Assembly: GCF_009707365.1 (NCBI RefSeq)
Contig: NZ_CP046122.1
Span: 3,658,001 to 3,722,000 of the forward strand
Origin: Microlunatus sp. Gsoil 973
Lineage (GTDB): Bacteria; Actinomycetota; Actinomycetes; Propionibacteriales; Propionibacteriaceae
DNA: 64,000 nucleotides
Reading direction: 5' to 3'
Shown: positions 1 to 64,000 of the stretch, piece after piece
How the letters are laid out: the number at the start of each line of letters is the position of its first letter
Position numbering within the stretch: the first letter of the stretch is position 1
Notes under the pieces: model-generated
Seen by the model: only the letters and a program-made list of their open reading frames with translations
Told to the model about the DNA's origin: nothing
Database searches by the model: none
Position numbers and translations under genes: made by a program

Positions 1-861
1 ACCGGTGCCATGCACGCCTGCGGCCACGACTGCCACGCCGCAATCGGAGTAGGCCTGGTGCACCGGCTGTCGGATCATGATTTCCCGGGCACCGTCCGGG
101 TCTTCTTCCAACCGGCCGAGGAGGGCGTACGCGGCGCGCAGACGATGATCGACGCCGGGGTGCTCGCCGGTGTCGACCGGATGCTCGGTGTGCACGTGGC
201 GGGTGGCAGGCCGACCTCAGCCATCGTCGGCAGCGTCGTCGGCGGGATGGCGACTCGCAAGCTGGCGGTCACCTTCCGCGGCCTCGCAGCGCACGCCTCC
301 GGGTCGCCGCAGGACGGCCGGAACGCGTTGCTGGCCGCGGCATCGGCGAGCCTGTCGATCATGGGTCTGCCGCGTTTCAGCGGCACCGACACCCGGCTGA
401 ACGTCGGCACGCTGCACGCCGGCGACAACGTCAACATCGTCCCTGCGCTGGCCGAGCTGACCTGTGAGGCGCGCGCCGACGACGACGGGGTGATCGAGGA
501 CCTGACGGCACGGGTCAGGCAGGTGATCGCCGGGGCCGCCCTGGCCTATGGCGTCGAGCAGGAGACGGTGATCACCGGGCGGGCGGTGACGATCGCGCCG
601 GACGACGAGCTGGTCGACCGCCTCGTCTCCGCGGCAAAGGGCATTCCCGGCATTCCGGAGATCGTCCGGCGGGCACCACAAGGCGGCAGCGACGACGTCA
701 ATCTGATGATCAGAGGAGTCCAGACCAACGGCGGTCAGGGTGCGTACCTCAACGTCGGAGCCAACAGCCCGGCACCGCACCACAACCCGTACTTCAGCCC
801 GGACGAGGAGTCGATCTTCACCGCCATCGAGTTGCTGGAGTCGGTCTTCCGCGCCGGCTGA
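1..861 (+). CDS. M20 family amidohydrolase (5' truncated)
   Basis: C-terminal 286 residues of a zinc-dependent amidohydrolase of the M20D/IAL-ILR1-HipO type, which removes acyl groups from amino acids or small amides. The frame is open from base 1, so the true start lies outside the window, probably about 100 residues upstream. The metal-binding motif HACGHD appears within the first 10 residues, followed by PAEEG (catalytic and metal Glu) and a dimerisation domain. The late HHNPYFSPDEES stretch carries the last metal-binding His region. The substrate cannot be told from the sequence. Confidence 0.9.
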   Translation, partial: TGAMHACGHDCHAAIGVGLVHRLSDHDFPGTVRVFFQPAEEGVRGAQTMIDAGVLAGVDRMLGVHVAGGRPTSAIVGSVVGGMATRKLAVTFRGLAAHASGSPQDGRNALLAAASASLSIMGLPRFSGTDTRLNVGTLHAGDNVNIVPALAELTCEARADDDGVIEDLTARVRQVIAGAALAYGVEQETVITGRAVTIAPDDELVDRLVSAAKGIPGIPEIVRRAPQGGSDDVNLMIRGVQTNGGQGAYLNVGANSPAPHHNPYFSPDEESIFTAIELLESVFRAG

Positions 862-892
862 ACCAGACGCCCGCCGGGACCGTCAGTCCGGC

Positions 893-1141
893 TCAGCCGA
901 TGTAGCCCTCGACCTCCGAGGGAGGACGCACGGCCGCCTCGGACTGGTCCTTGCCCGCGGCGCGCAGCGCCCGGCGCTGCCTGAGCAGATCCCAGCACTG
1001 GTCGAGTTCGACCTCGAGCGAGGCCAGCCGTGACCGTTCTTCCTCGCCGGCGATCTGATCGGCAGCGCGTTGCTCGCGAAGGGCCTTCTCCTCCTCGACC
1101 AGGGCCCGGATCCGGTCGAGGATCTCCTGTCCGTCCGCCAT
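893..1141 (-). CDS. DUF2630 family small protein
   Basis: 82 residues, highly charged and predicted helical (ILDRIRALVEEEKALRE near the N-terminus, then a second Glu/Arg-rich helix). This matches the short actinobacterial DUF2630 family of unknown function. There is no signal peptide or membrane segment. It stands alone, convergent with the M20 gene 31 bases away. It is probably a small cytosolic coiled-coil protein. Confidence 0.8.
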   Translation of the reverse strand: MADGQEILDRIRALVEEEKALREQRAADQIAGEEERSRLASLEVELDQCWDLLRQRRALRAAGKDQSEAAVRPPSEVEGYIG

Positions 1142-1231
1142 CGTGTCTCCTCATGGTCTGCGGTCGAGCACAAGCTGCGTCCAAAGCTGTTCCGAAGACT
1201 ATTCCGGCCGGACCGGAGCTCTTCGGCTGGG

Positions 1232-1360
1232 CTAGGAGGCGGGCGAGACCTTGTCGGTCGCCTCGGCCCACAGATCGGCCTCGGCCGCCTTGCGGTTGTA
1301 TTGCCGGACGATCACCGCGATACCGCCGGCGACGGCCAGAGCGAGCAGCAACTTCTTCAT
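1232..1360 (-). CDS. DLW-39 family protein
   Basis: A 42-residue peptide. It begins MKKLLLALAVAGGIAVIV, a single hydrophobic anchor, followed by a short basic/acidic tail that contains the family's diagnostic A-D-L-W-A-E-A-T block. The DLW-39 family is a conserved actinobacterial micro-protein of unknown function, often found near gyrA. Here it lies between DUF2630 and the divergently transcribed histidine kinase. The start is the only Met in frame. The identification rests on the DLW block plus the length. Confidence 0.85.
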   Translation of the reverse strand: MKKLLLALAVAGGIAVIVRQYNRKAAEADLWAEATDKVSPAS

Positions 1361-1453
1361 CCGACCACCCTAGTCGCCGCGGTGAGGTCAGGGCCCAATG
1401 TCCGACCGCAGTCTGATGGGTGCAAGCGGGCTTCCGCCTACGCTGGCCGCGAC

Positions 1454-2722
1454 ATGACCTCGGCACCCCGCTCCGTTACCTCCGCCGCTTCCGGCGGCCC
1501 GCTGGCCTGGCTGGCCAGCTGGTTCACCGACCCGCGGTACCGGTTCGATCTGCTCAGCGCGGCCGGCCTGGTCGTGCTCTTCATGGTCGCCGCGGCCGGT
1601 TCGGGAACCGACTACTGGATCGCCGCGCTGCTCGGTCTGCCCTGGGTGCTCCGACGCCGCTACCCGTTGGCGGCCCTGGTCCTGGCGGTGCTCGCGGCGT
1701 GCCTGCACGTGCTGATGCTGCCCGTGCCGTCGTTCGCGATCGTCGCCGTCCCGATGTACATCTACAGTTTCGCCCGCTGGTCGGCGCGCACCCTGCGCCG
1801 GACGGCTCTGTTCATCGCGGTCATCGGGTCGTTCCTCGGCCCGGTGCGCTGGCTGCTGGTGCCCGACCCCACCCTCCGGTCGGTACCGGTCGCCATCATC
1901 ACCACGCTGGCCTGTGCCGGCATGGTCGGGGTGGCGTACGTCCTGGGCAGCAGGCGACGGGAACACCTGGAGCGCGCGGAGCAGGCGGTCGCCGCCCGGA
2001 TCGAGCGGGCCAGGCTGGTCGCTGCCGAACAGGAACAGCGGGCCCGGGTCGCCGCGATCGACGAGCGCACCCGGATCGCCCGCGAACTGCACGACATCGT
2101 GGCCCATTCGCTGTCGGTGATCGTCGTTCAGGCAGAGGGTGGCCGCGCCCTCGCGACCAAGCAGCCGGAGAAGGCTCCGGAGGTGCTCGGCACGATCGCC
2201 GACACCAGCCGCGAGGCGCTGGAGGAGATGCGCCAGATGGTCGGTCTGTTGCGCAGCGGCGGCCCGATCGGTGACCCGGCCAATCTGCCGCCCGGTACGC
2301 CGGAGAGCTACCTGCCGACCCCGGGCCTGGCCGACCTGGACGAGTTGGTGGCCAAGACCGGTGACCGGGTGACGTTGACCCGCTACGGCCGGCAGCCGGT
2401 GGTCAGCCAGCCGCTCGGCCTGACGGTCTATCGGATCGTCCAGGAGTCGATCACCAACGTGCTCAAACATGCCGGTCCGTCGGCTCGCGCCGCGGTCGGC
2501 ATCACCTTCGCCGAGCACGGCATCGGCATCCGCGTCGTCGACAACGGCCGCGGCGTCGACAACCAGCGCAGCCCGGGGCACGGCCTGCGCGGAATGCGGG
2601 AGCGAGTCGCGCTGCACAACGGCAGTCTCGAGGCCGGACCGCTCCCCGCCGGAGGCTTCCAGGTGCTCGCCTGGCTACCCTTCCAGCCGTCGTCGAATCC
2701 GTACCAGACCAGGAGAGCTTGA
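1454..2722 (+). CDS. NarL/DesK-type sensor histidine kinase
   Basis: 422 residues from the ATG at 1454; the frame stays open further upstream but that part is not gene-like. The N-terminal ~150 residues hold about five membrane segments with almost no extracellular loop, so it probably senses within the membrane. A HisKA_3 dimerisation domain follows, with phospho-acceptor His about residue 213 in IARELHDIVAHSLS, and then an HATPase_c domain (N-box QESITNVLKHA, G-box VVDNGRGV, second G-box GHGLRGMRERV). Its stop overlaps the response regulator region, so the two form one two-component operon. The next genes encode an ABC exporter, a common target for such pairs. Confidence 0.93.
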   Translation: MTSAPRSVTSAASGGPLAWLASWFTDPRYRFDLLSAAGLVVLFMVAAAGSGTDYWIAALLGLPWVLRRRYPLAALVLAVLAACLHVLMLPVPSFAIVAVPMYIYSFARWSARTLRRTALFIAVIGSFLGPVRWLLVPDPTLRSVPVAIITTLACAGMVGVAYVLGSRRREHLERAEQAVAARIERARLVAAEQEQRARVAAIDERTRIARELHDIVAHSLSVIVVQAEGGRALATKQPEKAPEVLGTIADTSREALEEMRQMVGLLRSGGPIGDPANLPPGTPESYLPTPGLADLDELVAKTGDRVTLTRYGRQPVVSQPLGLTVYRIVQESITNVLKHAGPSARAAVGITFAEHGIGIRVVDNGRGVDNQRSPGHGLRGMRERVALHNGSLEAGPLPAGGFQVLAWLPFQPSSNPYQTRRA

Positions 2723-2724
2723 CC

Positions 2725-3393
2725 GTGACCGATGTGTTCCTCGCCGATGATCAGGGCCTGGTCCGTGGTGGGTTCCGGATGTTGATCGAAGCAGAGGATG
2801 ATCTTTCGGTCGTCGGTGAGGCGGCCGATGGAGCGAGCGCGGTCAAGCAACTCCAGGCACGCCCGGCCGATGTTGTGTTGATGGACATCCGGATGCCGAT
2901 CATGGACGGGGTCGAGGCGACCCGGCGACTGGTCTCCGCCCAGATCCCGACCCGGGTGCTGATCCTGACCACCTTCGATCTGGACGAGTACGTGTTCTCC
3001 GCGCTCAAGGCGGGCGCTTCGGGTTTTCTGCTCAAGGACGCCAGACCCGAGGAGTTGTTGTCGGCGATCCGCAACGTCGCCCAGGGCGATGCCGTGGTGG
3101 CGCCCAGCGCGACCCGCAGACTGCTGACCCACGTTGTCCGCACCCTCCCCGGATCGCCGCAGCAGCAGCACCAGGAGAAGATCGGATCGTTGACCGCGCG
3201 GGAGATCGAGGTACTGCAGCAGATCGCCGGCGGCGCGACCAACGCCGAGATCTCCTCGACGCTGTACATGGCCGAGGGCACCGTCAAGACCCATATCGGC
3301 CGATTGCTTGCCAAGCTCGATTGCCGGGACCGGGTCGGCTTGGTGCTCTTCGCCTTCGAGGCCGGCCTGGCGGATCCGTACGCCCGCTCGTGA
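2725..3393 (+). CDS. NarL/FixJ family response regulator
   Basis: 222 residues from GTG 2725, chosen because AGGAG at 2711 lies 9 bases upstream; a TTG at 2719 that overlaps the kinase stop is the alternative. Receiver domain: acidic pocket in FLADD, phospho-acceptor Asp about residue 54 in LMDIRMPIMDG, and the Thr and Lys switch residues in LILTTFD and LLKDA. A LuxR-type C-terminal HTH follows (LTAREIEVLQQIAGG, then TVKTHIGRLLAKL). It is the partner of the preceding kinase and probably controls the MacB-like transporter genes about 160 bases downstream. Confidence 0.93.
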   Translation: MTDVFLADDQGLVRGGFRMLIEAEDDLSVVGEAADGASAVKQLQARPADVVLMDIRMPIMDGVEATRRLVSAQIPTRVLILTTFDLDEYVFSALKAGASGFLLKDARPEELLSAIRNVAQGDAVVAPSATRRLLTHVVRTLPGSPQQQHQEKIGSLTAREIEVLQQIAGGATNAEISSTLYMAEGTVKTHIGRLLAKLDCRDRVGLVLFAFEAGLADPYARS

Positions 3394-3555
3394 TCGGAAC
3401 CCCGTCGTTGGTATCAGCCCGGCAGCGCCTTCATCCGACCGTGGTCTGATGGCACGGCCGGGGCAGGTGTCCGGTGCTCCGATGTCGACCCGGTGCGAGA
3501 TCCGTAGCGTGATCATCGGCCCATTGCGGCTCATGATCAGCAACGGAAGGACACC

Positions 3556-4317
3556 ATGACAGCGCCAACCATCTCGCCGATGGCCACCGACACCCGAACT
3601 GCAGCCCGGGCGGTGGACCTGACCAGGATCTACGGCACCGGTGACACCGCGGTACGTGCCCTGGATGGGGTGAGTGTGGATTTCCCGGCCGGGAGTTTCA
3701 CCGCGATCATGGGACCGTCCGGATCGGGGAAGTCGACCCTGATGCATTGCCTTGCCGGCCTCGACGCGCCGACCGACGGCCGGGTGTACATCGGTGACAC
3801 GGAGATCACCCGGCTGAGCGACCGGCGTCTCACCCGGATCCGACGGGATCGGATCGGTTTCGTCTTCCAGTCGTTCAATCTGCTGCCCACCCTGACCGCA
3901 CGGCAGAACATCACGCTGCCGCTCGACCTTGCCGGTCGACGGCCGGACAAGCACCGGCTGGCAACCTTGATCGATTCTCTCGGCCTGTCGGACCGTCTTG
4001 ATCATCGGCCGAGCGAGTTGTCCGGTGGCCAGCAGCAGCGGGTCGCCATCGCCCGTGCATTGATCACCGCGCCGGAGGTGGTGTTCGCCGACGAACCGAC
4101 CGGCTCGCTGGACTCCCGGACTGCGGCCGCACTGTTGGCGTTCCTGAGACGGTCGGTCGCCGAGTTGGGCCAAACGATCGTGATGGTCACCCACGATCCG
4201 ATCGCCGCGTCGTACGCCGATCGGGCCCTGTTGCTCAGCGACGGCCGGATCACCTCAAGCATCGAGCAACCGACGACCGACAGCGTGCTCGCCGCGATGA
4301 AGCAGCTGGACGCCTGA
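3556..4317 (+). CDS. ABC transporter ATP-binding protein (MacB/LolD type)
   Basis: 253 residues. Walker A GPSGSGKST near residue 55, Q-loop VFQSFN, signature LSGGQQQRVAIARAL, Walker B VVFADEPTGSLD and H-loop MVTHD are all present. GGAAGG lies 5 bases before the ATG. This is the ATPase of an export or mechanotransmission ABC system of the MacB/FtsX class; the permease follows with a one-base overlap (TGATG). It follows the two-component genes after about 160 bases, consistent with induction by that system, for example under cell-envelope stress. Confidence 0.93.
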   Translation: MTAPTISPMATDTRTAARAVDLTRIYGTGDTAVRALDGVSVDFPAGSFTAIMGPSGSGKSTLMHCLAGLDAPTDGRVYIGDTEITRLSDRRLTRIRRDRIGFVFQSFNLLPTLTARQNITLPLDLAGRRPDKHRLATLIDSLGLSDRLDHRPSELSGGQQQRVAIARALITAPEVVFADEPTGSLDSRTAAALLAFLRRSVAELGQTIVMVTHDPIAASYADRALLLSDGRITSSIEQPTTDSVLAAMKQLDA

Positions 4318-6776
4318 TGCCACGGTCGACCGCGATGATCAGACTCGCCGGCAGCCAGGTCCGCCGCCATCCGGGACGGATCGTCGCCGTGCTGTTGGCC
4401 GTGATGATCAGCGTCGGGTACCTGACAGGAACGCTCGGTTTCATGGCCACCGAGACCCACGCCGTGGCCGCCGCGGTCACCGCCCGGACCGCCGACGCCG
4501 ATGTCGTGGTGACCGCCGAGGACGGGACCGCCTCTGCCCTGCGGAAGCCACTGGCAGCGGTCCGGCGAACCCCGGGTGTCCGGACCGCCGAGATCAGTTA
4601 CCGGAGCCACGGACTGATCAACCAGGCGTCTCCGATCGCCGTGCAATCCCTGCCGCACGCCTCGCGGCTGGCCTGGGCGACGCTGGACAGCGGACGGTGG
4701 CCGACCGATGATCACCAGATCGCCCTCGGACAGACCGCCGCCCGGCAACAGAACGTCGGCATCGGCGACACGGTGAAGATCGATCTGGGCGACGGACCAC
4801 GGAAAATGGTTGTCACCGGGATCACCGACGAATCCCGATCGCTGTTCTCCGGGCAGGTGCAGAACGGGTTCGTCGTGCCAGGATTCCTCACCGACCTGAA
4901 GGAGGTCGGCGGTGATCTGTTGATCATCGGCAACCGGGACACGACGCCGGATCGGTTGGCCGGTGACCTGTCGCAGCGCCTCGGCAGAGGCCTCACCGTG
5001 ACGACCTCCGAGGCGTACGGCCAGGAGCAGGTGCGTGACCTCGCGCAGGGTGCCGATGTGTTCCGCAACCTCTTGCTGATCTTCGGCGCCATCGCACTTC
5101 TGGTCGGCGCGATCCTGATCGTGAACACCTTCCTCATCCTGCTGGCACAGCGGCGCCGCCAGGTCGGGCTGCTCCGGGCGGTCGGCGCCACCGGTGGACA
5201 GGTGCGGCGCAGCATGCTGTTGGAGGCCGTGATCACCGGAGTGATCGGGTCGGCGCTGGGCGTGATGCTGGGGGTCGGTGTCACCGCGGTGGCGTCGGCG
5301 ATCTCCGGTTCGCTGGCAGCCGGGCTGATCATCCCGACGACGGTGGCACCGGCTGCTCTGGTCGGCGTACTGGTCACGGCGTTGGCCGCGCTGGGTCCGG
5401 CGGCCAGGGCCATTCGAGTCAGCCCGCTGGACGCGCTGCGGCCGGTCGCCGACGCCGCGACGGATCGACGGATCTCCGTCCTGACGGCCATCCCGTCGCT
5501 GCTGGTCGCCGCGGCCGGTGCCGCACTGATCGGCTACGGACTACACAACCCGAGCAACGCGTTGCTGTTGTGTGTGGCCGGATCGGCGGTGCTGGCGGTC
5601 GGGATCCTGATCGGGGTCAAGCTCTACTTCCCCGCCCTGCTGCGACTGCTCGGCCAGGTGACCCGGCCGCTGGGTCCCGTCGGTCGCCTGGCCACCAGCA
5701 ACACGGTTCGCAACCCCGGACGGGCTGCCGCGACCGGTGCCGCGCTGATGCTGGCCACCGGGTTGATCGTCACGTTGCAGGTCGGCGCGGCCAGTGTCAA
5801 GCAGTCGACCAACCTGATGCTCGACCAGCACTATCCGGTCGACGTCACGCTGACCTCGGACACCGCCTTGCCCTCCGGTGTCGCGGGCCGCGTCGCCGAC
5901 ATCCCGGGGATTGCTGCGACCGCCCCGGTGCGCAGCGCGACGGTCTCGGTGATCACCACCCACCCGGAGAAGTACCGATTGCGGATGACCGCCGGTGACA
6001 CCATCAGTTCGGTGATCAATCCCGGCGCCGGGAGCCTGCCGACCGACCGGGTGTTGATGGATGCCTTCATCGCCGGCAACCTCGGCCTGCATCCCGGAGA
6101 CACGATCACCCTTCGTCACGGCTCCTGGACCAGGAAGGTCACCGTGCAGCCCAGTCGGATCGCCGCCGACGGCGCGCTGGTGGTGCCGCCGGCTCTGCTG
6201 GCCGCCGCGGCGCCGAGGGCGCCGATCACCGGCGTCTGGGCCAAGGCAGATCCGTCCGCGAACGTCGTCGCGATCAATTCGGCGCTGACCAAGATCACCA
6301 AGGATCATCCGCAACTTGCCCTCAGCGGCTCGCTGACCAACAAGGCCTCCTACGTCCAACTGCTCGACACGCTGCTCACGGTCGCCACCGTGCTGCTCGG
6401 CGTCGCCGTGCTGATCGCACTGATCGGCGTCGGGAACACCCTCGGACTGTCGGTGATCGAGCGCAGTCGGGAGTCGGCGTTGTTGCGTGCGCTGGGGCTG
6501 CAGCGCGGTCAGCTGCGGCTGATGCTGGGTATCGAGGCCGTGTTGCTGGCCGTGGCGGGCGCCGTGGTCGGCGTCGCCGCAGGCGGCTTCTTCGGCTGGA
6601 TCGGCACCGCGGCGATCGGCCGGGAACTTCAGTACCCGACCGTGGTCTTCGCCATGTCCGTTCCGCAGACCGTGCTGGTCGGCGCAGTGGCCATCGTCGC
6701 CGGCGTGCTGGCATCGATCCTGCCCGGTCGACGTGCGGCTCGATCGGCGCCGATCGAGGCCCTGGCCGAGGCCTGA
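4317..6776 (+). CDS. FtsX/MacB-like ABC transporter permease
   Basis: 819 residues in two FtsX-type halves. There is one N-terminal membrane helix (about residues 20-40), a large extracytoplasmic domain, three helices near residues 250-370, two more helices about 390-450, then a second extracytoplasmic domain and three C-terminal helices from about 690. This fused arrangement is typical of Gram-positive antimicrobial-peptide or lipoprotein-type ABC permeases. It starts at ATG 4317, sharing one base with the ATPase stop, so the two are translationally coupled. The substrate is unknown. Confidence 0.92.
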   Translation: MPRSTAMIRLAGSQVRRHPGRIVAVLLAVMISVGYLTGTLGFMATETHAVAAAVTARTADADVVVTAEDGTASALRKPLAAVRRTPGVRTAEISYRSHGLINQASPIAVQSLPHASRLAWATLDSGRWPTDDHQIALGQTAARQQNVGIGDTVKIDLGDGPRKMVVTGITDESRSLFSGQVQNGFVVPGFLTDLKEVGGDLLIIGNRDTTPDRLAGDLSQRLGRGLTVTTSEAYGQEQVRDLAQGADVFRNLLLIFGAIALLVGAILIVNTFLILLAQRRRQVGLLRAVGATGGQVRRSMLLEAVITGVIGSALGVMLGVGVTAVASAISGSLAAGLIIPTTVAPAALVGVLVTALAALGPAARAIRVSPLDALRPVADAATDRRISVLTAIPSLLVAAAGAALIGYGLHNPSNALLLCVAGSAVLAVGILIGVKLYFPALLRLLGQVTRPLGPVGRLATSNTVRNPGRAAATGAALMLATGLIVTLQVGAASVKQSTNLMLDQHYPVDVTLTSDTALPSGVAGRVADIPGIAATAPVRSATVSVITTHPEKYRLRMTAGDTISSVINPGAGSLPTDRVLMDAFIAGNLGLHPGDTITLRHGSWTRKVTVQPSRIAADGALVVPPALLAAAAPRAPITGVWAKADPSANVVAINSALTKITKDHPQLALSGSLTNKASYVQLLDTLLTVATVLLGVAVLIALIGVGNTLGLSVIERSRESALLRALGLQRGQLRLMLGIEAVLLAVAGAVVGVAAGGFFGWIGTAAIGRELQYPTVVFAMSVPQTVLVGAVAIVAGVLASILPGRRAARSAPIEALAEA

Positions 6777-6787
6777 GCGTCCTTGTC

Positions 6788-6815
6788 GTACGGATCAGCC
6801 GCGGTCGATCCGTAC
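6788..6815. terminator. Hairpin between convergent permease and hydrolase genes
   Basis: Perfect 9-base arms GTACGGATC and GATCCGTAC around a 10-base loop, 11 bases after the permease stop. It includes the last codons and stop of the serine hydrolase on the other strand. There is no U-tract. It is probably a bidirectional terminator or 3' RNA-stabilising hairpin. Confidence 0.5.
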
Positions 6816-8210
6816 CGTCTGGACCCGGGGTGGATTCTGCGGCGTCAGCGAGATCTCGCAGCGCAGCGAACCGTTCCGCCCCGGGATCGTCCACGCCAGT
6901 TGTGCCGGGGCCCGGCCGATCGGTGCGGATTTGATCAAGGGCAGCGGTTCGTCAGCGGGTTCGACCTCGGCGACCAGGGCGGCCCAGCGGGTACGGCGCC
7001 GGTCCAGGTCATCGTCAAGCGGGACGTTGTCGGCGAACAGCTGTTCGGCGAGTTGGTCATCCCACTCTCGGAGGAGTCGCTCCACGCCGAGCCGGGCAGC
7101 CTTGGTCTCCGGCCACAGGTCCGGCTCGTCGTCGGGGACGGCCAGCTCGTCGAGGATGGTACGCAGCGCCCGGCTGACCGGCCCCGCGGGTTGACTGTAG
7201 GTGCCGTTCTCCAGTCCGATGACGCCGATCCCACTGGCAGCATGCCAGCGCATGTGAGCGCCGAATCCGGGGTAGCCGCCGGAGTGGCCGATGATCGCGC
7301 CGTGCAGGTCAGACTCCTCGACGACCAGTCCCATGCCGTAGCCCGCGCGGCCACCGGGACCGGACGGGATCGGCGTGTGGATCGACTGCATCAGTCGGCG
7401 ACTGAGGTGGCCGAGCGGTTGGCCGTGATCATCGGTGTTGGTGAACGCCGCGGCCAACCACCCCACCCAGCGGGCCAGGGCTCGTGGTGTCGCGAACACG
7501 CCGCCGATCGGTGAGAACGCGCCGGGGGCGGAGAACGGCAGTGGTGTCCACGTGTCGTCGATCCGGCGGTGGCCGACCGCAACACCGTCCGGCGCGGCGA
7601 CGTCCGCGTCGTAGCCGATGCCGTCCAGTCCCAAGGGGGTGATCAACTCATCGGTGACCGTGGCGACGTAGTCACCACCCGCTGCCTGCTCGATCACCTG
7701 TCCCAGCAGGGCGAAGCCGAGATTGGAGTACTCGTAACGCTCCCCCGGTCGGGCGGTGAACCGGATCCCCGGAGCCAGCAAGGCCGCGAACTGATCACCA
7801 GTGAGCGATTCCTGACGGTCGGCCCAGGGATCATCGGTCGGCAGCCCGGCCGACATGGTCACCAGTTGCCGCAGCGTCGGCGGGCCCACCGGGTGTCCGT
7901 CCGGACCGATCAGCGGGCCTGTCTTCACGTACCGGCTGATCGGGTCGTCCAACGACACCAGACCCCGCTCGACCATGATCAGCAACGTAGCGGCGGTGAA
8001 GCTCTTGGTGCACGAGGCGATCCGGTAGGCGGTGTCGATCGTCGGTGGACGACCGGAACCGGCATCGCCGAATCCATTGGCGAAGGAGATTCCCGACGGG
8101 GCGAAGACGGCGTAGATCGTCGACGGCGTGATCCCCCGGTCGACCCGATCGGCGAACAGGGCGTCAACAGCAGCGTGGGTCAGAGCGACGCGATCGGTGT
8201 CATGGCGCAC
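6795..8210 (-). CDS. Beta-lactamase-family serine hydrolase
   Basis: 471 residues, class C beta-lactamase / penicillin-binding-protein-like fold. The catalytic SxxK is in IASCTKSFTAA about residue 88, the YxN motif is YEYSN about residue 160, and the third motif is HSGGYPGFG about residue 305. There is no signal peptide, so it is probably cytosolic, in line with an esterase or D-aminopeptidase role rather than antibiotic resistance. The ~120-residue C-terminal extension is consistent with a lipocalin-like domain seen in some members. It is a single gene, convergent with the ABC permease. Confidence 0.87.
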   Translation of the reverse strand: MRHDTDRVALTHAAVDALFADRVDRGITPSTIYAVFAPSGISFANGFGDAGSGRPPTIDTAYRIASCTKSFTAATLLIMVERGLVSLDDPISRYVKTGPLIGPDGHPVGPPTLRQLVTMSAGLPTDDPWADRQESLTGDQFAALLAPGIRFTARPGERYEYSNLGFALLGQVIEQAAGGDYVATVTDELITPLGLDGIGYDADVAAPDGVAVGHRRIDDTWTPLPFSAPGAFSPIGGVFATPRALARWVGWLAAAFTNTDDHGQPLGHLSRRLMQSIHTPIPSGPGGRAGYGMGLVVEESDLHGAIIGHSGGYPGFGAHMRWHAASGIGVIGLENGTYSQPAGPVSRALRTILDELAVPDDEPDLWPETKAARLGVERLLREWDDQLAEQLFADNVPLDDDLDRRRTRWAALVAEVEPADEPLPLIKSAPIGRAPAQLAWTIPGRNGSLRCEISLTPQNPPRVQTVRIDRG

Positions 8211-8258
8211 AGCCCGTACGCTATCGCCGGCCGACCCGGCCGGATCGGCCCGGGTCGG

Positions 8259-9092
8259 TCAGCCGTATGCCTGTTCGACCGCGGCACTCGCGATCGAACA
8301 AACGACCTTGAAGGTGGTCATCGCGTCGGTCATCGTCGGGGCGTCGTAGCCCACCGACCTCGGACCGAGTTGATCAACGGTCGGGATGATGGCGGTGGCA
8401 TCGGCAAGTTGCACGGCGTCGAAGTCGATCTCGATCCGGTGGGCCGCGCTGACCGGAGTGGTCCTGCCGACCCGGGTTGCGGCGCGGCGGGCCGCCTCAC
8501 GTTGCAGTTCGGCTGTACGGACCGGCGACAGGCAGACCGCGGCGTACCGGCTGACGTACTCCTTGACCGCCACCCCGACCGCGTCCGGTGCGTAATCCAG
8601 GCCGTCGCCACACGTCCGGTCATCCCCGGTGATCATGATCACCGGAACGCCGTATTCGGCTGCCAGTGCGGCATTCAGTCTGCCCTCGGAAGCGATGACA
8701 CCGTCCAGCCGGACCTGGGTGATCGAGTTCGCCAGATAGGTGTGCGCAAGGATGCCACGTTCCCCGGCAGCGGCGTGGTAACCGACGAAGGCGACCCCGT
8801 CGACGTCCTCACCGTCGATGCCCTCCATCATGCCGAGCCGCTTGTGCCGACCGGTGAGCATCCGCACCCGGCCGTCGAGTTCCTCGAGGACGAGATTGCG
8901 CATCGTTGAGTGCGCCTCATTGACCAGGACGTCGATGCCGGCGTCGAGGAGTCCGACGGCGGTGGCGTTGACGTCGGCGGTGAAAAGATGCCGGAAGCGG
9001 TGCCATTCGTCGGTACGCGGCACCACATCTCCGGGATGGGTCACCCCGGTCGCACCCTCCATGTCCGCGGAGATCAACACCACCATGATCAC
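8259..9092 (-). CDS. M55 family metallopeptidase (D-aminopeptidase DppA-like)
   Basis: 277 residues. Motifs of the zinc D-aminopeptidase DppA family: ISADMEGATGV at the N-terminus (metal-binding Asp and Glu), NEAHSTMRN about residue 60, MMEGIDG and VGYHAAAG about residues 88-105, then AHTY. Members hydrolyse D-amino-acid dipeptides such as D-Ala-D-Ala. GTG 9092 overlaps the stop of the preceding zinc-ribbon gene (GTGA), with GGGAG upstream. The overlap places it at the 3' end of the minus-strand arm of the secretion-like locus. This suggests recycling of peptidoglycan peptides released by the locus's own NlpC/P60 enzyme. Confidence 0.88.
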   Translation of the reverse strand: MIMVVLISADMEGATGVTHPGDVVPRTDEWHRFRHLFTADVNATAVGLLDAGIDVLVNEAHSTMRNLVLEELDGRVRMLTGRHKRLGMMEGIDGEDVDGVAFVGYHAAAGERGILAHTYLANSITQVRLDGVIASEGRLNAALAAEYGVPVIMITGDDRTCGDGLDYAPDAVGVAVKEYVSRYAAVCLSPVRTAELQREAARRAATRVGRTTPVSAAHRIEIDFDAVQLADATAIIPTVDQLGPRSVGYDAPTMTDAMTTFKVVCSIASAAVEQAYG

Positions 9093-9565
9093 ATAGCTCC
9101 CAGGTCAGCAGTCCGGTCAACCGAGGCTATCGGGTGCGGCTCGGCCGCCAGCACACCGAGGGGGTCTTCGACACCGCAGGAGGTGCACTGCGCCGCAGTG
9201 ACCGGGCCGGGCTGTCGGCATCGTCGGCATGGTCCCGTGATCGGCAGGAGATCAGACTCGGCGGGGACGATCCGGCCCTGTCCGTCGATCTCCTGCACCA
9301 CACCGTCGGGACGGACCGCCAGGGCCAGCGGGCGGCCGGAATCGGTGACGTCGAGCCGGACCGGGCGTCCAAGGGTGATGGCGACCGCAGCGCAGCGGGC
9401 GATCATGCCGGTGCGCAGGATCTCGGCCGACGCCGCCCAACAGGGGTGCAGGACGTTGTTGATCACCAGGGTGCCGTCGGTCTCGCTGTCGATGGTGGCG
9501 GTGATCCGTGGCCAGCCGACAACCGGTTCGACGCCACCGGCCCGGTCCCTTCCCGGGATCATCAC
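9089..9565 (-). CDS. Uncharacterised protein with zinc-ribbon-like Cys motif
   Basis: 158 residues, no recognised family name. Residues about 18-95 (WPRITATID through LAVRPDGVV) resemble the N-terminal ~75 residues of the neighbouring MinD-like protein. The second half has CRRC then CTSC, 14 residues apart, a plausible structural zinc site. It overlaps both neighbours by 4 bases, so all three genes are translationally coupled. It probably binds a partner of the secretion-like machinery, but there is no direct evidence of function. Confidence 0.8.
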   Translation of the reverse strand: MMIPGRDRAGGVEPVVGWPRITATIDSETDGTLVINNVLHPCWAASAEILRTGMIARCAAVAITLGRPVRLDVTDSGRPLALAVRPDGVVQEIDGQGRIVPAESDLLPITGPCRRCRQPGPVTAAQCTSCGVEDPLGVLAAEPHPIASVDRTADLGAM

Positions 9566-11280
9566 AACCCTCGGGCCACCGCCGCGGCAGCGGCGAGCCA
9601 GGCGCGTTGTGTCTCGGGTTTGAGCGATCCGTAGCGGAGCAACCCGTCCACCATCGCCGGATCGAACGGGATGGTCACGGTGGCTCGGGTCAGTGCCTGA
9701 TAGCCGGCGGCCACCCGGGCGAGGTCGGCCGGCCTGGCCGTCGGGTCGGCCTGACTGACGACCGCGACCGAGGATCTGGCCAACCCAGCCGAGTGCTCGT
9801 CGCGGTCGGCCAGCGCCTCCAGCAGCAGTGCGCCCGCCTCGGCATGATCATCGCGGGTTGTCGTCGCCACGACAAGTTGATCGGAAAGATCGATCATCCG
9901 CAGCCACATCGGATCGGACTCGTCGTTGCCGCTGTCGATGAAGATCAACCGGTAGTACTTGCCGAGGACGGAGTGGATCGCGTCGACGTCCTCCGGATCC
10001 AGCCGCTGCAGGTGCGCCAGCACCATCGGCTTGGACCGCAGCACGTCGTACCGGTCCCGGCTCTGATGGTGGACGTAGTGGGCAAGGTCGGCGGACTGGG
10101 CCTGGGTGCCGAGCAGCCGCGGGATCTCCGGCAGCAGATCGTGCAGCGACGCTTCGTGCTGTCCCTGTTCGGTGCGCCAGCCCAGGGTGCCGCGGGTCTG
10201 GTTGTTGTCCCAGGCCACCACACCGGCACCGCCGAACCGGGCGAACACGGCCGCCAGCAGGATGGTCGCCGGAGATTTGCCCGCCCCGCCCTTGCCGTTG
10301 ACGATGGCGATCGTTCGCGGTCCGGGCCAGTGCTGGCTGACGGCCTGGACGTCGGATCGCTCGGCCCGCTCGGCCTCGTTCGGTGCCACCTTGATTCCGA
10401 CCTTGCCAAGGAAGCCGCGGAAGCCCCGGGATGCAGGCTCCTCGATCTGTTCGCGGGTCAGGAACGACTGCCTCGGTTGCGGTGCCGGTGGCACCTGTCC
10501 TGGGGATTGCAGTGCTCCGGGCGCCTGTATCGCACCGGGCTGCTGTAGCCCCCGGGCAGGTTGGGCCGGTTGGCCGAAGGTTCGTGCCAGCGGCCTGTCC
10601 GTGGGCACCGGGCGCGGTCCCGGCTCGGCGGTCGGCTGCGGTGGGTCCGCTGATGGCGGTGCGACGGTGGTGTTGGGATCGGCCGATATCGCAGGATCCT
10701 GGTCCGGCCACGGCCCGGTCGGGGCGGCACCGACGTGCAACGGTACGTGCTCATCACCCGGCACCGCCGGGATATCCTGGCCCTGCGCTGCCTGCCCTGC
10801 CGGACGCTGATGATCATCGGCGGTTGCATGATCAACAGCCGCGCGGTGGCCGGCAGCCACCGTTTCACCGGACGGCGGAAGTCCAGGATCGAAGTCGGTG
10901 AGGTCGGCCGGACGATCAGTGGGCGTCGGAACCGATGCCGCTGGCTCGGTGCCACCGCCGACCCTGCCGGTCGGCGCGGGAGGCTCGGTGACGGCTCGTC
11001 GACCGGGCCGCGGTTGATCATCTTCGTCGGCGGTGACGGCACCGTCCGGGTGCACGATCAGCGGCCAATAGCCGTCCGGGCCACTTGTGCTGACCCGAAC
11101 GGGGCGTCCCAACCGCCCGGCGATGTCGGTGACATTGCGGATGATCGCCACCCGAACCTCTTCCAGGTTGCCGGCTGCGATCGACTCTGCAGCACCGTCG
11201 ACGATCACCTCGCCGGTGCCGTCCTCGCGGGCCACGGCCTCGATCCGTGGCCAGGTCGGAACGGTCTCTGGCGTACTCAT
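9562..11280 (-). CDS. MinD/ParA-like P-loop ATPase of the secretion-like locus
   Basis: 572 residues from ATG 11280, chosen because AAGGAG lies 9 bases upstream; the frame is open to 11370 as an alternative. There are three parts: an N-terminal ~75-residue domain shared with the next gene (WPRIEAV through IVHPDGAV), a long Pro/Ala/Thr-rich linker about residues 80-285, and a SIMIBI ATPase with deviant Walker A VNGKGGAGKSP about residue 330 and FIDSGND as the Walker B region. Such proteins accompany SCO6880/VirB4/TraG clusters in actinobacteria, perhaps positioning the machinery at the membrane. It overlaps the following gene by 4 bases. Confidence 0.85.
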   Translation of the reverse strand: MSTPETVPTWPRIEAVAREDGTGEVIVDGAAESIAAGNLEEVRVAIIRNVTDIAGRLGRPVRVSTSGPDGYWPLIVHPDGAVTADEDDQPRPGRRAVTEPPAPTGRVGGGTEPAASVPTPTDRPADLTDFDPGLPPSGETVAAGHRAAVDHATADDHQRPAGQAAQGQDIPAVPGDEHVPLHVGAAPTGPWPDQDPAISADPNTTVAPPSADPPQPTAEPGPRPVPTDRPLARTFGQPAQPARGLQQPGAIQAPGALQSPGQVPPAPQPRQSFLTREQIEEPASRGFRGFLGKVGIKVAPNEAERAERSDVQAVSQHWPGPRTIAIVNGKGGAGKSPATILLAAVFARFGGAGVVAWDNNQTRGTLGWRTEQGQHEASLHDLLPEIPRLLGTQAQSADLAHYVHHQSRDRYDVLRSKPMVLAHLQRLDPEDVDAIHSVLGKYYRLIFIDSGNDESDPMWLRMIDLSDQLVVATTTRDDHAEAGALLLEALADRDEHSAGLARSSVAVVSQADPTARPADLARVAAGYQALTRATVTIPFDPAMVDGLLRYGSLKPETQRAWLAAAAAVARGL

Positions 11281-11366
11281 CGATGCTGTCTCCTTGCCGA
11301 TGGGGGTCAGGGCCGAGGGGGTCAGGTGGTAGCCGATGAACGGTATCCCCGGGCGCCCGAGGACCG

Positions 11367-11983
11367 TCATTGGATCGTATAGCCGCTGACGGCCCAGACT
11401 TGACCCGTGCCCGCCCGTTCCAGCACGACGATGTAAGTCCCGAGCGGTTCGGGGAAGCTCGTCCAGCCGTCCGACCCATGATCCATGCAGACGGGGGTCA
11501 CTGCCCGTACCGCCCGATGGTCGACGGTCGGCGGACTCTCACCGATTCCGCCGATCTCGGCCCGTACCGTGGTCCAGCCATGATGCTCGACCAGTCGGGT
11601 CCACCGCTCGCCCGGTGCGCTCAGCGGTTGTCCGGCCAGCAACCGGGACCGCAGCGCGGGTGTGGCGAAGGCGGCTGCACGGCGCACCGCGTCGTTGGGT
11701 CGCCGGTCCAACCGGGTGTCCCACAGCTGGAGGCGTACGACGAAGGCCGCTGCGACGGCATCGACTCGGTGTCGATCAACGGTGCGCAGCGCCGGCGTCA
11801 CCCCCGAGGGCTGCCCGTCGGAAGGTTCGGCGGGACCGGGCCGGCCGCGGCCATCGTCGGATCCGCGGCAGGTGATCCGGGCGGGGACCGGGGCGGCGAT
11901 GCGGTCGGGTGCGCCGGGGCTGCGCAACCGGTGATCAGCAGGGCGGCACCGATCGTCAGCGCAGTACCGAATCTGCGGCTCAT
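11367..11983 (-). pseudogene. T4SS-locus lipoprotein, interrupted by a 1-base deletion
   Basis: The start ATG 11983 overlaps the stop of the upstream NlpC gene (ATGA). It encodes MSRRFGTALTIGAALLITGC, a lipoprotein signal with lipobox LITGC, then a Pro-rich spacer. That frame stops after about 60 codons at a G run (plus-strand C5 at 11801-11805). The rest of the gene, from VTPALRTVDRHRVDAV to the C-terminus VWAVSGYTIQ, continues in another frame. Adding one G restores one gene of about 205 residues. The downstream part resembles the soluble domain of conjugation-type lipoproteins. The break may be real or a base-calling error in the homopolymer. Confidence 0.7.
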
Positions 11984-12978
11984 CCCCCGGTCACCCGCAT
12001 CACGACCGGTTCGGCGTCCCGGTAGTAGCTCGTCGTGTAGTCGGCCCGCACGATGTCGTCCTCCGGGTCGGGATGGGGATGCGACGCGTGGATCATCAGA
12101 TGATCACTGAGGATCAGCCCGACATGATCGGGTAGCGCGCCGCCCTCGATGTGGAAATAGACGAGATCGCCGCGCCGCCTGTCCTGCCACGCCACGTGTC
12201 GAAGTAACGGCGAACCCACCTGCTGGAAAGTGGTCCGCGGCAGGTCGACGCCTGCTGCGTGCCACGCATGCCGCATCAGGCTGGAGCAATCCCAGGCGTC
12301 CGGCCCGTCGGCGCCGAAGACGTACCGATCATGATCTTCGGCTTCGGCCGCAGCGATCGCTGTCTCGAGCCGGCCGCTCTCCGGCGGCGGTCCGGCACCG
12401 GCGAACCGCTTCCGAGTTGCCAGGATGATCTTGATGTAGTCCCGGGTCTCGGGGATCGCCGGAACTCCGTGCGACATCAACACCGCCCCCGGACCGGCGT
12501 TGTAGCCGGCCAGCGCAAGGCTGACGACGTCACCGTTCACCCTGCCCTGAGCGATCCAGGATCTGATCATGCCGACCAGCCTGCACAGGTAGTCGGCCTG
12601 GCTGCCGATCGCATCAGCGGCATTCCAGACATCGGCCACACCGTCACCGCTGTGGTCGGTTCCCCAGCTGTGCCAGGTCGCCGGCATGAACTGCGCTATC
12701 CCCTGAGCGCCGACCGGTGAGACTGCTCTGACGTCGAAGCCCGATTCATGCTGCAACTGCGCCGCAATCAGCGGTGCGGTGATCTCCGGGCAGCGGGTCC
12801 CGGCCCGGCTGACGAATCGTTCGTAACCCCCGGGCACGCTCCCGGGGAGCAGAACTCCTGCCCCCGTATGCGAATCCTCACCGACCGCACCGAACACGAT
12901 CAACCCGAGCACCAGCATCAACATCACCAGCGGTGCGCAGATCACCGCGACGACGGCGGCGACCTTCGCACTGATCAT
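11980..12978 (-). CDS. Bifunctional lytic transglycosylase / NlpC-P60 peptidoglycan hydrolase
   Basis: 332 residues. One N-terminal membrane anchor (about residues 8-32), then an SLT-type transglycosylase domain with catalytic Glu in LQHESGF and GAQGIAQFMPATW (about residues 75-115). The C-terminal NlpC/P60 endopeptidase domain has catalytic Cys in WDCSSLMRHAW (about residue 230) and His in DHVGLILSD (about residue 289). This is the VirB1-like wall-opening enzyme of actinobacterial type IV systems. GGAGG lies upstream of ATG 12978. It is the first gene of the minus-strand arm, divergent from the SCO6880/VirB4/TraG arm. Confidence 0.92.
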   Translation of the reverse strand: MISAKVAAVVAVICAPLVMLMLVLGLIVFGAVGEDSHTGAGVLLPGSVPGGYERFVSRAGTRCPEITAPLIAAQLQHESGFDVRAVSPVGAQGIAQFMPATWHSWGTDHSGDGVADVWNAADAIGSQADYLCRLVGMIRSWIAQGRVNGDVVSLALAGYNAGPGAVLMSHGVPAIPETRDYIKIILATRKRFAGAGPPPESGRLETAIAAAEAEDHDRYVFGADGPDAWDCSSLMRHAWHAAGVDLPRTTFQQVGSPLLRHVAWQDRRRGDLVYFHIEGGALPDHVGLILSDHLMIHASHPHPDPEDDIVRADYTTSYYRDAEPVVMRVTGG

Positions 12979-13066
12979 GAACCACCTCCCCGCGGTCCGT
13001 CACGTGTCGCGGATGCTCCACGTCGTACCGGCGATCATGGCGTTCCCAGCCCGGAGGTCCGGCCAA

Positions 13067-13092
13067 TTGTCCACAGATAGCAGTTATCCACA
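13067..13092 (+). promoter_or_regulatory. Two DnaA-box-like 9-mers
   Basis: TTGTCCACA at 13067-13075, identical to the consensus DnaA box of high-GC actinobacteria, and TTATCCACA at 13084-13092, identical to the classical consensus. They are direct repeats 17 bases apart in the intergenic region between the two arms of the secretion-like locus. They could bind DnaA to control the locus, or be a remnant of an element's replication control. No AT-rich unwinding region or Rep gene is visible. Confidence 0.5.
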
Positions 13093-13206
13093 GATCCTGG
13101 CGTCCGACGGCTGCTCAGCCCCACCGGCGGTCGCTGACGTGCTGAGCTTCCGATGCGACATCCGAATCGTCGAGAGGTCCCATCCGATGTCCCAGGAGCC
13201 CAATCC

Positions 13207-14034
13207 GTGGGTGTCACGGCGGCGGCGCAGCCGTCCGGTCCGGGTGTGCGTGCCAGCCGGCTGCTGCCGCCCGCGACCGGCCCGGTGGAGCCGCAGCGGG
13301 ATGTTCCGGCGCCCGGTGTCGGCGATCGGCTGCCCAGCAGGTCCCATCCACGGCCGGCGCAACTCTGGGTGTTGGGCACACACGGCGGCGCCGGAGAGTC
13401 GACACTCGCGTCCCTGTCCCCGACCTGGGCAGCGGCCCGGCACGCCTGGCCCGTGGTCCGCGACTCGGTTCCTGCCTCGGTTCTGCTGGTCGCCCGATCA
13501 CATCTTCGGGGATTGCGGTCGGCGCAGGCTGCCGCGCGGCAGTGGGCCTCCGGGCTTGTCCCGCAGGCCGATCTGGTCGGCCTGGTGGTGATCGCCGACG
13601 CTCCCGGGCGGCTTCCCCGATCGCTGCAGGATCTCACCCGGCTGATCGGCGGAGGAGTCCCGCGCCTGTGGCAGCTGCCGTGGATCGAGAGCTGGCGGGT
13701 CGGTGATCCCGGTGATCTTTCCCGCGGCGATCTTCCCCGACCCGTTCGTCGAATGATCGACGAACTCGACCGCTTCGCACCACCGGTGAAGAGAACACCG
13801 GCAACAGAAAGGAGAACCGATGATGCACGCAGGGCTCATCGCGACGCTGACCCACTGGGTGGCACTGATCCCGCTCGACATCCCCAACCCGAAGGCACAG
13901 ATGCCGGAAGGTCTGGACGGCTTCACAACGATCCTGGGCTGGGCCAAATGGGTCGCGCTCGCGGTCTGCGTCCTTGGGCTCATCGCGGCCGGCGCCATGA
14001 TGGCGATCAACGCGCGCCGGGGCGAGGGCGGTGA
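13207..14034 (+). CDS. ParA-like DUF6668-type protein of the secretion-like locus
   Basis: Coding signal is clear from about 13210 to 13785. There is a Pro-rich N-terminus, then WVLGTHGGAGESTLASL, a degenerate P-loop lacking the Walker Lys, and the tail WQLPWIESWRVGDP, as in the DUF6668 family found beside SCO6880 genes. GTG 13207 has AGGAG 8 bases upstream. However, ATG 13187 in another frame gives MSQEPNPWV with good GC3, and one added G at 13209-13211 would join it to this frame. The open frame runs about 215 bases into the next gene, which is unusual, so the true end is probably near 13790-13823. ATG 13153 is a weaker start. Confidence 0.65.
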   Translation: MGVTAAAQPSGPGVRASRLLPPATGPVEPQRDVPAPGVGDRLPSRSHPRPAQLWVLGTHGGAGESTLASLSPTWAAARHAWPVVRDSVPASVLLVARSHLRGLRSAQAAARQWASGLVPQADLVGLVVIADAPGRLPRSLQDLTRLIGGGVPRLWQLPWIESWRVGDPGDLSRGDLPRPVRRMIDELDRFAPPVKRTPATERRTDDARRAHRDADPLGGTDPARHPQPEGTDAGRSGRLHNDPGLGQMGRARGLRPWAHRGRRHDGDQRAPGRGR

Positions 14035-14116
14035 ACACGTCGGCCGGATCGGCATGGCCCTGGGCGGGGTGATCGTGATCTCTGCTGCCGGATCACTGGT
14101 CGGCTTCCTCTCCTGA
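13820..14116 (+). CDS. Small two-helix membrane protein (VirB2/TrbC pilin-like)
   Basis: 98 residues with two hydrophobic helices (about residues 40-62 and 78-97) joined by a short charged loop, NARRGEGGEH. This is the topology of VirB2/TrbC-type pilin or membrane-pore subunits. AAGGAG precedes the tandem ATGATG at 13820. It sits directly upstream of the SCO6880, VirB4 and TraG genes, where actinobacterial loci encode such a subunit. The assignment is by size, topology and position, not by a motif. Confidence 0.8.
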   Translation: MMHAGLIATLTHWVALIPLDIPNPKAQMPEGLDGFTTILGWAKWVALAVCVLGLIAAGAMMAINARRGEGGEHVGRIGMALGGVIVISAAGSLVGFLS

Positions 14117-14161
14117 CCCGACACCGGTTTCCGGTCCTCAGCACAGGCAGGTGACATTCGG

Positions 14162-15670
14162 ATGGCGGTCGACTCCGCGACACGAGGCCCGAGGACGTAC
14201 GGCAACTGGCGACGTCCGACGTCCCCAGGTCTGCTCGGTCTCGGTTCGATGGGTACGGCGCTGTTGCTGGGCGGTTTGATCATGGTGGTCTTCACCGTCA
14301 TGATCGCCGGCGTTGTCCCTGCGGCGATCATGGGTTTCGGGTTGGCGGTTGTCCTGCTGTTGTTGCTGACCAAGGACGGACACGGCAAGAGTCTGATCTC
14401 TCGGGGCGCGGCTCGGATCGGCTGGGCGGCCGCCCGGTCCAAGGGCAGCCAGCTGTACCGCTCCGGACCACTCGGCCGCACCCTGTGGGGTACGAACCAA
14501 CTGCCCGGGCTGGCAGCCCCGACGCGGCTGAGCGAACACACCGATTCCTATGGCCGACGGTTCGCAATGATTCACACGCCCGCGAGCGGCAGCTACTCGA
14601 TCGTGATCGGTACCGAACCGGACGGTGCCGCGCTGGTCGACCAGGAACAGATCGACCTCTGGGTCGCCGAATGGGGGCACTGGCTGGCAGGTCTGGGCGA
14701 CGAGACGGGACTCGAGGCGGCTGCGGTGACGATCGAGACCGCGCCGGACTCGGGCACGCGATTGCGCCGCGAGGTCGAACTGCAGCTCGATCCCGCCGCG
14801 CCGCCGTTCGCCAGGGCGGTGCTCGCCGAGGCGGTGGACAGCTACCCGGCCGGGTCGTCGACGGTGAAGGCCTATGTTGCGATCACCTTCTCGGCCCTGA
14901 GCAGGGCGGGCGGCAAGAAGCGCGGCGCCGAGGAGATGGGCCGCGAGATCGCCGCGCGGATGGCTGGATTCACCGGCGGCCTGCAGGCGACCGGCGCCGG
15001 AGCGGCACACCCGCTCTCGGCACAAGAACTGTGCGAAACGATCCGGATCGCGTACGACCCCGCTTCGGCCTTGCTGATCGACGAGGCCCATGCCATCGGT
15101 GATCCGCCGGAGCTCCTCTGGACCGACGTCGGGCCAACGGCGACGCAGGCGTCGTGGGATGGCTACCGGCACGACGGTGCCTACTCCTGCACCTGGGCGA
15201 TGACACAGGCTCCGCGTGGCAGCGTGCAGTCCGGCGTCCTGGCGCGGCTGCTCGCCCCGCACCGGGACATCGCGCGCAAGCGGGTGACCCTGCTCTATCG
15301 CCCGATCGACGCCGCCCGAGCGGCGGCGATGGTCGAGGCCGATCTGCGGGCCGCGGAGTTCCGGCAGACCTCTTCGGCGAAACCGGCCGCCCGCGACGTC
15401 CTGGCAGTGCGGTCGGCGGCCGCCACGGCAAGCGAGGAGGCGGCCGGAGCCGGGCTGGTCAACTTCGGCATGTTGGTCACCGCCACCGTGCTCGACAGTT
15501 CCCGCGCCGCGGACGCCCGAGCCGCGATCGACAACCTGTCCGCAGCGGCTCGGGTCAGGCTCCGGCCGGTCTACGGCAGCCAGGACAGCGCCTTCGCCGC
15601 GGCGCTGCCGCTCGGCCTGGTGCTCGCCAAGCACCTGCGGGTGCCCAGTGAAGTGAGGGACAAGTTCTGA
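14162..15670 (+). CDS. SCO6880 family type IV secretion-like protein
   Basis: 502 residues. It starts with the family hallmark RTYGNWRRPTSPGLLGLG, then two membrane helices (about residues 40-80), then a large cytoplasmic domain with PrgI-like character. SCO6880-family proteins are the inner-membrane component paired with a VirB4 ATPase in actinobacterial type IV-like systems. The stop overlaps the VirB4 start (TGATG). No transfer function has been shown for most chromosomal copies of this cluster. Confidence 0.88.
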   Translation: MAVDSATRGPRTYGNWRRPTSPGLLGLGSMGTALLLGGLIMVVFTVMIAGVVPAAIMGFGLAVVLLLLLTKDGHGKSLISRGAARIGWAAARSKGSQLYRSGPLGRTLWGTNQLPGLAAPTRLSEHTDSYGRRFAMIHTPASGSYSIVIGTEPDGAALVDQEQIDLWVAEWGHWLAGLGDETGLEAAAVTIETAPDSGTRLRREVELQLDPAAPPFARAVLAEAVDSYPAGSSTVKAYVAITFSALSRAGGKKRGAEEMGREIAARMAGFTGGLQATGAGAAHPLSAQELCETIRIAYDPASALLIDEAHAIGDPPELLWTDVGPTATQASWDGYRHDGAYSCTWAMTQAPRGSVQSGVLARLLAPHRDIARKRVTLLYRPIDAARAAAMVEADLRAAEFRQTSSAKPAARDVLAVRSAAATASEEAAGAGLVNFGMLVTATVLDSSRAADARAAIDNLSAAARVRLRPVYGSQDSAFAAALPLGLVLAKHLRVPSEVRDKF

Positions 15671-17199
15671 TGATGGGGACGAGGCAGCGCGGGTCGAAGG
15701 AACGCAAGCCGACGCGGCTCCGCCCGTTACGGCCGCCGATGCGCGGCTGGCTGGGCCGGGGCCGCGGGGAATCCACCTATCTCCAGGCACCGGACGAATG
15801 GCGCGGAACGACAGTCCAGGTCTGCGGTTTGTGGCCGTACGCGATCGGTACCGGAACGCCGATGGTCGGAGTTCCGCTCGGTCGACACATCCACACCGGT
15901 GCGACGCTGTGCTGCGATCCCATCGCCTGGTTCCAACGGGCGAAGTTGATCAGCAATCCCAGTGCCTTCGTGCTCGGAAAGCCGGGCCTCGGCAAGTCGA
16001 CCTGTGTTCGGCGGATGGCGACCGGACTGTCGGGCTACGGGGTGATGCCCTTGGTGCTTGGCGATCTCAAGCCCGACTACGTCGCCCTGATCCGGGCGCT
16101 CGGTGGTCAGGTGATCACGCTCGGCCGCGGTCGGGGGCATCTCAACGTGCTGGATCCCGGCGAGGCGACCGAAGCGGCGCACCGACTGGAGTCACGGGGC
16201 TACCGGCGGGAAGCCGCGCAGGTGCTGGCCGACGCACACGGTCGCCGGCAGACGATGGTTTCGGCGTTGCTGTCGATCATGCGATCTGCCCCGCCCAGTG
16301 ACCGGGAGGAGACGATCATCGATCGGGCGTTGCGGGTGCTCGACGCCCGGCACCCCGGCGTACCGGTCCTCGGCGATCTGCTTCGGGTGATCAAGGATGG
16401 CCCCGACGAAGTCAGATCGGTCGCCCTCGACCGCGGCGATCATCGGCGCTACCAGGACATCACCGAGAATCTCGAGGCGTCGCTGATCGGCCTGACCAGC
16501 GGCGGACGACTCGGGGAGACCTTCTCCCGGCAGACCACCAGCCCGATGCGCCGGGACACGCCGATGGTCTACGACGTCTCGGCCGTCGATGACTCGGAGC
16601 TGGATCTCCAGGCGGCCACGTTGCTGGCCTGTTGGTCGGCGGGCTTCGGCACGGTCAACGTCGCCAATGCGCTGGCCGATGCCGGACTCGAGCCGCGCAG
16701 GCACTACTTCGTGATCTTGGACGAACTGTGGCGCGCATTGCGCGCCGGCCGCGGGATGGTTGATCGGGTCGATGCGCTGACCCGGTTGAACCGGCAGCGC
16801 GGCGTCGGGATGGCCATGATCAGTCACACGATGAGCGACCTGCTGGCGCTGCCCGCCGAGGAGGACCGGATGAAGGCCAAAGGTTTCGTCGAACGGTCCG
16901 GCATGGTCATCTGCGGTGGCCTGCCATCGGCCGAGATGCCGCAGCTGACCTCGGCAGTGCCCTTCTCGTTCACCGAGCAGCAGATGTTGATCGGCTGGCA
17001 GGACCCGCCGGCATGGGATCCTGCCACCGGCCGGGAGACCGACCCGCCGGGACGCGGAAAGTTCCTGATCAAGGTCGGCGGTCGGCCGGGTATCCCGATC
17101 AGTGTGCAGTTGACCAGCGTCGAGCGCGGAATCCACGACACCAACCGGTTGTGGCACGAGCAGAGCCGGATCAGCGCTGATCGGCAGGAGGAGTCGTGA
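15670..17199 (+). CDS. VirB4-like ATPase
   Basis: 509 residues. Walker A LGKPGLGKSTCVRRM about residue 105 and Walker B FVILDELWRALR about residue 345, with the downstream QRGVGMAMISHTMSDL block typical of VirB4/TraC motor ATPases. It is soluble and probably works as a hexamer on the inner face of the membrane with the SCO6880 protein. It starts at ATG 15670, one base into the SCO6880 stop (a second ATG follows at 15673), and ends with a GTGA overlap into TraG. It powers pilus or substrate translocation in known relatives. Confidence 0.9.
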   Translation: MMGTRQRGSKERKPTRLRPLRPPMRGWLGRGRGESTYLQAPDEWRGTTVQVCGLWPYAIGTGTPMVGVPLGRHIHTGATLCCDPIAWFQRAKLISNPSAFVLGKPGLGKSTCVRRMATGLSGYGVMPLVLGDLKPDYVALIRALGGQVITLGRGRGHLNVLDPGEATEAAHRLESRGYRREAAQVLADAHGRRQTMVSALLSIMRSAPPSDREETIIDRALRVLDARHPGVPVLGDLLRVIKDGPDEVRSVALDRGDHRRYQDITENLEASLIGLTSGGRLGETFSRQTTSPMRRDTPMVYDVSAVDDSELDLQAATLLACWSAGFGTVNVANALADAGLEPRRHYFVILDELWRALRAGRGMVDRVDALTRLNRQRGVGMAMISHTMSDLLALPAEEDRMKAKGFVERSGMVICGGLPSAEMPQLTSAVPFSFTEQQMLIGWQDPPAWDPATGRETDPPGRGKFLIKVGGRPGIPISVQLTSVERGIHDTNRLWHEQSRISADRQEES

Positions 17200-19007
17200 G
17201 CCGGCCAAGCAACCGCCGCCGCGATCCGGGCGGGTTGTCGGCCGAGTTGCTTCTGCTGTTGGCCGGTATCGCGCTGGTGGCCGGGACGACCTTGCTGATC
17301 AACGTCGGAGTGCGGTTGGGCAACGTCATCGACGGTGGCCGCACCCGGTTGCCCGCCGATCCGTTGGAGCTCCTCTTTGCGACGATCATCGGCGACCTCC
17401 CCTGGCCCGCAGCCGCAACGCCGGTGCTCATCGCCGCGTCAGTGCTCCTGCTCGGGACGGTGATCCTGGTGTGGCGGCTGGTCCATCGGTTCAGGCAGAT
17501 CGGCAGCCGGGTCGACAGGACGGCGACGGTCCTCGGCCGTGGCAAGGAGGTGGAAAGTCTCAGCGAGCGGTCCGCCCTCCGCACCGCAGCCCGCCTCGGT
17601 GTGGTCGGTTCACCAGGAGTGCTGATCGGCCGCACCGTCCAGGGCGACCGCCCGCTGTACGGCTCATGGGAGGACATGCACATCGACATCTCCGGGCCGC
17701 GGAGTGGCAAGACGACCAGCCGGGCCATCCCCGCGATCCTCGACGCGCCGGGCGCTGTGCTGGTCACCTCCAACAAGCGTGATGTCGTCGACGCCACCCG
17801 GGATCTGCGGGCGAAAACCGCTCCGGTGTGGATCTTCGATCCGCAGTCGATCGCGGGTGAGGAACCGACCTGGTGGTGGGATCCCCTGAGTTATGTCACC
17901 GACGAGGTCAAGGCGTCCCGGCTGGCCGAACACTTCGCCGCCGGCACTCGTGACCCGGGTGCACGCACCGACGCATTCTTCGATCCGGCCGGACAGGATC
18001 TGCTCGCCGGGCTGCTGCTTGCGGCGGCCCTCGACCGGCGGCCGATCACCCAGGTCTACGCCTGGGTCACCCGGCCGACCGACGAGACGCCGGTGGACAT
18101 CCTGCGTGGCCGCGGCTACACGTTGACCGCCGACCAGGTGGCCGGCGTGGTCACCGCCCCGGAGCGCCAACGTGGCGGCATCTACGGCACCGCGCAGCAG
18201 ATGGCGACCTGCCTGACCAACCGGTCCGTCGCCCGCTGGATCACCCCACCGACCGAGACATCGACCTGGCGTCCGCACTTCGACCCGACCGCATTCGTCA
18301 GCTCCTCAGCAACGCTCTATTCGCTGTCCAAGGAGGGACGCGGGACGGCCGGGCCACTGGTCACCGCGCTCACGGTTGCAGTTGTCGAGGCTGCCGAGGA
18401 GGCGGCCGCCCGATCACCGGCCGGCCGGCTGCCCACACCGATGCTCGGGGTGCTCGACGAGGCCGCCAACGTCTGCCGCTGGAAGGATCTGCCGGACCTC
18501 TACAGCCACTACGGATCACGCGGCATCGTGCTGATGACGATCCTGCAGTCCTGGTCCCAGGGTGTCGACGTCTGGGGCGAGTCCGGGATGAAGAAGCTGT
18601 GGAGCGCTGCGAACATCAAGATCTACGGCGGCGGCGTGTCCGAGGCCCAGTTCCTGGAGGACCTGTCCCGGCTGATCGGCGACTACGACCGGCTCGCCTC
18701 CTCCACCTCAAGCAGCCGAGGGCAGAAGACGGTCTCCCAGCAACTCCAGCGGGAGCGCATCCTCGACGTCGCCGATCTGGCCGCCATGCCGAAGGGCCGG
18801 GCCCTGGTCCTGGCATCCGGGGCGCGACCGACCCTGATCAGGACTCTGCCGTGGATGTCCCGCCCGTACGCCGACCGGGTGCGGGCCTGCATCGCCACCC
18901 ACGATCCGCGATCCCCGCGCACCGTCGACGGTCCGTTCTCCTCGACGGCGCCGTCGTCGATGGCCACCCTGTCCGCGACGGACCTGATGCAGGAGACGAA
19001 GAGATGA
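17196..19007 (+). CDS. TraG/VirD4-type coupling protein
   Basis: 603 residues. Two N-terminal membrane helices (about residues 13-35 and 68-90), Walker A ISGPRSGKTTS about residue 167, then VLVTSNKRDVVD. Walker B is MLGVLDEAANVC about residue 425, and a TraM/TraG recognition segment follows (SRGIVLMTILQSWSQG, WSAANIKIYGG). Coupling proteins of this family deliver DNA or protein to a type IV channel. GTG 17196 overlaps the VirB4 stop, and the downstream DUF4913 gene overlaps by 4 bases, so the plus-strand arm is one operon. Without a visible relaxase the cargo is unclear. Confidence 0.91.
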   Translation: MSRPSNRRRDPGGLSAELLLLLAGIALVAGTTLLINVGVRLGNVIDGGRTRLPADPLELLFATIIGDLPWPAAATPVLIAASVLLLGTVILVWRLVHRFRQIGSRVDRTATVLGRGKEVESLSERSALRTAARLGVVGSPGVLIGRTVQGDRPLYGSWEDMHIDISGPRSGKTTSRAIPAILDAPGAVLVTSNKRDVVDATRDLRAKTAPVWIFDPQSIAGEEPTWWWDPLSYVTDEVKASRLAEHFAAGTRDPGARTDAFFDPAGQDLLAGLLLAAALDRRPITQVYAWVTRPTDETPVDILRGRGYTLTADQVAGVVTAPERQRGGIYGTAQQMATCLTNRSVARWITPPTETSTWRPHFDPTAFVSSSATLYSLSKEGRGTAGPLVTALTVAVVEAAEEAAARSPAGRLPTPMLGVLDEAANVCRWKDLPDLYSHYGSRGIVLMTILQSWSQGVDVWGESGMKKLWSAANIKIYGGGVSEAQFLEDLSRLIGDYDRLASSTSSSRGQKTVSQQLQRERILDVADLAAMPKGRALVLASGARPTLIRTLPWMSRPYADRVRACIATHDPRSPRTVDGPFSSTAPSSMATLSATDLMQETKR

Positions 19008-19441
19008 CCGATCTGCTCGACCCGGCACCGCGCGACGCTCAGCCCTACGACGTGGACGATTTCGGCACCGAGGCGGAGGTCACGCTCTACTACGGCAACG
19101 TCGACGAGTTCGTCCGGGACTTCCTGCGGCACATGTACAAGCGGCGGGTCGACGGCCGCAACCGGGTGTGGTCGGCCCGCTGGTGGAGTTACGGCGAGGC
19201 GATCGCTCGACTGGAGGCACTGTGGCGCTCCTGGGAGTATCTGCGACAGGACCCGTCGACCGGGATGAGCGTCTGGTGGCGTGATCACGCCGACTATCAC
19301 ATGCCGGTCCTGTTGGACCCGGACGGAGTCTTCGCCGACACCGCCGACGACCCGGCCAACACCAACCGGCGGGGTGAGCCGTTGCCCTATGCAGCACCGC
19401 CGGAGGGAATGTTCCCCGACGTCCGGTCGCGGCCGCTCTGA
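19004..19441 (+). CDS. DUF4913 domain protein
   Basis: 145 residues from ATG 19004, overlapping the TraG stop (ATGA). The DUF4913 core is recognisable: YYGNVDEFVRDFLRHMYKR, then WSARWWSYGEAIARLEALWR and MSVWWRDHADYHMPVL. DUF4913 proteins recur beside TraG/VirB4 genes in actinobacteria; their function is unknown. It is the last gene of the plus-strand operon. It is soluble and rich in Trp and Arg, suggesting a protein-binding role at the coupling protein. Confidence 0.87.
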   Translation: MTDLLDPAPRDAQPYDVDDFGTEAEVTLYYGNVDEFVRDFLRHMYKRRVDGRNRVWSARWWSYGEAIARLEALWRSWEYLRQDPSTGMSVWWRDHADYHMPVLLDPDGVFADTADDPANTNRRGEPLPYAAPPEGMFPDVRSRPL

Positions 19442-19467
19442 TGCCCAGGCCGCGCACCTGATTGAAA

Positions 19468-19519
19468 TTGACACGATCTTGAGGAAATGTCCGTGTTGGA
19501 CATGTCCGATTTCGGACAT
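19468..19519 (+). promoter_or_regulatory. Promoter-like hexamer with two adjacent inverted repeats
   Basis: TTGACA at 19468 is followed by two operator-like palindromes: 19488-19502 (TGTCC, 5-base spacer, GGACA) and 19502-19519 (ATGTCCGATTTCGGACAT, 8-base arms around TT). They share the TGTCC half-site and adjoin each other. No good -10 hexamer is seen. The arrangement is that of a tightly repressed promoter reading rightward into a region with no convincing gene. Confidence 0.5.
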
Positions 19520-19671
19520 CCGGTGCTAGCGTATCGATTGGGAGAGAGCCATGGACCTCCTACCCGGGGCCCATGGTGACCATTGGGGGATGTGACCTGT
19601 GACGCCCTAGGACGTTGCACGTCGATGGTTGTCCGTGCCAGACGCCATCGACCGCCGGTGACATCTGATGC

Positions 19672-19718
19672 GATGGCCGCCCAGCCGAAGCCGTGGGGGA
19701 TTCGGCTGGGCGGTCATC
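19672..19718. terminator. Strong hairpin terminator
   Basis: Two 18-base arms (19672-19689 and 19701-19718) pair completely except for one G-T position, with an 11-base G-rich loop. It lies one base beyond the stop of the minus-strand HTH gene and also ends any rightward transcript from the 19468 promoter region. There is no U-tract, as is usual in high-GC actinobacteria. Confidence 0.75.
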
Positions 19719-19719
19719 G

Positions 19720-20262
19720 TCAGTCCGGGCCAGTCAATTCCAAGTGCTCTCGCCGCTGTCGGCCGGCCGCCCCCTGGACAGCCGGCCGAAGCTCCTTGCG
19801 CCGAACGAACACCGCCTGGTACGCCGCCTCGTCCAGCAGCCCGTCCTCCAAGGCCTTACCCAATTCGTGCAGTGACTCGACGTGGCTGTCCACAGCCATC
19901 CGACCGCCGTGCTCGCTCCCGGACGACTCCGGCCAGCGGCTGAGCTGGTCGATCAACTCGTCCCTGCTGAGTTCTCCCGCCGTGAAACGCTGCGCGATCT
20001 CGTACACGCTGGCCCCGGAGAACCCGGCGGGCGGATCGGCGATCTTGGCGGCCGACTTGAGCGCCGAGCTGATCGACGGCTGGGTCAGGCCGAGCGCCCT
20101 GGCCAGATCTGCCTGCGTCATCCCGGAGGCAAGGCGGCGGAGCCCTCGGAGATAGTCCAGCCGATCCACGATGTGCCTGTGTCGCAACCGGCGGAGGACC
20201 ACCAGCGGTGGATCCCCTGAAGTGGCCCTGCTCGTCGAGCTGCTGGGCGGCGACTCGGCCAC
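19720..20262 (-). CDS. XRE-like helix-turn-helix regulator
   Basis: 180 residues from GTG 20262, chosen because AGGAGG lies 5 bases upstream; the open frame extends to 20361 with no ribosome site. A single HTH is seen about residues 45-70 (MTQADLARALGLTQPSISSALKSA), then an acidic helical C-terminal half. The HTH resembles small XRE-type regulators of toxin-antitoxin or phage origin, but no toxin gene is adjacent. It could be the repressor of the paired TGTCC palindromes about 200 bases beyond its 3' end; this is inference. Confidence 0.78.
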   Translation of the reverse strand: MAESPPSSSTSRATSGDPPLVVLRRLRHRHIVDRLDYLRGLRRLASGMTQADLARALGLTQPSISSALKSAAKIADPPAGFSGASVYEIAQRFTAGELSRDELIDQLSRWPESSGSEHGGRMAVDSHVESLHELGKALEDGLLDEAAYQAVFVRRKELRPAVQGAAGRQRREHLELTGPD

Positions 20263-20370
20263 CGTCGCCTCCTCCCGGTTGGGCACCGCACCTTTGATCT
20301 CCGACGCCGGCCAACATAACCGCCGGAAGGACCACATCCGGCTGCGTCCGCGGGCAGTCACCGGGCGGAC

Positions 20371-20916
20371 TCAGGATGCTGCAGCCGCCAGGTAGCGACG
20401 ATTGACCATCGCCTGCACGCGGTTGCTGACCGTGCTGCCGAGTCGGGCCAGCAACCAGGCGTTGCGGGAGAAGGCCCGGAGATTGAAGACCACCCGGTCA
20501 TCATCGGTGAGTTCCACGTCGAACCGTTCCTCCCCTGTCTCCGGATGGCCGGGCAGAGTCCCGTACGCAAAGGCGGCTCGCCGGTCGTCGGTGATCAGAT
20601 ACACGACCCGGCACCTGGTGTCGATCTTGACCGGACCCAGCGGGAGCGTGGCGATCAGGATGGCGCCCTGCCGCACCTGTGGGTCGGATACCTGCAGTGC
20701 CAGACCGGATTCGGAATGGATCTGCCAGGTCAGCAGCCGGTCGGAGACCTCCAGGAAGCGCTGCCGACCGTGACCGACGTCGATCCGCGCCTCGAGCCGG
20801 CGGTACCCGCGAGGGAGTTGATCTTGACGGGTGGCGCCGACCTCGGGATAGCTGAACGGTGTCGTCGTGAACCGGTCGGCGAGGGACTCGACGACGCGGA
20901 GCTGTGAATCGGGCAT
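20371..20916 (-). CDS. DUF1990 family protein
   Basis: 181 residues from ATG 20916 (ATG 20937 is possible). It begins MPDSQLRVVESLADRF, followed by the family hallmark FSYPEVGATR and LPRGYR, and then a beta-rich domain with GHPETGEERF. DUF1990 has a lipocalin/START-like predicted fold and no proven activity. It is divergent from the cation transporter gene, with 118 bases between the two starts, which probably hold both promoters. Confidence 0.87.
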   Translation of the reverse strand: MPDSQLRVVESLADRFTTTPFSYPEVGATRQDQLPRGYRRLEARIDVGHGRQRFLEVSDRLLTWQIHSESGLALQVSDPQVRQGAILIATLPLGPVKIDTRCRVVYLITDDRRAAFAYGTLPGHPETGEERFDVELTDDDRVVFNLRAFSRNAWLLARLGSTVSNRVQAMVNRRYLAAAAS

Positions 20917-21034
20917 CGGAACCCCACTTTGCGTCATCAATCGGTGAATCAGCTCGACTGTATCGTTGAGCCGTGCTGAAAGCCGCTCCGCATGCCAGCA
21001 GGTGCGGTCTCCACCGATCCGGCACGGCGGGACC

Positions 21035-21949
21035 ATGAGCACCCATGATCACGGCGCCGGGACGGCGCAGAACCGGACGCGTCTGACGGTCGCCTTCGCG
21101 ATCACCGCGGTGATCCTGGTCGCGGAGATCATCGGCGCGGCAGTCACCGGATCGCTGGCACTGATCGTCGATGCCGGCCACCTGTTGACCGACGCCGGCG
21201 GACTGGCTGTCGCACTCCTGGCGGCGAACCTGATGGTCAGACCGGCCACTGATCGGCGGACCTGGGGCTATCAACGGGCCGAGGTGATCGCCGCCACCGC
21301 CCAGGCGGCGGTGCTCTTCACCGTCGGCCTGTTCGTGTTGGTCGAGGGCATCCGTCGGTTGCTGTCGCCGCCGGAGATCCCGTCGGGCAGCCTGCTGGTG
21401 TTCGGCATCGTCGGCCTGCTCGGCAATCTGGTCTCCATCGCCGTCCTGTCCGCTGGCCGGTCCGCCAACTTCAATCTGAGGGCGGCGTTCCTCGAGGTGC
21501 TCAACGACGCCCTCGGATCGGCCGGTGTGATCGTCGCCGCGATCGTGATCACCCTGACAGGCTGGCAGCGTGCCGACTCGGTCGCCGCCCTGCTGATCGG
21601 TGCGCTGATCCTGCCGCGCGCGTTCACGCTGATGCGCGAGACGATCAATGTGCTGATGGAAGCCACCCCTCCGGATCTGGACCTGGAGGTCGTCCGGCAG
21701 CATCTGCTCGGCGTTGATCACGTACGCGAGGTGCACGACCTGCACGCCTCCCAGATCTCTTCCGGGCTGCCGGTCCTGACGGCGCACCTGGTCCTGGACC
21801 AGGAGTGCTTCTCCGACGGTCACACACCACAGATCCTTGATCAACTGCAGGAGTGTGTGGCGCGGCACTTCGCGATCAGTGTGGAACATTCCACCTTCCA
21901 ACTGGAGCCGGACACCCACCAACGCCACGAGCACGTGCCGCACGCCTGA
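21035..21949 (+). CDS. Cation diffusion facilitator (CzcD-like)
   Basis: 304 residues, six membrane helices and a cytoplasmic C-terminal domain. The metal site in helix 2 is canonical (DAGHLLTDAGG, HxxxD). In helix 5 the usual HxxxD is replaced by ExxxD (EVLNDALGSAG), which may alter metal choice between zinc, cobalt and manganese. There is a short N-terminal His segment, STHDHGAG. ATG 21035 has GGCGGG nearby. The C-terminus is His-rich (HQRHEHVPHA), another possible metal site. It exports divalent metal by proton antiport in known relatives. Confidence 0.9.
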   Translation: MSTHDHGAGTAQNRTRLTVAFAITAVILVAEIIGAAVTGSLALIVDAGHLLTDAGGLAVALLAANLMVRPATDRRTWGYQRAEVIAATAQAAVLFTVGLFVLVEGIRRLLSPPEIPSGSLLVFGIVGLLGNLVSIAVLSAGRSANFNLRAAFLEVLNDALGSAGVIVAAIVITLTGWQRADSVAALLIGALILPRAFTLMRETINVLMEATPPDLDLEVVRQHLLGVDHVREVHDLHASQISSGLPVLTAHLVLDQECFSDGHTPQILDQLQECVARHFAISVEHSTFQLEPDTHQRHEHVPHA

Positions 21950-22098
21950 GCCTCGGCCGGCGTCGCTGGACGCGGGCACACGGACGCCGTGGTCCGGGTC
22001 GGAACTGCGCCCATCACGCAGGTGCCAAAGGTCCCTATGACCATCGGGCCCGATGGACAAGGCTCTCAGCGACGGCGGTTAACCGACGGGAGACGACG

Positions 22099-23016
22099 TT
22101 GGCTTCGACGGCAGCATCGGGAACGGCGGGGGCCGTGGTCCTCAGACACGCCGCGATCCAGGCGACCTACGCCCCGTCGGTCTACAACACCCAACCCTGG
22201 ATCCTGCGGCTGACCCCCGACGACCTCGCCGTGCACGCCGATCCGGGCCGATGGCTGATGTCCCTTGACCGTATGGGTCGCCAACTGTTGATCAGCTGTG
22301 GCTGTGCGTTGTTCAACGTCCGTACCTCGGTGGCCGCGGACGGCTGGCAGGCTGACATCCGGCGTACTCCGGCCAACCTTCCCGACGAGACCTTGATCGC
22401 GACGGCCACCGTGTCCTCAACCGGGACCGGGGTAGCAGATCCGGTGCTGGCCGAGCTCAATCCGTGGGTCCAGGCCGGGCCCGACGACTCCGTCCGACGG
22501 AGCCCGGCCGACCCGATGTACCTCAGCGAACGGCTCCGTGCTGCGGCAGTGGCCTCCGGCGCGGAGCTGATCCCGGCCACCGGGCCGACGAGTCGGACGG
22601 CACTGCAGCAGGCGATCGACCACGCCGAGCAGGTGTACCGGCCGGATCAGGATGCGCGGACTGCCCGGTGGTCCTCGGCGGGAGTACTCGGGTCATCGGA
22701 ATGGAGCAACAGCCCGGTCCAGTCGGAGGCGTACCTGCTCACCTCGGTGCTCGTCACTCCGGGTGACGCTGCTGAGGACTGGATCACCGCCGGCGAGGCC
22801 ATGCAACGCATGTTGCTGGAGCTGGCCCGTTCCGGGTATGCCGCCGACCTCTGCCTGCCCGCGATCGAGGTAGCCGCCGTCCGCGCCCGGATCCAGGACA
22901 TCATCGGCAGCGCCGCGTCCCCGCAGGCCGTGTTGCAGATCGGTCCGGCGGATCAGGCGTCGCCGACCCCGCAACGGCGGTTACTGCTCGACGTCATCAG
23001 GGAATCCGCCGATTGA
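22099..23016 (+). CDS. Acg-type FMN-binding nitroreductase
   Basis: 305 residues from TTG 22099, with GGGAG 6 bases upstream (GTG 22136 is possible). It begins with a helix and the FMN-contact segment ATYAPSVYNTQPW, as in the Rv2032/Acg family of Mycobacterium tuberculosis. That family is a nitroreductase fold with a duplicated domain that may sequester FMN. WSNSPVQSEAYLLTS and the C-terminal PQAVLQIGPAD are consistent. Acg belongs to the DosR regulon. Here it lies beside USPs, a DosS-like kinase and Hsp20, the same functional set. Confidence 0.85.
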   Translation: MASTAASGTAGAVVLRHAAIQATYAPSVYNTQPWILRLTPDDLAVHADPGRWLMSLDRMGRQLLISCGCALFNVRTSVAADGWQADIRRTPANLPDETLIATATVSSTGTGVADPVLAELNPWVQAGPDDSVRRSPADPMYLSERLRAAAVASGAELIPATGPTSRTALQQAIDHAEQVYRPDQDARTARWSSAGVLGSSEWSNSPVQSEAYLLTSVLVTPGDAAEDWITAGEAMQRMLLELARSGYAADLCLPAIEVAAVRARIQDIIGSAASPQAVLQIGPADQASPTPQRRLLLDVIRESAD

Positions 23017-23064
23017 TGCGACCGGGCGCAGCTGTGGTCCGACTGCTGCGTCCTCGCCCGCTGA

Positions 23065-23322
23065 TCACCAATGCGACTCGGGTCGGATCGAGTCGAACAG
23101 ATGTTGCATCGCCACGTGCCCTGATTGGACCATTGCCGGCTCATGGGTCATCGGTATGCCGGCTACTCCCACGGAGTACGGCAGGCTCGGCGACCACCGT
23201 GGGTGTACCGCCACAGCCCGCAGTGTGGCTCCGGTCCGGCGCGCATAGTCGGCCGCCCATTGCAGTGCAGCCTCGGACTGAACTGACTGATCGATTCCGA
23301 CAACGACGGTTTCTCTGGTCAT
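23065..23322 (-). pseudogene. Truncated universal stress protein
   Basis: 85 residues from ATG 23322, which has an excellent AAGGAGG upstream. The N-terminal half of a UspA domain is intact (VVVGIDQSVQSEAALQWAADYARRTGA), then it stops at SIRPESHW, where the paralogue at 25294 continues PESGWTLTQLIGEPGPELV. The ATP-binding C-terminal half is missing (usual length about 140). It may be a remnant or a functional half-domain. It is divergent from the DosS-like kinase. Confidence 0.7.
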
Positions 23323-23423
23323 CTGCCGACCTCCTTGTGGCTTGCCGACCATCAGAACTGCCAGCACCAGCGTTGTCCCGGCGGTTTCCCCGCACCAGCG
23401 GCGATGGTCCTCTGGCCAGCTCC

Positions 23424-23456
23424 GAAAGTCCCCGAAGGGACCGGGACATTCGCCCA
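23424..23456. promoter_or_regulatory. DosR-box-like half-sites
   Basis: Between the truncated USP and the DosS-like kinase lie GGGACTTTC on the minus strand (23424-23432) and GGGACATTCGCCCA on the plus strand (23443-23456). The latter matches 10 of 14 core positions of the mycobacterial DosR site (GGGAC, T, two A/T, AGTCCC). Position and content fit a dormancy-type divergent promoter. The match is judged by eye. Confidence 0.4.
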
Positions 23457-23526
23457 CAGATCGCACGTGACCGCTGAGTGGGCAGTGAGAAATTGACCGT
23501 CGCACGGAAACGCTGCCGCGCGTACC

Positions 23527-25272
23527 GTGTCGGGTATGGGTGGTGAGGGTGACTCGGGGTACCAGCTGAACTTCCCTGACGCGCCCAAGCTCGAGCTCGA
23601 CGAGCTGATCGACCAGCTGGTCAGCCGAGCGGAGAGCGTCAGGCGGGCGCAGGGCCGACTGAGGAACCTGCTGCGTGCAACCCAGTCCGTTAGCGGCGAC
23701 CTGTCGCTGGAACGGATCCTGCGGCGCATCATCGAGTCCGCCAGGGAGCTCGTCGGTAGCCGCTATGCCGCGCTTGGTGTGATCGGGAATGATCATCACT
23801 TGGAGCAGTTCATCTATGTCGGGATCGACGACCAGTCGGCGACAAAGATCGGGCACCTGCCCGAAGGCAAGGGATTGCTCGGAGCGCTGATCAGTGATCC
23901 GCGGCCAATTCGACTCGACCGGATGAGTGACGATCCGAGGTCGGCGGGTTTCCCAGCGGATCATCCGCCCATGGAATCCTTCCTCGGGGTGCCGATCAGG
24001 ATCCGGGACGAGGTCTACGGGAATCTCTACTTGACCGACAGCGTCAACGGACGGTTCAGCGCAGAAGACGAAGAACTCCTCAGTGCGCTGGCCTCGGCCG
24101 CCGGAACAGCCATCAACAACGCTCGGCTGTATCGCGAGGCCCAACAGGAACACCGCTGGTCCGAGGCGTCCGCGGAGGTGCAGGCACAGTTGCTCAGTAG
24201 CACCGGCGAAGACCCCCTGCGGACCATCGCGCGACGAGCGATTGATGTGTCCGGATCCGATCTGGTGACCGTCAGCCTGGTCGACCCGACCGATGAAGCC
24301 GTGATGGTCGAAGCAGCGTTCGGCCAGGGCGCCGAGGATCTGCTCGGTCGTCGGTTCCCGTTGAACGAGACGATCGCCAGTCAGGTGATCGAGTCCGGAG
24401 AGCCACTGCTGCTGGACAATCCACTGGCTGGTGGTCCGCTGCCCATTGCGAATCTGGCTTTGATCATGGACGCTGGACCGCTCATCGTCGTCCCGCTGCG
24501 GGACGAGGAGCGGACCAGGGGTGCGCTCACACTGATCCGGCGGCGAGGCCGGACCGGATTCACCGACGCAGACGTTCGGATGGCCAGCGGCTTCGCCGCC
24601 CATGCCAGCGTGGCGTTGCAGTTGGCCGATGCCCGGGAGTTCGCCGAGCAGATGGTGATGTTGGAGGAACGCGACAGAATCGCCCGGGATCTTCATGATC
24701 ATGTGATTCAGGAACTGTTCTCTGTCGGCCTGGGGCTGGAGAGCATCGCCGGACATCTCGAGGGATCACCGGACGTCGCCAGGCGGATCATCGGAAAGGT
24801 TGACGAGATCGACCGGGCGATCCGGCGGATCCGCACCAGCATCTTCACACTGCAGGGCGGGCTCATCTCGACGCCCGGGGAGGCGTTGCGGAACCGGATC
24901 CTCCAGATTGCCGGTGAGGTCACACCGCTGCTCGGCTTCGCTCCGGCCGTCTCGTTCACCGGGCTCGTGGATTCCGTGGTCGACGCGTCACTCCTGGACG
25001 ACGTGATCGCCTGCGTCCGGGAGTCGCTGACCAATGTGAGGCGTCACGCCCACGCGTCCTCCGTGTCGATCGACGTCCAGTTGAAGGGGACGAAGCTGAC
25101 CATCCGGGTGGCCGACGACGGTATCGGCATGCCGAAGGACCCCGAGCGCCGAAGCGGCGTCGCCAACCTGGCCACCCGTGCGGAAAAGCGTGGCGGTTCG
25201 CTGCGGATCACTTCGCGCGACGGCGGTGGAACGCTGCTCGAGTGGACGGCGTCGGTCAATGGGCGCAGCTGA
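23527..25272 (+). CDS. DevS/DosS-like GAF-domain sensor histidine kinase
   Basis: 581 residues from GTG 23527 (ATG 23536 is equally possible; no clear ribosome site). Two GAF domains are seen: residues about 60-200 (GSRYAALGVIG, IGHLPEGKGLLG, PMESFLGVPIR) and about 220-375. Then comes HisKA_3 with His about residue 390 in RIARDLHDHVIQELFSVGL, and HATPase_c (ESLTNVRRHAHA, VADDGIGMP). The first GAF closely resembles that of DevS/DosT, which binds haem and senses O2, NO and CO. Neighbouring genes are DosR-regulon types. No cognate regulator is adjacent. Confidence 0.9.
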   Translation: MSGMGGEGDSGYQLNFPDAPKLELDELIDQLVSRAESVRRAQGRLRNLLRATQSVSGDLSLERILRRIIESARELVGSRYAALGVIGNDHHLEQFIYVGIDDQSATKIGHLPEGKGLLGALISDPRPIRLDRMSDDPRSAGFPADHPPMESFLGVPIRIRDEVYGNLYLTDSVNGRFSAEDEELLSALASAAGTAINNARLYREAQQEHRWSEASAEVQAQLLSSTGEDPLRTIARRAIDVSGSDLVTVSLVDPTDEAVMVEAAFGQGAEDLLGRRFPLNETIASQVIESGEPLLLDNPLAGGPLPIANLALIMDAGPLIVVPLRDEERTRGALTLIRRRGRTGFTDADVRMASGFAAHASVALQLADAREFAEQMVMLEERDRIARDLHDHVIQELFSVGLGLESIAGHLEGSPDVARRIIGKVDEIDRAIRRIRTSIFTLQGGLISTPGEALRNRILQIAGEVTPLLGFAPAVSFTGLVDSVVDASLLDDVIACVRESLTNVRRHAHASSVSIDVQLKGTKLTIRVADDGIGMPKDPERRSGVANLATRAEKRGGSLRITSRDGGGTLLEWTASVNGRS

Positions 25273-25293
25273 GCGATACAGGTCGGCACGTCG

Positions 25294-25800
25294 TCAGCGG
25301 TTTGCCTGAAGAACCGTAGAAGCCGTCGCGCTCGGGCCGAGGTGAGCGTCCTGCGGCGCAGGAACAATGACCACGGGTACCGTCGCGGTCTCGGCGCAGT
25401 AGGCGGCGACCGGCGACCCAGGTCGGTGCGGGGCCATATGGTGTCGGCCGATGACCAGCAACTGGGCGTTCTCCGCGGCCCGCACCAGTTCCGGACCCGG
25501 CTCCCCGATCAACTGTGTCAGCGTCCAGCCCGATTCCGGATGGGAGGAGGAGAACTCGAGGTCGATGGTGCGTCGTGCCTGCGCACTCCAGTCGAGTTTG
25601 ACGTCCGGAACCGACACTTCCGTCGGCTGCGAATCCTTGGCCGGATGCACGCAGACGACACTCAGCCGTGCGCCGGTGCGGCGGGCATAGTCACTCGCCC
25701 ACCGAAAGGCAGCCCGGGATGCCGGCGTCGTGGTCAACCCCACCACCACCGACCCATGGAACCGGGCGCTGGTCTCCTTCGCTGACAACGATTGATCCAT
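25294..25800 (-). CDS. Universal stress protein (single domain)
   Basis: 168 residues from ATG 25800. UspA fold: HGSVVVGLTTTPASRAAFRWASDYARRTGA at the N-terminus (about residues 15-45) and LLVIGRHH with PVVIVPAP near the C-terminus. The ATP-binding glycine motif G-2x-G-9x-G-S is degenerate (GRHHMAPHRPG), so nucleotide binding is doubtful. It is convergent with the DosS-like kinase (22 bases) and divergent from the tandem USP gene. It is a full-length paralogue of the truncated USP at 23065. Confidence 0.85.
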   Translation of the reverse strand: MDQSLSAKETSARFHGSVVVGLTTTPASRAAFRWASDYARRTGARLSVVCVHPAKDSQPTEVSVPDVKLDWSAQARRTIDLEFSSSHPESGWTLTQLIGEPGPELVRAAENAQLLVIGRHHMAPHRPGSPVAAYCAETATVPVVIVPAPQDAHLGPSATASTVLQANR

Positions 25801-25857
25801 AACCGCAGCCTGACCCGCCTGGTTCCGTCCTGCTACAGACGTTGGGCCGCCCACCCC

Positions 25858-25932
25858 GGGACCAAGTTCCTCTGTGAGCCACAGAGAAGCACGCAGATGT
25901 GCCCTGACATTGGTCCCGGGTCCCCGGGGACC
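25858..25932. promoter_or_regulatory. DosR-box-like site and a perfect 14-bp palindrome in a USP-USP divergent promoter
   Basis: 25858-25871 reads GGGACCAAGTTCCT, with 10 of 14 positions as in the DosR core. 25919-25932 is the perfect palindrome GGTCCCCGGGGACC, which contains GGGAC half-sites on both strands. Both lie between the starts of the divergent USP genes, where a shared regulator would bind. This is inference from similarity to the mycobacterial motif. Confidence 0.4.
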
Positions 25933-26001
25933 TGTGGACCTAGCACGACGGGCGGCGCACAAGAAGACTTGGTGATCAATGGCACCGACACGGAGTTGAT
26001 C

Positions 26002-26880
26002 ATGACGCACATCACTGTAGGGATCGATGGCTCGACCGGCAGCACCCGAGCACTCGAGTGGGCTGCCGCGGAGAGTTCGTTGACCGGCTGCGATCTGGAG
26101 ATCGTGCACGCTGTCGACCTCCCCAGGACCGGCGGCATCTTCACCAACACAGCGATCGGCGACAAGGCGATCACGGAGATGTCGAGGTTCAGCCAGGACC
26201 TGCTGGACATTGCCGCCCGGCGGGCAGCCGAGGTGGCTCCCGACGTCCGGATGTGGACCCGTACCGAGGTCGGCTCACCGGCCGCCGTGCTGTCCGCCGC
26301 CTCAAGTGATGCCGAAGCGGTCGTCGTTGGCAGCCGAGGGCTCGGTGCGTTCGAGAGCTTTATCGGCTCGGTCAGCGTCAGGGTGGCCACCCGGGCGGGC
26401 TGCCCGGTGTTCGTGATCCCCGACCAGGACACAGAACCGAGTCGCGGCGGACCCATCGTGGTGGGCGTCGACGACTCGGAGTACGGCGCGGCGGCGCTGC
26501 GGTTCGCGTTGCAGGAGGCGCTGCTCCGCAAAACCTCGATCCGTGCGGTCACGGCCTACCAGTTACCGATGGTCAGTGTCCCGCTGCAACCCGGCGTGAT
26601 GACCAGCTTCGAGCAGGACGAACACGAGCGGGCGCTGGCGACGATCGAGAAGTTGCTCGACCAGGTGCGCACCGACGAGACCAACGACGTCAAGACGGAG
26701 TCCGCGGTCGTACAGGGTCCGACGGTCGAGGGGATCCTGGCCCACGCCAACGACGCACAACTGATTGTTGTGGGTTCGCACGGCCGGGGCATGGTACGTC
26801 GTCTGCTGCTGGGATCAGTGAGCCGCCGGCTGCTGTACGAGACGGACCGCCCGGTTGCCGTCGTCGATCTGCCGCACTGA
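26002..26880 (+). CDS. Tandem-domain universal stress protein
   Basis: 292 residues with two UspA domains. Domain 1: residues 1-145 (ITVGIDGSTGSTRALEWAA, then GSRGLGAFESFIGSVS). Domain 2: about 152-292 (IVVGVDDSEYGAAALRFAL, then GSHGRGMVRRLLLGSVS). Both carry the G-2x-G-9x-G-S ATP-binding pattern, as in M. tuberculosis Rv2623-like proteins, which bind ATP and affect growth in hypoxia. It starts at ATG 26002. It is followed by a strong terminator hairpin. Confidence 0.93.
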   Translation: MTHITVGIDGSTGSTRALEWAAAESSLTGCDLEIVHAVDLPRTGGIFTNTAIGDKAITEMSRFSQDLLDIAARRAAEVAPDVRMWTRTEVGSPAAVLSAASSDAEAVVVGSRGLGAFESFIGSVSVRVATRAGCPVFVIPDQDTEPSRGGPIVVGVDDSEYGAAALRFALQEALLRKTSIRAVTAYQLPMVSVPLQPGVMTSFEQDEHERALATIEKLLDQVRTDETNDVKTESAVVQGPTVEGILAHANDAQLIVVGSHGRGMVRRLLLGSVSRRLLYETDRPVAVVDLPH

Positions 26881-26925
26881 CCAACTGGCGGTGATCACGG
26901 GAGGGTTTGAGAACCGGTGCGACGT

Positions 26926-26958
26926 GCCGGGCGGGCGGTCAGGGGTCGCCCGCCCGGC
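26926..26958 (+). terminator. GC-rich terminator hairpin after the tandem USP
   Basis: Perfect 12-base arms GCCGGGCGGGCG and CGCCCGCCCGGC with a 9-base loop, 45 bases after the USP stop. It has no U-tract but is very stable. It separates the USP transcript from the convergent Hsp20 gene. Confidence 0.8.
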
Positions 26959-27117
26959 AGACGCAACACCGCCGATGATCACGACCGGATCGGGGCCGGT
27001 GAACGGGTAGCCCGGCCAACAGTTCACCCGATATACGCACGCGGGTGAGGGCTGATGGTCTTACGGGCTTCGTCAACCCGCCCTCGATCGCCGGTCACCG
27101 ACCATGTCTGGCCCCGG

Positions 27118-27540
27118 TCAGCTGGTGATCGCCTTGGATTCCCGCTGTTCGGACAGGACCTGGATCTTGCGGGGCCTGGCCTTCTCCGACACCGGGATCC
27201 GGATCCGGAGTACGCCGTCGGTGTAGGACGCGGAGATCTGGTCCAGGTCAAGGTTGTCGCCGAGGATCAGCTGCCGGCTGAACACGCCACGCGGCCGCTC
27301 GGCGGCGATCTGTTCGCCGGGCATCTCCGAGACCGGTCGTTCGGCCCCGATGGTCAACACGTTGCGTTCGACGTCGAGATCGATCGACTCCGGGTCGATC
27401 CCCGGCAGATCGAACTCGACGTGGAAGGTGTCGCCGTCGCGCCATGCATCCATCGGCATGACGGCCGGTCGGGCAGACGTGCCGAACACCTGTTGAGTAA
27501 GGCGATCGAATTCGCGGAAGGGGTCGGTACGCATCAACAT
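27118..27540 (-). CDS. Hsp20/alpha-crystallin small heat-shock protein
   Basis: 140 residues from ATG 27540, which has GGAGGTG 8 bases upstream. N-terminal [20 protein letters not shown], as in HspX/Hsp18-type proteins. The alpha-crystallin domain spans about residues 35-125 ([46 protein letters not shown]). The C-terminal IxI-type segment is KIQVL, for oligomer assembly. It is an ATP-independent holdase. It is divergent from a broken hspR-like gene, and close to DosS/USP genes as in dormancy regulons. Confidence 0.92.
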
Positions 27541-27611
27541 CCTTGGTTCACCTCCATCGGATCTACAGAAACATCGATGCGCAACCTCCACTAATCTGTG
27601 GAGTTATCATA

Positions 27612-27652
27612 GATATAGCGTGTGGATCCGATAGATTCAAGTCCGCGGAGTT
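27612..27652 (-). promoter_or_regulatory. hsp20 promoter with overlapping palindrome
   Basis: On the minus strand, TTGAAT (27635-27640) and TATATC (27612-27617) are 17 bases apart, in a locally AT-rich stretch upstream of hsp20. The near-palindrome AAGTCCGCGGAGTT (27639-27652, one mismatch) overlaps the -35 region and could be a repressor site for the adjacent HspR-like protein. It does not match the classical HAIR sequence. Confidence 0.45.
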
Positions 27653-27712
27653 CGGTGTGTTTCGCCGATCGCTGAGCAGTGCGGATCGTTCCTGGAAAGG
27701 GGTTGCTCTGAG

Positions 27713-28028
27713 GTGTCGAGCCCAAGTCCGGATCGTCCGGTTTTCGGGATCGCCGTGGCCGCGGAGCTCTCGGGCACCGGGGCCCAGAACCTGCGCGCCT
27801 ACGAGCGGGCCGGCCTGGTGAGACCGGGCCAGGACCGATGGTGGCACCCGCCGCTACAGCCAGCATGACGTCGACCGGCTCCGCCGGGTCTGCGAGCTGA
27901 TGGACGCCGGATTGAACCTCGCCGGTGTTGCGATGGTGCTCCGGCTCCAGGACGAGAACCACGCGTTACGTGATCAACTCGATGCCTTCCGCGGCAGCGG
28001 GCGTCCCACACGGAGCCGACGGGAGTGA
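27713..28028 (+). pseudogene. HspR-like MerR-family repressor with 1-base insertion
   Basis: The first frame, from GTG 27713, reads through FGIAVAAELSGTGAQNLRAY and ERAGLVRPG, the HspR HTH. It then loses the pattern at A27831. Omitting that base gives R-T-D-G-G-T-R-R-Y-S-Q-H-D-V-D and the rest of a normal HspR (CELMDAGLNLAGVAMVLRL, then a helical tail) to TGA 28028. The span is 3n+1 bases. Intact, it would be about 104 residues. HspR represses chaperone genes; the neighbour here is hsp20. The indel may be a real inactivation or a sequence error. Confidence 0.8.
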
Positions 28029-28190
28029 TCATGGAAGCTGGTGCTGGTTACGCCCAGCAGGAACTTCCCAGCAACCACTCTCGCCGGTGATCATCGGCTC
28101 CCCACCGAGCCGCTCAGTCACCGCCCAGTGACGACTTCTATCCTGCAACCACCGAGGACATCGCCTCGCAAGGACGGAAGGACTGCATCG

Positions 28191-28926
28191 GTGACGGACA
28201 CCATGACCGCACGCACGGTGACGATCGCGAGTGGCGACGGCACAGAGATCGAGGCCTATCTGGCCACACCAGACGATGCGGGACGGCGGGGCGGCGTCGT
28301 CGTGATCCACCACATGCCCGGCTATGACCGGGCGACCAAGGAGATCGTCCGTCGGTTCGCCGAACTCGGATACGACGCGATCTGCCCCAATCTGTACTGG
28401 CGACAGGCACCGGGCGCTGAGCCGAGCGATGCCGCCGCAACGGTTCGCGCCCAGGGCGGAGTGTCCGATTCCCAGCTGGTCGACGACGTGGGCGGCGCCG
28501 CCGCCTACCTGCGCGCGCAGGACTGGAGCAGCGGCAAGGTCGGCGTGATCGGCTACTGCTCGGGTGGCCGGCAATCGGTCCTTGCCGCGTGCTCGCTGCA
28601 GCTTGACGCGGCAGTCGACTGTTATGGGGCGCTCGTGGTGGGAACCCCGCCGCCGGAATCCTCGAGACCGAACCTGGTCGAGCATCTGCCCAAGTTGTCG
28701 GCTCCCCCTGCTGGGGTTGTTCGGCAACGACGACCGCTCACCCACGCCGGAACAGGTCGACGAACTCGACCAGCGGCTCACCGACCTGGACAAGCCGCAC
28801 GAATTCCACCGCTACGACGACGCCGGTCACGCGTTCTTCGCCGTCGACCGGCCGTCGTACCGCGTCGCCGCCGCCAATGACGGCTGGGAGCGGATCGCGG
28901 ACTTCTACCGGACCCACCTGAGCTGA
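28191..28926 (+). pseudogene. Dienelactone hydrolase family protein with frameshift
   Basis: An alpha/beta hydrolase of the DLH family. From GTG 28191 (GGAAGG 9 bases upstream) the frame runs through GGVVVIHHMPGYD and GVIGYCSGG (nucleophile Cys) to LPKLSAP. There a C5 run (28704-28708) carries one base too many. The second half, PLLGLFGNDDRSPTPEQVDE (catalytic Asp) and DDAGHAFF (catalytic His), continues in another frame to TGA 28926. Removing one C gives about 244 residues, normal for the family. The enzyme hydrolyses dienelactones or related esters. Confidence 0.82.
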
Positions 28927-28940
28927 CCAGAGAGGCTGCC

Positions 28941-29213
28941 ATGTGTACCTACAACACCGTCATCACCGATGTCTCGGGGAGCGCGAAGGGTCCGTCCAGC
29001 CGGTGGTTCCACGTCGACCGGGCAACCGTCTACTACGACCACCCGGTGCACGTGATGGCCGGGCATGCCCTCAACATCGACCTCACCGAATCTGCCGGTG
29101 GCCCCGGCCAGCGGGTGGCGCTCGAACTGACCGCGGACTCGGCCCGAGCGCTGGTGCGGGCCATCGAGGACGCGCTTGCCGCGGTTCCTCCGGAGATCAT
29201 CGCCGCCGGTTGA
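28941..29213 (+). CDS. DUF6295 family protein
   Basis: 90 residues. The DUF6295 pattern is evident: MCTYNTVITDVSGSAKG, WFHVDRATVYYDHPVHV, ALNIDLTE and a C-terminal helix ADSARALVRAIEDAL. Function unknown; it is soluble with a probable small beta-sandwich fold. It follows the hydrolase gene by 14 bases, presumably in one operon, and ends one base before the convergent RibA stop. Confidence 0.85.
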   Translation: MCTYNTVITDVSGSAKGPSSRWFHVDRATVYYDHPVHVMAGHALNIDLTESAGGPGQRVALELTADSARALVRAIEDALAAVPPEIIAAG

Positions 29214-29214
29214 T

Positions 29215-29925
29215 CTAGATCGGAAGGTCAGCATCGCCGGAGAACCGGTGCGCACCGCGTCGGGCCTTGGTGGCAAGGTAGTTCCGGTTCTCGGCCGACA
29301 GGTGCAGCCCGGTGGGAATCTGGTGCTCGACGGTGATGCCCAGCCGGTCGAGTTGCCGGGCCTTATCCGGATTGTTGCTGAGCAGCCTGATCACCGGCAC
29401 GCCGAGCGCGAACAGCATCTGGGCGGCGACCGTGTAATCACGTTCGTCCTCGGAGTGATTGAGGGCGAGGTTGGCCTGGTAGGTGTCGAGTCCTTGATCC
29501 TGAAGAAGATAGGCGTCGAGCTTGTTGTACAGGCCGATGCCGCGCCCCTCCTGGCGAAGGTAGAGGATGTAGCCGCCCGCCTCGGCGATCCGGTGGATCG
29601 CTTCGTGCAACTGCGGTCCGCAGTCGCAGCGCAGGCTGCCGAACACGTCACCGGTCAGGCACTCGCTGTGCGGCCGCACCAGCGGCGGGCGGCGCGAACC
29701 ATCCCGGAGCGCCGGCCCGTCGAAGCGCAGCGCGACGTGTTCGCCAAGATCGACCAGATCATCGAAGCTGATCATGGTCGCCCGGGTCTGCACAGTTCCG
29801 ACGGAGATCGGGATGTCAACGGCGGTCCGGATCTGTGCCGCGGGCAACGCCGTTGGGGCCGGGCCGGCCGTCGGAACTCGTGGTTCATCGGTCGGCTCGA
29901 CGTCGCGTCGGGTCTGTGCAGTCAT
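29215..29925 (-). CDS. ribA: GTP cyclohydrolase II
   Basis: 236 residues from ATG 29925, with AAGGAGG 5 bases upstream. Stand-alone RibA without the RibB part. Zinc-binding cysteines are in SECLTGDVFGSLRCDCGPQL (about residues 86-105), and the catalytic segment RQEGRGIGLYNKL is about 120-132, with LSNNPDKARQL and TGLHLSAENRNYL following. It converts GTP to 2,5-diamino-6-ribosylamino-pyrimidinone 5'-phosphate. It is the last gene of a seven-gene operon with glycosyltransferase, methyltransferase and pterin-synthase-like genes but no other riboflavin genes, so it may feed a specialised product rather than riboflavin. Confidence 0.92.
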   Translation of the reverse strand: MTAQTRRDVEPTDEPRVPTAGPAPTALPAAQIRTAVDIPISVGTVQTRATMISFDDLVDLGEHVALRFDGPALRDGSRRPPLVRPHSECLTGDVFGSLRCDCGPQLHEAIHRIAEAGGYILYLRQEGRGIGLYNKLDAYLLQDQGLDTYQANLALNHSEDERDYTVAAQMLFALGVPVIRLLSNNPDKARQLDRLGITVEHQIPTGLHLSAENRNYLATKARRGAHRFSGDADLPI

Positions 29926-30697
29926 CGGGGCCTCCTTGCCGGTTCGACGAATCGTTGACCTGCGCATCGAGTGATGGCCACATTGCTACCCGCTCCGGTG
30001 AGTTGAGCGAGTAGTGCAGCACTGTCATGCGGCCGACCCGCTCGGTACGCGCCAGACAACGGTGCAGTGCCGACCGACTGTGCAGCCGGTCGTCATATAC
30101 CCAGCGGGGCGCCCGGTCATCGCTGACGAAGACCGGCGCGACGGCCAGCCGTATCCAGTCGACGAGGCCGGTGCGGAGCAGAGCCGTGTTCAGCACGCCG
30201 CCTCCTTCGACCAGCAGCCGTCCGCCTCCGCGCCGGCCCAGGTCGGCGGCAACTCCGGCGAGGTCGATCGGATCCCCGCCGTCGACGACGCCCGCAGTGG
30301 TGTTCCGCAGTTGTTCCCGCAGTCCCGGGACGGCGGATGACGGGGCGTAGACCAGGGTCGGGGTATCGGGTGTCTGGAAGATCGCCGCTGCCGGGTCGAG
30401 TCGGCCCGATGACGTGATGACGACCCGGATCGGTGAGGCCGGGCGGCCGCTCGCGATGCGTCGGTCCCGCCGGTCGGCGCTCCGGACCAGCAGCCGGGGA
30501 TTGTCGGCTCGTACGGTCTGAGCACCGACCATGAGTGCGTCGCAGTCCGCGCGCAGCGCATCAACTGCGTCGAAATCCTCGGCACCGGAGAGGATGAGCC
30601 GGCTCGCGTGATCGCCCGTCGGCCGATAGCGATCGAGATACCCGTCCAGTGATATCGCCGCACTGATCACGACAGACGGGATCGACAGCTCAGTCAT
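29885..30697 (-). CDS. RibD C-terminal (pyrimidine reductase) domain protein
   Basis: 270 residues, dihydrofolate-reductase-like fold. N-terminal VVISAAISLDGYLD, NADPH and substrate region DALMVGAQTVRADNPRLLVR (about residues 53-72), ASPIRVVITSSGRLD, then LLVEGGGVLNTALL and a C-terminal strand. It lacks the RibD deaminase half. RibA plus a reductase alone would give the ribitylamino-pyrimidine before deamination. It overlaps RibA by 41 bases and the upstream membrane gene by 8 bases, so it is co-translated. Its last ~40 residues are not typical, and the gene may once have ended earlier. Confidence 0.88.
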   Translation of the reverse strand: MTELSIPSVVISAAISLDGYLDRYRPTGDHASRLILSGAEDFDAVDALRADCDALMVGAQTVRADNPRLLVRSADRRDRRIASGRPASPIRVVITSSGRLDPAAAIFQTPDTPTLVYAPSSAVPGLREQLRNTTAGVVDGGDPIDLAGVAADLGRRGGGRLLVEGGGVLNTALLRTGLVDWIRLAVAPVFVSDDRAPRWVYDDRLHSRSALHRCLARTERVGRMTVLHYSLNSPERVAMWPSLDAQVNDSSNRQGGPDDCTDPTRRRADR

Positions 30698-31700
30698 CGA
30701 CGGTGATCTCCCGCGCGACGGGTCCTGTTATCGGTCGGCCGCGCCGTGCCGCCGTACGGCGCCGGCCGGCCAGCAGAACCACGACTCCGGGCGACACGGC
30801 CACCAGCGTAAGCACGCCGTAGGCCGTCGATGCGGCAAGACCCGGACCCGCGCCGATCCCGGCCAGAGCGAACAGCCAACTCGCGGCGCCCTCCCGCGGC
30901 CCCCATCCGCCGATGTTCGTGGGCAGCGCGGAGGCGACCAGGATGAGCAGGGCCAGTGGGACCAACTGGCGCACCGGTGCCCCGACGCCGACTGCTCGCG
31001 CGGCGATCAACAGGACAAGGACGTGACCGGCGATCACCAGTGTGGACAGCGAAACGATCGGAGCCAGTGACGTCGGGTGGAGCAGTCCCCGGAGATCGGC
31101 CATCGCCGGCCGCCGGACTCGGCGCAGACCACCGACCACCAGGATCCCGAGCAGCAGGACGCCCAGGCCGCCCAGCACGGGGTACAGCGTGCGGTCGCCG
31201 AGACCGCGCACCAGACCGGTGATCGGCCCGGAGTGCAGCAGGAGGCAGATTCCGATCACCCCGACGGTGAGAGCGACCTGTACGGCCTGACCGAAAGAGC
31301 GCTCCCAGGCGACCGAGCGGATCGCCGGGCCTCGGGCTGCTGTGCGGCCGCCGTGCCGCAACGCTCGCTCGACGTCGCCGACGACGCCACCGGGCAGCAG
31401 TCCGTTGAGCAGTTGCGACCGGTAGTAGGCGGCCAGTGCATCCGGCAGGCGGAGCCGTACGCCCAGCGCCCGCGCCACGGCGGTCCAGCGGGCGGCCGCG
31501 GCAGCCGTGGTGATCATGGTCACCGCCACGGCGGCCAGCAGCGCCGACGGCGTGATCGAGCGGAGCCCGGTCAGCAGAGCGCCGTCGCCCTGCCGGATGA
31601 TCACGACGGCAAGCACACCGATGCCCAGCAGAACGCGCATCAGCGGCCACCACCGAACGGCACGCCGACGCGCCGCCCGAACCATCGTCGGAATCGGCAT
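30690..31700 (-). CDS. Lysylphosphatidylglycerol synthase TM-region / flippase-like membrane protein
   Basis: 336 residues with about eight membrane helices (first about residues 15-35). The UPF0104/AglD2/YbhN-like pattern is present: YYRSQLLNGLLPGGVVGDVERAL (about residues 95-117) and a late NIGGWGPREGAASWLFA. The soluble aminoacyl-transferase domain of MprF is absent, so a lipid flippase or translocase role is more likely than lysyl transfer. ATG 31700 was chosen for AAAGGAG upstream. Its place between methyltransferase and RibD genes suggests that the operon product is lipid-linked. Confidence 0.83.
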   Translation of the reverse strand: MPIPTMVRAARRRAVRWWPLMRVLLGIGVLAVVIIRQGDGALLTGLRSITPSALLAAVAVTMITTAAAAARWTAVARALGVRLRLPDALAAYYRSQLLNGLLPGGVVGDVERALRHGGRTAARGPAIRSVAWERSFGQAVQVALTVGVIGICLLLHSGPITGLVRGLGDRTLYPVLGGLGVLLLGILVVGGLRRVRRPAMADLRGLLHPTSLAPIVSLSTLVIAGHVLVLLIAARAVGVGAPVRQLVPLALLILVASALPTNIGGWGPREGAASWLFALAGIGAGPGLAASTAYGVLTLVAVSPGVVVLLAGRRRTAARRGRPITGPVAREITVDD

Positions 31701-31788
31701 CCGGTCCCCCCGCTCCTTTCTCGTTACACGAGGCAACCGGCCGATGGGTTCAGCCGGTGCTCGGGACGAGGCGCCAGCGCGTGAGGCC

Positions 31789-32733
31789 TCACGGGATCGT
31801 CAACGGAAGGGCGAGCAGGTCGGTGTGCGGGATGAGGGCGCGTAACCGGCCGACGGCCAGCTGCGCTTGTCGACGTTCGAGCCAACCAGACAGCAGCCGA
31901 ACCAGGTCGGGTTCCTGCTCCTGGGCGGCACCGACCCACCCGTCCAGCCATGCGGCGAGCAGGTCCCGGTCCGCCTCACGCGCGGCATCGAGCCGCCACG
32001 GTGTGGTTCTGGTGATCACCGTCAGGCCGGCTGCGGTCAGCACGGCCGACGCCCGCGATGCCGCGTCCGGGCCCAGCCGGTTGGTGAAGCCCTCGCTGTC
32101 GAAGCTCCGGTCGTCACAGCTCCGGTCGTCACAGCTCCGGTCGTCACAGCTCCGGCCATTACGGCCCGGCACCGGCCGCCGTTGGTGATCGTCGAACGCA
32201 GCGGCCACTCGCTCGTCGATCCCCGGCTCGGCCGGATCCAGGCCGGCGCCACCGGTGACCGTCAGCGGGATCAGGACGGGGCACCGTGCGTTGACCACCG
32301 TGGCCATCAGTCTCGCGAGCTGATCACCGGTGAGCATGTCCAGCAGTGCCGAGGCGGTGATCAGCGACGCACCACCGAGTTGCTCGGGCCTGAGATCAGC
32401 GAGGTCGCCGGGTCGGGTCTCGAAGGTGACATCGGTCCGGTTTGCTGTCGCGGCGGTGAGCAGGTCGAGGTCCCGGTCGTAGAGGACCCAGTGCTGCGGA
32501 GCCGGCAGCAGCGCCGCGGCCCAGCGCATCATCGATCCGGAACCGGCGCCGAGGTCGTGGATGACCAGCGGTCGGCGCACGGACTCCGCCAGCAGCCCGG
32601 CGACCAGGCCGATCAGCTCCCGCGACCGTGCTGCCGCGTCGGCGGCCTCGCGCAGGTTGAGCCAGCTCAGGTCGAGGCCGGCGGCCAGCGGTGGATCCGA
32701 CTGTCCCGATGGCAGCGTCGCAGTCTGGGTCAC
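31789..32733 (-). CDS. Class I SAM-dependent methyltransferase
   Basis: 314 residues from GTG 32733, whose GTGA overlaps the glycosyltransferase stop; GAGGG lies upstream. SAM motif I HDLGAGSGSMMRWAA about residue 60, acidic motif II LYDRDLDLL, and ASALLDMLTGDQLARL. An in-frame repeat of R-S-C-D-D units (about residues 190-210), encoded by a 15-base tandem repeat, inserts a charged loop in the second half. The substrate is unknown; co-operon genes suggest a glycosylated pyrimidine or pterin. Confidence 0.85.
   Translation of the reverse strand: MTQTATLPSGQSDPPLAAGLDLSWLNLREAADAAARSRELIGLVAGLLAESVRRPLVIHDLGAGSGSMMRWAAALLPAPQHWVLYDRDLDLLTAATANRTDVTFETRPGDLADLRPEQLGGASLITASALLDMLTGDQLARLMATVVNARCPVLIPLTVTGGAGLDPAEPGIDERVAAAFDDHQRRPVPGRNGRSCDDRSCDDRSCDDRSFDSEGFTNRLGPDAASRASAVLTAAGLTVITRTTPWRLDAAREADRDLLAAWLDGWVGAAQEQEPDLVRLLSGWLERRQAQLAVGRLRALIPHTDLLALPLTIP
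32103..32162 (-). repeat. 15-bp in-frame tandem repeat inside the methyltransferase gene
   Basis: Unit AGCTCCGGTCGTCAC at 32103, 32118 and 32133, identical three times, with a degenerate fourth copy at 32148-32162. It encodes R-S-C-D-D repeated on the minus strand. Identical copies suggest recent slippage expansion. Confidence 0.93.
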
Positions 32734-33863
32734 GCCGTTCCCTCGGCTGTTTGCAGCCCACTCGGTGGGTGACCCAGTACGGGGCAGGTGAGGACCTGCC
32801 GGACGGTGTCGTCCCACGTCCCCAACGTTTCCCGGCGGACCAGGGCGCGCCGTCGCAGCTCGGTCCGCAGTGGTGGCTGGGTCAGCCAGGTACGCAGTGC
32901 CGTCGCCCATGCCGACCGATCAACGGGAACCAGCAGGCCGGGCGGCCCCTGTTCCGTGCGGCCGACCGCCTCTGGGAGTCCGCCGACCTCTGACACCAGT
33001 ACCGGAAGCCCGTGAGCCAGGGCCTCGGTGGCGACCATTCCCCAGGTCTCCAGCCGAGATGGGAGCACCAGGAGATCGGCGTGGCGGTAGGCGAGGTCGA
33101 GCTCCTGGCCGCTGCAGACCCCTGCCAGGGTCACCCGGTCCGCGAGGCCCTGGGTGGACAGCCGATCCCGGAACTCCTGGACGAATTGAGGGTCATGGTG
33201 CAGCGATCCGACGCACTGCAACTGCCAGCTCAGGTCCCGGCAGTCGATCAACGCCTCGCAGAGGAGATCCAGCCCCTTGAGTCGGGTGACGGGTGCGACG
33301 CAGAGCAGCTGTCCGCCGCCGGGGCTGCCCGGTGCGATAGCGGCCGGGTTGACCCCGGGCGGGGCGACGACCACACGGTCGGGGTCCAGCCGGTACTGGT
33401 CGAGCAGCTGCCCCCGGGTCCACCTGCTGGTCGTGATCACACCGGCGACACTGTTCAGCACCGCGGCTTCGTCCCGCTGATGATCGGCGAGTTCGGCCCG
33501 TGACCCGCTCGGGATCCCGGCCGGCGGGACTCCGAGCGGAAGGTGGATCAGCGCCACGATCTGCAGCCGGTTCGCCGCTGGGACCACCACTTCCGGCGAA
33601 CAGGAGGCGATGAGGCCGTCGATGACGACGGGGTCACCGTCGGGAAGACTGCGCAACAGCCGATCCAGTCCGGCAAGGTCGTCCCGGGTCGGCCGTGGCC
33701 AGCGCGATCCGACCGGGTGGACATCAACCCCAACCCCGGTATCGGATAGCGCTGCTGCCAGCCGCTGGTCGTAGACGTTGCCGCCGCTGACCCGGTCCGG
33801 TTCGTCGAAGCCGGCCGGCACGACGATTTGCACGGCCGGTGCCCGATCAGAGCTTCTTGACAT
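32730..33863 (-). CDS. Glycosyltransferase family 4 (GT-B fold)
   Basis: 377 residues. N-terminal VVPAGFDEPDRVSGGNVYDQRL (acceptor-side Gly loop), linker VAPPGVNPAAI about residue 165, donor-site VAPVTRLKGLDLL about residue 190, and LVLPSRLETWGMVATEALAHGLPV about residues 268-291 with the E-x7-E motif. It transfers a sugar from a nucleotide donor with retention. It overlaps the pterin-synthase-like gene by 17 bases and the methyltransferase by 4, firmly inside the operon. Confidence 0.9.
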   Translation of the reverse strand: MSRSSDRAPAVQIVVPAGFDEPDRVSGGNVYDQRLAAALSDTGVGVDVHPVGSRWPRPTRDDLAGLDRLLRSLPDGDPVVIDGLIASCSPEVVVPAANRLQIVALIHLPLGVPPAGIPSGSRAELADHQRDEAAVLNSVAGVITTSRWTRGQLLDQYRLDPDRVVVAPPGVNPAAIAPGSPGGGQLLCVAPVTRLKGLDLLCEALIDCRDLSWQLQCVGSLHHDPQFVQEFRDRLSTQGLADRVTLAGVCSGQELDLAYRHADLLVLPSRLETWGMVATEALAHGLPVLVSEVGGLPEAVGRTEQGPPGLLVPVDRSAWATALRTWLTQPPLRTELRRRALVRRETLGTWDDTVRQVLTCPVLGHPPSGLQTAEGTA

Positions 33864-34278
33864 ATCCGGCGCGCGCCGATGGCGACTCGTGCAACACCAC
33901 CTCGATGGCGCTCAACCGGCCCGCGTCGGTCGGCCCGCCGGTCGACGTACCGGTTGACGTGCCGGTGTCGCTGGTGGCGAGTTGATCGGCCAGCCCGTCG
34001 GCGATGTATCGGGCCAGTACCTCCGTGGTGGTGTTGATGCCGTCGAACTCGGGCAGGTCGTCGAGGTTGCGGTAGTTCAGTCCGGACAGCACCTGCTGCA
34101 GGGCGGCAGCCGCGGCGGTCATGTCGATGACGGTGCCGTCGGGCTTGAGTTCCGGGCTGACGAAGCTCGCCTCCACGGCGAACGTCGCGCCATGGAGGCC
34201 CTGGGCCGGACCGAACTGCTCGCCGCGAAGGCGGTGGGCGATCATGATGTGATCACTCACGGTGACACTGAAGGTCAT
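33847..34278 (-). CDS. 6-pyruvoyl-tetrahydropterin synthase / QueD homologue with altered active site
   Basis: 143 residues, T-fold enzyme. IMIAHRLRG near the N-terminus keeps one zinc His (H15) and GLHGATF keeps the second (H29). The canonical third His is Ala here (HGA, not HGH), and the usual catalytic Cys before it is replaced (GPAQGLHG). NTTTEVLARYIADGL and VVLHES near the C-terminus match the family. An acidic D9/H10 pair could substitute in metal binding. It overlaps both neighbours (ATGA with the dehydrogenase). With RibA in the same operon it may act on a GTP-derived pyrimidine or pterin. Confidence 0.87.
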   Translation of the reverse strand: MTFSVTVSDHIMIAHRLRGEQFGPAQGLHGATFAVEASFVSPELKPDGTVIDMTAAAAALQQVLSGLNYRNLDDLPEFDGINTTTEVLARYIADGLADQLATSDTGTSTGTSTGGPTDAGRLSAIEVVLHESPSARAGYVKKL

Positions 34279-35296
34279 CGGTGCTCCTCCTGCAGATAGG
34301 GCTCGGGGTCAGCGGCCCGGCCGTATTCGATCAGATGGCAGATGCCGGGCAGTTGCCCGCCGGCAAGGTTCTCAATCACGGTCGGCAGCTCGTCGAACGG
34401 CCAGGTGTCGGTGATGATCGCCTCGAAGGCCGGGTCACGAAGCAGGCGCAGTGCAAGCGCCAGTCGGTCTGTCGTCGACCGCGATCCCCGCCGTGCCGCA
34501 GCCACCGTACCGACCTGGCTGGACCTGATCGTCAGGCGCCGGTGATGGAAGGCGCCGCCGAGTTTCAGGTCGACCTCGTTGTCTCCGTACCAGCTCAACT
34601 CCACCACCCTGCCCTCCGGGGCGAGCAGTTCCAGTGACCGTTGCAGTCCGGCCGCAGTTGCGCTGGTGTGGACGACGAGGTCGAGGTCGGTGGGTGCGTC
34701 GTCGGGTGTTGCGAACGCCACGCCGAGCTGCGCCGCAACCTCCGCACGAGCCGGGTTGATGTCGATCAGGGTCGTCTCGACCCCGGGATCCCCGCCAGCA
34801 ACCGGGCGACACAGCAGCCGACCATGCCGGCTCCGATGCAGGCCACCCGATCCCCGATCAGCGGCGCCGCGTCCCAGAGTGCGTTGACTGCGGTCTCGAC
34901 CGTGCCGGCCAGCGCGGCCCGGCGGCCGGGCACGCCGTCCGGGACCGGAAGCACGGCCGCCGCCGGCACCACGTAGCTGGTCTGGTGCGGATGGAGGCAG
35001 AAGACCGTCTGTCCGAGGAGGTGATCAGGTCCGTCCTCCACCGTCCCGACCGAGAGGTAGCCGTACGCGGTCGGGCCCGGAAAGTCGCCCTGCTGGAACG
35101 GCGCCCTCATCGTGTCGTATTGATCGACCGGTACCCGACCGCGGAAGACCAGAGTCTCGGTTCCGGCACTGATCGCCGACCATCGGCTGCGGACCAGAAC
35201 GTCGGACGGGCCGGGTCGTGGCAGGTCGACAGTACGAATCTCGCCGACACCGGGTTCGCGTACCCAGAAGGACTGTGCGGTGGTGGTGAACGACAC
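34275..35296 (-). pseudogene. Zinc-binding alcohol dehydrogenase, frameshifted
   Basis: First gene of the RibA operon. From GTG 35296 (GAGGG 8 bases upstream) it reads FWVREPGVGEIRTVDLPRPG, TETLVFRG and the Rossmann segment VACIGAGMVGCCVARLL. It stops after a G run (plus-strand C4 at 34781-34784). The C-terminal half, FATPDDAPTDLDLVVHTSAT to the end, is in another frame. The span is 3n+2 bases, so adding one G restores about 340 residues. It belongs to the MDR family, but most classical zinc ligands are absent. Whether the gene is truly broken needs read support. Confidence 0.82.
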
Positions 35297-35318
35297 CGGG
35301 TGTTCCCTCGTCTCTCTT

Positions 35319-35363
35319 GACAGAGTCACTTCGGACAGGGTCATTCTGGACAGAGTCGCTTCG
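35319..35363. repeat. Three imperfect 15-bp repeats in a divergent promoter
   Basis: GACAGAGTCACTTCG, GACAGGGTCATTCTG and GACAGAGTCGCTTCG lie head to tail between the dehydrogenase start (35296) and the phosphatidyltransferase start (35424). The copies agree at 11 or more of 15 positions. They may be iterons for a regulator of the whole cluster. Confidence 0.75.
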
Positions 35364-35423
35364 CGGGGCTTTCATCCGGGGCCCGACCGGTTTGGACCGT
35401 CACAGAAGAGTACGGAGGTCGGG

Positions 35424-36194
35424 GTGCCGAACGTTCATCTGCGACCGCTTGGGCCGAGCAGCCGGACTCACAGTCTCGGGCAGATCAGGCCGTTTGGCGA
35501 CCCCCTCGTCGGCCTTGCCGGTCAGCTGGTGGTCCTCCTGGCCTTGGTCGGGGCGGGTCTGGGACCGGTCGGCTGGTTGGCCGGTTTCGGCTACGGAGCG
35601 GGTGTGACGGTGTTGTTGGTTCGCGCTCTGGTCCGGTCCGGCGGTCGCCGGTTGGGGCCTGCGGACAAGGTCACCCTGGCGCGTTCCACGCTGGTGGGTG
35701 GGGTCCTCGCCCTGGTGGTCAGCGATATCGCGTCGCCCGGTTCCGCGTCGCCCGCGTCAGTTGTCGTGCTGGTCACGCTCGCGTCGGCGGCACTCATCCT
35801 GGACGGGGTCGACGGCCGGGTGGCGCGGCGAACCGGCACGGTCTCGGCCCTCGGAGCGCGCTTCGACATGGAGGTGGACTCCATGTTGATACTGATCCTC
35901 AGTGTCCACGCGGTCTGGTCGGTCGGCTGGTGGGTGTTGATCATCGGCGCGGCCAGGTTCCTGTTCCTGGCGGCCGGTCTGATCGTGCCCTGGATGCGCG
36001 GGGACCTGCCGTTCCGGTATTGGGCCAAGGTGGTCGCGGTCGTCCAGGGTGTCGTTCTCACCGTGGTCGCCGCCGGGATTCTGCCGCGCCCTGTTGAGAC
36101 CGTCCTGTGCCTGGCAGCAGCCGCGTTGTTGGCCGAGTCGTTCGGGCGATCCGTCTGGTGGCTGGCCGCTCATCGCAAGGTCACCGACTCCTAG
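35424..36194 (+). CDS. CDP-alcohol phosphatidyltransferase
   Basis: 256 residues from GTG 35424, with GGAGG 5 bases upstream. The catalytic motif is complete: D-G-x2-A-R-x8-G-x3-D-x3-D in the segment about residues 129-154 (ILDGVDGRVARR, then GARFDMEVD). About six membrane helices. It joins an alcohol to a CDP-activated lipid or to a similar activated head group. It is divergent from the RibA operon across 127 bases holding three repeats, so it is probably co-regulated. It would allow the operon product to be attached to a lipid. Confidence 0.9.
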   Translation: MPNVHLRPLGPSSRTHSLGQIRPFGDPLVGLAGQLVVLLALVGAGLGPVGWLAGFGYGAGVTVLLVRALVRSGGRRLGPADKVTLARSTLVGGVLALVVSDIASPGSASPASVVVLVTLASAALILDGVDGRVARRTGTVSALGARFDMEVDSMLILILSVHAVWSVGWWVLIIGAARFLFLAAGLIVPWMRGDLPFRYWAKVVAVVQGVVLTVVAAGILPRPVETVLCLAAAALLAESFGRSVWWLAAHRKVTDS

Positions 36195-36288
36195 CGTCCG
36201 GCCCCGATTTCCCGGCTGCGCTTGATCGCGACCCGTACGGTGTACGGCGCACCAGCGCTTCCATCACGACCCGGGTCTGGAGAACACG

Positions 36289-36678
36289 ATGACCATCACC
36301 GCATCGGCTGTCTCACTGACCGTCGACGACGTGGCTGCTTCCAGCAGCTTCCTGACAACCCATTTCGGATTCCGGGAGGAGATGACGGCCGACGGCTTCG
36401 CATCGCTGGCCCGGGACGACGCCGGCATGAACGTGATCTTCCTGCGCCGCGGGCTGGCGAGCATGCCGGCCGATCAGCGCGACGACCACGCGGCCGGGGT
36501 CATCCTGGCGTTCGTCGTCGACGATCTCGAGGCGGAGCTGGCCAGGCTGCAGGCCGAGGGAGTTGTCATCACCATGCCCCTGACCGTCGAGGAGTGGGGT
36601 GAGCGTGCCTTCCAGGTTCGCGACCCGAACGGGGTGATCGTGCAGCTCGTCGACTGGAACGGCGCCGTCGACGGCTAG
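36289..36678 (+). CDS. VOC family protein (glyoxalase/bleomycin-resistance fold)
   Basis: 129 residues. ITASAVSLTVDDVAASSSFL starts the first beta-alpha-beta-beta-beta unit, and FQVRDPNGVIVQLVDW ends the second, with the usual metal-ligand Glu position replaced by Gln or Val (VQLV). It may therefore be a binding protein rather than a metal enzyme. GGAG lies 5-8 bases before ATG 36289. It stands alone, convergent with the EF-G2 gene. Confidence 0.86.
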   Translation: MTITASAVSLTVDDVAASSSFLTTHFGFREEMTADGFASLARDDAGMNVIFLRRGLASMPADQRDDHAAGVILAFVVDDLEAELARLQAEGVVITMPLTVEEWGERAFQVRDPNGVIVQLVDWNGAVDG

Positions 36679-36690
36679 CCTGCCGGCCGG

Positions 36691-38826
36691 TCAGGCGGTG
36701 CTGGCGTCGTAACGGGCGAAGCTGCGGGTGAAGGTCGCGGCACCGGCGGTCGTTGCACGCAGGTCGGTGGCGTAGCGCAGCAGCTCCGACTGTGGGACCT
36801 CGGCTCGGATCACGGTTCGGCCGGGTGCGGCGATCTCCGTTCCGAGGACTCGGCCACGGCGGCCGGACAGGTCGGCGAGGACTGCGCCGAGATACTGGTC
36901 GGGGATGCGTACGGCGACCTCGTCGAGCGGCTCGAGCACCACCGTTCCGGCGGCTGCTGCCGCTTCGCGCATGGCCAGCGCACCGGCGCTCTGGAACGCC
37001 GCGTCGGAGGAGTCGACGCTGTGCGCCTTGCCGTCGACGAGAGTCGCCCTGATGTCGATCAGCGGATTCCTGGCCTCGGAGACCCCACGCTCCATCGCCT
37101 CCCGGATGCCCTTCTCGACGCTCGCCACGTACTGGCGTGGCACTGCCCCGCCGACGACCTTCGACACGAACTCGAATCCCGCGCCGCGGGGCAACGGCTC
37201 GAACTGGACCTGGCAGATCGCGTACTGGCCGTGGCCGCCGGACTGTTTGACGTGCCGACCGGTGACAGTGACGGGCCGGGCCATCGTCTCCCGCAGCGGA
37301 ACCCGGACCGGTTCGGTGTCGATCTCGGCGCCGCCGGACCGCAGGCGGGAGAGCAGCAGGTCGGCGTGTGCCTCACCCATGCACCACAGCACGATCTGGT
37401 GGGTCTCCGGATTGCGCTCCAGTCGCAGCGTCGGGTCGGCCGCCACCAGCCTGGCGAGATTCCTGACCAGAGCGTCCTCGTCGGCGCGGGCATGCGGTAC
37501 GACGGCGACCGGCAGCTGCGGCTCGGGCAGTTCCCAGGCCTCGAGCAGGAGCGGATGGTCGACCGCCGAGATCGTGTCGCCGGTCTCTGCGCTGGCGAGT
37601 TTGGTCAGCGCGCAGATGTCGCCGGCGACGGCGAAGTCGACCTCCCGCAGTGTGACGCCCAGCGGGCTGTAGATGTGCGCGACCCGATCATCGTCGTCGT
37701 GCCCGATTTCGTCGGCCGGCTGCCCGTCCTCAGCCGGCGCGTCCGCCCGCGCCGGGTGATGGCCGCAGATGTGCACGCTGGTGTCCGGTCGCAGGGTGCC
37801 CGAGAAGACCCGGACCAGCGACACGCGTCCCACGTAGGCGTCGGCGGAGGTGTGTACGACTTCGGCGGCCAGAGGTCCCCCCGGGTCGGAGGTCAACTCC
37901 GGATGATCACTCCCGTCGATCATGCTGACCGGCGGGAGCGGATGTTCCAACGGCGACGGAAATCCCCCGACCAGCAGTTCGAGGATGGCGTCCAGGCCGA
38001 TGCCTTCGGTGGCGCAGACCGGTATCACCGGATAGAAGCTCCCCCGGGTGACCGCCGTCTCCAGATCCTTGATCAGCGTGCTCACGTCGACGTCCTCACC
38101 GTCGAGGTAGCGGTCCATCAGCGTCTCGTCCTCGGACTGCTCGATGATCCCTTCGATGAGCGTCGCCCTTGACTCATCCGCATTCTGTGGTGCACCATCG
38201 CTCGGCGTCCTGGACAGCAGTCCGTAGAGGTCGGTCAGAGTGCCGTTGTCACGGATCGGCAGATAGAGCGGCGCAACACCGTCGCCGAAGACCTGTTGGC
38301 AGACGGCGATGGTGGCTTCCAGATCGGCACGTGGATGGTCACACCGGGTGACGACCACGGCGCGGGGCATGCCGACGGCGGCACATTCCTCCCATTCGGC
38401 GATGGTGGCGGGATCAATCGCACCCTCGCCGCCGTGCTGACCGGACACCTCGGACGCCGAGATCACGAAAAGGGCCGCATCGGCGGCCCGCAGCCCGGCA
38501 CGCAACTCGCCCACGAAGTCGGCGTAGCCCGGGGTGTCGACGAGGTTGATCTTGACGTCGTTGTGAACAAGTGGCGCAACAGCCAGCGAGACGGACCGGT
38601 GCTGCCGGATCGCCGCCGGATCATGATCACACACGGTGTTGCCGTCCGGGATGGTGCCGGAGCGGGTGATCACCCCGGCCCTGGCGAGCAGCGCCTCGAC
38701 GAGTGTTGTCTTGCCCGAGCCCGACGGGCCGACCAATGCCACGTTCCGTACGCCGGCCGGATCGACTGCGGCGAGCGTGGACGACCGGCCCTTCCGGCCG
38801 GTGGTGGCCTCAGCCTTGAGTGCCAT
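36691..38826 (-). CDS. Elongation factor G-like protein (EF-G2)
   Basis: 711 residues from ATG 38826, with GGAGG upstream. G domain: P-loop VGPSGSGKTTLVEALL about residue 30 (canonical EF-G has GHVDHGKTT), VDTPGYADFVGEL about residue 85, and VVTRCDHP where NKxD is expected. Then EF-G domains II-V (GGHGQYAICQVQFEPLP in domain IV, and PDQYLGAVLADLSGRRGRVLG in domain V). The altered P-loop and NKxD agree with the mycobacterial EF-G2 subgroup (MSMEG_6535 type), which lacks translocase activity and affects growth in stationary phase. Confidence 0.9.
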   Translation of the reverse strand: MALKAEATTGRKGRSSTLAAVDPAGVRNVALVGPSGSGKTTLVEALLARAGVITRSGTIPDGNTVCDHDPAAIRQHRSVSLAVAPLVHNDVKINLVDTPGYADFVGELRAGLRAADAALFVISASEVSGQHGGEGAIDPATIAEWEECAAVGMPRAVVVTRCDHPRADLEATIAVCQQVFGDGVAPLYLPIRDNGTLTDLYGLLSRTPSDGAPQNADESRATLIEGIIEQSEDETLMDRYLDGEDVDVSTLIKDLETAVTRGSFYPVIPVCATEGIGLDAILELLVGGFPSPLEHPLPPVSMIDGSDHPELTSDPGGPLAAEVVHTSADAYVGRVSLVRVFSGTLRPDTSVHICGHHPARADAPAEDGQPADEIGHDDDDRVAHIYSPLGVTLREVDFAVAGDICALTKLASAETGDTISAVDHPLLLEAWELPEPQLPVAVVPHARADEDALVRNLARLVAADPTLRLERNPETHQIVLWCMGEAHADLLLSRLRSGGAEIDTEPVRVPLRETMARPVTVTGRHVKQSGGHGQYAICQVQFEPLPRGAGFEFVSKVVGGAVPRQYVASVEKGIREAMERGVSEARNPLIDIRATLVDGKAHSVDSSDAAFQSAGALAMREAAAAAGTVVLEPLDEVAVRIPDQYLGAVLADLSGRRGRVLGTEIAAPGRTVIRAEVPQSELLRYATDLRATTAGAATFTRSFARYDASTA

Positions 38827-38949
38827 GAGCGACCTCCGCGACACGTCATGGACGCCGGCGATCCGGCGTTGGATCTGATGGCCATCACACCCCCGGCGGC
38901 GGCGATTCGCAAGAGTTCCGCGTACCCGGATGCGGGGCGGGCCGCCCTC

Positions 38950-39064
38950 GCACCAGTTCGTCGACCCCGCACCAGTTCGTCGACGCCGCACCAGTTGGTC
39001 GACGCCGCACCAGTTCGTCGACGCCGCACCAGTTGGTCGGCCTCGCACCGGCTGCAACGGGTGC
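38950..39064. repeat. 19-bp tandem repeats in the EF-G2 / Gfo-Idh divergent promoter
   Basis: Five consecutive 19-base units begin with CACCAG at 38951, 38970, 38989, 39008 and 39027, and a degenerate sixth begins at 39046. The unit is GCACCAGTTCGTCGACGCC. Copies differ mainly by C or G in TT(C/G)GTCGA, with order C, C, G, C, G. Each of the first four keeps GTCGAC or GTCGACC. They occupy part of a 392-base gap between divergent starts 38826 and 39219. The rest of that gap holds only G-rich sequence with no gene seen. Confidence 0.92.
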
Positions 39065-39218
39065 GAGGCCGAGTAAAGGGAGCGGGGGCGAGGAAAGGGT
39101 GCGGGAAGGCGCCCGGAGGGCAGGTACTCGATGCCCACACGTTCGAGGAGGGGGTGCGGGACCGGGTCCCCATGGAGGGTGGATGCGGGACAGTGGACGG
39201 CTCTGGAAGGCTGCTGCC

Positions 39219-40331
39219 ATGGGTGAACCACTTCGGCTGGGCATTGTCGGCACCGGCAGCATCTCCCTGCGCGGGTTGCTGCCCCACCTGACGATGGACG
39301 ACGTCCAGGATCGGGTGAACGTGGTGGCAGTCTGCGATCCCGTCCTGGACCGCGCCGAGGCCGCCGCAGCAAAGTTTGAGGTTCCGGCCGCGTACCCCGA
39401 CCTGGAGAGCATGCTCGACGCCGGCGGTCTGGATGCGGTGAGCATCGCGTCGCCGATCGGGCTGCACTTCGAACAGGCGGTGCAGGCGGTCGACGCGGGA
39501 GTGCACGTCCATGTCAACAAAACCATGACGACGACCGTCGCCGAGGCCAGCGATCTCATCTCCCGGGCGGAGCAACGCGGAGTGAAGCTGGTGGCCTCGC
39601 CGGGAGAACTGATCAATCCGCGGTTGCAGCGGATCAAGGATCTGGTTGCCGGCGGCGCGCTGGGCGAGCCGACCTGGGCGGTCACCGGAGCGACCTTCGG
39701 CCGCTATCACGAGGAGGAGGCCGGGGTACGCCTCGGCGACGATCCTCTGTCGAATGTCAACCCTGCCTGGTATTTCCGCAAACCCGGTGGTGGGCCGCTC
39801 TACGACATGACTGTGTACGGGCTGCATGCCCTGACCGCTGTTGTCGGTCCGGCGAAACGCGTCACCGCACTCTCCGGAGTGCGGATCGGCGAGCGCGAGT
39901 TCCGCGGTCAACTACTGCCCACCGACATGGACGATCAGACGATGATGATCATCGACTTCGGTGATGCCTTCTTCGCCTACGTGTACGGTGTCGCCGCCGG
40001 CAGCCTGCCCAACGTCGGCCGCCCGCTGATCTTCGGGACCGACGGCGTGATCAATGGCGCCACCCTCAACGGGGAGATCATCGACTACCCAGGTCGCGAG
40101 ATCGCCGAGAGCCACGGCTACACCTCACCCCTGCCCCACGTGGTTGGTGATCATCGCCTGATGGAGGAGGCCCACGTCTTCGAGGACGTGATGCAACTGG
40201 TGGACTGGGTCCGTGACGGGGTTCCGACGGTGGCAACGGCCGAACACGCACGTCACGTGATCGAGATCATCGAGGCCGGCTACCGTTCGGCGGCGACGGG
40301 ACAGGTGCAGGGGTTGACTACGACCTTCTAG
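39219..40331 (+). CDS. Gfo/Idh/MocA family oxidoreductase
   Basis: 370 residues from ATG 39219. Rossmann N-terminus LRLGIVGTGSISLRGLLPHL (residues 5-24), then SIASPIGLHFEQAV. The usual E-K-P motif is HVNKTMTTT here, keeping the Lys. The C-terminal beta-sheet domain holds GGGPLYDMTVYGLHAL about residue 190 with candidate catalytic Asp and His. It is an NAD(P)-dependent sugar or cyclitol dehydrogenase of unknown substrate. It reads out of the 19-bp repeat region. Confidence 0.9.
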   Translation: MGEPLRLGIVGTGSISLRGLLPHLTMDDVQDRVNVVAVCDPVLDRAEAAAAKFEVPAAYPDLESMLDAGGLDAVSIASPIGLHFEQAVQAVDAGVHVHVNKTMTTTVAEASDLISRAEQRGVKLVASPGELINPRLQRIKDLVAGGALGEPTWAVTGATFGRYHEEEAGVRLGDDPLSNVNPAWYFRKPGGGPLYDMTVYGLHALTAVVGPAKRVTALSGVRIGEREFRGQLLPTDMDDQTMMIIDFGDAFFAYVYGVAAGSLPNVGRPLIFGTDGVINGATLNGEIIDYPGREIAESHGYTSPLPHVVGDHRLMEEAHVFEDVMQLVDWVRDGVPTVATAEHARHVIEIIEAGYRSAATGQVQGLTTTF

Positions 40332-40347
40332 TGCAGCGAGCCGGGCG

Positions 40348-41127
40348 TCAGCCGACCGGGACGGGCCGAAGCTTGAAGATCAGGATGCCGAGGTACTTGT
40401 TCATCCATGCCTGTTTGTTCGGGTAACGTCGGCCGTCCTCCTCGGACAGCTGTGGCTCGAGCGTGGTTTCGATCCACAGCCCGGCGGGGCCGAACACGTT
40501 GATCAGGTCCGAGATTGTGTACGGGCGCTGGGTCAGGGAGATCCGGTCGTTCCAGCCGCTGCGGTAGGTGTACGGCGACCTGGAGAAGTACTCCTCGCCG
40601 AGGGAGGTGCCGTTCTTTTCGGCGCGTTCGGCGGCGTACCGGATCGGGTGAGTCCTGGTCAGCAGGATGAATCCGTCCTCGGTCAGCATCGACCGTGCCG
40701 CCCGCAGGGCCCGGACCGGATCCTTCGCATACCCGAACGACTGCAGGAAGAGGATCCGGTCGAAGGTCCGGCCGGTGAGCCCCGGCACCGACGTCGGATC
40801 GGAAAGATCACCCCGGAGGAGTTCCAGACCGGTCGGCAGCTCGGTGAGGAAGTTGCCGCTGAGGTCGACACCGACACAGGTCCCGGCCCCGTCGCGCACC
40901 AACTCGGCGATCTTGGCTCCGTTGCCGCATCCGAGGTCGAGCACCGACCGCCCGGTCACGTCACCCAGCATCCGACGTTGCGCCGGCCACTCGACCAGTC
41001 GATCGAGTGAATCCTCCTTGGATCGGGCCCTTTCGTAGTCCGGGGCGAGTCGTCGCCATGCCCCGGCCGAATCCTGGCCCGGGTCATGATCACGATTCGA
41101 CTTCGCGGAGTCGTCGCAGATCGTCAC
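40348..41127 (-). CDS. Class I SAM-dependent methyltransferase (Methyltransf_11 type)
   Basis: 259 residues. AWRRLAPDYERARSKEDSLDRL leads to SAM motif I SVLDLGCGNGAKIAEL (about residues 60-75), CVGVDLSGNFL (motif II), and FDRILFLQSFGYAKDPVRAL. It resembles ubiquinone/menaquinone-type small-molecule methyltransferases. It is a single gene, convergent with the Gfo/Idh gene (16 bases). Substrate unknown. Confidence 0.87.
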   Translation of the reverse strand: MTICDDSAKSNRDHDPGQDSAGAWRRLAPDYERARSKEDSLDRLVEWPAQRRMLGDVTGRSVLDLGCGNGAKIAELVRDGAGTCVGVDLSGNFLTELPTGLELLRGDLSDPTSVPGLTGRTFDRILFLQSFGYAKDPVRALRAARSMLTEDGFILLTRTHPIRYAAERAEKNGTSLGEEYFSRSPYTYRSGWNDRISLTQRPYTISDLINVFGPAGLWIETTLEPQLSEEDGRRYPNKQAWMNKYLGILIFKLRPVPVG

Positions 41128-41265
41128 GGAACGAACCCTAGTGGTTGTTGATCTTGGATGAAGCTGCCCGGGACGAACCGGCCGCGTTGCACCATCTGTA
41201 CCTACGAGAAGGCCGGCTTCGTCGCGGAGGGCCGGCGCGCCCGCCTGAGAGCCATCGGCCTGGAG

Positions 41266-41859
41266 CTATCGGGAAGACGAATCCTGAACCTGCCCGGCAT
41301 TCGGGTGCCGGTTGGCGTTGAACCGTGCCTTCTTCTGCCGGTTGCCGCAGGTGTTCATGTCACACCATCGGCGCGTACGGCTCCGGCTGGTGTCGAAGAA
41401 GGCGGCGCGACAGGTCGGTGAGGCACACAGGGCCAGACGCCCGTCGTGTTCACCCGCCAGGATGCTGATGGCGTCCGCAGCGATCACGCCGAGCGCGTCC
41501 TCCACCGGCGAGGCCGGGCCGAGTCTCCACTGGCGGCCGCCGTCCGGTGTCAGGATTGCCGCGGCACTACCCCCGATGCTGCGGTCGTTGATGACCTCGA
41601 CGGCAGTTGCAGGAAGAGGGTCCTGGACCGCGGCCGCGGTCGCGGCGGCGTGGATCGACTCCCGCAACTCATGGGCGAGTTCGAACTGCGTCTGGGTGCA
41701 GGACTCCACGGGCAGCCCGCTCACGGCCAGCCAGTCAACGAGTCGCTGCGGCGTGGGAATGCGTTCGACGGGATCGCCGTGACGTTCCGACAAGGTACCG
41801 GTGAAACTCGTCGCCAGCACGCTGCCGAGGCGGAATTCAGGGAAACCAGCGCGACGCAC
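41266..41859 (-). CDS. CGNR zinc-finger (ABATE-type) transcriptional regulator
   Basis: 197 residues. The N-terminal ABATE-like ligand domain includes FAHELRESI-like FELAHELRESIHAAA (about residue 62). The C-terminal zinc finger is CASPTCRAAFFDTSRSR then RRWCDMNTCGNRQKKARF (about residues 144-180), the CGNR hallmark. Such proteins are presumed stress-responsive repressors. It is divergent from an epoxide hydrolase gene. The 100-base gap holds three matching palindromes, the first beginning 2 bases upstream of this ATG, so autoregulation is likely. Confidence 0.9.
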   Translation of the reverse strand: MRRAGFPEFRLGSVLATSFTGTLSERHGDPVERIPTPQRLVDWLAVSGLPVESCTQTQFELAHELRESIHAAATAAAVQDPLPATAVEVINDRSIGGSAAAILTPDGGRQWRLGPASPVEDALGVIAADAISILAGEHDGRLALCASPTCRAAFFDTSRSRTRRWCDMNTCGNRQKKARFNANRHPNAGQVQDSSSR

Positions 41860-41860
41860 G

Positions 41861-41941
41861 GAACCAGCTTAGCTGGTTGCGACTGCACCCGAAACATGTT
41901 AGAACCATCTAAGCCAGTTCTTGAACCCTCTTAGCCGGTTC
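41861..41941. promoter_or_regulatory. Three phased palindromic operators for the CGNR regulator
   Basis: Sites at 41861-41879 (GAACCAGCTTAGCTGGTTG), 41902-41920 (GAACCATCTAAGCCAGTTC) and 41923-41941 (GAACCCTCTTAGCCGGTTC). Shared form: GAACC, two bases, CT, T/A, AGC, two bases, GTT, C/G. Site starts are 41 and 21 bases apart, close to four and two helical turns, so all three face the same side of DNA. They fill the CGNR / epoxide-hydrolase divergent promoter. Confidence 0.85.
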
Positions 41942-41959
41942 CCGCACCGAGGAGGCCCC

Positions 41960-43129
41960 ATGCACGAGCCGACCAGCGACGTACGACCCTTCGAAGCACA
42001 TGCGACCAGCGCCGACCTCGACGACCTGCGGGCGCGATTGGCAGCGGCGCGTCTGCCCGAGGCCGAGACGGTCCACCGGCCGGCGCCCGATCCCCGCCGA
42101 TGGGACCAGGGCGTTCCGCTGGATGATCTTGTCGAGCTGGTGTCCTACTGGCACACCGGATACGACTGGCGGTCGTTCGAGCAGCGGCTCAACCGGATCG
42201 GACAGTTCCGCGCGACGATCGGTGATCTCGGAATCCACTTCCTACACCGTCGATCGACTCGGACCGATGCCGTTCCGCTGATCCTGACCCACGGTTGGCC
42301 GGGAAGTGTTGCCGAATTCATCGACATCATCGACGAGCTCGCCGACCCGAAAGAGGCGAGCAAGCCCGCATTCCACGTCGTCGTCCCGTCGCTTCCGGGC
42401 TTCGGCTACAGCGACAAGCCGACCACCACCGGGTGGGGAACCGAACGCATCGCGGCGGCCTGGTTGGAACTCATGCAACAGCTCGGCTACCCCCGGTTCC
42501 TGGCTCACGGCGGTGACTGGGGCGGGGTCGTCACGACGATCCTCGGAGGCCGGTTCCCCGACAGCGTCCTGGGAATCCACACGACAGTCGCACAGGCACC
42601 GCCCGACTTGTCGACCGACGGGCTCACCGCGGCCGAACGCACCTGGACCGAGGAGACCCACGATTTCTGGCACCAGCGCGTGGCGTACGCCAAACAACAG
42701 GCCACCCGGCCGCAGACCATCGGATACTCGCTGGTCGATTCACCGGTCGGCCTGCTCGCCTGGATCCTGGACAAGTTCGCCGAGTGGACCGACACCACGG
42801 ACAGCCCGCTCGAGGCGATCCCCCGGGACAGGATCCTCGACGACGTCACGCTGTACTGGCTCACCCGAACAGGCGCGTCGTCGGCACGCATCTACTACGA
42901 GAGCCACAACTCACTTGACCCCGACCTGCGGGTCGACGTCCCATCGGCGATCACCACCTATCCCAAACACATCGAGAAGTACCCGCGGCCGTGGGCGCAA
43001 CAGCGCTACCGTCAGATCGTGCGGTGGCGCACACCCATGGCCGGTGGCCATTTCCCATCACTGGAGGTTCCCGGGTTCTTCCTCGACGACCTCCGGGACA
43101 GTCTGACGGCAATCCTCGCGGCTCGCTGA
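41960..43129 (+). CDS. Epoxide hydrolase family protein
   Basis: 389 residues from ATG 41960, with GAGGAGG 4 bases upstream. N-terminal EHN domain (residues ~5-110), then an alpha/beta hydrolase fold: oxyanion segment LTHGWPGSVAEF about residue 112, nucleophile Asp in HGGDWGGVV about residue 192, lid-region SARIYYES with a Tyr, and GGHFPSLEVP with the catalytic His near residue 365. It opens epoxides to diols with water. It is probably repressed by the divergent CGNR protein and induced by a xenobiotic or metabolic epoxide. Confidence 0.92.
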   Translation: MHEPTSDVRPFEAHATSADLDDLRARLAAARLPEAETVHRPAPDPRRWDQGVPLDDLVELVSYWHTGYDWRSFEQRLNRIGQFRATIGDLGIHFLHRRSTRTDAVPLILTHGWPGSVAEFIDIIDELADPKEASKPAFHVVVPSLPGFGYSDKPTTTGWGTERIAAAWLELMQQLGYPRFLAHGGDWGGVVTTILGGRFPDSVLGIHTTVAQAPPDLSTDGLTAAERTWTEETHDFWHQRVAYAKQQATRPQTIGYSLVDSPVGLLAWILDKFAEWTDTTDSPLEAIPRDRILDDVTLYWLTRTGASSARIYYESHNSLDPDLRVDVPSAITTYPKHIEKYPRPWAQQRYRQIVRWRTPMAGGHFPSLEVPGFFLDDLRDSLTAILAAR

Positions 43130-43181
43130 CGGGCAGCTTCTTGATCATCTTCGTCGCTGCCACCAGTCGGTTCGGAGTGGT

Positions 43182-43520
43182 TCAGTCGGTTGCCGGTGGC
43201 GTCCTTGAGCTTGGACTCGGCCTTCTCCACAGGATTGCCGCCGCACAAAGCAGGACCCGCCGCTGTACGGCACAACGGGCAAGCCGAATCTGGTTCTGGT
43301 GCATCGTGTCCCTGGCCAGCAGGAATGAAAGCAGGTCCTTGACGCCCGGGTCGTCGGTCGGGTGATAGAGCCGGGCGAACTGGATCCGGCCCGGCATCTC
43401 GGCGTTGGCATTGGCATAGAAGCCGGCAAGAAGATCCCCGCTGAACTCCTCGGCGCCGATGCCGTACCGCAGATCCTTGGTACCTGCCGGGCAGCTTGGG
43501 AGTTGCAGTTGCTTCGGCTG
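43182..43520 (-). pseudogene. Manganese catalase remnant
   Basis: On the minus strand one frame reads TKDLRYGIGAEEFSGDLLAG, then FYANANAEMPGRIQFARLYH and PTDDPGVKDLLSFLLARDTM followed by HQNQ. This is the helical-bundle core of non-haem manganese catalases, with the metal-site segment around ARDTMHQ. After HQNQ the match ends in an unrelated tail that stops at 43182, and nothing recognisable precedes it. Only about 70 of roughly 290 residues remain. The rest of the 498-base gap between genes (43130-43627) holds nothing else I can identify. Confidence 0.7.
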
Positions 43521-43627
43521 TGTGTCGGTGCGCTTGTTGGGTATCTCCCGTTACGTGACGCGTCGGCCGACGCATCGAATCAGCAACTGGATGATCGGCC
43601 CACAGTGCCGGCCTCAAGGAGTTGATC

Positions 43628-44108
43628 ATGAACCGGGTGACCAAAGCGGCGCTGCTGGGCGGTGTGGCGGTCGGCGTGGTCGCCGCTCGTCGAGTTCTTC
43701 GGCAGATTCCGTCGGCCCGGTCCCTGAAGGAGCCGGCAGACCGCTGGCTGGTGTTGACGGTGAATCGCCGGCAGGAAGAGATCGCGCCGCACAACGTCTG
43801 GCCGCAGCCGCTGGCTGACCTCGGCGACGAGATCGAGATCGAGTTGCGCCAGGCTCCGGGCAACAGGGGCACGGAGATCGCCGTACGAGAACGCGAACCG
43901 CACGAGGGGGACCCAAACGCTGAAGCGGATCGCCGGCCGGTCACCAGGCCAGGAGATCCGAGCCGCGCTGCGCGATACCAAACAACTGTTGGAGGCCGGC
44001 GAGATCCTGGCAATCGACCCGCAGCCACACGGACCCCGCAAGTCCACCCCGGGCAGCGCAGTGATCGCCGTCGCCACCGATCGAGCCCGACGGGAGGGAG
44101 TGCTGTGA
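43628..44108 (+). pseudogene. Uncharacterised membrane-anchored protein, frameshifted
   Basis: From ATG 43628 (AAGGAG 6 bases upstream): MNRVTKAALLGGVAVGVVAA, one hydrophobic helix, then WLVLTVNRRQEEIAP, LGDEIEIELRQAPGN and GTEIAVRE. At a G5 run (43906-43910) the pattern moves to another frame, giving TLKRIAGRSPGQEIRAALRD, then TKQLLEAGEILAI, and ends at TGA 44108. The span is 3n+1, so one surplus G explains it. I recall similar SRPBCC-like small proteins next to zinc-dependent dehydrogenases but cannot name the family. GTG of the next gene overlaps its stop, so the two are one operon. Confidence 0.65.
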
Positions 44109-45280
44109 AGGCGCTGTGCTGGACGGGAATCAACAAGTTGTCGGTCGAAAGCGTTGACGAACCGCGCCTGCTCAATGATCACGACATCATCGTCAAGGTC
44201 CGCCTGTCGACAACCTGCGGTTCCGACCTGCACCTCATCGGCGGTTACATCCCGTTCATGCGGTCCGGCGATGTGCTCGGACACGAGTTCATGGGCGAGG
44301 TCGCCGAGGTTGGGCCCGCGGTCACCAAGCACAAGGTCGGCGATCGCGTTGTGGTCTGCTCATTCATCGCCTGCGGACACTGCTGGTACTGCCAGAACGG
44401 GCTGTACTCGCTGTGCGACAACGGCAATCCCAACCCAGCGGTCACCGAAGCGGTCTGGGGTTTCGCGCCCGGCGGATGCTTCGGCTATTCGCACGCCATG
44501 GGCGGTTATGCGGGCTGTCACGCCGAATACATCCGCGTCCCGTACGGCGACAACGGCGCCTTCCCGATCCCCGATGCCGTGGACGACGTGTCTGCGCTGT
44601 TCGCGTCGGACTCCGCCCCGACCGGATGGACCGGCGCAGACCTGGGCAACGTTGCACCCGGCGATGTCGTCGCCGTCTGGGGTGCCGGTGCGGTGGGTCA
44701 GATGGCCGCAGCCGCCGCCCTCGCCAAGGGTGCCGACCGGGTCATCGTGATCGACCGGCTGTCGAACCGGCTGCAACAGGTCACCGAACACATTGGTGCC
44801 CAGACACTGAACTACGAAGAGACCAACGTCGCCGCCGAACTGCGCGAACTCAGCGGCGGCCGTGGCCCGGATGTCTGCATCGAAGCCGTCGGGATGGAAG
44901 CCCACAGCCCCGGCCCGGCATATCTCTACGACCAGGCCAAGCAGCAGCTCCGGCTGCAGACCGACCGCCCCACGGCCGTCCGAGACGCGATCCATGCCTG
45001 CCGAAAGGGTGGCACCGTGTTCGTCCTCGGCGTCTTCGCCGCCGTCGTCGACAAGTTCCCCCTCGGCGCGGTGATGAACAAGGGGCTGACTCTCCGCGCT
45101 GCCCAGATGCACGGTCACCGCTACATCCCGGCCATCCTGGACCGGATGGCGGCCGGACAGCTGAGCACTGCTCACCTGGCCACCCATCTCATGCCGCTCG
45201 ATCAGGGGCCACAGGGCTACCAGATGTTCAAGGACAAGACCGACGGCTGCGTACGCACCGTGTTCCAGGTCGGAGACTGA
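44105..45280 (+). CDS. Zinc-dependent alcohol dehydrogenase (formaldehyde-dehydrogenase-like MDR)
   Basis: 391 residues from GTG 44105 (GTGA overlap, GGGAGGGAG upstream). Catalytic zinc ligands in TTCGSDLHL and GHEFMGEV. Structural zinc cysteines in ACGHCWYCQNGLYSLC (about residues 93-108). NAD fold VVAVWGAGAVGQMAAAAA about residue 190. The insert SPGPAYLYDQAKQQLRLQTD about residues 265-284 is typical of the glutathione-independent formaldehyde dehydrogenase group, which includes dismutating enzymes. The linked upstream gene and a nearby manganese catalase remnant suggest a stress or detoxification locus. Confidence 0.92.
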   Translation: MKALCWTGINKLSVESVDEPRLLNDHDIIVKVRLSTTCGSDLHLIGGYIPFMRSGDVLGHEFMGEVAEVGPAVTKHKVGDRVVVCSFIACGHCWYCQNGLYSLCDNGNPNPAVTEAVWGFAPGGCFGYSHAMGGYAGCHAEYIRVPYGDNGAFPIPDAVDDVSALFASDSAPTGWTGADLGNVAPGDVVAVWGAGAVGQMAAAAALAKGADRVIVIDRLSNRLQQVTEHIGAQTLNYEETNVAAELRELSGGRGPDVCIEAVGMEAHSPGPAYLYDQAKQQLRLQTDRPTAVRDAIHACRKGGTVFVLGVFAAVVDKFPLGAVMNKGLTLRAAQMHGHRYIPAILDRMAAGQLSTAHLATHLMPLDQGPQGYQMFKDKTDGCVRTVFQVGD

Positions 45281-45441
45281 CCGCGTCGTGTCGCCATCAG
45301 GCCAGTGGCGCCTCGGGCCCGGGATTCGCACCGATTCCTGCGGTGAACTTGCGGGGATCCGGCACCGCAAGCCACCGGCCGCCCTCGAAGATGGATGCCT
45401 CGGAGGCGATTCCCGGTAACGGCCATGCGGTCCTCGTTGTT

Positions 45442-46014
45442 CTAACGTCGGTGTTGTTGTTCTGCGCCTGTTCTGTCCCGCGTGCGGCAGGTATCGCGGC
45501 GGGACCGGAGACGCTCCTCGACCAACGCCGTGAAGATCTTGGACCAGCGGAGCTGGTGACTCTCATCGCGGTACTGCGGAACGAAGCCGAGGCCGAGATA
45601 GACCCTGATCGCACTGAGCCGCTGATCATCGGTCTCCAGCACGGCGGCGAGCAGACCCTCGGCAATGAAGTCGTGAAGCACCGCGAGGGTCACCGAGAAG
45701 CCGAGTCCTTGTCCGCGCCGCGTCGGGTCGCTGGCAACCCAATGAACGTAGCCTGCTCCGGGGTAATCGGATGGAAGCACCCGTGCGGACGCGGTGGCCA
45801 CGACGACGTCGCCGTCCCGGATGATCAGCGTTCGGCGGACACTCGGATCATCGATCAGATCGCGCCGGACGCGGTCGACGTCCCAGGCTTCGTCGAATGC
45901 GGCAGTGAGCAAGGACGCCAGTCGCGGAATGTCGTCCGCCGATGCCGACTCCACTCCGGCAGGCGCCGGCGGAAGATCAACAAGGTCGGGACGGCGCATC
46001 AGCAGAGAGGCCAC
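45442..46014 (-). CDS. GNAT family N-acetyltransferase
   Basis: 190 residues. ESASADDIPRLASLLTAAFD opens the GNAT fold. The acetyl-CoA loop is VASDPTRRGQGLGFSVTLAV (about residues 92-111, R/Q-x-x-G-x-G/L), followed by LETDDQRLSAIRVYLGLGFV near residue 130. The C-terminus is Arg-rich. Substrate unknown. The 161 bases between the dehydrogenase and this gene contain a short minus-strand coding-like tail that I could not assign. Confidence 0.87.
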   Translation of the reverse strand: MASLLMRRPDLVDLPPAPAGVESASADDIPRLASLLTAAFDEAWDVDRVRRDLIDDPSVRRTLIIRDGDVVVATASARVLPSDYPGAGYVHWVASDPTRRGQGLGFSVTLAVLHDFIAEGLLAAVLETDDQRLSAIRVYLGLGFVPQYRDESHQLRWSKIFTALVEERLRSRRDTCRTRDRTGAEQQHRR

Positions 46015-46033
46015 GTGCCTGGTGTCTTCGAGG

Positions 46034-46483
46034 TCAGCCGACGGCAGTTTCGATCAGTTCGGCGATCCTCTGCTCCACCACAGGACTCCATACGTTGAGC
46101 GCGTACGACACCGGCCAGATCTCTCCGTCGTCCAGCTGAGCGGCGTCCTGGAACTCCAGCGTCGAGTAGCGGGTGTTGAACTTGCCGGCGTGCTTGAAGG
46201 AGACGACGATCTTGCCGTCCTCCCCCGCATAGGCCGGCATTCCGTACCAGGTCCGTGGCTCGAGCTGCGGCGCATGGGCAGTGATCGTCACGTGCACCCG
46301 CTCGGCCAGCGCCCGATCGACCGGCTCCATCTTGACGATGGCGTCGAGGACGGCCTGGAGCCCGTCCGCCTTCTTCGCACCCATCTTGCCCTCGGCCCGC
46401 AACTCCGCGGCGCGCTCCTTCATGGCAGCGCGTTCCGCCGCGCTGAAACCGGTGTGATCGGCGGTGGCAGTCTTCCCGGGCAT
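46034..46483 (-). CDS. DUF1801 family protein
   Basis: 149 residues from ATG 46483 (ATG 46486 overlaps; AGGAG upstream). N-terminal GFSAAERAAMKERAAELRAE helix, then the DUF1801 core WYGMPAYAGEDGKIVVSFK with FNTRYSTLEFQDAAQLDDGE. DUF1801 includes the frataxin-like YdhG fold, and members have been suggested as iron or stress proteins. It lies between GNAT and VOC genes on the same strand, possibly one transcript. Confidence 0.86.
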   Translation of the reverse strand: MPGKTATADHTGFSAAERAAMKERAAELRAEGKMGAKKADGLQAVLDAIVKMEPVDRALAERVHVTITAHAPQLEPRTWYGMPAYAGEDGKIVVSFKHAGKFNTRYSTLEFQDAAQLDDGEIWPVSYALNVWSPVVEQRIAELIETAVG

Positions 46484-46526
46484 CATCGGACTCCTGTCGT
46501 GTTGGCTTGATCGCTTGCCCGAGAGC

Positions 46527-47102
46527 TTAGGGAACCCGTCGGCCGGGTGCTTCTCGATTCCTGACCGCTGCTGGACCGGCCGTCGGCGCACCGGAACCGA
46601 GCCGCCGTCTATTCCGGCGGAAACCACTGATCACGAGTGGCGGCGAGCCCATCACCAAACTCTTCAGCCGGCCCGCCGCCAACGGTCGGAACGCCTTCCA
46701 GGCATATCCGAAGGGATCGACGAACTCCGCGTACCGCTCGCCCCACGGCGAGTCGCGGGGCGGCGTTGTCAACTCACCCCCAGCTCTGGCGCAACGCTCG
46801 GCAACGGAGTCGACGTCGTCGACCTGGACTCCGATCACCACACCGAGGCCGCGCGGCCCGGTTACCGTCCGACGCTCCCGGTCGCTGTCTGCAAACGGGA
46901 TGCCGACCAGGGCGTCGACCAGCAGTTGAAGATCTCCGCGCCGCAGCATGACCATCACCGGCCGGCCATCGGGACCAGGGATCTCCGCGAACCGCTCGAA
47001 GCCGAGTGTCGCATAGTACTCCGCGGCCGCAGGCACGTCACCAACGCGCAACCCGATCTTGGACGCAGCTTCGTCGCTAGTGGGCTCCGGGTCCGCCATC
47101 AT
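46527..47102 (-). CDS. VOC family protein (glyoxalase fold)
   Basis: 191 residues from the tandem ATG pair at 47102/47099. ASKIGLRVGDVPAAAEYYATLGFE begins domain 1. Domain 2 has LGVVIGVQVDDVDSVAERCARAGG and FVDPFGYAWKAF. The VOC region ends about residue 145. The remaining ~45 basic residues (GFRRNRRRLG region) are not part of the family, so the original stop may have been lost. Function unknown, perhaps binding of small electrophiles. Confidence 0.83.
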   Translation of the reverse strand: MMADPEPTSDEAASKIGLRVGDVPAAAEYYATLGFERFAEIPGPDGRPVMVMLRRGDLQLLVDALVGIPFADSDRERRTVTGPRGLGVVIGVQVDDVDSVAERCARAGGELTTPPRDSPWGERYAEFVDPFGYAWKAFRPLAAGRLKSLVMGSPPLVISGFRRNRRRLGSGAPTAGPAAVRNREAPGRRVP

Positions 47103-47177
47103 GCATCCAGCCTGGCATCGGAGCATCGATGACACCAGATGCGGCCCTTGATCGACCCGACGGTCGGTGACCGGGCA

Positions 47178-47207
47178 TTGACACCTGCGCGGTCGGACGC
47201 TTAGATA
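47178..47207 (+). promoter_or_regulatory. Promoter for the 47379 glycoside hydrolase gene
   Basis: TTGACA at 47178-47183 and TAGATA at 47202-47207 with an 18-base spacer, directed at the gene starting 172 bases downstream. The long leader between them has no obvious gene. Confidence 0.55.
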
Positions 47208-47378
47208 TCCGTCACGACCGTACGTTTGATTGGTGCTGACGGAACGAGGCATGACTGCCTACAACCTTCACGACAACCTTGGATCAGCCCACGCGCGGCA
47301 ACGAGATTCTTCATCCCGGTCGAGAGAGCAACTCCGGCACGGGCGATTTGACAGCGACGGTTAGGAGCGAGCCTGATC

Positions 47379-49301
47379 ATGAGGACCCTCAAGCGGGCCG
47401 TGCACTTCGACTTCCACACCATGCCCGACGTGCCCGACATCGGTGCGGACTTCAGTGCGATCTCATTCGCGAAGACGCTCAGAGACGCACACGTCGACTA
47501 CGTCAACGTCTTCGCCAAATGCAACATCGGCTTCGCCTACTACCCGACCGACATCGGCGAACGGTATCCGGGTCTGGACTTCGACATGCTCGGCGAGACG
47601 ATTGCCGCATGCCATGATCAGGGAATCGGCGTGACCGCCTACTTCAACGTCGGACTTGATCACGAGATGGCCCGGCGGCACAGGGACTGGACCATCGTGA
47701 ACGACGACGGCCAAGTGATCTATGGAGATCGGACCCAGAACTTCTTCCGGAACATGTGCATCCGCTCACCGTGGCGGTCCCACATACTCGGGATGATCGA
47801 TGAGGTGGTGCACCGCTACCCCGACGTCGACGGCATCTTCCTGGACTGCATCGTGATCCGTCCCTGTCATGGCAACGAGTGCCTGGAAGGTATCGCGGCC
47901 GCAGGGGGAGACCCGCTGGATCCGGATGCTGTCCTGCACTATGCGCAGGAGGGATGGACGTCCTTCTGCCAGGAGGTGAGGGACATCGTCGGGCCCGATC
48001 GGTTCCTTGTCCCCAACGGGTTGCCGTGGAACCTCGGCGACGGCATCCGCACGCACGGCGAGATCGAATGCCTTCCCGGTGGCAGCTGGGGTTACGACTT
48101 CTTCCCAGCCCGGGTGGCGTATTCGCGCAACATCGATCCGCAGGTGCTGTACATGACGGGTCGATTCAACACGTCGTGGGGTGGATTCGGCGAGCTCAAG
48201 ACCGAAGCGTCGGTTCGCAACGACTGTTGGGATGCGATCGCGAATGCCGCACAACCCTCGATCGGAGACCATCTCCACCCCCGCGGCCACTTGGAGGCAC
48301 CGGTCTTCGATCTTGTTCGCCGTGTCTACGCCGACGTCGAAGCACTCGAGCCGTGGACACTTGGCGCCCACGCGCGTGCCGACATCGGAATTCTCGCGGC
48401 ACCCGACAGGTCGCTCTCGGCCAGCCACAGCGGTGCTGCACGAATGCTCGGGGAGTTGCACCAGACCTTTGACATCGTCGACGATCGGCACGACCTGTCG
48501 GCCTACCGCATGCTGGTGCTTCCGGACGAGGTGACCCTCGACGGCGTGCTGGCCGAGAAGGTCGCGGAATACACCAGCGCCGGCGGCCCGGTGCTCAGCA
48601 CCGGATGGTCCGGCCTGCGGCCCGACGGGGACGGGTTCGCCCTCCCCGCCTGGCCGTTCGGTTTCGCGGGACTCGAAACCTCCAACAGCAGCTACTTCAT
48701 CACGCCGACGGGATCCGTCACCGGAGTACCGGAGATGCCGATCGGGATCGCGAAGCCCGGCATCCTCGTTGCACCCACGTCGTCCGCGGACCCGATCGCC
48801 GAGCGGGTTGAGGCGTACGCCGACCACGTGTGGGACGGGTTCCACGGATACTTCTACACCCCGCCCGCCAGGCCGACAGGGCATCTGATCGCCGCACAGG
48901 CCGGCGCTGTCGCCCACATCGGGTTCCCGCTGTTCGCTTCGTACCTGGAGAATCCGCTGCCCGCCTATCGAGCCCTGTTGGAGCACTGCATCGAGCGGCT
49001 GCTGCCGGAACCGATCCTGCGCACCGAGGGGATTCCGCACACCGCGCGGGTGACGCTCACCCGCCAGGAGAATCGGACCATCTGCCATATCAAGCTGACT
49101 CACCCGGAACCGCGGGGCAGCATGCATGTCGTCGAGGGTTACCCAACGCTGATCGACGGCAAGGTCGCTGTTCGTGCCACGCCGTCCCGGGTCTATCGGG
49201 CACCGGATCTGGCCGAGGTTCCGTTTCACCAGAATTCGAACTACGCGACGATCGATCTTCCGCGGATCGACGGTTACGCCATGATCGTGCTGGAGGATTG
49301 A
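47379..49301 (+). CDS. Alpha-amylase-like glycoside hydrolase with beta-galactosidase-type trimerisation domain
   Basis: 640 residues. Residues 1-330 form a TIM-barrel of the hypothetical glycosyl hydrolase 6 kind: VHFDFHTMPDVPDI, DYVNVFAKCNIGFAYYPTDI, GVTAYFNVGLDHEM, DVDGIFLDCIVIRPCHGN with a candidate catalytic Asp, and GEIECLPGG with a Glu. Residues about 345-540 resemble a GH42-type trimerisation domain (MLGELHQTFDIVDDRHDLS, LVLPDEVTLDG). No signal peptide, so it is cytosolic. The substrate is probably an oligosaccharide taken up by the cell. It converges with the M20 gene with a 28-base overlap. Confidence 0.82.
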   Translation: MRTLKRAVHFDFHTMPDVPDIGADFSAISFAKTLRDAHVDYVNVFAKCNIGFAYYPTDIGERYPGLDFDMLGETIAACHDQGIGVTAYFNVGLDHEMARRHRDWTIVNDDGQVIYGDRTQNFFRNMCIRSPWRSHILGMIDEVVHRYPDVDGIFLDCIVIRPCHGNECLEGIAAAGGDPLDPDAVLHYAQEGWTSFCQEVRDIVGPDRFLVPNGLPWNLGDGIRTHGEIECLPGGSWGYDFFPARVAYSRNIDPQVLYMTGRFNTSWGGFGELKTEASVRNDCWDAIANAAQPSIGDHLHPRGHLEAPVFDLVRRVYADVEALEPWTLGAHARADIGILAAPDRSLSASHSGAARMLGELHQTFDIVDDRHDLSAYRMLVLPDEVTLDGVLAEKVAEYTSAGGPVLSTGWSGLRPDGDGFALPAWPFGFAGLETSNSSYFITPTGSVTGVPEMPIGIAKPGILVAPTSSADPIAERVEAYADHVWDGFHGYFYTPPARPTGHLIAAQAGAVAHIGFPLFASYLENPLPAYRALLEHCIERLLPEPILRTEGIPHTARVTLTRQENRTICHIKLTHPEPRGSMHVVEGYPTLIDGKVAVRATPSRVYRAPDLAEVPFHQNSNYATIDLPRIDGYAMIVLED

Positions 49302-50533
49302 TCACCGAGAAAGTCCGCGACCAGATGGGCGTAGATCGCCGCTGCCTGGTGCACAGATCGCGCGCTGACAGCTTCGTTCGGGCCATGACAGTAGGTCAGT
49401 ATCCCCGGCCCCAGTGAAGGAATGGTGGGGACGCCGGCCGCGGTGAACCAGGGCGCGTCGGTGGTTCCCGGAAAGAACGAAAGCGGCGGCGCCTCCCCCA
49501 GCGCGCGCCGGCAGGCTCGCTGCGCCGCCCGCACGATCGGCGACTCCGCAGGAACCGTCGACGGGTCGATCCAGGTCAGCCCAGGTTCAAACTCGAGTTC
49601 GGCGTCGATCCCCAACCGCTCCGAGGCCCGTCGCAGCCAGCGTCGCAGATCATCGGAGAGTTGCTCATACGTCATCCCGGGAACCGTACGGACGTCGCAT
49701 CCGAACGTCGCCTCGCCCGGGACGACTCCGAAGAACACGCCGCCGTGCAGCAGCACGCCCGGGTTGACAGTCGGGCGTAGCTCGCCGAACAGCTGTTTCG
49801 GGTAGGACAGTCTCATCGATTCGTTCATTTCGATCATGAGTCGCGCCAACTGCAGACTCGCGTTGATCGAGGGCAACCTGTCGGAGAGGCTGCTGTGCCG
49901 CTGTGTGCCCGCGACCCGGATCCGAAAGCAGCTGAGGCCTCGGGAGATCAGATGCAGGCCTTGCCAGTCCCGCTCCCAGCCCGACGGCTCTCCGATCACG
50001 CAGGCATCAAGATCACTCAGTTGCGGTGCCAGCCATCTGGATCCGTACGTCGCCCCTGCTTCCTCATCGGCGACCAGGATCAGTTCCAGTGCCCCCTTGT
50101 TGATCGCGCCGACATCGTGGGCGGCCCGCGCGGCGGTCACCATCGCGGCGACGGCGGCCTTCATGTCGCTGGCACCAAGTCCGAAGATCATTCCGTCGAC
50201 GTCGGTCGCGACCAACGGCTCGGTGCGCCACTGCTCGGCGGCGTCACCGACCGGTTTCGTGTCGACGTGGCCGCACAGGCCGAGCACCGGACCGGGTTGA
50301 TCACCCTGGATGCGAAGCACGAGATTGGGCCGGCTCGGCTCCTTGCTCAGCACGGTTCCCGCGCCGAGCCCGTGACCATGCAGGTATTCCCGCAGGAATT
50401 CGACGATCGCCTGTTCATCGCCGTGCGGCGGGATCTGGCTGTTGATCGCGATCAGCTCGGCGACGAGCTGATCGAGGTCCGGACGGAGTTGATCGAGTCG
50501 GTCAGCGAGCTGGTCGGTGGGTCCATTGATCAT
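49274..50533 (-). CDS. M20 family peptidase (ArgE/DapE-like)
   Basis: 419 residues. Metal-site GLCGHVDTKPVG about residue 87 (His, Asp), GLGASDMKAAVAAM about residue 118 (bridging Asp), LVADEEAGATYGSR about residue 152 (catalytic Glu and metal Glu), and a C-terminal CHGPNEAV with the last metal His. A dimerisation domain lies between. It hydrolyses N-acyl amino acids or dipeptides. ATG 50533 overlaps the stop of the upstream Gfo/Idh gene (ATGA), so the two are co-translated. Confidence 0.9.
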   Translation of the reverse strand: MINGPTDQLADRLDQLRPDLDQLVAELIAINSQIPPHGDEQAIVEFLREYLHGHGLGAGTVLSKEPSRPNLVLRIQGDQPGPVLGLCGHVDTKPVGDAAEQWRTEPLVATDVDGMIFGLGASDMKAAVAAMVTAARAAHDVGAINKGALELILVADEEAGATYGSRWLAPQLSDLDACVIGEPSGWERDWQGLHLISRGLSCFRIRVAGTQRHSSLSDRLPSINASLQLARLMIEMNESMRLSYPKQLFGELRPTVNPGVLLHGGVFFGVVPGEATFGCDVRTVPGMTYEQLSDDLRRWLRRASERLGIDAELEFEPGLTWIDPSTVPAESPIVRAAQRACRRALGEAPPLSFFPGTTDAPWFTAAGVPTIPSLGPGILTYCHGPNEAVSARSVHQAAAIYAHLVADFLGDQSSSTIMA

Positions 50534-51561
50534 GAAAGCCGTCCTGCTGCATCCGGTCCGTCAGGATTCGTCGCTTCCGGTTCGGATCCGTGGAAGCCAT
50601 CCTCGACCCGTACGGTCTCACCCAGCCGCACAGCGTCGTCGACCGCCTGGACAAGACGGACACAGGCGATCGCGTCATCGACGGAGACCACGGACGACGC
50701 GCTACCGCCGGCGAACGCGGCGATCTCGTTGCGCAACGCAGCAGTGGTCGCAAAACCATGCATCGAGGTCACCGGGTTACCGGGAGCAGTCGTGATGGTC
50801 ACAGTTGCGGCCTCCCCCGTGACGGTCAGCTCGATGACCCCCTTCGTACCGAACACCTGCAGTCTGTCGCGATTGTCGGCGTTGTCGGGCAACTGCCAGG
50901 AGCAGCGCAGCGTCCACAGGGTGTCTGCGTCGGTACCGACGGTGACCGAGAGGTAGGTAGCCGAACGTTCAGGTCCCGATGGCGTGGCCTGTGCAGTGAC
51001 CGAGACCGGGCGCGCGTTGTCGAGCCACAGGCCAAGATCAAGGTCGTGGTACAAGGTCAACGAGCTCAACGAATGGTCTGCGTAGCGTCGCGCGTGACCA
51101 TGTTCTCGATGGCGCTCGCTGTCGATCGCGATGATCGATCCGATGGTCCCCGAGGACACCTGATCTGCCACGAACCGGTGCGCGGAGTCGAATCGGAGGA
51201 TGTGGCCGGGTGTGACGGCATCTCGTGCCTCGGGAAGGCCGGCGATCACCTGGGCATCTGCGACGGTTGCAGAGAACGGCTTCTCCACCAGCACTCGAGC
51301 ACCGACGGCAAGGGCCGCTTCGACGAGGGACCGGTGCTGAAGCGGACCCGTGACGATCGAGACGAGCGTCGGCCGGGTGGAGTTGATCGCTGCTACACCG
51401 TCCCGGCCGGTCGGGACTGCGTACGCATCGGCGATCATCTGCGTTCTCGGCTCGGAGATGTCCACCGCGCAACAGATCTCGTGGCCGAGCTCCAGATAGC
51501 TTCGGAGATGTTCCAGTCCGAACTGGCCGAGCCCGATCACAGCGACACGTTCGGTGCTCAC
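50530..51561 (-). CDS. Gfo/Idh/MocA family oxidoreductase
   Basis: 343 residues from GTG 51561, preferred because the Rossmann strand VAVIGLGQFGLEHL begins 5 residues later; the frame is open to 51720. The catalytic E-K-P motif is intact in VEKPFSATVADA (about residue 93). C-terminal domain includes HSLSSLTLYHDLDLGLWL about residue 168 with Asp and His. It is an NAD(P)-dependent dehydrogenase of sugars or their derivatives. It pairs with the M20 peptidase, so an N-acylated amino sugar is a possible substrate; this is inference. Confidence 0.87.
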   Translation of the reverse strand: MSTERVAVIGLGQFGLEHLRSYLELGHEICCAVDISEPRTQMIADAYAVPTGRDGVAAINSTRPTLVSIVTGPLQHRSLVEAALAVGARVLVEKPFSATVADAQVIAGLPEARDAVTPGHILRFDSAHRFVADQVSSGTIGSIIAIDSERHREHGHARRYADHSLSSLTLYHDLDLGLWLDNARPVSVTAQATPSGPERSATYLSVTVGTDADTLWTLRCSWQLPDNADNRDRLQVFGTKGVIELTVTGEAATVTITTAPGNPVTSMHGFATTAALRNEIAAFAGGSASSVVSVDDAIACVRLVQAVDDAVRLGETVRVEDGFHGSEPEATNPDGPDAAGRLS

Positions 51562-51650
51562 GCTTGTACCCGGCCGTCCGAGCGCGCCCGATCGCTCCCA
51601 GAGGCCATACTCCGGTTCGGCAGCAAGATCATCGTTCCGCGGCTCCACGG

Positions 51651-51680
51651 TTGACTGGACCGGACATCGCGCTCTAAAGT
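51651..51680 (+). promoter_or_regulatory. Promoter for the amidohydrolase gene
   Basis: TTGACT at 51651-51656 and TAAAGT at 51675-51680, 18-base spacer, reading toward the gene at 51753 from the divergent gap with the Gfo/Idh gene. Confidence 0.5.
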
Positions 51681-51752
51681 CCGCATCACTACCGAACCAG
51701 GGGTAGCACCTGACTGTCAAGGACCCAAGCCCACCGGGGGCGGTGCGAGCCG

Positions 51753-52556
51753 TTGATCGATTCTCACATCCATCTCTTCGAACGCGGATATCGGGGGGAT
51801 CGGGCCGCAGGACAAGAGATGATCGAGTACGCCCGCCGGCGGGATCGATTCGCTATCACCTCTGCCCTGGTGATCGGCTACGAAGGCGACGCTGGGCACC
51901 GTCGCAACAACGCCTATCTGGCAACGATTGCCGAGGACACCACGTGGGCGTTGCCGCTGGCCTATGTGGCTGCCGAGCGTGGTCGATCGGCGCTGGATGC
52001 GCTGGACGACCTGCCGCTGGACAGGTTTGTCGGCATCTCGCTCTATCTGATGAGCGAGCAAGCCGTGGCGGGACTCGAGTCGTGGACCCCGGACGATTGG
52101 TCGCGGCTGCCCGGGCCGCGCATCGTCAGTGTCAACACGGCACCCGCGTTTCTGGCACGGATCGGTGACATCGCCGCCGGACGTCCCGACCTGCTGATCA
52201 TGATCAGCCATTTCGGGGCACCACCGAGTCCCGGCCCGGGCGGAGTTTCCGCGGCACTCGGCGGTCTCCTCGAGTTGGCAGCGATCGGCACCGTTCATGT
52301 CAAGGCTTCCGGTTACTACGCCCTGGCGGCACGCGGATGGTCGGCGACCGACCAGGCGACGGCGACAACGCGGACTGTGCAAGCCTTCGGCGCGAACCGG
52401 GTGCATTGGGGTTCGGACTTCAGCCCGTGCCTGGAGGCGACGACCTTCGAATCCGCCGTCTCCCCGCCGGGTCTCGCGCAGCTGCCTGCGGTGGACCGCC
52501 GGCTGGTGCAGCACCAAGGGATGGTCGACCTGCTCGACGGATTGACTCACCGGTGA
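51753..52556 (+). CDS. Amidohydrolase-2 type metal-dependent hydrolase
   Basis: 267 residues from TTG 51753. The metal motif DSHIHLF is at the very N-terminus, then RFVGISLYLMSEQAVAGLES, LIMISHFGAP (metal His, about residue 150), GTVHVKASGYYAL and VHWGSDFSPCLE (metal Asp, about residue 223). This is the PF04909 TIM barrel, which includes decarboxylases and lactone hydrolases. Neighbouring genes suggest sugar-acid lactone hydrolysis, but nothing in the sequence fixes it. Confidence 0.85.
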   Translation: MIDSHIHLFERGYRGDRAAGQEMIEYARRRDRFAITSALVIGYEGDAGHRRNNAYLATIAEDTTWALPLAYVAAERGRSALDALDDLPLDRFVGISLYLMSEQAVAGLESWTPDDWSRLPGPRIVSVNTAPAFLARIGDIAAGRPDLLIMISHFGAPPSPGPGGVSAALGGLLELAAIGTVHVKASGYYALAARGWSATDQATATTRTVQAFGANRVHWGSDFSPCLEATTFESAVSPPGLAQLPAVDRRLVQHQGMVDLLDGLTHR

Positions 52557-52680
52557 TGGGGCCACTTGCCCCAGGCACTGATCCGACAGCGCAGACGGCC
52601 GGGGCTCTATCGACCGTGATCAGTACCGTAATCCATTACGCGCATGATCATCGAGAGCTTCGGTGATCAAACCCGAGCCA

Positions 52681-52709
52681 TTGACAGCGAACTTGGCCCG
52701 CACTAGCCT
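52681..52709 (+). promoter_or_regulatory. Promoter of the sugar-binding lipoprotein operon
   Basis: Consensus TTGACA at 52681-52686, exactly 17 bases, then TAGCCT at 52704-52709. Start GTG 52793 lies 83 bases downstream. The inverted repeat CACAT-4-ATGTG (around 52740) between them is a candidate operator. Confidence 0.72.
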
Positions 52710-52792
52710 TCGGTCAACGTTCCGTCATACGCGATTGCACATGACGATGTGAAGCGAAGGTGCATTTCGATACGAACGCAAGGAGCACCACC

Positions 52793-54535
52793 GTGTCCGC
52801 TTTCGAATCGTCCCTCTCCCGTCGGCGACTGCTGCAGGTCTCCGCCCTGACCGCGGCCGGAGCAGCTGTCTCCGCCTGCACGCCTGGCGGCTCCGGCACG
52901 GGCGGCGCAAACGACAAGCCGAAGGCAGCGCCGCACACATTGCCTCCCGAAGTGGCAGGACCGCCGTATCCGGAGGGTTACGTCGGGCCGAAGGCTCGCG
53001 ATCTCAAGCCGTTCGGCGACGGTTCACAGACGTTCCGGGTCGTGGTGCGCCAGGACGCCGCCAACATCGGCAATTGGAACACCAACGACGCCACGAAGTG
53101 GTTCGAACAGCGCACCGGCGTCAAGGTCCAGTTCGAGCAGGTGCTGACCACCGCGAGCGACGGGTCGACCGACCTCACGAAGATCAACGCGATGCTGGCC
53201 AGCGGTCAACTGCCGGACGCGTTCCTCGGCATTCCATTCACCGCCGCACAGCTGTCGTTGTACGGCCAACAGGGCACTTTCGCCGCACTCGACGACCTGA
53301 TCGCGGTGTACGCGCCGGCCACCCGCGACATGATGGCGTCCTACCCGGACCTCAGGCCGATCAATGCCGCGACCGACAACAAGCTCTACACCATGCCCGG
53401 CGTCAGCGACTGCTATCACTGTCGGAGCAGCAACGGACGGGCCTGGATCCGTCAGTCCTACTTGGACAAGATCGGCATGGACATGCCGAAGACGACCGAG
53501 GAACTGCGACAGGTGTTGTTGGAGTTCAAGGGCAAGAACCCATCCGGCAAGTCCGGCTTTGTTCCCTTCGCCGCCGGCGTCGGGAATCCCTTGGACAACT
53601 TCTTCATGCAGTCGTTCCTCTACTCACCGGTCGGCAGCGCGACAGGCGGATGGCTTCGGCTCAACGACGGGAAGGTCCAGTTCGTCGCCAACCTCGACGA
53701 GTGGCGGCAGGCATTGCGTTACCTGCGCCAGCTGAACAAGGACGGTTTGTTGACGCCGGAGGCGTTCTCGATGACCGCAACGGAGTTGCAGCAGGCCGGC
53801 AACAAGGGCCTGCTCGGGTTCGTCCGGGCGTACTGGTTCGGCAGCTTCTTCACCACCGTTGACCTGGACAAGGACGCGCCGTGGCGCGACTATGTGCCGG
53901 TTCCGCCGCTGAAGGGTCCCGATGGAGTCCAGTACGCACAGTGGGACTGGTATTTCGGGTCACAACCCGGTCTGGTGATCACCAGTGCCTGCAAGAAGCC
54001 CGAGCAACTCGTCCAGTGGTGCGATTACCAGCTCGACGCGGTGTCCACCATGCATCTCTACGACGGTCTGGAGAAGAAGAACTGGGAGTGGGCCAAGGAG
54101 GGCGAGAAGGGCATCAACGGAAAGCAGGCGATCTGGGCGGATGTCCAGTGGCCGGCTCCGGCCGGCACCTCGTGGGTGTTGAACGAGGTCATGTACCGGT
54201 CGCTGGACTTCCGTGGCGGCCAGCGCGTCGATCCGAAGGCCCCGACCTACGAAGCGTCGCTGTGGGACGCAAGCGCCGCCTACGAACCGTTCGCCGAGCC
54301 GAAGGAGATGCAGCTTCCGCCGTTGATCATTCCCGACGACTCGGCCGCCCAGGCCGCCGACACCGCGACGTCGATCTCCCAGGCGGTCCAACAGGGTATG
54401 TCGAACTTCGCCCTGGGAAAGAAGAACATCGACAACGACGCCGACTGGAAGGCCTACGCCGACTCCTTCACGGCGATGAATCTGCAGAGCTATCTGGACG
54501 TCTACCAGAAGGCGTACGACTCAAGGCCGAAGTGA
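52793..54535 (+). CDS. ABC transporter substrate-binding lipoprotein (LplA-like, family 1)
   Basis: 580 residues from GTG 52793, with AGGAG 7 bases upstream. The signal has a twin-arginine SRRRLLQVSALTAAG then lipobox AVSAC, so it is probably exported by Tat and lipid-anchored. The binding-protein body begins with FRVVVRQDAANIGNWNTNDA and contains LASGQLPDAFLGIPFTAAQL, as in large LplA-type oligosaccharide binders. No permease or ATPase gene follows. The stop overlaps the GH gene start (GTGA), so binding protein and hydrolase are made together. Confidence 0.9.
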   Translation: MSAFESSLSRRRLLQVSALTAAGAAVSACTPGGSGTGGANDKPKAAPHTLPPEVAGPPYPEGYVGPKARDLKPFGDGSQTFRVVVRQDAANIGNWNTNDATKWFEQRTGVKVQFEQVLTTASDGSTDLTKINAMLASGQLPDAFLGIPFTAAQLSLYGQQGTFAALDDLIAVYAPATRDMMASYPDLRPINAATDNKLYTMPGVSDCYHCRSSNGRAWIRQSYLDKIGMDMPKTTEELRQVLLEFKGKNPSGKSGFVPFAAGVGNPLDNFFMQSFLYSPVGSATGGWLRLNDGKVQFVANLDEWRQALRYLRQLNKDGLLTPEAFSMTATELQQAGNKGLLGFVRAYWFGSFFTTVDLDKDAPWRDYVPVPPLKGPDGVQYAQWDWYFGSQPGLVITSACKKPEQLVQWCDYQLDAVSTMHLYDGLEKKNWEWAKEGEKGINGKQAIWADVQWPAPAGTSWVLNEVMYRSLDFRGGQRVDPKAPTYEASLWDASAAYEPFAEPKEMQLPPLIIPDDSAAQAADTATSISQAVQQGMSNFALGKKNIDNDADWKAYADSFTAMNLQSYLDVYQKAYDSRPK

Positions 54536-56721
54536 CCGAGCCGGCGAGGCGGTACGACTTCCGTCGCGAACTCGAGGTCGTGCATCGGGCGGACCGGCGG
54601 GACCCCCTGGCCCAGCCATCTCCGGGCGAGATCGTGATCGACCCGAACTGGTCCGTGGTGATTCCCGCGCCCGGACAGCCGGGACTGCGCCGGATCGCCG
54701 AGGATCTCGCCGACTACTTCGCGGTCAGCATGGGCCTCGACATCGCGATCACACCCGGTTCCGGCGACGATCAGCGCGTAGTCCAACTCATGATCATTCC
54801 GGAACTGCCCGACCTGCAGTGCCGCCCTGCCCGCAGCTACACCATCGATGTCGCACCCGATCGCGTGACGATCACCGGACGCGACAGCCGAGCCGTAGCT
54901 CAGGGAGCCTATTTCCTGGAGGATCTGCTCAACCTTCGACGCGGCCCCTATCTGCGCCCGATGAAGCAGACCCGCTCACCGGTCTTCGCGCCGCGGATGA
55001 CCCATTCCGGCTGGGGATTGGACGAGTTCCCTGATCAGTACCTCGATCAGATCGCCCATGCCGGCATGGACAGCATCGTTGTCTTCGCCTCCGGTCCCGA
55101 CCGCAGTCCCGACGAGACGACACATCGCCGACCGGGGCGGTCACCGGGACGGCACCGGCCGTTCGCGGCGATGGCCGACCGTGCGGCCGACCACGGCCTC
55201 GACCTGTATCTGTACGCCTACGTGCAGAACGATTCGGTTCATCCCGCCGACCCCGGCGCGCGCGAGCAGTACGCCGCAACCTACGGGTCACTGATCGCGG
55301 CATGCCCGCGCGCCAAGGGCATCATCCTCGTCGGCGAGTCCATCGAGTTCGCCAGTCGGGACCCCCGGACGACCGGCCGCGCACACACCACTCCCGCGGC
55401 GGACGGCCTGCCCAGTGACAAACCGAACCCGGGCTGGTGGCCGTGTGCCGACTACCCGGAGTGGGTGTCGCTGGTCGCCGACGTCTGCCGGGAACACAAC
55501 CCGGACCTGGAGATCGTCTTCTGGACCTACAACTGGGGCTGGGCGCCGGAGGCCGAACGGCTGGAGTTGCTGGAGAGCCTTCCCTCCGACATCACGGTGC
55601 AGGCCACCTTCGAGATGTTCGAGCCCATCGAGCACGACGGCGTGACCAACATGTGTGTCGACTACACCGCCGCGGTCGCCGGTCCCGGTCGATACTTCGC
55701 GAGCGAGGCGAGGACCGTCCATGGCCGGGGCATGAGTCTGTTCGCCATGGCGAACACCGGCGGACTGACCTGGGACTTCGGAGTCATCCCCTTTCAGCCG
55801 ATTCCCCAGCAATGGGCGAATCGCCACCGCGCGCTGCTTGCCGCGGCCGAGGACTGGGGATTGTCCGGCCTCATGGAGAATCACCACTACGGCTGGTGGC
55901 CATCGGTGATCAGTGATCTGGCGAAATGGTCGTTCTGGACTCCGGTGACCGATCCCCAAGCCCTCATCGAACAACTTGCCGAACGGGACTTCGGAGCCGG
56001 TGCGTCGGCCGCGCTGGGAGCCTGGCATGCCTGGAGCGAGGCGGCCCGGCAGTACATTCCGACCAACGCCGACCAGTACGGACCGTTTCGGATCGGCCCC
56101 GCCTATCCACTCACGCTGTTCTCCACTCCGCGTCCGGTGGTCGATTCCGACGCGATGTTCGGCGACCGCATCGTGAAGATCCCCTATGAACCGGACCAGG
56201 TCAACACGGTCGACGTGACACCGAATTCGCTTCGGGTCCATGGTGAACTGGCAAGCCTTTCCCGAATGCTCCGGCTCTGGAACTCCGGGCGCGACGAACT
56301 TGCGGTCGCACGATCTCTGGCACCGCCGTATCGGCAACCGGCCGCTCACCGACTCGAAGTCCTGGCAGCATTCATCGCCCACAGCATCCGGACGACGATC
56401 AACGTCAAACGCTGGTGGCTGGCCCGAGCCAAGTTGTTGATCTGTACAGAGCGCCCCGCAGCGCACGCACTTGTCGACGAACTGATGGCGATCGGCCGAG
56501 CCGAATACGACAACGCGAGCCAGGCCATCGGTTGCACCGACGCGGACTCCCGGTTGGGCTGGGAGCCGTCGATGGGCTACCTCGGGGATTCAGCACACAT
56601 CCGGTGGAAGCTGGCGCATCTCGATCACGTGCTCACGGCCGAACTACCGGACTATCGCCGTCGCCTGGACACTTCGACGGTGCCCGCCGGCGGGGCGATC
56701 TCCGACCTCAATCCCGGCTGA
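54532..56721 (+). CDS. Glycoside hydrolase with GH20-type N-terminal domain
   Basis: 729 residues from GTG 54532 (GTGA overlap). Residues about 20-140 resemble the zincin-like GH20b domain (IVIDPNWSVVIPAPGQPGLR, then AQGAYFLEDLLNLR). A TIM barrel follows: MTHSGWGLDEFPDQYLDQIA, LYLYAYVQNDS, GIILVGESIEFASRD with a candidate catalytic Glu, IVFWTYNWGW and MENHHYGWWPSV. The helical C-terminus resembles GH84/GH67-like extensions. No signal peptide, so cytosolic. It probably acts on the oligosaccharide captured by the preceding lipoprotein; hexosaminidase activity is only a guess. Confidence 0.78.
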   Translation: MTEPARRYDFRRELEVVHRADRRDPLAQPSPGEIVIDPNWSVVIPAPGQPGLRRIAEDLADYFAVSMGLDIAITPGSGDDQRVVQLMIIPELPDLQCRPARSYTIDVAPDRVTITGRDSRAVAQGAYFLEDLLNLRRGPYLRPMKQTRSPVFAPRMTHSGWGLDEFPDQYLDQIAHAGMDSIVVFASGPDRSPDETTHRRPGRSPGRHRPFAAMADRAADHGLDLYLYAYVQNDSVHPADPGAREQYAATYGSLIAACPRAKGIILVGESIEFASRDPRTTGRAHTTPAADGLPSDKPNPGWWPCADYPEWVSLVADVCREHNPDLEIVFWTYNWGWAPEAERLELLESLPSDITVQATFEMFEPIEHDGVTNMCVDYTAAVAGPGRYFASEARTVHGRGMSLFAMANTGGLTWDFGVIPFQPIPQQWANRHRALLAAAEDWGLSGLMENHHYGWWPSVISDLAKWSFWTPVTDPQALIEQLAERDFGAGASAALGAWHAWSEAARQYIPTNADQYGPFRIGPAYPLTLFSTPRPVVDSDAMFGDRIVKIPYEPDQVNTVDVTPNSLRVHGELASLSRMLRLWNSGRDELAVARSLAPPYRQPAAHRLEVLAAFIAHSIRTTINVKRWWLARAKLLICTERPAAHALVDELMAIGRAEYDNASQAIGCTDADSRLGWEPSMGYLGDSAHIRWKLAHLDHVLTAELPDYRRRLDTSTVPAGGAISDLNPG

Positions 56722-56829
56722 GGAAAATCCGGGCTGAGGCAAATCCTGGCCGGCTCAATCCTGGCCGGCTCAATCCTGGCCGGCTCAATCCTGGCTGACT
56801 CAATCCTGGCTGGCTCAATCCTGGCTGAG
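56707..56829. repeat. 15-bp tandem repeat array between convergent genes
   Basis: Units of AATCCTGGCCGGCTC start at 56742, 56757 and 56772 (identical), then variants at 56787 and 56802 and a partial copy at 56817. The end of the GH gene (56707-56722) and the segment 56726-56741 look like degenerate copies of the same unit. The stop and last four codons (L-S-Q-D) of the minus-strand CGNR gene lie inside the array. It may have grown out of the GH gene's 3' end. Confidence 0.9.
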
Positions 56830-57378
56830 TCGCCGCGCGTTCCGCGCCCGGTACGCCGCCGCGTGCATGCGATTCGCACAGCCCTGCTTGTCGCAGTACA
56901 TGCGAGAACGATTCTTCGACGTGTCATAGAAGACGTTCGTACAATCCGGAGCCGCACAAGTCTTGAGTCGAGTGCCCTCGCCCTCCTCGAACAGCAACGC
57001 AAGTGTCATTGCGCAGTCGGCCCGCATGTGATCGGCCGCCGACGAATACGGGAGGAAGTAATGCAGATGCAGGCCGAGACTGTCGTGGTTGACCACGGTC
57101 GGGTGGAACCGGGCCTTGGCCAGAAGATCGTTGATGATCTCGATCCGCTCAGGCTCGGTCGGCGCGATGAAGACTGCGCGGAGTCGGTCACGCAGCTCGC
57201 GGATGCCGACAAGATCAGCATCCGAAATCGGCGCCACCTGGGTGACGATCCACTCCTGCAGCTTTCGCTCGAGATCAGCCACCGTCGCCAGACCCTCTTC
57301 GCGTCCCGGCGCCGGGGCGGAGTTTGCGAGGTCTGCAATCACGCCCATCACGCGGATGCGGTCCGTCTTCGCGTGCAT
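56815..57378 (-). CDS. CGNR-type zinc-finger transcriptional regulator
   Basis: 187 residues. ABATE-like domain about residues 10-130 (GVIADLANSAPAPGREEGL, ELRDRLRAVFIAPTEPER). C-terminal zinc finger CAAPDCTNVFYDTSKNR then RMYCDKQGCANRMHAAAYRA, with CANR in place of the usual CGNR. The C-terminus is encoded by a 15-bp repeat array. A possible operator (GGCTCG, 8 bases, CGAGCC at 57402-57421) lies just upstream. Second member of the family in this window. Confidence 0.88.
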   Translation of the reverse strand: MHAKTDRIRVMGVIADLANSAPAPGREEGLATVADLERKLQEWIVTQVAPISDADLVGIRELRDRLRAVFIAPTEPERIEIINDLLAKARFHPTVVNHDSLGLHLHYFLPYSSAADHMRADCAMTLALLFEEGEGTRLKTCAAPDCTNVFYDTSKNRSRMYCDKQGCANRMHAAAYRARNARRLSQD

Positions 57379-57760
57379 CGGTTCTTTCGCCTCCCATGAC
57401 AGGCTCGCCGCCGAACGAGCCGTAGGACAAACCAGTCAGGCCCTAACCGAAGATAGCCCATTATTCTCAGGCTGGCGATCCTGTCGCGGCGTCAGGCCCA
57501 CACGCGGCAGGGTTCAAGTCGCCGACGGCGACGGAACAGGCGTTCGAACTGTACGCGAACCGGTCCTTCGTTGTCCTGGCGTCGCGCTGGGTAACCCGCT
57601 ATTGCTGACCGAGATCCGTCGCACCAATAGGGACCGCGAACTGTATTGGCAGACAATGGAGGCAGTTATCGATGGACCAGCACGCATATCGTCATTCAGC
57701 GTTGGTATCTGAGCAGGCCGTGAATCGCCGCTCGCGAGCGGCCGGCCGGCCCCGTACCCC
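57379..57760. other. 382-base gap without a recognisable gene
   Basis: It contains the inverted repeat at 57402-57421, an AT-richer patch around 57450-57470, and the perfect 16-base palindrome GCCGCTCGCGAGCGGC at 57727-57742, 19 bases before the GGDEF-EAL start. The palindrome may be an operator or a 5' mRNA hairpin. A short coding-like run near 57600-57710 matches nothing I know. Confidence 0.6.
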
Positions 57761-60097
57761 ATGACGCTGCCGACGCGGCGCCTGGCCACCCGAGCGCCGG
57801 GTTCCGCCCGTACGAAGCAGGGCGCAGCGCGCGACCGGCGGAGCCGGCGACTCTGGTTCAGCTACCTCCTCCTCAGTGCGCTGATGCTTCTCGGCTTCGA
57901 GCTGATCCGCGATAAGGCCGTCAGTGATGCCGTCTACCAAGTGATCGGCCTGATCGGTGTCGCGGCCATTGTTGTCGGAGTACGGCTGCATCGCCCGTCC
58001 CCGCGCCTGCCGTGGTACCTGATGGCCGTCGGCCAATTCCTGCTGCTGCTCGGCGACGGGATCTATTCCTGGTTGGAAGACGTCTCGCACCAGGTGCCCT
58101 ACCCGTCATGGGCGGATGCGTCGTACCTGAGCGCGTACCCGGTCTTGGCGGTCGCCCTGATCTGGCTGGTACGGGCGCGACGGATCCGCTGGGACGTGGC
58201 GCTGCTGGACAGCTCGATCGTGACCGCAGGACTCGGACTGCTCTGTTGGGTTGTCCTGCTGCAGCCGACGATCAAGTCACCACACGAGTCGGCATTGTCG
58301 GCGGCAGTGGCGGCGGCCTACCCGATAGCCGATCTGCTGTTGCTCGCCGGGCTGGTCCTGTTGCTGGTTACCCCCGGCGGCCGGACCAACTCCATGCGGC
58401 TGCTGCTCGGCGCGCTGGCCCTGTTGATCGTGGCCGACAGCCTCTATCTGGGGCTGAACCTCTTCGGGTCGGGGCAGAGCGACAGCGTCGACTTCCTGTG
58501 GCTGGCTTCCTATCTGCTGTGGGGCGCTGCCGCCCTGCACCCCTCCATTGCTCCGACCTCCTCACCCACCCCGGAGGTCGACCTCCCCCTGCGTCACACC
58601 CGGCTCGCGGCGATGACCGTCGCTGTGTTGATCGCCCCGGGCATCCTCGGAGTCCAACAGCTCACCGGATCCAGAATCGACGTCGGAGCCGTGGCCATCG
58701 GTTCAGTCGTCATTCTGGGACTGGTCATGGCGCGGATGCGGGTGGGAATCGGCCAGATCACCGCAGCCAATTCCCAACTCGAACTGCTCCGGGACGAGTT
58801 GGCCTTCCAGGCTGCGCACGATCCGCTGACCGGCCTTCCCAACCGCCCGGAAGCGATGCGCCTGATTCACGCCGCACTGAGTCGTGCCCAGCGCAGCGGC
58901 GACCTGCTCGCCCTCCTGTTCATCGACCTCGACGGGTTCAAAGCGGTCAACGACGCCCACGGCCATCACGCCGGCGACGAGGTGCTCCGTGAGGTGGCTC
59001 GGCGGGTGCGCGATGAGATTCGGGCCGGCGACACGGCCGCACGGCTCGGCGGAGACGAGTTCGTCGTGTTGGTGTCGCCGATCGAGAGCGTGACCTCGGC
59101 CTCCGAGGTTGCCAGGCGGGTCGTGTCGGCGATCTCACAGCCGATCTCGATCACCGGAGGTGAGGCGAACGTCGGCGCGAGTATCGGCATCGCGCTGAAT
59201 CACGATCTGCTCACCGACGCCGATGCTCTGCTGCACGAAGCCGACACTGCGGCGTACCGGGCCAAAGCGAACGGTCGTGGGCGCATCGAGCTGTTCGCCA
59301 CGGCGCTGGACCGGCAGGCCGACCTCGAGGACGCCATCGCCCATGCAATCGGCCACGACGAACTGATCGTGCACTACCAGCCGATCATCGACGTGGCCAC
59401 CGGCCGGGTCGCCGGGTGCGAGGCGCTGCTGCGCTGGAACCGTTCCGGTGTCGGCATGGTTCTTCCCAGCCAGTTCATCCCGGTCGCGGAATCGTCGGAC
59501 CTCATCTGCGACCTCGACACCTGGGTGCTCTACCAGGCGACGCAGGTGCTCAGCGAGTGGAGCCGCGTCGAGGAGTTGAGCGACCTGTTCATCACCGTCA
59601 ACATCTCAGGTCGCCACATCAACACCCCGCGCATCCAGGCCGACGTGGCCGACGCGCTGGCCGCCCATCAGGTCGAACCCGGGCGGCTTGTCCTGGAGTT
59701 CACCGAGACGGTGCTGATCGACGAACAGCTCGCGTTGGGAAATCTGGACGCGCTGCGCAAGCTGGGCGTCGGCCTCGCCCTGGACGACTTCGGAACCGGA
59801 TACAGCTCGATCGCTCAGCTGACCCGGCTGCCCATCGATCGGGTCAAGATCGATCGGAGCTTCCTCAACTCCAGTAGTCCGTCCGCGCGCCGATTGCTGC
59901 AACTGATGATCTACGCCGCCCAGTCTTCCGGGCTCGGCATCGTCGCCGAAGGCGTCGAACTGCCCGAGCAGTTGGCATTCCTGGAGACCCTTGGCGTCGA
60001 ACACGCCCAAGGCCATCTGTTCGGGGCTGCCGTGCCCCGCGGCCAACTGGAGACCCGCCTCATCCACCAGCCGGCCGACGAGACATCCGGACCCTGA
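57761..60097 (+). CDS. Membrane-bound GGDEF-EAL protein (bifunctional c-di-GMP enzyme)
   Basis: 778 residues. About nine membrane helices in residues 30-315, a short linker, then GGDEF domain with active-site RLGGDEFVVL about residue 430 and an intact inhibitory I-site R-A-G-D five residues before it. The EAL domain has GCEALLRW about residue 551, NISGRHINTPRI and DDFGTGYSSIAQL about residue 670, all hallmarks of a working phosphodiesterase. It could both make and degrade c-di-GMP. The next genes, convergent, encode a cellulose-synthase-like GT2 and a GH16, typical c-di-GMP outputs. Confidence 0.93.
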   Translation: MTLPTRRLATRAPGSARTKQGAARDRRSRRLWFSYLLLSALMLLGFELIRDKAVSDAVYQVIGLIGVAAIVVGVRLHRPSPRLPWYLMAVGQFLLLLGDGIYSWLEDVSHQVPYPSWADASYLSAYPVLAVALIWLVRARRIRWDVALLDSSIVTAGLGLLCWVVLLQPTIKSPHESALSAAVAAAYPIADLLLLAGLVLLLVTPGGRTNSMRLLLGALALLIVADSLYLGLNLFGSGQSDSVDFLWLASYLLWGAAALHPSIAPTSSPTPEVDLPLRHTRLAAMTVAVLIAPGILGVQQLTGSRIDVGAVAIGSVVILGLVMARMRVGIGQITAANSQLELLRDELAFQAAHDPLTGLPNRPEAMRLIHAALSRAQRSGDLLALLFIDLDGFKAVNDAHGHHAGDEVLREVARRVRDEIRAGDTAARLGGDEFVVLVSPIESVTSASEVARRVVSAISQPISITGGEANVGASIGIALNHDLLTDADALLHEADTAAYRAKANGRGRIELFATALDRQADLEDAIAHAIGHDELIVHYQPIIDVATGRVAGCEALLRWNRSGVGMVLPSQFIPVAESSDLICDLDTWVLYQATQVLSEWSRVEELSDLFITVNISGRHINTPRIQADVADALAAHQVEPGRLVLEFTETVLIDEQLALGNLDALRKLGVGLALDDFGTGYSSIAQLTRLPIDRVKIDRSFLNSSSPSARRLLQLMIYAAQSSGLGIVAEGVELPEQLAFLETLGVEHAQGHLFGAAVPRGQLETRLIHQPADETSGP

Positions 60098-60124
60098 ACC
60101 GGACGGCCGACCGGCTGATCATCT

Positions 60125-61549
60125 TCACTCCCCTTCCTCGGTGGCAGGTTCGCGACTCAGATGCGTCCACTGCGCTGTCCGTTGCAGGGAGATATCCAGG
60201 ATTCCCTTGAGGAAGACGAAATTCAGGAAGACGGCATAGAACAGTTCCGGAAACACCGCGACGCCGAGGAGCCGCGCCCGCCATCCGCCCGCCCAGGCAG
60301 TGATCAGCCGTTCCAGCATGAAGATCAGCCCGATCGCGATCCAGAACGGGAACCAGACCCAGCTGTCCGCCGAAAGAAGCTGCAGCACGATCAGCAGGAA
60401 GTATGCGAACAGAGCGACCGCGCCGTATCCGATGCCCAGTTGCTGCGACCAGTAACGGGCGACCGAGGCCCGGAAGCCGTAGGCGCCGAGGTTCTCCAGC
60501 GCGCCCCGCTGCCAACGCAGCCGCTGGTTCCACAGCGCCCGCCACGTCGGCATCACCTCGGTCACCACCGTGCAGGTCGCCGGCGAGACCATCAGTCCGC
60601 CGAGGGACCGGATCGCGAGTGTCAGTTCGTTGTCCTCGGTCAGCGCGACAGTGTCGTAGACATCTCCGGAGATACCTGGCAGGGAGCGGCCGCGTTCAGC
60701 GGCGACGGCACGCAGGGCCCGTGGCCGGAACACCGAAGCGGTTCCGGTGAGCACGAACACCTTGCCGCGCCGGCGACGGATGTCGCGAGCGTAGCGGGCG
60801 TATTCGTTGCGCTGGAACTGACCGATCAGCCCGTGCCCCTCTTCGCCGTAGAACAAGCCACCGACCGCCATCAACGCCCGGTCGTCGGTCATCCGCTCGA
60901 TCGCCGCCTCCAGGAAGCCCTGATCAAGGACGGTGTCGGCGTCCATGACCATGATCAGGTCGTTGTCGGCCCGGTCGGGCAGGATCGCTGCCAGCGCCTG
61001 ATTCAGGGCGCCGGCCTTCTTCTTGGAGTTGCCGGTGGTCGCGAAGACGGAAACGCCGGCGGATTCGGCGATCGGCACGGTCGCGTCCGTGCAGTTGTCG
61101 GCGACCACGATGATCCGGGCCGGTGGGTGAGACTGCTGCTTCAGCGAGGCGATCGTGTCGGCGATACATTCTTCCTCGTTGTGCGCCGGGATCAACACGG
61201 TCACCGTGACCGGACCGGCGAAGACACCCCGGGTTTCAGCCATCACGATCCGTGGCGAGAGCGGCTTGCGAACCATGTCCACGCTGCGCCGTGACGAAGT
61301 CGCCACCCGGTGTTCCAGTCCACCGATGGCAGCGGCCAGGACGAGCGCCAGTCCGATCCCGCCGAGCACTGCGATCACCGACGGCGGGCGAGCGTCGTAG
61401 ACGACCCTCCAGATTCCGAAGAGCACTCCGGTCGTCGGTCGTTCAACGTGAGAGGCCTTGGTGAGAACGATGGCGATGACGACCAGCGTGAGGCCGAGCA
61501 GCGCCGCGCCGAGGACGAACAGCCCGACCAATCGCTGCATCTTCTGCAT
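60125..61549 (-). CDS. Processive glycosyltransferase family 2 (BcsA/HAS-like)
   Basis: 474 residues. Two N-terminal membrane helices (about 5-30 and 57-77), then a cytosolic GT-A domain: VTVLIPAHNEEECIADTIASL about residue 115, DADTVL (D-x-D) about residue 200, TEDNELTLAI about residue 300 (catalytic D) and the processivity motif QRLRW about residue 343. Three or more C-terminal helices (about 365-450) form the export channel. This is the layout of cellulose/hyaluronan-synthase relatives. No PilZ domain is seen. It probably polymerises and extrudes a polysaccharide, with the adjacent GH16 protein as trimming enzyme. Confidence 0.9.
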   Translation of the reverse strand: MQKMQRLVGLFVLGAALLGLTLVVIAIVLTKASHVERPTTGVLFGIWRVVYDARPPSVIAVLGGIGLALVLAAAIGGLEHRVATSSRRSVDMVRKPLSPRIVMAETRGVFAGPVTVTVLIPAHNEEECIADTIASLKQQSHPPARIIVVADNCTDATVPIAESAGVSVFATTGNSKKKAGALNQALAAILPDRADNDLIMVMDADTVLDQGFLEAAIERMTDDRALMAVGGLFYGEEGHGLIGQFQRNEYARYARDIRRRRGKVFVLTGTASVFRPRALRAVAAERGRSLPGISGDVYDTVALTEDNELTLAIRSLGGLMVSPATCTVVTEVMPTWRALWNQRLRWQRGALENLGAYGFRASVARYWSQQLGIGYGAVALFAYFLLIVLQLLSADSWVWFPFWIAIGLIFMLERLITAWAGGWRARLLGVAVFPELFYAVFLNFVFLKGILDISLQRTAQWTHLSREPATEEGE

Positions 61550-61595
61550 CGTCGGCCCTAAGCGGCTCGGAACCGGTGCACCATGATCAACCGGC

Positions 61596-62312
61596 TCATG
61601 CCTGCGCGGGTGTGAAGGCGAAGTCGCTGATCACGACCTCGGTCGGCGGCGTACTTTCCCAGCCGCTCTCACAGCCGCACACCCAGAGATTGATCCCGAG
61701 GCTTTCGTCACCGGGTACCGGAACATCGGCGCCGGAGGCCGTCGCCGTCGCGAACACCGAGCCGGTCGCGTCCCAGGACGTCCAGGTGAGGTGACCGGGC
61801 GTCCATTCGAACTGTTGGGTACTCGGCCCGGCTGGCGCCGGTGTCCGTGCGACGGGATAGTGGCCGTTTGCCCAGGTCGTGTAGTCCCAGGTGACCGGCG
61901 TGGTGCCCCAGCCGGCAGCCTCGATGTCGATCTCCCGATGCCCGTAGGCCGGGTCCTGGCTGTAGGTGAACAGCCCGAGGACGTATTCAGGCGCAAGGCT
62001 GGACACGCTCGTGTCGACCTGCCAACGATAGGTGCCGTAGCCCCAGCCGTTGCGTATCGAGTCCAGTTCTGCCTGGGTGTACCGGCCCTTCTTGTCCCGG
62101 GTCACCTTCAGATGGAGGCGGCCACCGGAGTCGATGGAGACGTTGTTGGGCGACCACTGCTGCGGCGCGCCCGGGTTTCCGGAAACGGAACGGGCCACCC
62201 AGGTATAGCCGCGCCAAGACAAGGTGGAGGAACGTGCGGACGCCACGGGCGCATTCCACCCGGTCGCTGCAACCAGCAACGCGGCGCCGACAAGTCCGAG
62301 AACTTTCTTCAT
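61596..62312 (-). CDS. Secreted GH16-type glycoside hydrolase
   Basis: 238 residues from ATG 62312, with AAGGAG upstream. Sec signal peptide (MKKVLGLVGAALLVAATGWN, cleavage near VASA-R). The GH16 catalytic motif is E-I-D-I-E in GHREIDIEAAGWG about residue 135, and WEWTP-like FEWTPGHLTWTSW follows. It is a small beta-jelly-roll beta-glucanase or galactanase without binding modules. 47 bases upstream of the GT2 start on the same strand, so probably one operon: secreted hydrolase plus polymer synthase. Confidence 0.88.
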   Translation of the reverse strand: MKKVLGLVGAALLVAATGWNAPVASARSSTLSWRGYTWVARSVSGNPGAPQQWSPNNVSIDSGGRLHLKVTRDKKGRYTQAELDSIRNGWGYGTYRWQVDTSVSSLAPEYVLGLFTYSQDPAYGHREIDIEAAGWGTTPVTWDYTTWANGHYPVARTPAPAGPSTQQFEWTPGHLTWTSWDATGSVFATATASGADVPVPGDESLGINLWVCGCESGWESTPPTEVVISDFAFTPAQA

Positions 62313-62361
62313 TGAAGCTCCTTGGGGGGAAGGAAGCCACAGGTTCGGCAACGCCCAGAGG

Positions 62362-63228
62362 CTATCGGATGCCCGGCCCAAGGCCCAGGCTCGGCATCGC
62401 CGAGATCCAGTCCAGCGATGCAGTCGTCTCCCCGCCGGGAACGTATTCGCACGCGATCAGCTGATCGTAACCAGCGTTCGCAAGAGCCATCAGTACCCGG
62501 TCGAAGTCCACCGTGCCGGTCCCGGGCGCGCCGCGTCCGGGAGCGTCGGCCAGTTGCACATGAGCTATCAGCTGACCGTACCGTTGGATCACCGCCACCA
62601 GATCCTCGCCGTTGTTGGCGAGGTGGAAGGTGTCGAAGAGCAGGCCGATGTTGTCCGTGGCGGTGATCTCTCGTACTCGCTGAACGACCCGCACGGCTTG
62701 TTCCGCGGTTTCCAGGGGATACGCGCCGTTCAGTCCTCGACTCAACGGCTCCACCAGAACCGTTCCGCCGACACCGGCGAGTTCACTGGTGGCAAACACC
62801 AGGTTCTCCACTGCCACCCGATCCTGCTCCGCAGGGTCAGTGTCCGGTCTCCGTTGTCCGTACAGCGCGTTGAAGCCCCGTGCTCCGGTCCGCTGAGCGA
62901 TCCGAACGATCGCCCGGACATTCTCCGCGAACTCGTCCCGCCGGTCGGGGTGCGACACGATCCCGCGCTGTCCGCCGGGCATGTCACCAGCGAAGAAGTT
63001 CAGTCCGGTGAGCCGGATCCCGGTCTGTTCGACGATACGCACGAATCGCTCGACGTTGTCGTCGAAGCGAGCTGTCGGGAACGGCCACCAAGCCTCGATC
63101 GCGTCGAATCCCGCCGCCTTGGCAGCCGGGATCCGCTCCAACCAAGGCAACTCGTTGAACAACAGCGAGACGTTGGCGACCAAGGACCAGACCCGCTCGC
63201 CCTCGGCCCGAGCTGCACCTGCGGTCAT
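62362..63228 (-). CDS. hyi: Hydroxypyruvate isomerase family protein
   Basis: 288 residues from ATG 63228, overlapping the upstream reductase stop (ATGA). TIM barrel of the xylose-isomerase-like family: LVANVSLLFNELPWLERIPA, AGFDAIEAWWPFP, GGTVLVEPLSRGLNG (metal Glu, about residue 150), GLLFDTFHLANNGEDL (Asp/His, about 188) and ACEYVPGG (last Glu, about 265). It interconverts hydroxypyruvate and tartronate semialdehyde. The neighbour is tartronate semialdehyde reductase, as in the glyoxylate carboligase pathway. Confidence 0.9.
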   Translation of the reverse strand: MTAGAARAEGERVWSLVANVSLLFNELPWLERIPAAKAAGFDAIEAWWPFPTARFDDNVERFVRIVEQTGIRLTGLNFFAGDMPGGQRGIVSHPDRRDEFAENVRAIVRIAQRTGARGFNALYGQRRPDTDPAEQDRVAVENLVFATSELAGVGGTVLVEPLSRGLNGAYPLETAEQAVRVVQRVREITATDNIGLLFDTFHLANNGEDLVAVIQRYGQLIAHVQLADAPGRGAPGTGTVDFDRVLMALANAGYDQLIACEYVPGGETTASLDWISAMPSLGLGPGIR

Positions 63229-64000
63229 CGTCCGGACCACCGGGAGCGGCCGGACAATGCATCGACCTGCCGGAGCAGCGCCGAATGGTCCAGGCTTCCA
63301 CCGCCCGTTCGGCGCAACGCTGCCATCAGCTCGGTCACGGCAGCACCGAGCGGTGAGAACACGCCTTGATCACGGGCGGCCTCACGATAGATTCCAAGAT
63401 CCTTGTGGTGAAGATCAACTCGGAATCCCGGACTGAATTCTGCATCCATCATCGATTTCGCCTTGCGGGTGAGGATCGCGTTACCGGCCAGGCCGCCGTT
63501 CAGAACCGCGAGCGCCGGTGCGAGGTCGACCTCGTGCGCGTCCAGGAACACCATCGCCTCCGCGACGAGCTGGATCGTCCCGGCCACCAGAAGCTGATTG
63601 GCCGCCTTCACGGTCTGGCCGCTACCCGGGCCTCCGACGCGCACGATCGTTGTGCCGACCTTCTCCAGTATGGGAAGGGCGGCATCGAAGGCCTCCTGGC
63701 TGCCGCCACACATGATCGACAGCGACCCGTCGATCGCTCCTTGCTCGCCACCGGACACCGGTGCATCGAGGAACGCGAGTCCGGCGGATGTTGCGCGGGC
63801 GTGCAGGTCGACGGTGACGTCCGGACGGATGGTGCTCATGTCGATCACCAGCGTCTTTGGCGCGGCGCTCTGCAGCACACCATGATCATCGGCATGGACA
63901 GCGAGCACATCGGGAGTGTCGGGCAGCATGGTCACGACCACCTCGGCACCATCCACCGCTTCCCGGATCGATCCGGCACCGAGTCCACCGGAGGACTTGA
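63225..64000 (-). CDS. glxR: Tartronate semialdehyde (2-hydroxy-3-oxopropionate) reductase, N-terminus outside window
   Basis: C-terminal 258 codons of a beta-hydroxyacid dehydrogenase; the frame is open through the right edge. VVVTMLPDTPDVLAV, the substrate-binding signature FLDAPVSGGEQGAIDGSLSI, VGGPGSGQTVKAANQLLVAG with catalytic Lys, and the C-terminal FRVDLHHKDLGI are present. The N-terminal NAD-binding GxGxMG segment lies beyond base 64000. It reduces tartronate semialdehyde to D-glycerate with NAD(P)H and is co-translated with the isomerase gene. Confidence 0.9.
   Translation of the reverse strand, partial: KSSGGLGAGSIREAVDGAEVVVTMLPDTPDVLAVHADDHGVLQSAAPKTLVIDMSTIRPDVTVDLHARATSAGLAFLDAPVSGGEQGAIDGSLSIMCGGSQEAFDAALPILEKVGTTIVRVGGPGSGQTVKAANQLLVAGTIQLVAEAMVFLDAHEVDLAPALAVLNGGLAGNAILTRKAKSMMDAEFSPGFRVDLHHKDLGIYREAARDQGVFSPLGAAVTELMAALRRTGGGSLDHSALLRQVDALSGRSRWSGR

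Follow-up and report, generated by a model that had tools for sequence, protein, structure and literature searches.

A conserved gene set of Actinobacteria and Proteobacteria with GTP cyclohydrolase II and a PTPS-IV protein, a candidate for a dedicated pathway from GTP

The toxoflavin pathway starts from GTP cyclohydrolase II (GCHII), and coenzyme F420 synthesis also starts from the ribityl-pyrimidine branch; to our knowledge, the toxoflavin pathway contains no PTPS, GT4 or CDP-alcohol transferase. In Streptomyces coelicolor, the GCHII paralogue SCO6655 reportedly releases the formyl compound, and the PTPS homologue SCO6650 is said not to convert dihydroneopterin triphosphate. In archaea (ArfA/ArfB) and in bacteria with BrbF, 2,5-diamino-6-ribosylamino-4(3H)-pyrimidinone 5′-phosphate (DARoPP) is reached through a formyl-pyrimidine intermediate that a formamidase clears. 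Passages of PMC9478397 describe BrbF, first annotated as a creatininase, as a creatininase-family formamidase whose action on the formyl compound was shown biochemically in S. meliloti and Brucella. PMC5445326 describes the PTPS-IV subfamily of COG0720, with the FGPAQ motif and with a neighbouring GTP cyclohydrolase called ‘FolE2’, in passages that give neither a function, nor a full pathway, nor the Pfam family meant by ‘FolE2’.

The window analysed here, a 64,000-nt stretch of the Microlunatus sp. Gsoil 973 genome, carries at 29215–36194 a gene set that has RibA and a RibD-type reductase in common with the riboflavin operon. Its cluster proteins, however, include no deaminase, RibB, RibE or RibH, and PTPS, GT4, methyltransferase and membrane genes are present instead. 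The genes named in the original prediction (RibA, RibD reductase, flippase, methyltransferase, GT4, PTPS homologue and CDP-alcohol transferase) are all found, with Pfam matches, as listed in Table 1; the dehydrogenase of that prediction is also present, but it is split by a frame change. The conserved part of RibA begins ~45 residues in, so its true start is probably downstream; the methyltransferase probably starts near 32730, and the CDP-alcohol phosphatidyltransferase probably downstream of 35280. How far the genes overlap, 4–41 bases in the original prediction, varies with the starts chosen: with the longest open reading frames, neighbours on the same strand overlap by 4, 8, 17, 83 and 181 bases, and there is no overlap between flippase and methyltransferase (a gap of 52) or between the two dehydrogenase halves.

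Table 1. Genes of the cluster, with window coordinates, strand and supporting evidence.
Feature	Position	Strand	Evidence
RibA, GTP cyclohydrolase II	29215..29967	-	Pfam GTP_cyclohydro2, 183 bits; alignment to E. coli GCHII 2bz0; Tyr column
RibD_C-type pyrimidine reductase without deaminase domain	29885..30697	-	Pfam RibD_C, 128.5 bits; family profile against PDB
Flippase-like polytopic membrane protein (LPG_synthase_TM)	30690..31736	-	Pfam LPG_synthase_TM, 88.2 bits; family conservation
SAM methyltransferase	31789..32910	-	Pfam Methyltransf_25, 20.8 bits, under the Pfam cut-off of 27; fold model of relative L107 and PDB fold search
GT4 glycosyltransferase	32730..33863	-	Pfam Glyco_trans_1_4, 82.2 bits; nearest solved relatives
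PTPS-IV T-fold protein (SCO6650 family)	33847..34278	-	Pfam PTPS, 78.7 bits; 3d7j match; residue states
MDR dehydrogenase, C-terminal half	34275..34721	-	Frame differs from N-terminal half
MDR dehydrogenase, N-terminal half, weakly BchC-like	34766..35344	-	Frame parts near short G run at ~34780
CDP-alcohol phosphatidyltransferase	35280..36194	+	Pfam CDP-OH_P_transf, 54.8 bits; motif DGVDGRVAR...GARFDMEVD legible in sequence; divergent from dehydrogenase

We compared the gene neighbourhoods of 156 loci, which were selected by their PTPS gene. Almost every locus holds the dehydrogenase and GT4 in addition to PTPS, and the order dehydrogenase-PTPS-GT4 on one strand is kept in 144 of the 156 loci (98/108 actinobacterial, 46/48 proteobacterial), so the grouping of these genes is not due to chance. 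Several loci are shorter than 10 kb and some are ended by contig ends, which makes all counts of absent genes upper bounds; further cluster genes may be missed, as gene calling is crude in GC-rich DNA and recurrent neighbours were scanned with Pfam in part. The suggestion that similar gene sets occur in other actinobacteria is borne out, and Proteobacteria carry the gene set as well. It occurs in 88 of the 297 genomes sampled from one alphaproteobacterial order, in 27 of 245 genomes of the window's order and in a 2-Mb Polynucleobacter genome, a spread suggesting that the cluster is unlikely to be trivial. The statement that no other riboflavin genes are present holds for the locus but not for the genome, where a complete, separate rib operon lies elsewhere; the ribA and ribD of the cluster are accordingly not the only ones. 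The gene set is separate from riboflavin synthesis and widespread in both phyla. As for its being undescribed, we found no publication on the whole cluster or its product in the literature searched, but PTPS-IV with its neighbouring ‘FolE2’ is published (PMC5445326) and the structure of SCO6650 (3d7j) is solved.

The two halves of the window dehydrogenase lie in different frames, and the window is among only five exceptions to a near full-length, one-frame match found in 149 of the 154 loci with this gene. The window copy of the cluster may be inactive because of this break. Several observations would fit a decaying remnant in this genome: besides the broken frame, the terminal branch of the window is the longest in the core tree (1.03 versus a median of 0.21, with the window row built without its dehydrogenase), its PTPS protein departs at five of the 47 near-invariant columns, which ranks it 5 of 107, and of the 10 genomes listed for the genus only 2 have a strong PTPS-IV match. 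However, the remaining genes are open, each with zero to two departures at near-invariant columns, and the break falls at a run of G, so that it could also stem from a sequencing error. We rejected wholesale decay, as the dehydrogenase alone is clearly broken, and regard a decaying remnant as possible but rather unlikely.

Aligned to E. coli GCHII (2bz0), the window RibA has the Tyr105 equivalent and an intact HSECLTGDVFGSLRCDCG motif. It scores 250.8 bits with NF001591 (threshold 148) and falls below the stricter TIGR00505 (185 versus 205.85 bits); its family score, zinc Cys motif and Tyr105 place it among the GTP cyclohydrolases II. Profile searches of the 83 actinobacterial loci with RibA revealed a strict association, in that all 52 Tyr-type loci are without a creatininase-family gene and all 31 non-Tyr loci have one. 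The other 25 of the 108 loci have neither gene, the window has no creatininase-family gene, and an earlier table of Tyr states (106 loci plus the window) gave the same pattern. The non-Tyr residue is Met in all three named Streptomyces loci holding RibA (L100, L126 and L135) and in all six loci of genus code g39. The rule is broken in 4 of 17 proteobacterial loci: L166 and L204 combine Tyr with a distant creatininase, and L182 and L183 have Leu without one.

We rejected the claim that many independent events prove this rule, because the switches are few. The core tree shows three changes and two to three independent pairs (sign test p 0.5; L142 was left out, its RibA being cut by a contig end); the RibA tree has three changes, only one of them forced, and its sole pair with good support shows agreement in ~60% of pairings. 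The pattern is consistent with two routes that end in the same diaminopyrimidine, of which one would need a formamidase. The creatininase-family protein of relative L107 matches PF02633 at 206.5 bits; for the relatives' proteins the best NCBIfam model is mycofactocin MftE (133 bits, below its cut-off of 172), and the ArfB equivalog gives 37 to 40 bits against a cut-off of 180. The predicted route would also differ from ArfA/ArfB and BrbF in that a GCHII variant would release the formyl compound and the product would not be for riboflavin. In the literature searched, we found no description of a creatininase-family gene accompanying a non-Tyr RibA. The S. coelicolor GCHII paralogues may be comparable to the non-Tyr RibA of the named Streptomyces PTPS-IV loci, whereas the window RibA is Tyr-type. 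The cluster makes testable why S. coelicolor keeps a GCHII that is said to stop at the formyl intermediate, as well as the role of SCO6650.

Pfam found no deaminase domain among the window's cluster proteins. For the window RibD_C, a candidate archaeal-type DARoPP reductase, the best NCBIfam model is TIGR01508 (122.1 bits, below the cut-off of 186.45), and the best PDB matches of the family profile are 5xux and 6p8c. RibD_C is present in 51 of the 52 Tyr-type loci and absent from 24 of the 31 non-Tyr loci, which would suit a replacement of RibD_C by the creatininase. Of these 24, 16 genomes were tested and all 16 have a strong RibD_C elsewhere, which makes the replacement less likely. It is still conceivable, because in genome G267 the RibD_C outside the locus adjoins its own Tyr-type RibA and so may serve something else.

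RibA and RibD_C could also be a loosely attached supply, with the dehydrogenase-PTPS-GT4-methyltransferase core using another substrate, e.g., a normal pterin. RibA is absent from at most 56 of the 156 loci (25/108 actinobacterial, 31/48 proteobacterial) and RibD_C from at most 50, as compared with the near-constant PTPS (by which the loci were chosen), dehydrogenase and GT4. Among 20 of the 25 actinobacterial genomes whose loci are without RibA, a second full GCHII lies elsewhere in nine, ten have one GCHII and one has none. Against a loose supply, RibD_C of at least 248 bits occurs in all 20 cluster genomes tested (17 without RibD_C in the locus, of which 16 are non-Tyr) versus 2 of 29 genomes without PTPS-IV. 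RibA and RibD_C also share one open frame in three cluster loci (L064, L066 and L120, with both domains confirmed for L120), and a second GCHII is kept in four of five proteobacterial cluster genomes tested, one of only 2 Mb. We consider a loose supply improbable.

We instead think it reasonably likely that the cluster encodes a dedicated pathway, other than those for riboflavin, queuosine, folate and F420, which would turn GTP into an un-deaminated product, a ribityl-pyrimidine or a pterin, and would methylate, glycosylate and process it at the membrane. The sequences show which genes the cluster holds, how far these are conserved and co-occur, and the states of key residues. The entry steps are supported and the product is inferred; each reaction is predicted, most conjecturally in steps 3 to 5. 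In step 1, the Tyr105-type RibA of the window would alone convert GTP to DARoPP; alternatively, a non-Tyr RibA would stop at the formyl compound, which a creatininase-family formamidase would then convert to DARoPP. In step 2, RibD_C would reduce the ribosyl to a ribityl group, and the 2-amino group would stay, as none of the window's cluster proteins showed a deaminase domain. In step 3, the invariant Glu of PTPS-IV would hold the 2-amino-4-oxo pyrimidine, and PTPS-IV and the MDR dehydrogenase together would build or redox a side chain or a second, pterin-like ring. In step 4, the methyltransferase and GT4 would decorate the product, and the kinship of the GT4 would fit a ribityl phosphate acceptor. 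Step 5 would be membrane processing, by the CDP-alcohol transferase and the flippase-like protein in actinobacteria and by an OpgH-like glycosyltransferase in Proteobacteria, where half of the loci also carry a b561 cytochrome gene.

Soil and water bacteria from two phyla seem to have a gene set that redirects the first steps of vitamin B2 synthesis towards a methylated, sugar-bearing molecule processed at the membrane. Doubtful in our view, but conceivable, is a product that would be an un-deaminated ribityl-pterin glycoconjugate, a new cofactor or surface molecule class and a sister of the flavins and deazaflavins in which the 2-amino group of guanine is retained. This picture would involve a rewired, zinc-poor T-fold, two interchangeable entry forms and delivery to the outer face of the membrane, with b561 electron transfer possible in Proteobacteria. 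Should the product prove to be a new relative of the pterins or flavins, it would add a branch to the few known fates of the riboflavin-type pyrimidine.

A second riboflavin supply, e.g., for secreted flavins, is very improbable. RibA and RibD_C are riboflavin-type enzymes, and PMC9478397 discusses distinct flavin pools that would serve secretion in S. meliloti, but lumazine synthase, riboflavin synthase, DHBP synthase and the deaminase are all missing from the window's cluster proteins and lie together elsewhere in the genome. We rejected a riboflavin duplicate for this reason.

The window PTPS protein belongs to PTPS-IV and has the FGPAQ motif, which together with the GTP cyclohydrolase neighbour it shares with the SCO6650 type; it matches 3d7j at 112 bits. 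The motif is conserved throughout the 156 rows (F in 154, G in 155, P in 154, A in 155 and Q in 152, with one gap row). The third zinc His is lost in 155 of 155 proteins (Ala in 154, Val in 1; HGH becomes HGA in the window), the catalytic Cys is Ala in 155 of 155, and the pterin-binding Glu is kept in 156 of 156. The cluster proteins do not carry the CxxxHGH zinc and catalytic motif of QueD (PTPS-I), and the window protein scores 41.6 bits with the NCBIfam QueD equivalog (cut-off 89.25).

An unpublished remark in PMC5041015 suggests a link of archaeal PTPS-IV to coenzyme F420 synthesis. Most of the genomes tested do not agree with it: a search for the FO synthase CofH gave no match at E 1e-20 for 17 of the 24 cluster genomes, including that of the window. 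With CofH in only 7 of the 24, we rejected an F420 pathway and give it hardly any credence. Equally remote is the reading that the enzymes serve ordinary queuosine, folate or biopterin synthesis and that the PTPS is misannotated, which would agree with the shared fold family and the Pfam PTPS score (78.7 bits) but was rejected given the missed QueD cut-off and motif and the loss of zinc His and catalytic Cys in all 155 proteins.

The membrane genes of the predicted pathway differ between the phyla. The CDP-alcohol transferase occurs in 95 of 108 actinobacterial versus 5 of 48 proteobacterial loci, and the flippase-like family in 98 versus 2. An OpgH-like membrane glycosyltransferase is found in 36 of the 48 proteobacterial loci, divergent beside the dehydrogenase in 32 of these 36. 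Common to both versions would be glycosylation and a membrane step; a lipid anchor of the product, to which only the CDP-alcohol transferase and flippase-like genes point, would be one option. The nearest solved relatives of the GT4 are Tll1590 (6kih) and D-inositol 3-phosphate glycosyltransferase (7qsg), which we take to be enzymes accepting sugar- or polyol-phosphates.

The methyltransferase of relative L107 gave a confident class I methyltransferase fold model. A PDB fold search with this model matched only general small-molecule methyltransferases (best TM ~0.6), and we therefore rejected assigning a substrate from the fold. The methyltransferase gene of the window also contains a tandem repeat of 3.5 copies of 15 bp at 32103–32155.

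All of the genes named in the original prediction are present in the cluster, as determined by Pfam and NCBIfam scans. RibA is a GTP cyclohydrolase II (GCHII), the RibD_C protein carries that domain without a deaminase domain, and the membrane protein is a flippase-like LPG_synthase_TM protein. The scans also identified the GT4 enzyme and the PTPS-fold protein, with the methyltransferase scoring weakly; the divergent CDP-alcohol phosphatidyltransferase has a motif legible in the sequence. The MDR dehydrogenase is split into two halves in differing frames. Among the 154 loci with this gene, 149 match it near full-length in one frame. The window is one of the five with a partial match, along with L140, L104, L179 and L093; L093 is truncated by its contig end. 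The break in the window may reflect a mutation or a sequencing error. Upstream of the cluster, the sensor kinase, universal stress protein and Hsp20 genes form a stress or dormancy-like set.

Features of the window and the separate riboflavin genes of the same genome
Feature	Position	Strand	Description
Upstream genes	window 23527-27591		GAF-GAF-HisKA_3 sensor kinase, two-domain universal stress protein, Hsp20
Cluster	window 29215-36194		genes described in the text
Tandem repeat	window 32103-32155		in methyltransferase gene; perfect, 15 bp x 3.5; encodes a CDDRS repeat
Dehydrogenase break	window, near 34780		G run at which the two halves part
EF-G paralogue, after the cluster	window 36691-39372	-	893 aa; EF-G domains II to IV and C-terminal domain
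Riboflavin genes	L067:6656-10244 (about 4.612-4.615 Mb)		RibD with deaminase domain, riboflavin synthase, RibBA, lumazine synthase

The 4.91-Mb, single-contig genome holds a full riboflavin set elsewhere, which rules out the cluster RibA and RibD_C as its sole riboflavin genes. The genome has two GCHII genes, the window RibA being one, and the window RibD_C ranks second among 16 PF01872 matches, behind the housekeeping RibD.

The PTPS protein, which matches SCO6650 of Streptomyces coelicolor (PDB 3d7j) at 112 bits, was searched for across genomes. Within the window's order, 27 of 245 genomes (its own included) matched at 91 bits or more, and a further four at 21 to 23 bits. Across 396 genomes of the phylum, ten matched at 130 bits or more; the other 70 matching genomes, at 99 bits or less, look like ordinary QueD. 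Matches were also found in the orders of Polynucleobacter (G639; 9/300 genomes) and Azorhizobium (G640; 88/297 genomes), each centre genome counted. A scan of named genomes confirmed at least 585 relatives, the best 80 of which include Streptomyces, Micromonospora, Amycolatopsis, Actinomadura, Nocardioides, Azorhizobium, Polynucleobacter, Zwartia and Xanthomonas.

The comparison covered 156 loci, some short or ended by contig ends. Actinobacteria contribute 108, the window among them, and Proteobacteria 48, of which 8 are named and 35 and 5 come from the orders of Azorhizobium and Polynucleobacter, respectively. Profile searches found the dehydrogenase and GT4 each in 106/108 actinobacterial and 48/48 proteobacterial loci. 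The corresponding counts were 78 and 42 for the methyltransferase, 83 and 17 for RibA, 76 and 30 for RibD_C (one match weak), 95 and 5 for the CDP-alcohol transferase, 98 and 2 for the flippase, 31 and 2 for the creatininase family, 0 and 36 for an OpgH-like GT2, and 0 and 25 for cytochrome b561. Gene order is conserved, with dehydrogenase, PTPS and GT4 following in order on a single strand in 98/108 actinobacterial and 46/48 proteobacterial loci. The conserved cluster is real and larger than could be seen from the window. Its description as an undescribed pathway holds in part: the PTPS subfamily is already in print and there is earlier work on two S. coelicolor proteins (SCO6650, known here by its PDB entry, and reportedly SCO6655), and our literature search for the pathway, its two-form entry step and its product found no description.

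The entry step appears to occur in two forms. In the window RibA, the position aligned with Tyr105 of E. coli GCHII is Tyr. Among actinobacterial loci with RibA, all 52 with Tyr lack a creatininase-family gene, and all 31 without Tyr (His 17, Met 10, Gln 2, Cys 1, Leu 1) have one. The cluster creatininase protein (PF02633, 206.5 bits) is nearest to MftE among NCBIfam models, below the MftE cut-off, and is distant from ArfB. SCO6655 is reported to have Met at this position and to release the formylated precursor, made from GTP, of 2,5-diamino-6-ribosylamino-4(3H)-pyrimidinone 5'-phosphate (DARoPP). The creatininase-family enzyme BrbF of S. meliloti and Brucella has been shown to remove the formyl group from exactly this compound (PMC9478397). 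The two states therefore look like two routes to one DARoPP.

On a core tree of 104 loci, 79 of them typed, the Tyr state takes three changes and yields two to three independent pairs, all concordant (p 0.5). The rows nearest to the window on this tree belong to named actinobacteria. A RibA tree (100 rows) also requires three changes, one of them forced, and about 60% of the pairings in its sole well-supported pair agree. The association is a strong description but a weak phylogenetically independent test. Thirteen of 17 proteobacterial RibA loci fit the rule. In two of the exceptions, L166 and L204, a Tyr-type RibA precedes a distant member of the creatininase family (106 and 112 bits); the presence of CDP-alcohol transferase and flippase genes at L166 suggests transfer. 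In the other two, L182 and L183, low-scoring RibA-like proteins (137 and 139 bits) have Leu at the Tyr105 position and no accompanying creatininase, and possibly have another activity. Proteobacterial loci L112 and L124 encode RibA of PRK08815 type, with a weak, below-cut-off DHBP-synthase match at the N-terminus of the former. RibA is absent from 25/108 actinobacterial and 31/48 proteobacterial loci; among the 20 of these 25 actinobacterial genomes that were tested, 9 contain a second full GCHII elsewhere, 10 have just one GCHII and 1 has none, and two GCHII genes were found in 4/5 proteobacterial genomes tested.

The reductase RibD_C is in the locus in 51/52 Tyr-type compared with 7/31 non-Tyr loci. 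At L064, L066 and L120 it shares a single open frame with RibA, both domains being seen for L120. A cluster-RibD_C profile matched at 248 bits or more in all 20 cluster genomes tested; in 17 of these the gene is missing from the locus itself (16 of the 24 such non-Tyr genomes, plus that of L058); two genomes hold two strong matches, and all other matches are at most 97 bits. In genomes without a match to the cluster PTPS protein (PTPS-IV), a strong cluster-type RibD_C was found in 2/29 (306 and 261 bits; the rest at most 110), and no further cluster genes were found in the 17-18 kb around either. Among solved structures, the nearest are 5xux (titled 'Conserved protein'), an archaeal Rib7, and 6p8c, named as DARoPP reductase, a type that acts ahead of deamination. 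In the 9.2-Mb genome G267, genes for a Tyr-type RibA and a cluster-type RibD_C stand divergently side by side (L208), outside the PTPS locus, which itself has a Met-type RibA and creatininase. The RibD_C match of Actinomadura livida (G1239) has no adjoining cluster gene.

The PTPS protein belongs to PTPS-IV, a T-fold subfamily of COG0720. Three QueD-type sequences of other genomes (L038-L040) served as the reference for the residues of 156 members, one row being gapped at most of the columns scored. The first zinc His is retained in 155/155, the third is substituted in 155/155 (Ala 154, Val 1), the catalytic Cys is Ala in 155/155, and the His of the QueD Asp-His pair is mostly Tyr (152). The pterin-anchoring Glu of the PTPS family is retained in 156/156. 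The SCO6650 structure paper reportedly describes absence of zinc, of the catalytic triad and of PTPS activity. The residue pattern of the 156 members is the FGPAQ signature given for PTPS-IV in PMC5445326, which also reports 'FolE2' in the neighborhood. An archaeal F420 role appears as an unpublished remark in PMC5041015; the genomes tested give no support to a general F420 role, CofH being found in 7/24 cluster genomes and not in that of the window.

We infer all steps after the reductase. By profile, GT4 is nearest to Tll1590 and D-inositol 3-phosphate glycosyltransferase, and enzymes of this kind use sugar- or polyol-phosphates as acceptors; a ribityl phosphate would resemble these. The L107 methyltransferase is modelled with confidence as class I (mean pLDDT 93.8), and a structure search found no specific neighbor for its fold. 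The L100 dehydrogenase shows a weak resemblance to BchC (45.3 bits; cut-off 291). Of the 95 actinobacterial loci with a CDP-alcohol transferase, 75 have it next to the dehydrogenase in divergent orientation, 13 next to it on the same strand and 7 farther away. Because the OpgH-like gene also divergently adjoins the dehydrogenase (32/36 proteobacterial loci with this gene), it takes the transferase's slot. Membrane partners vary by phylum, and the common part is therefore glycosylation and a membrane step; a lipid anchor on the product is a possibility mainly in actinobacteria. At L096 and L112, the OpgH-like gene has a ChvA/NdvA-like ABC exporter for glucan as its neighbor (at L096, 850 bits with a cut-off of 733), which points to glycan export.
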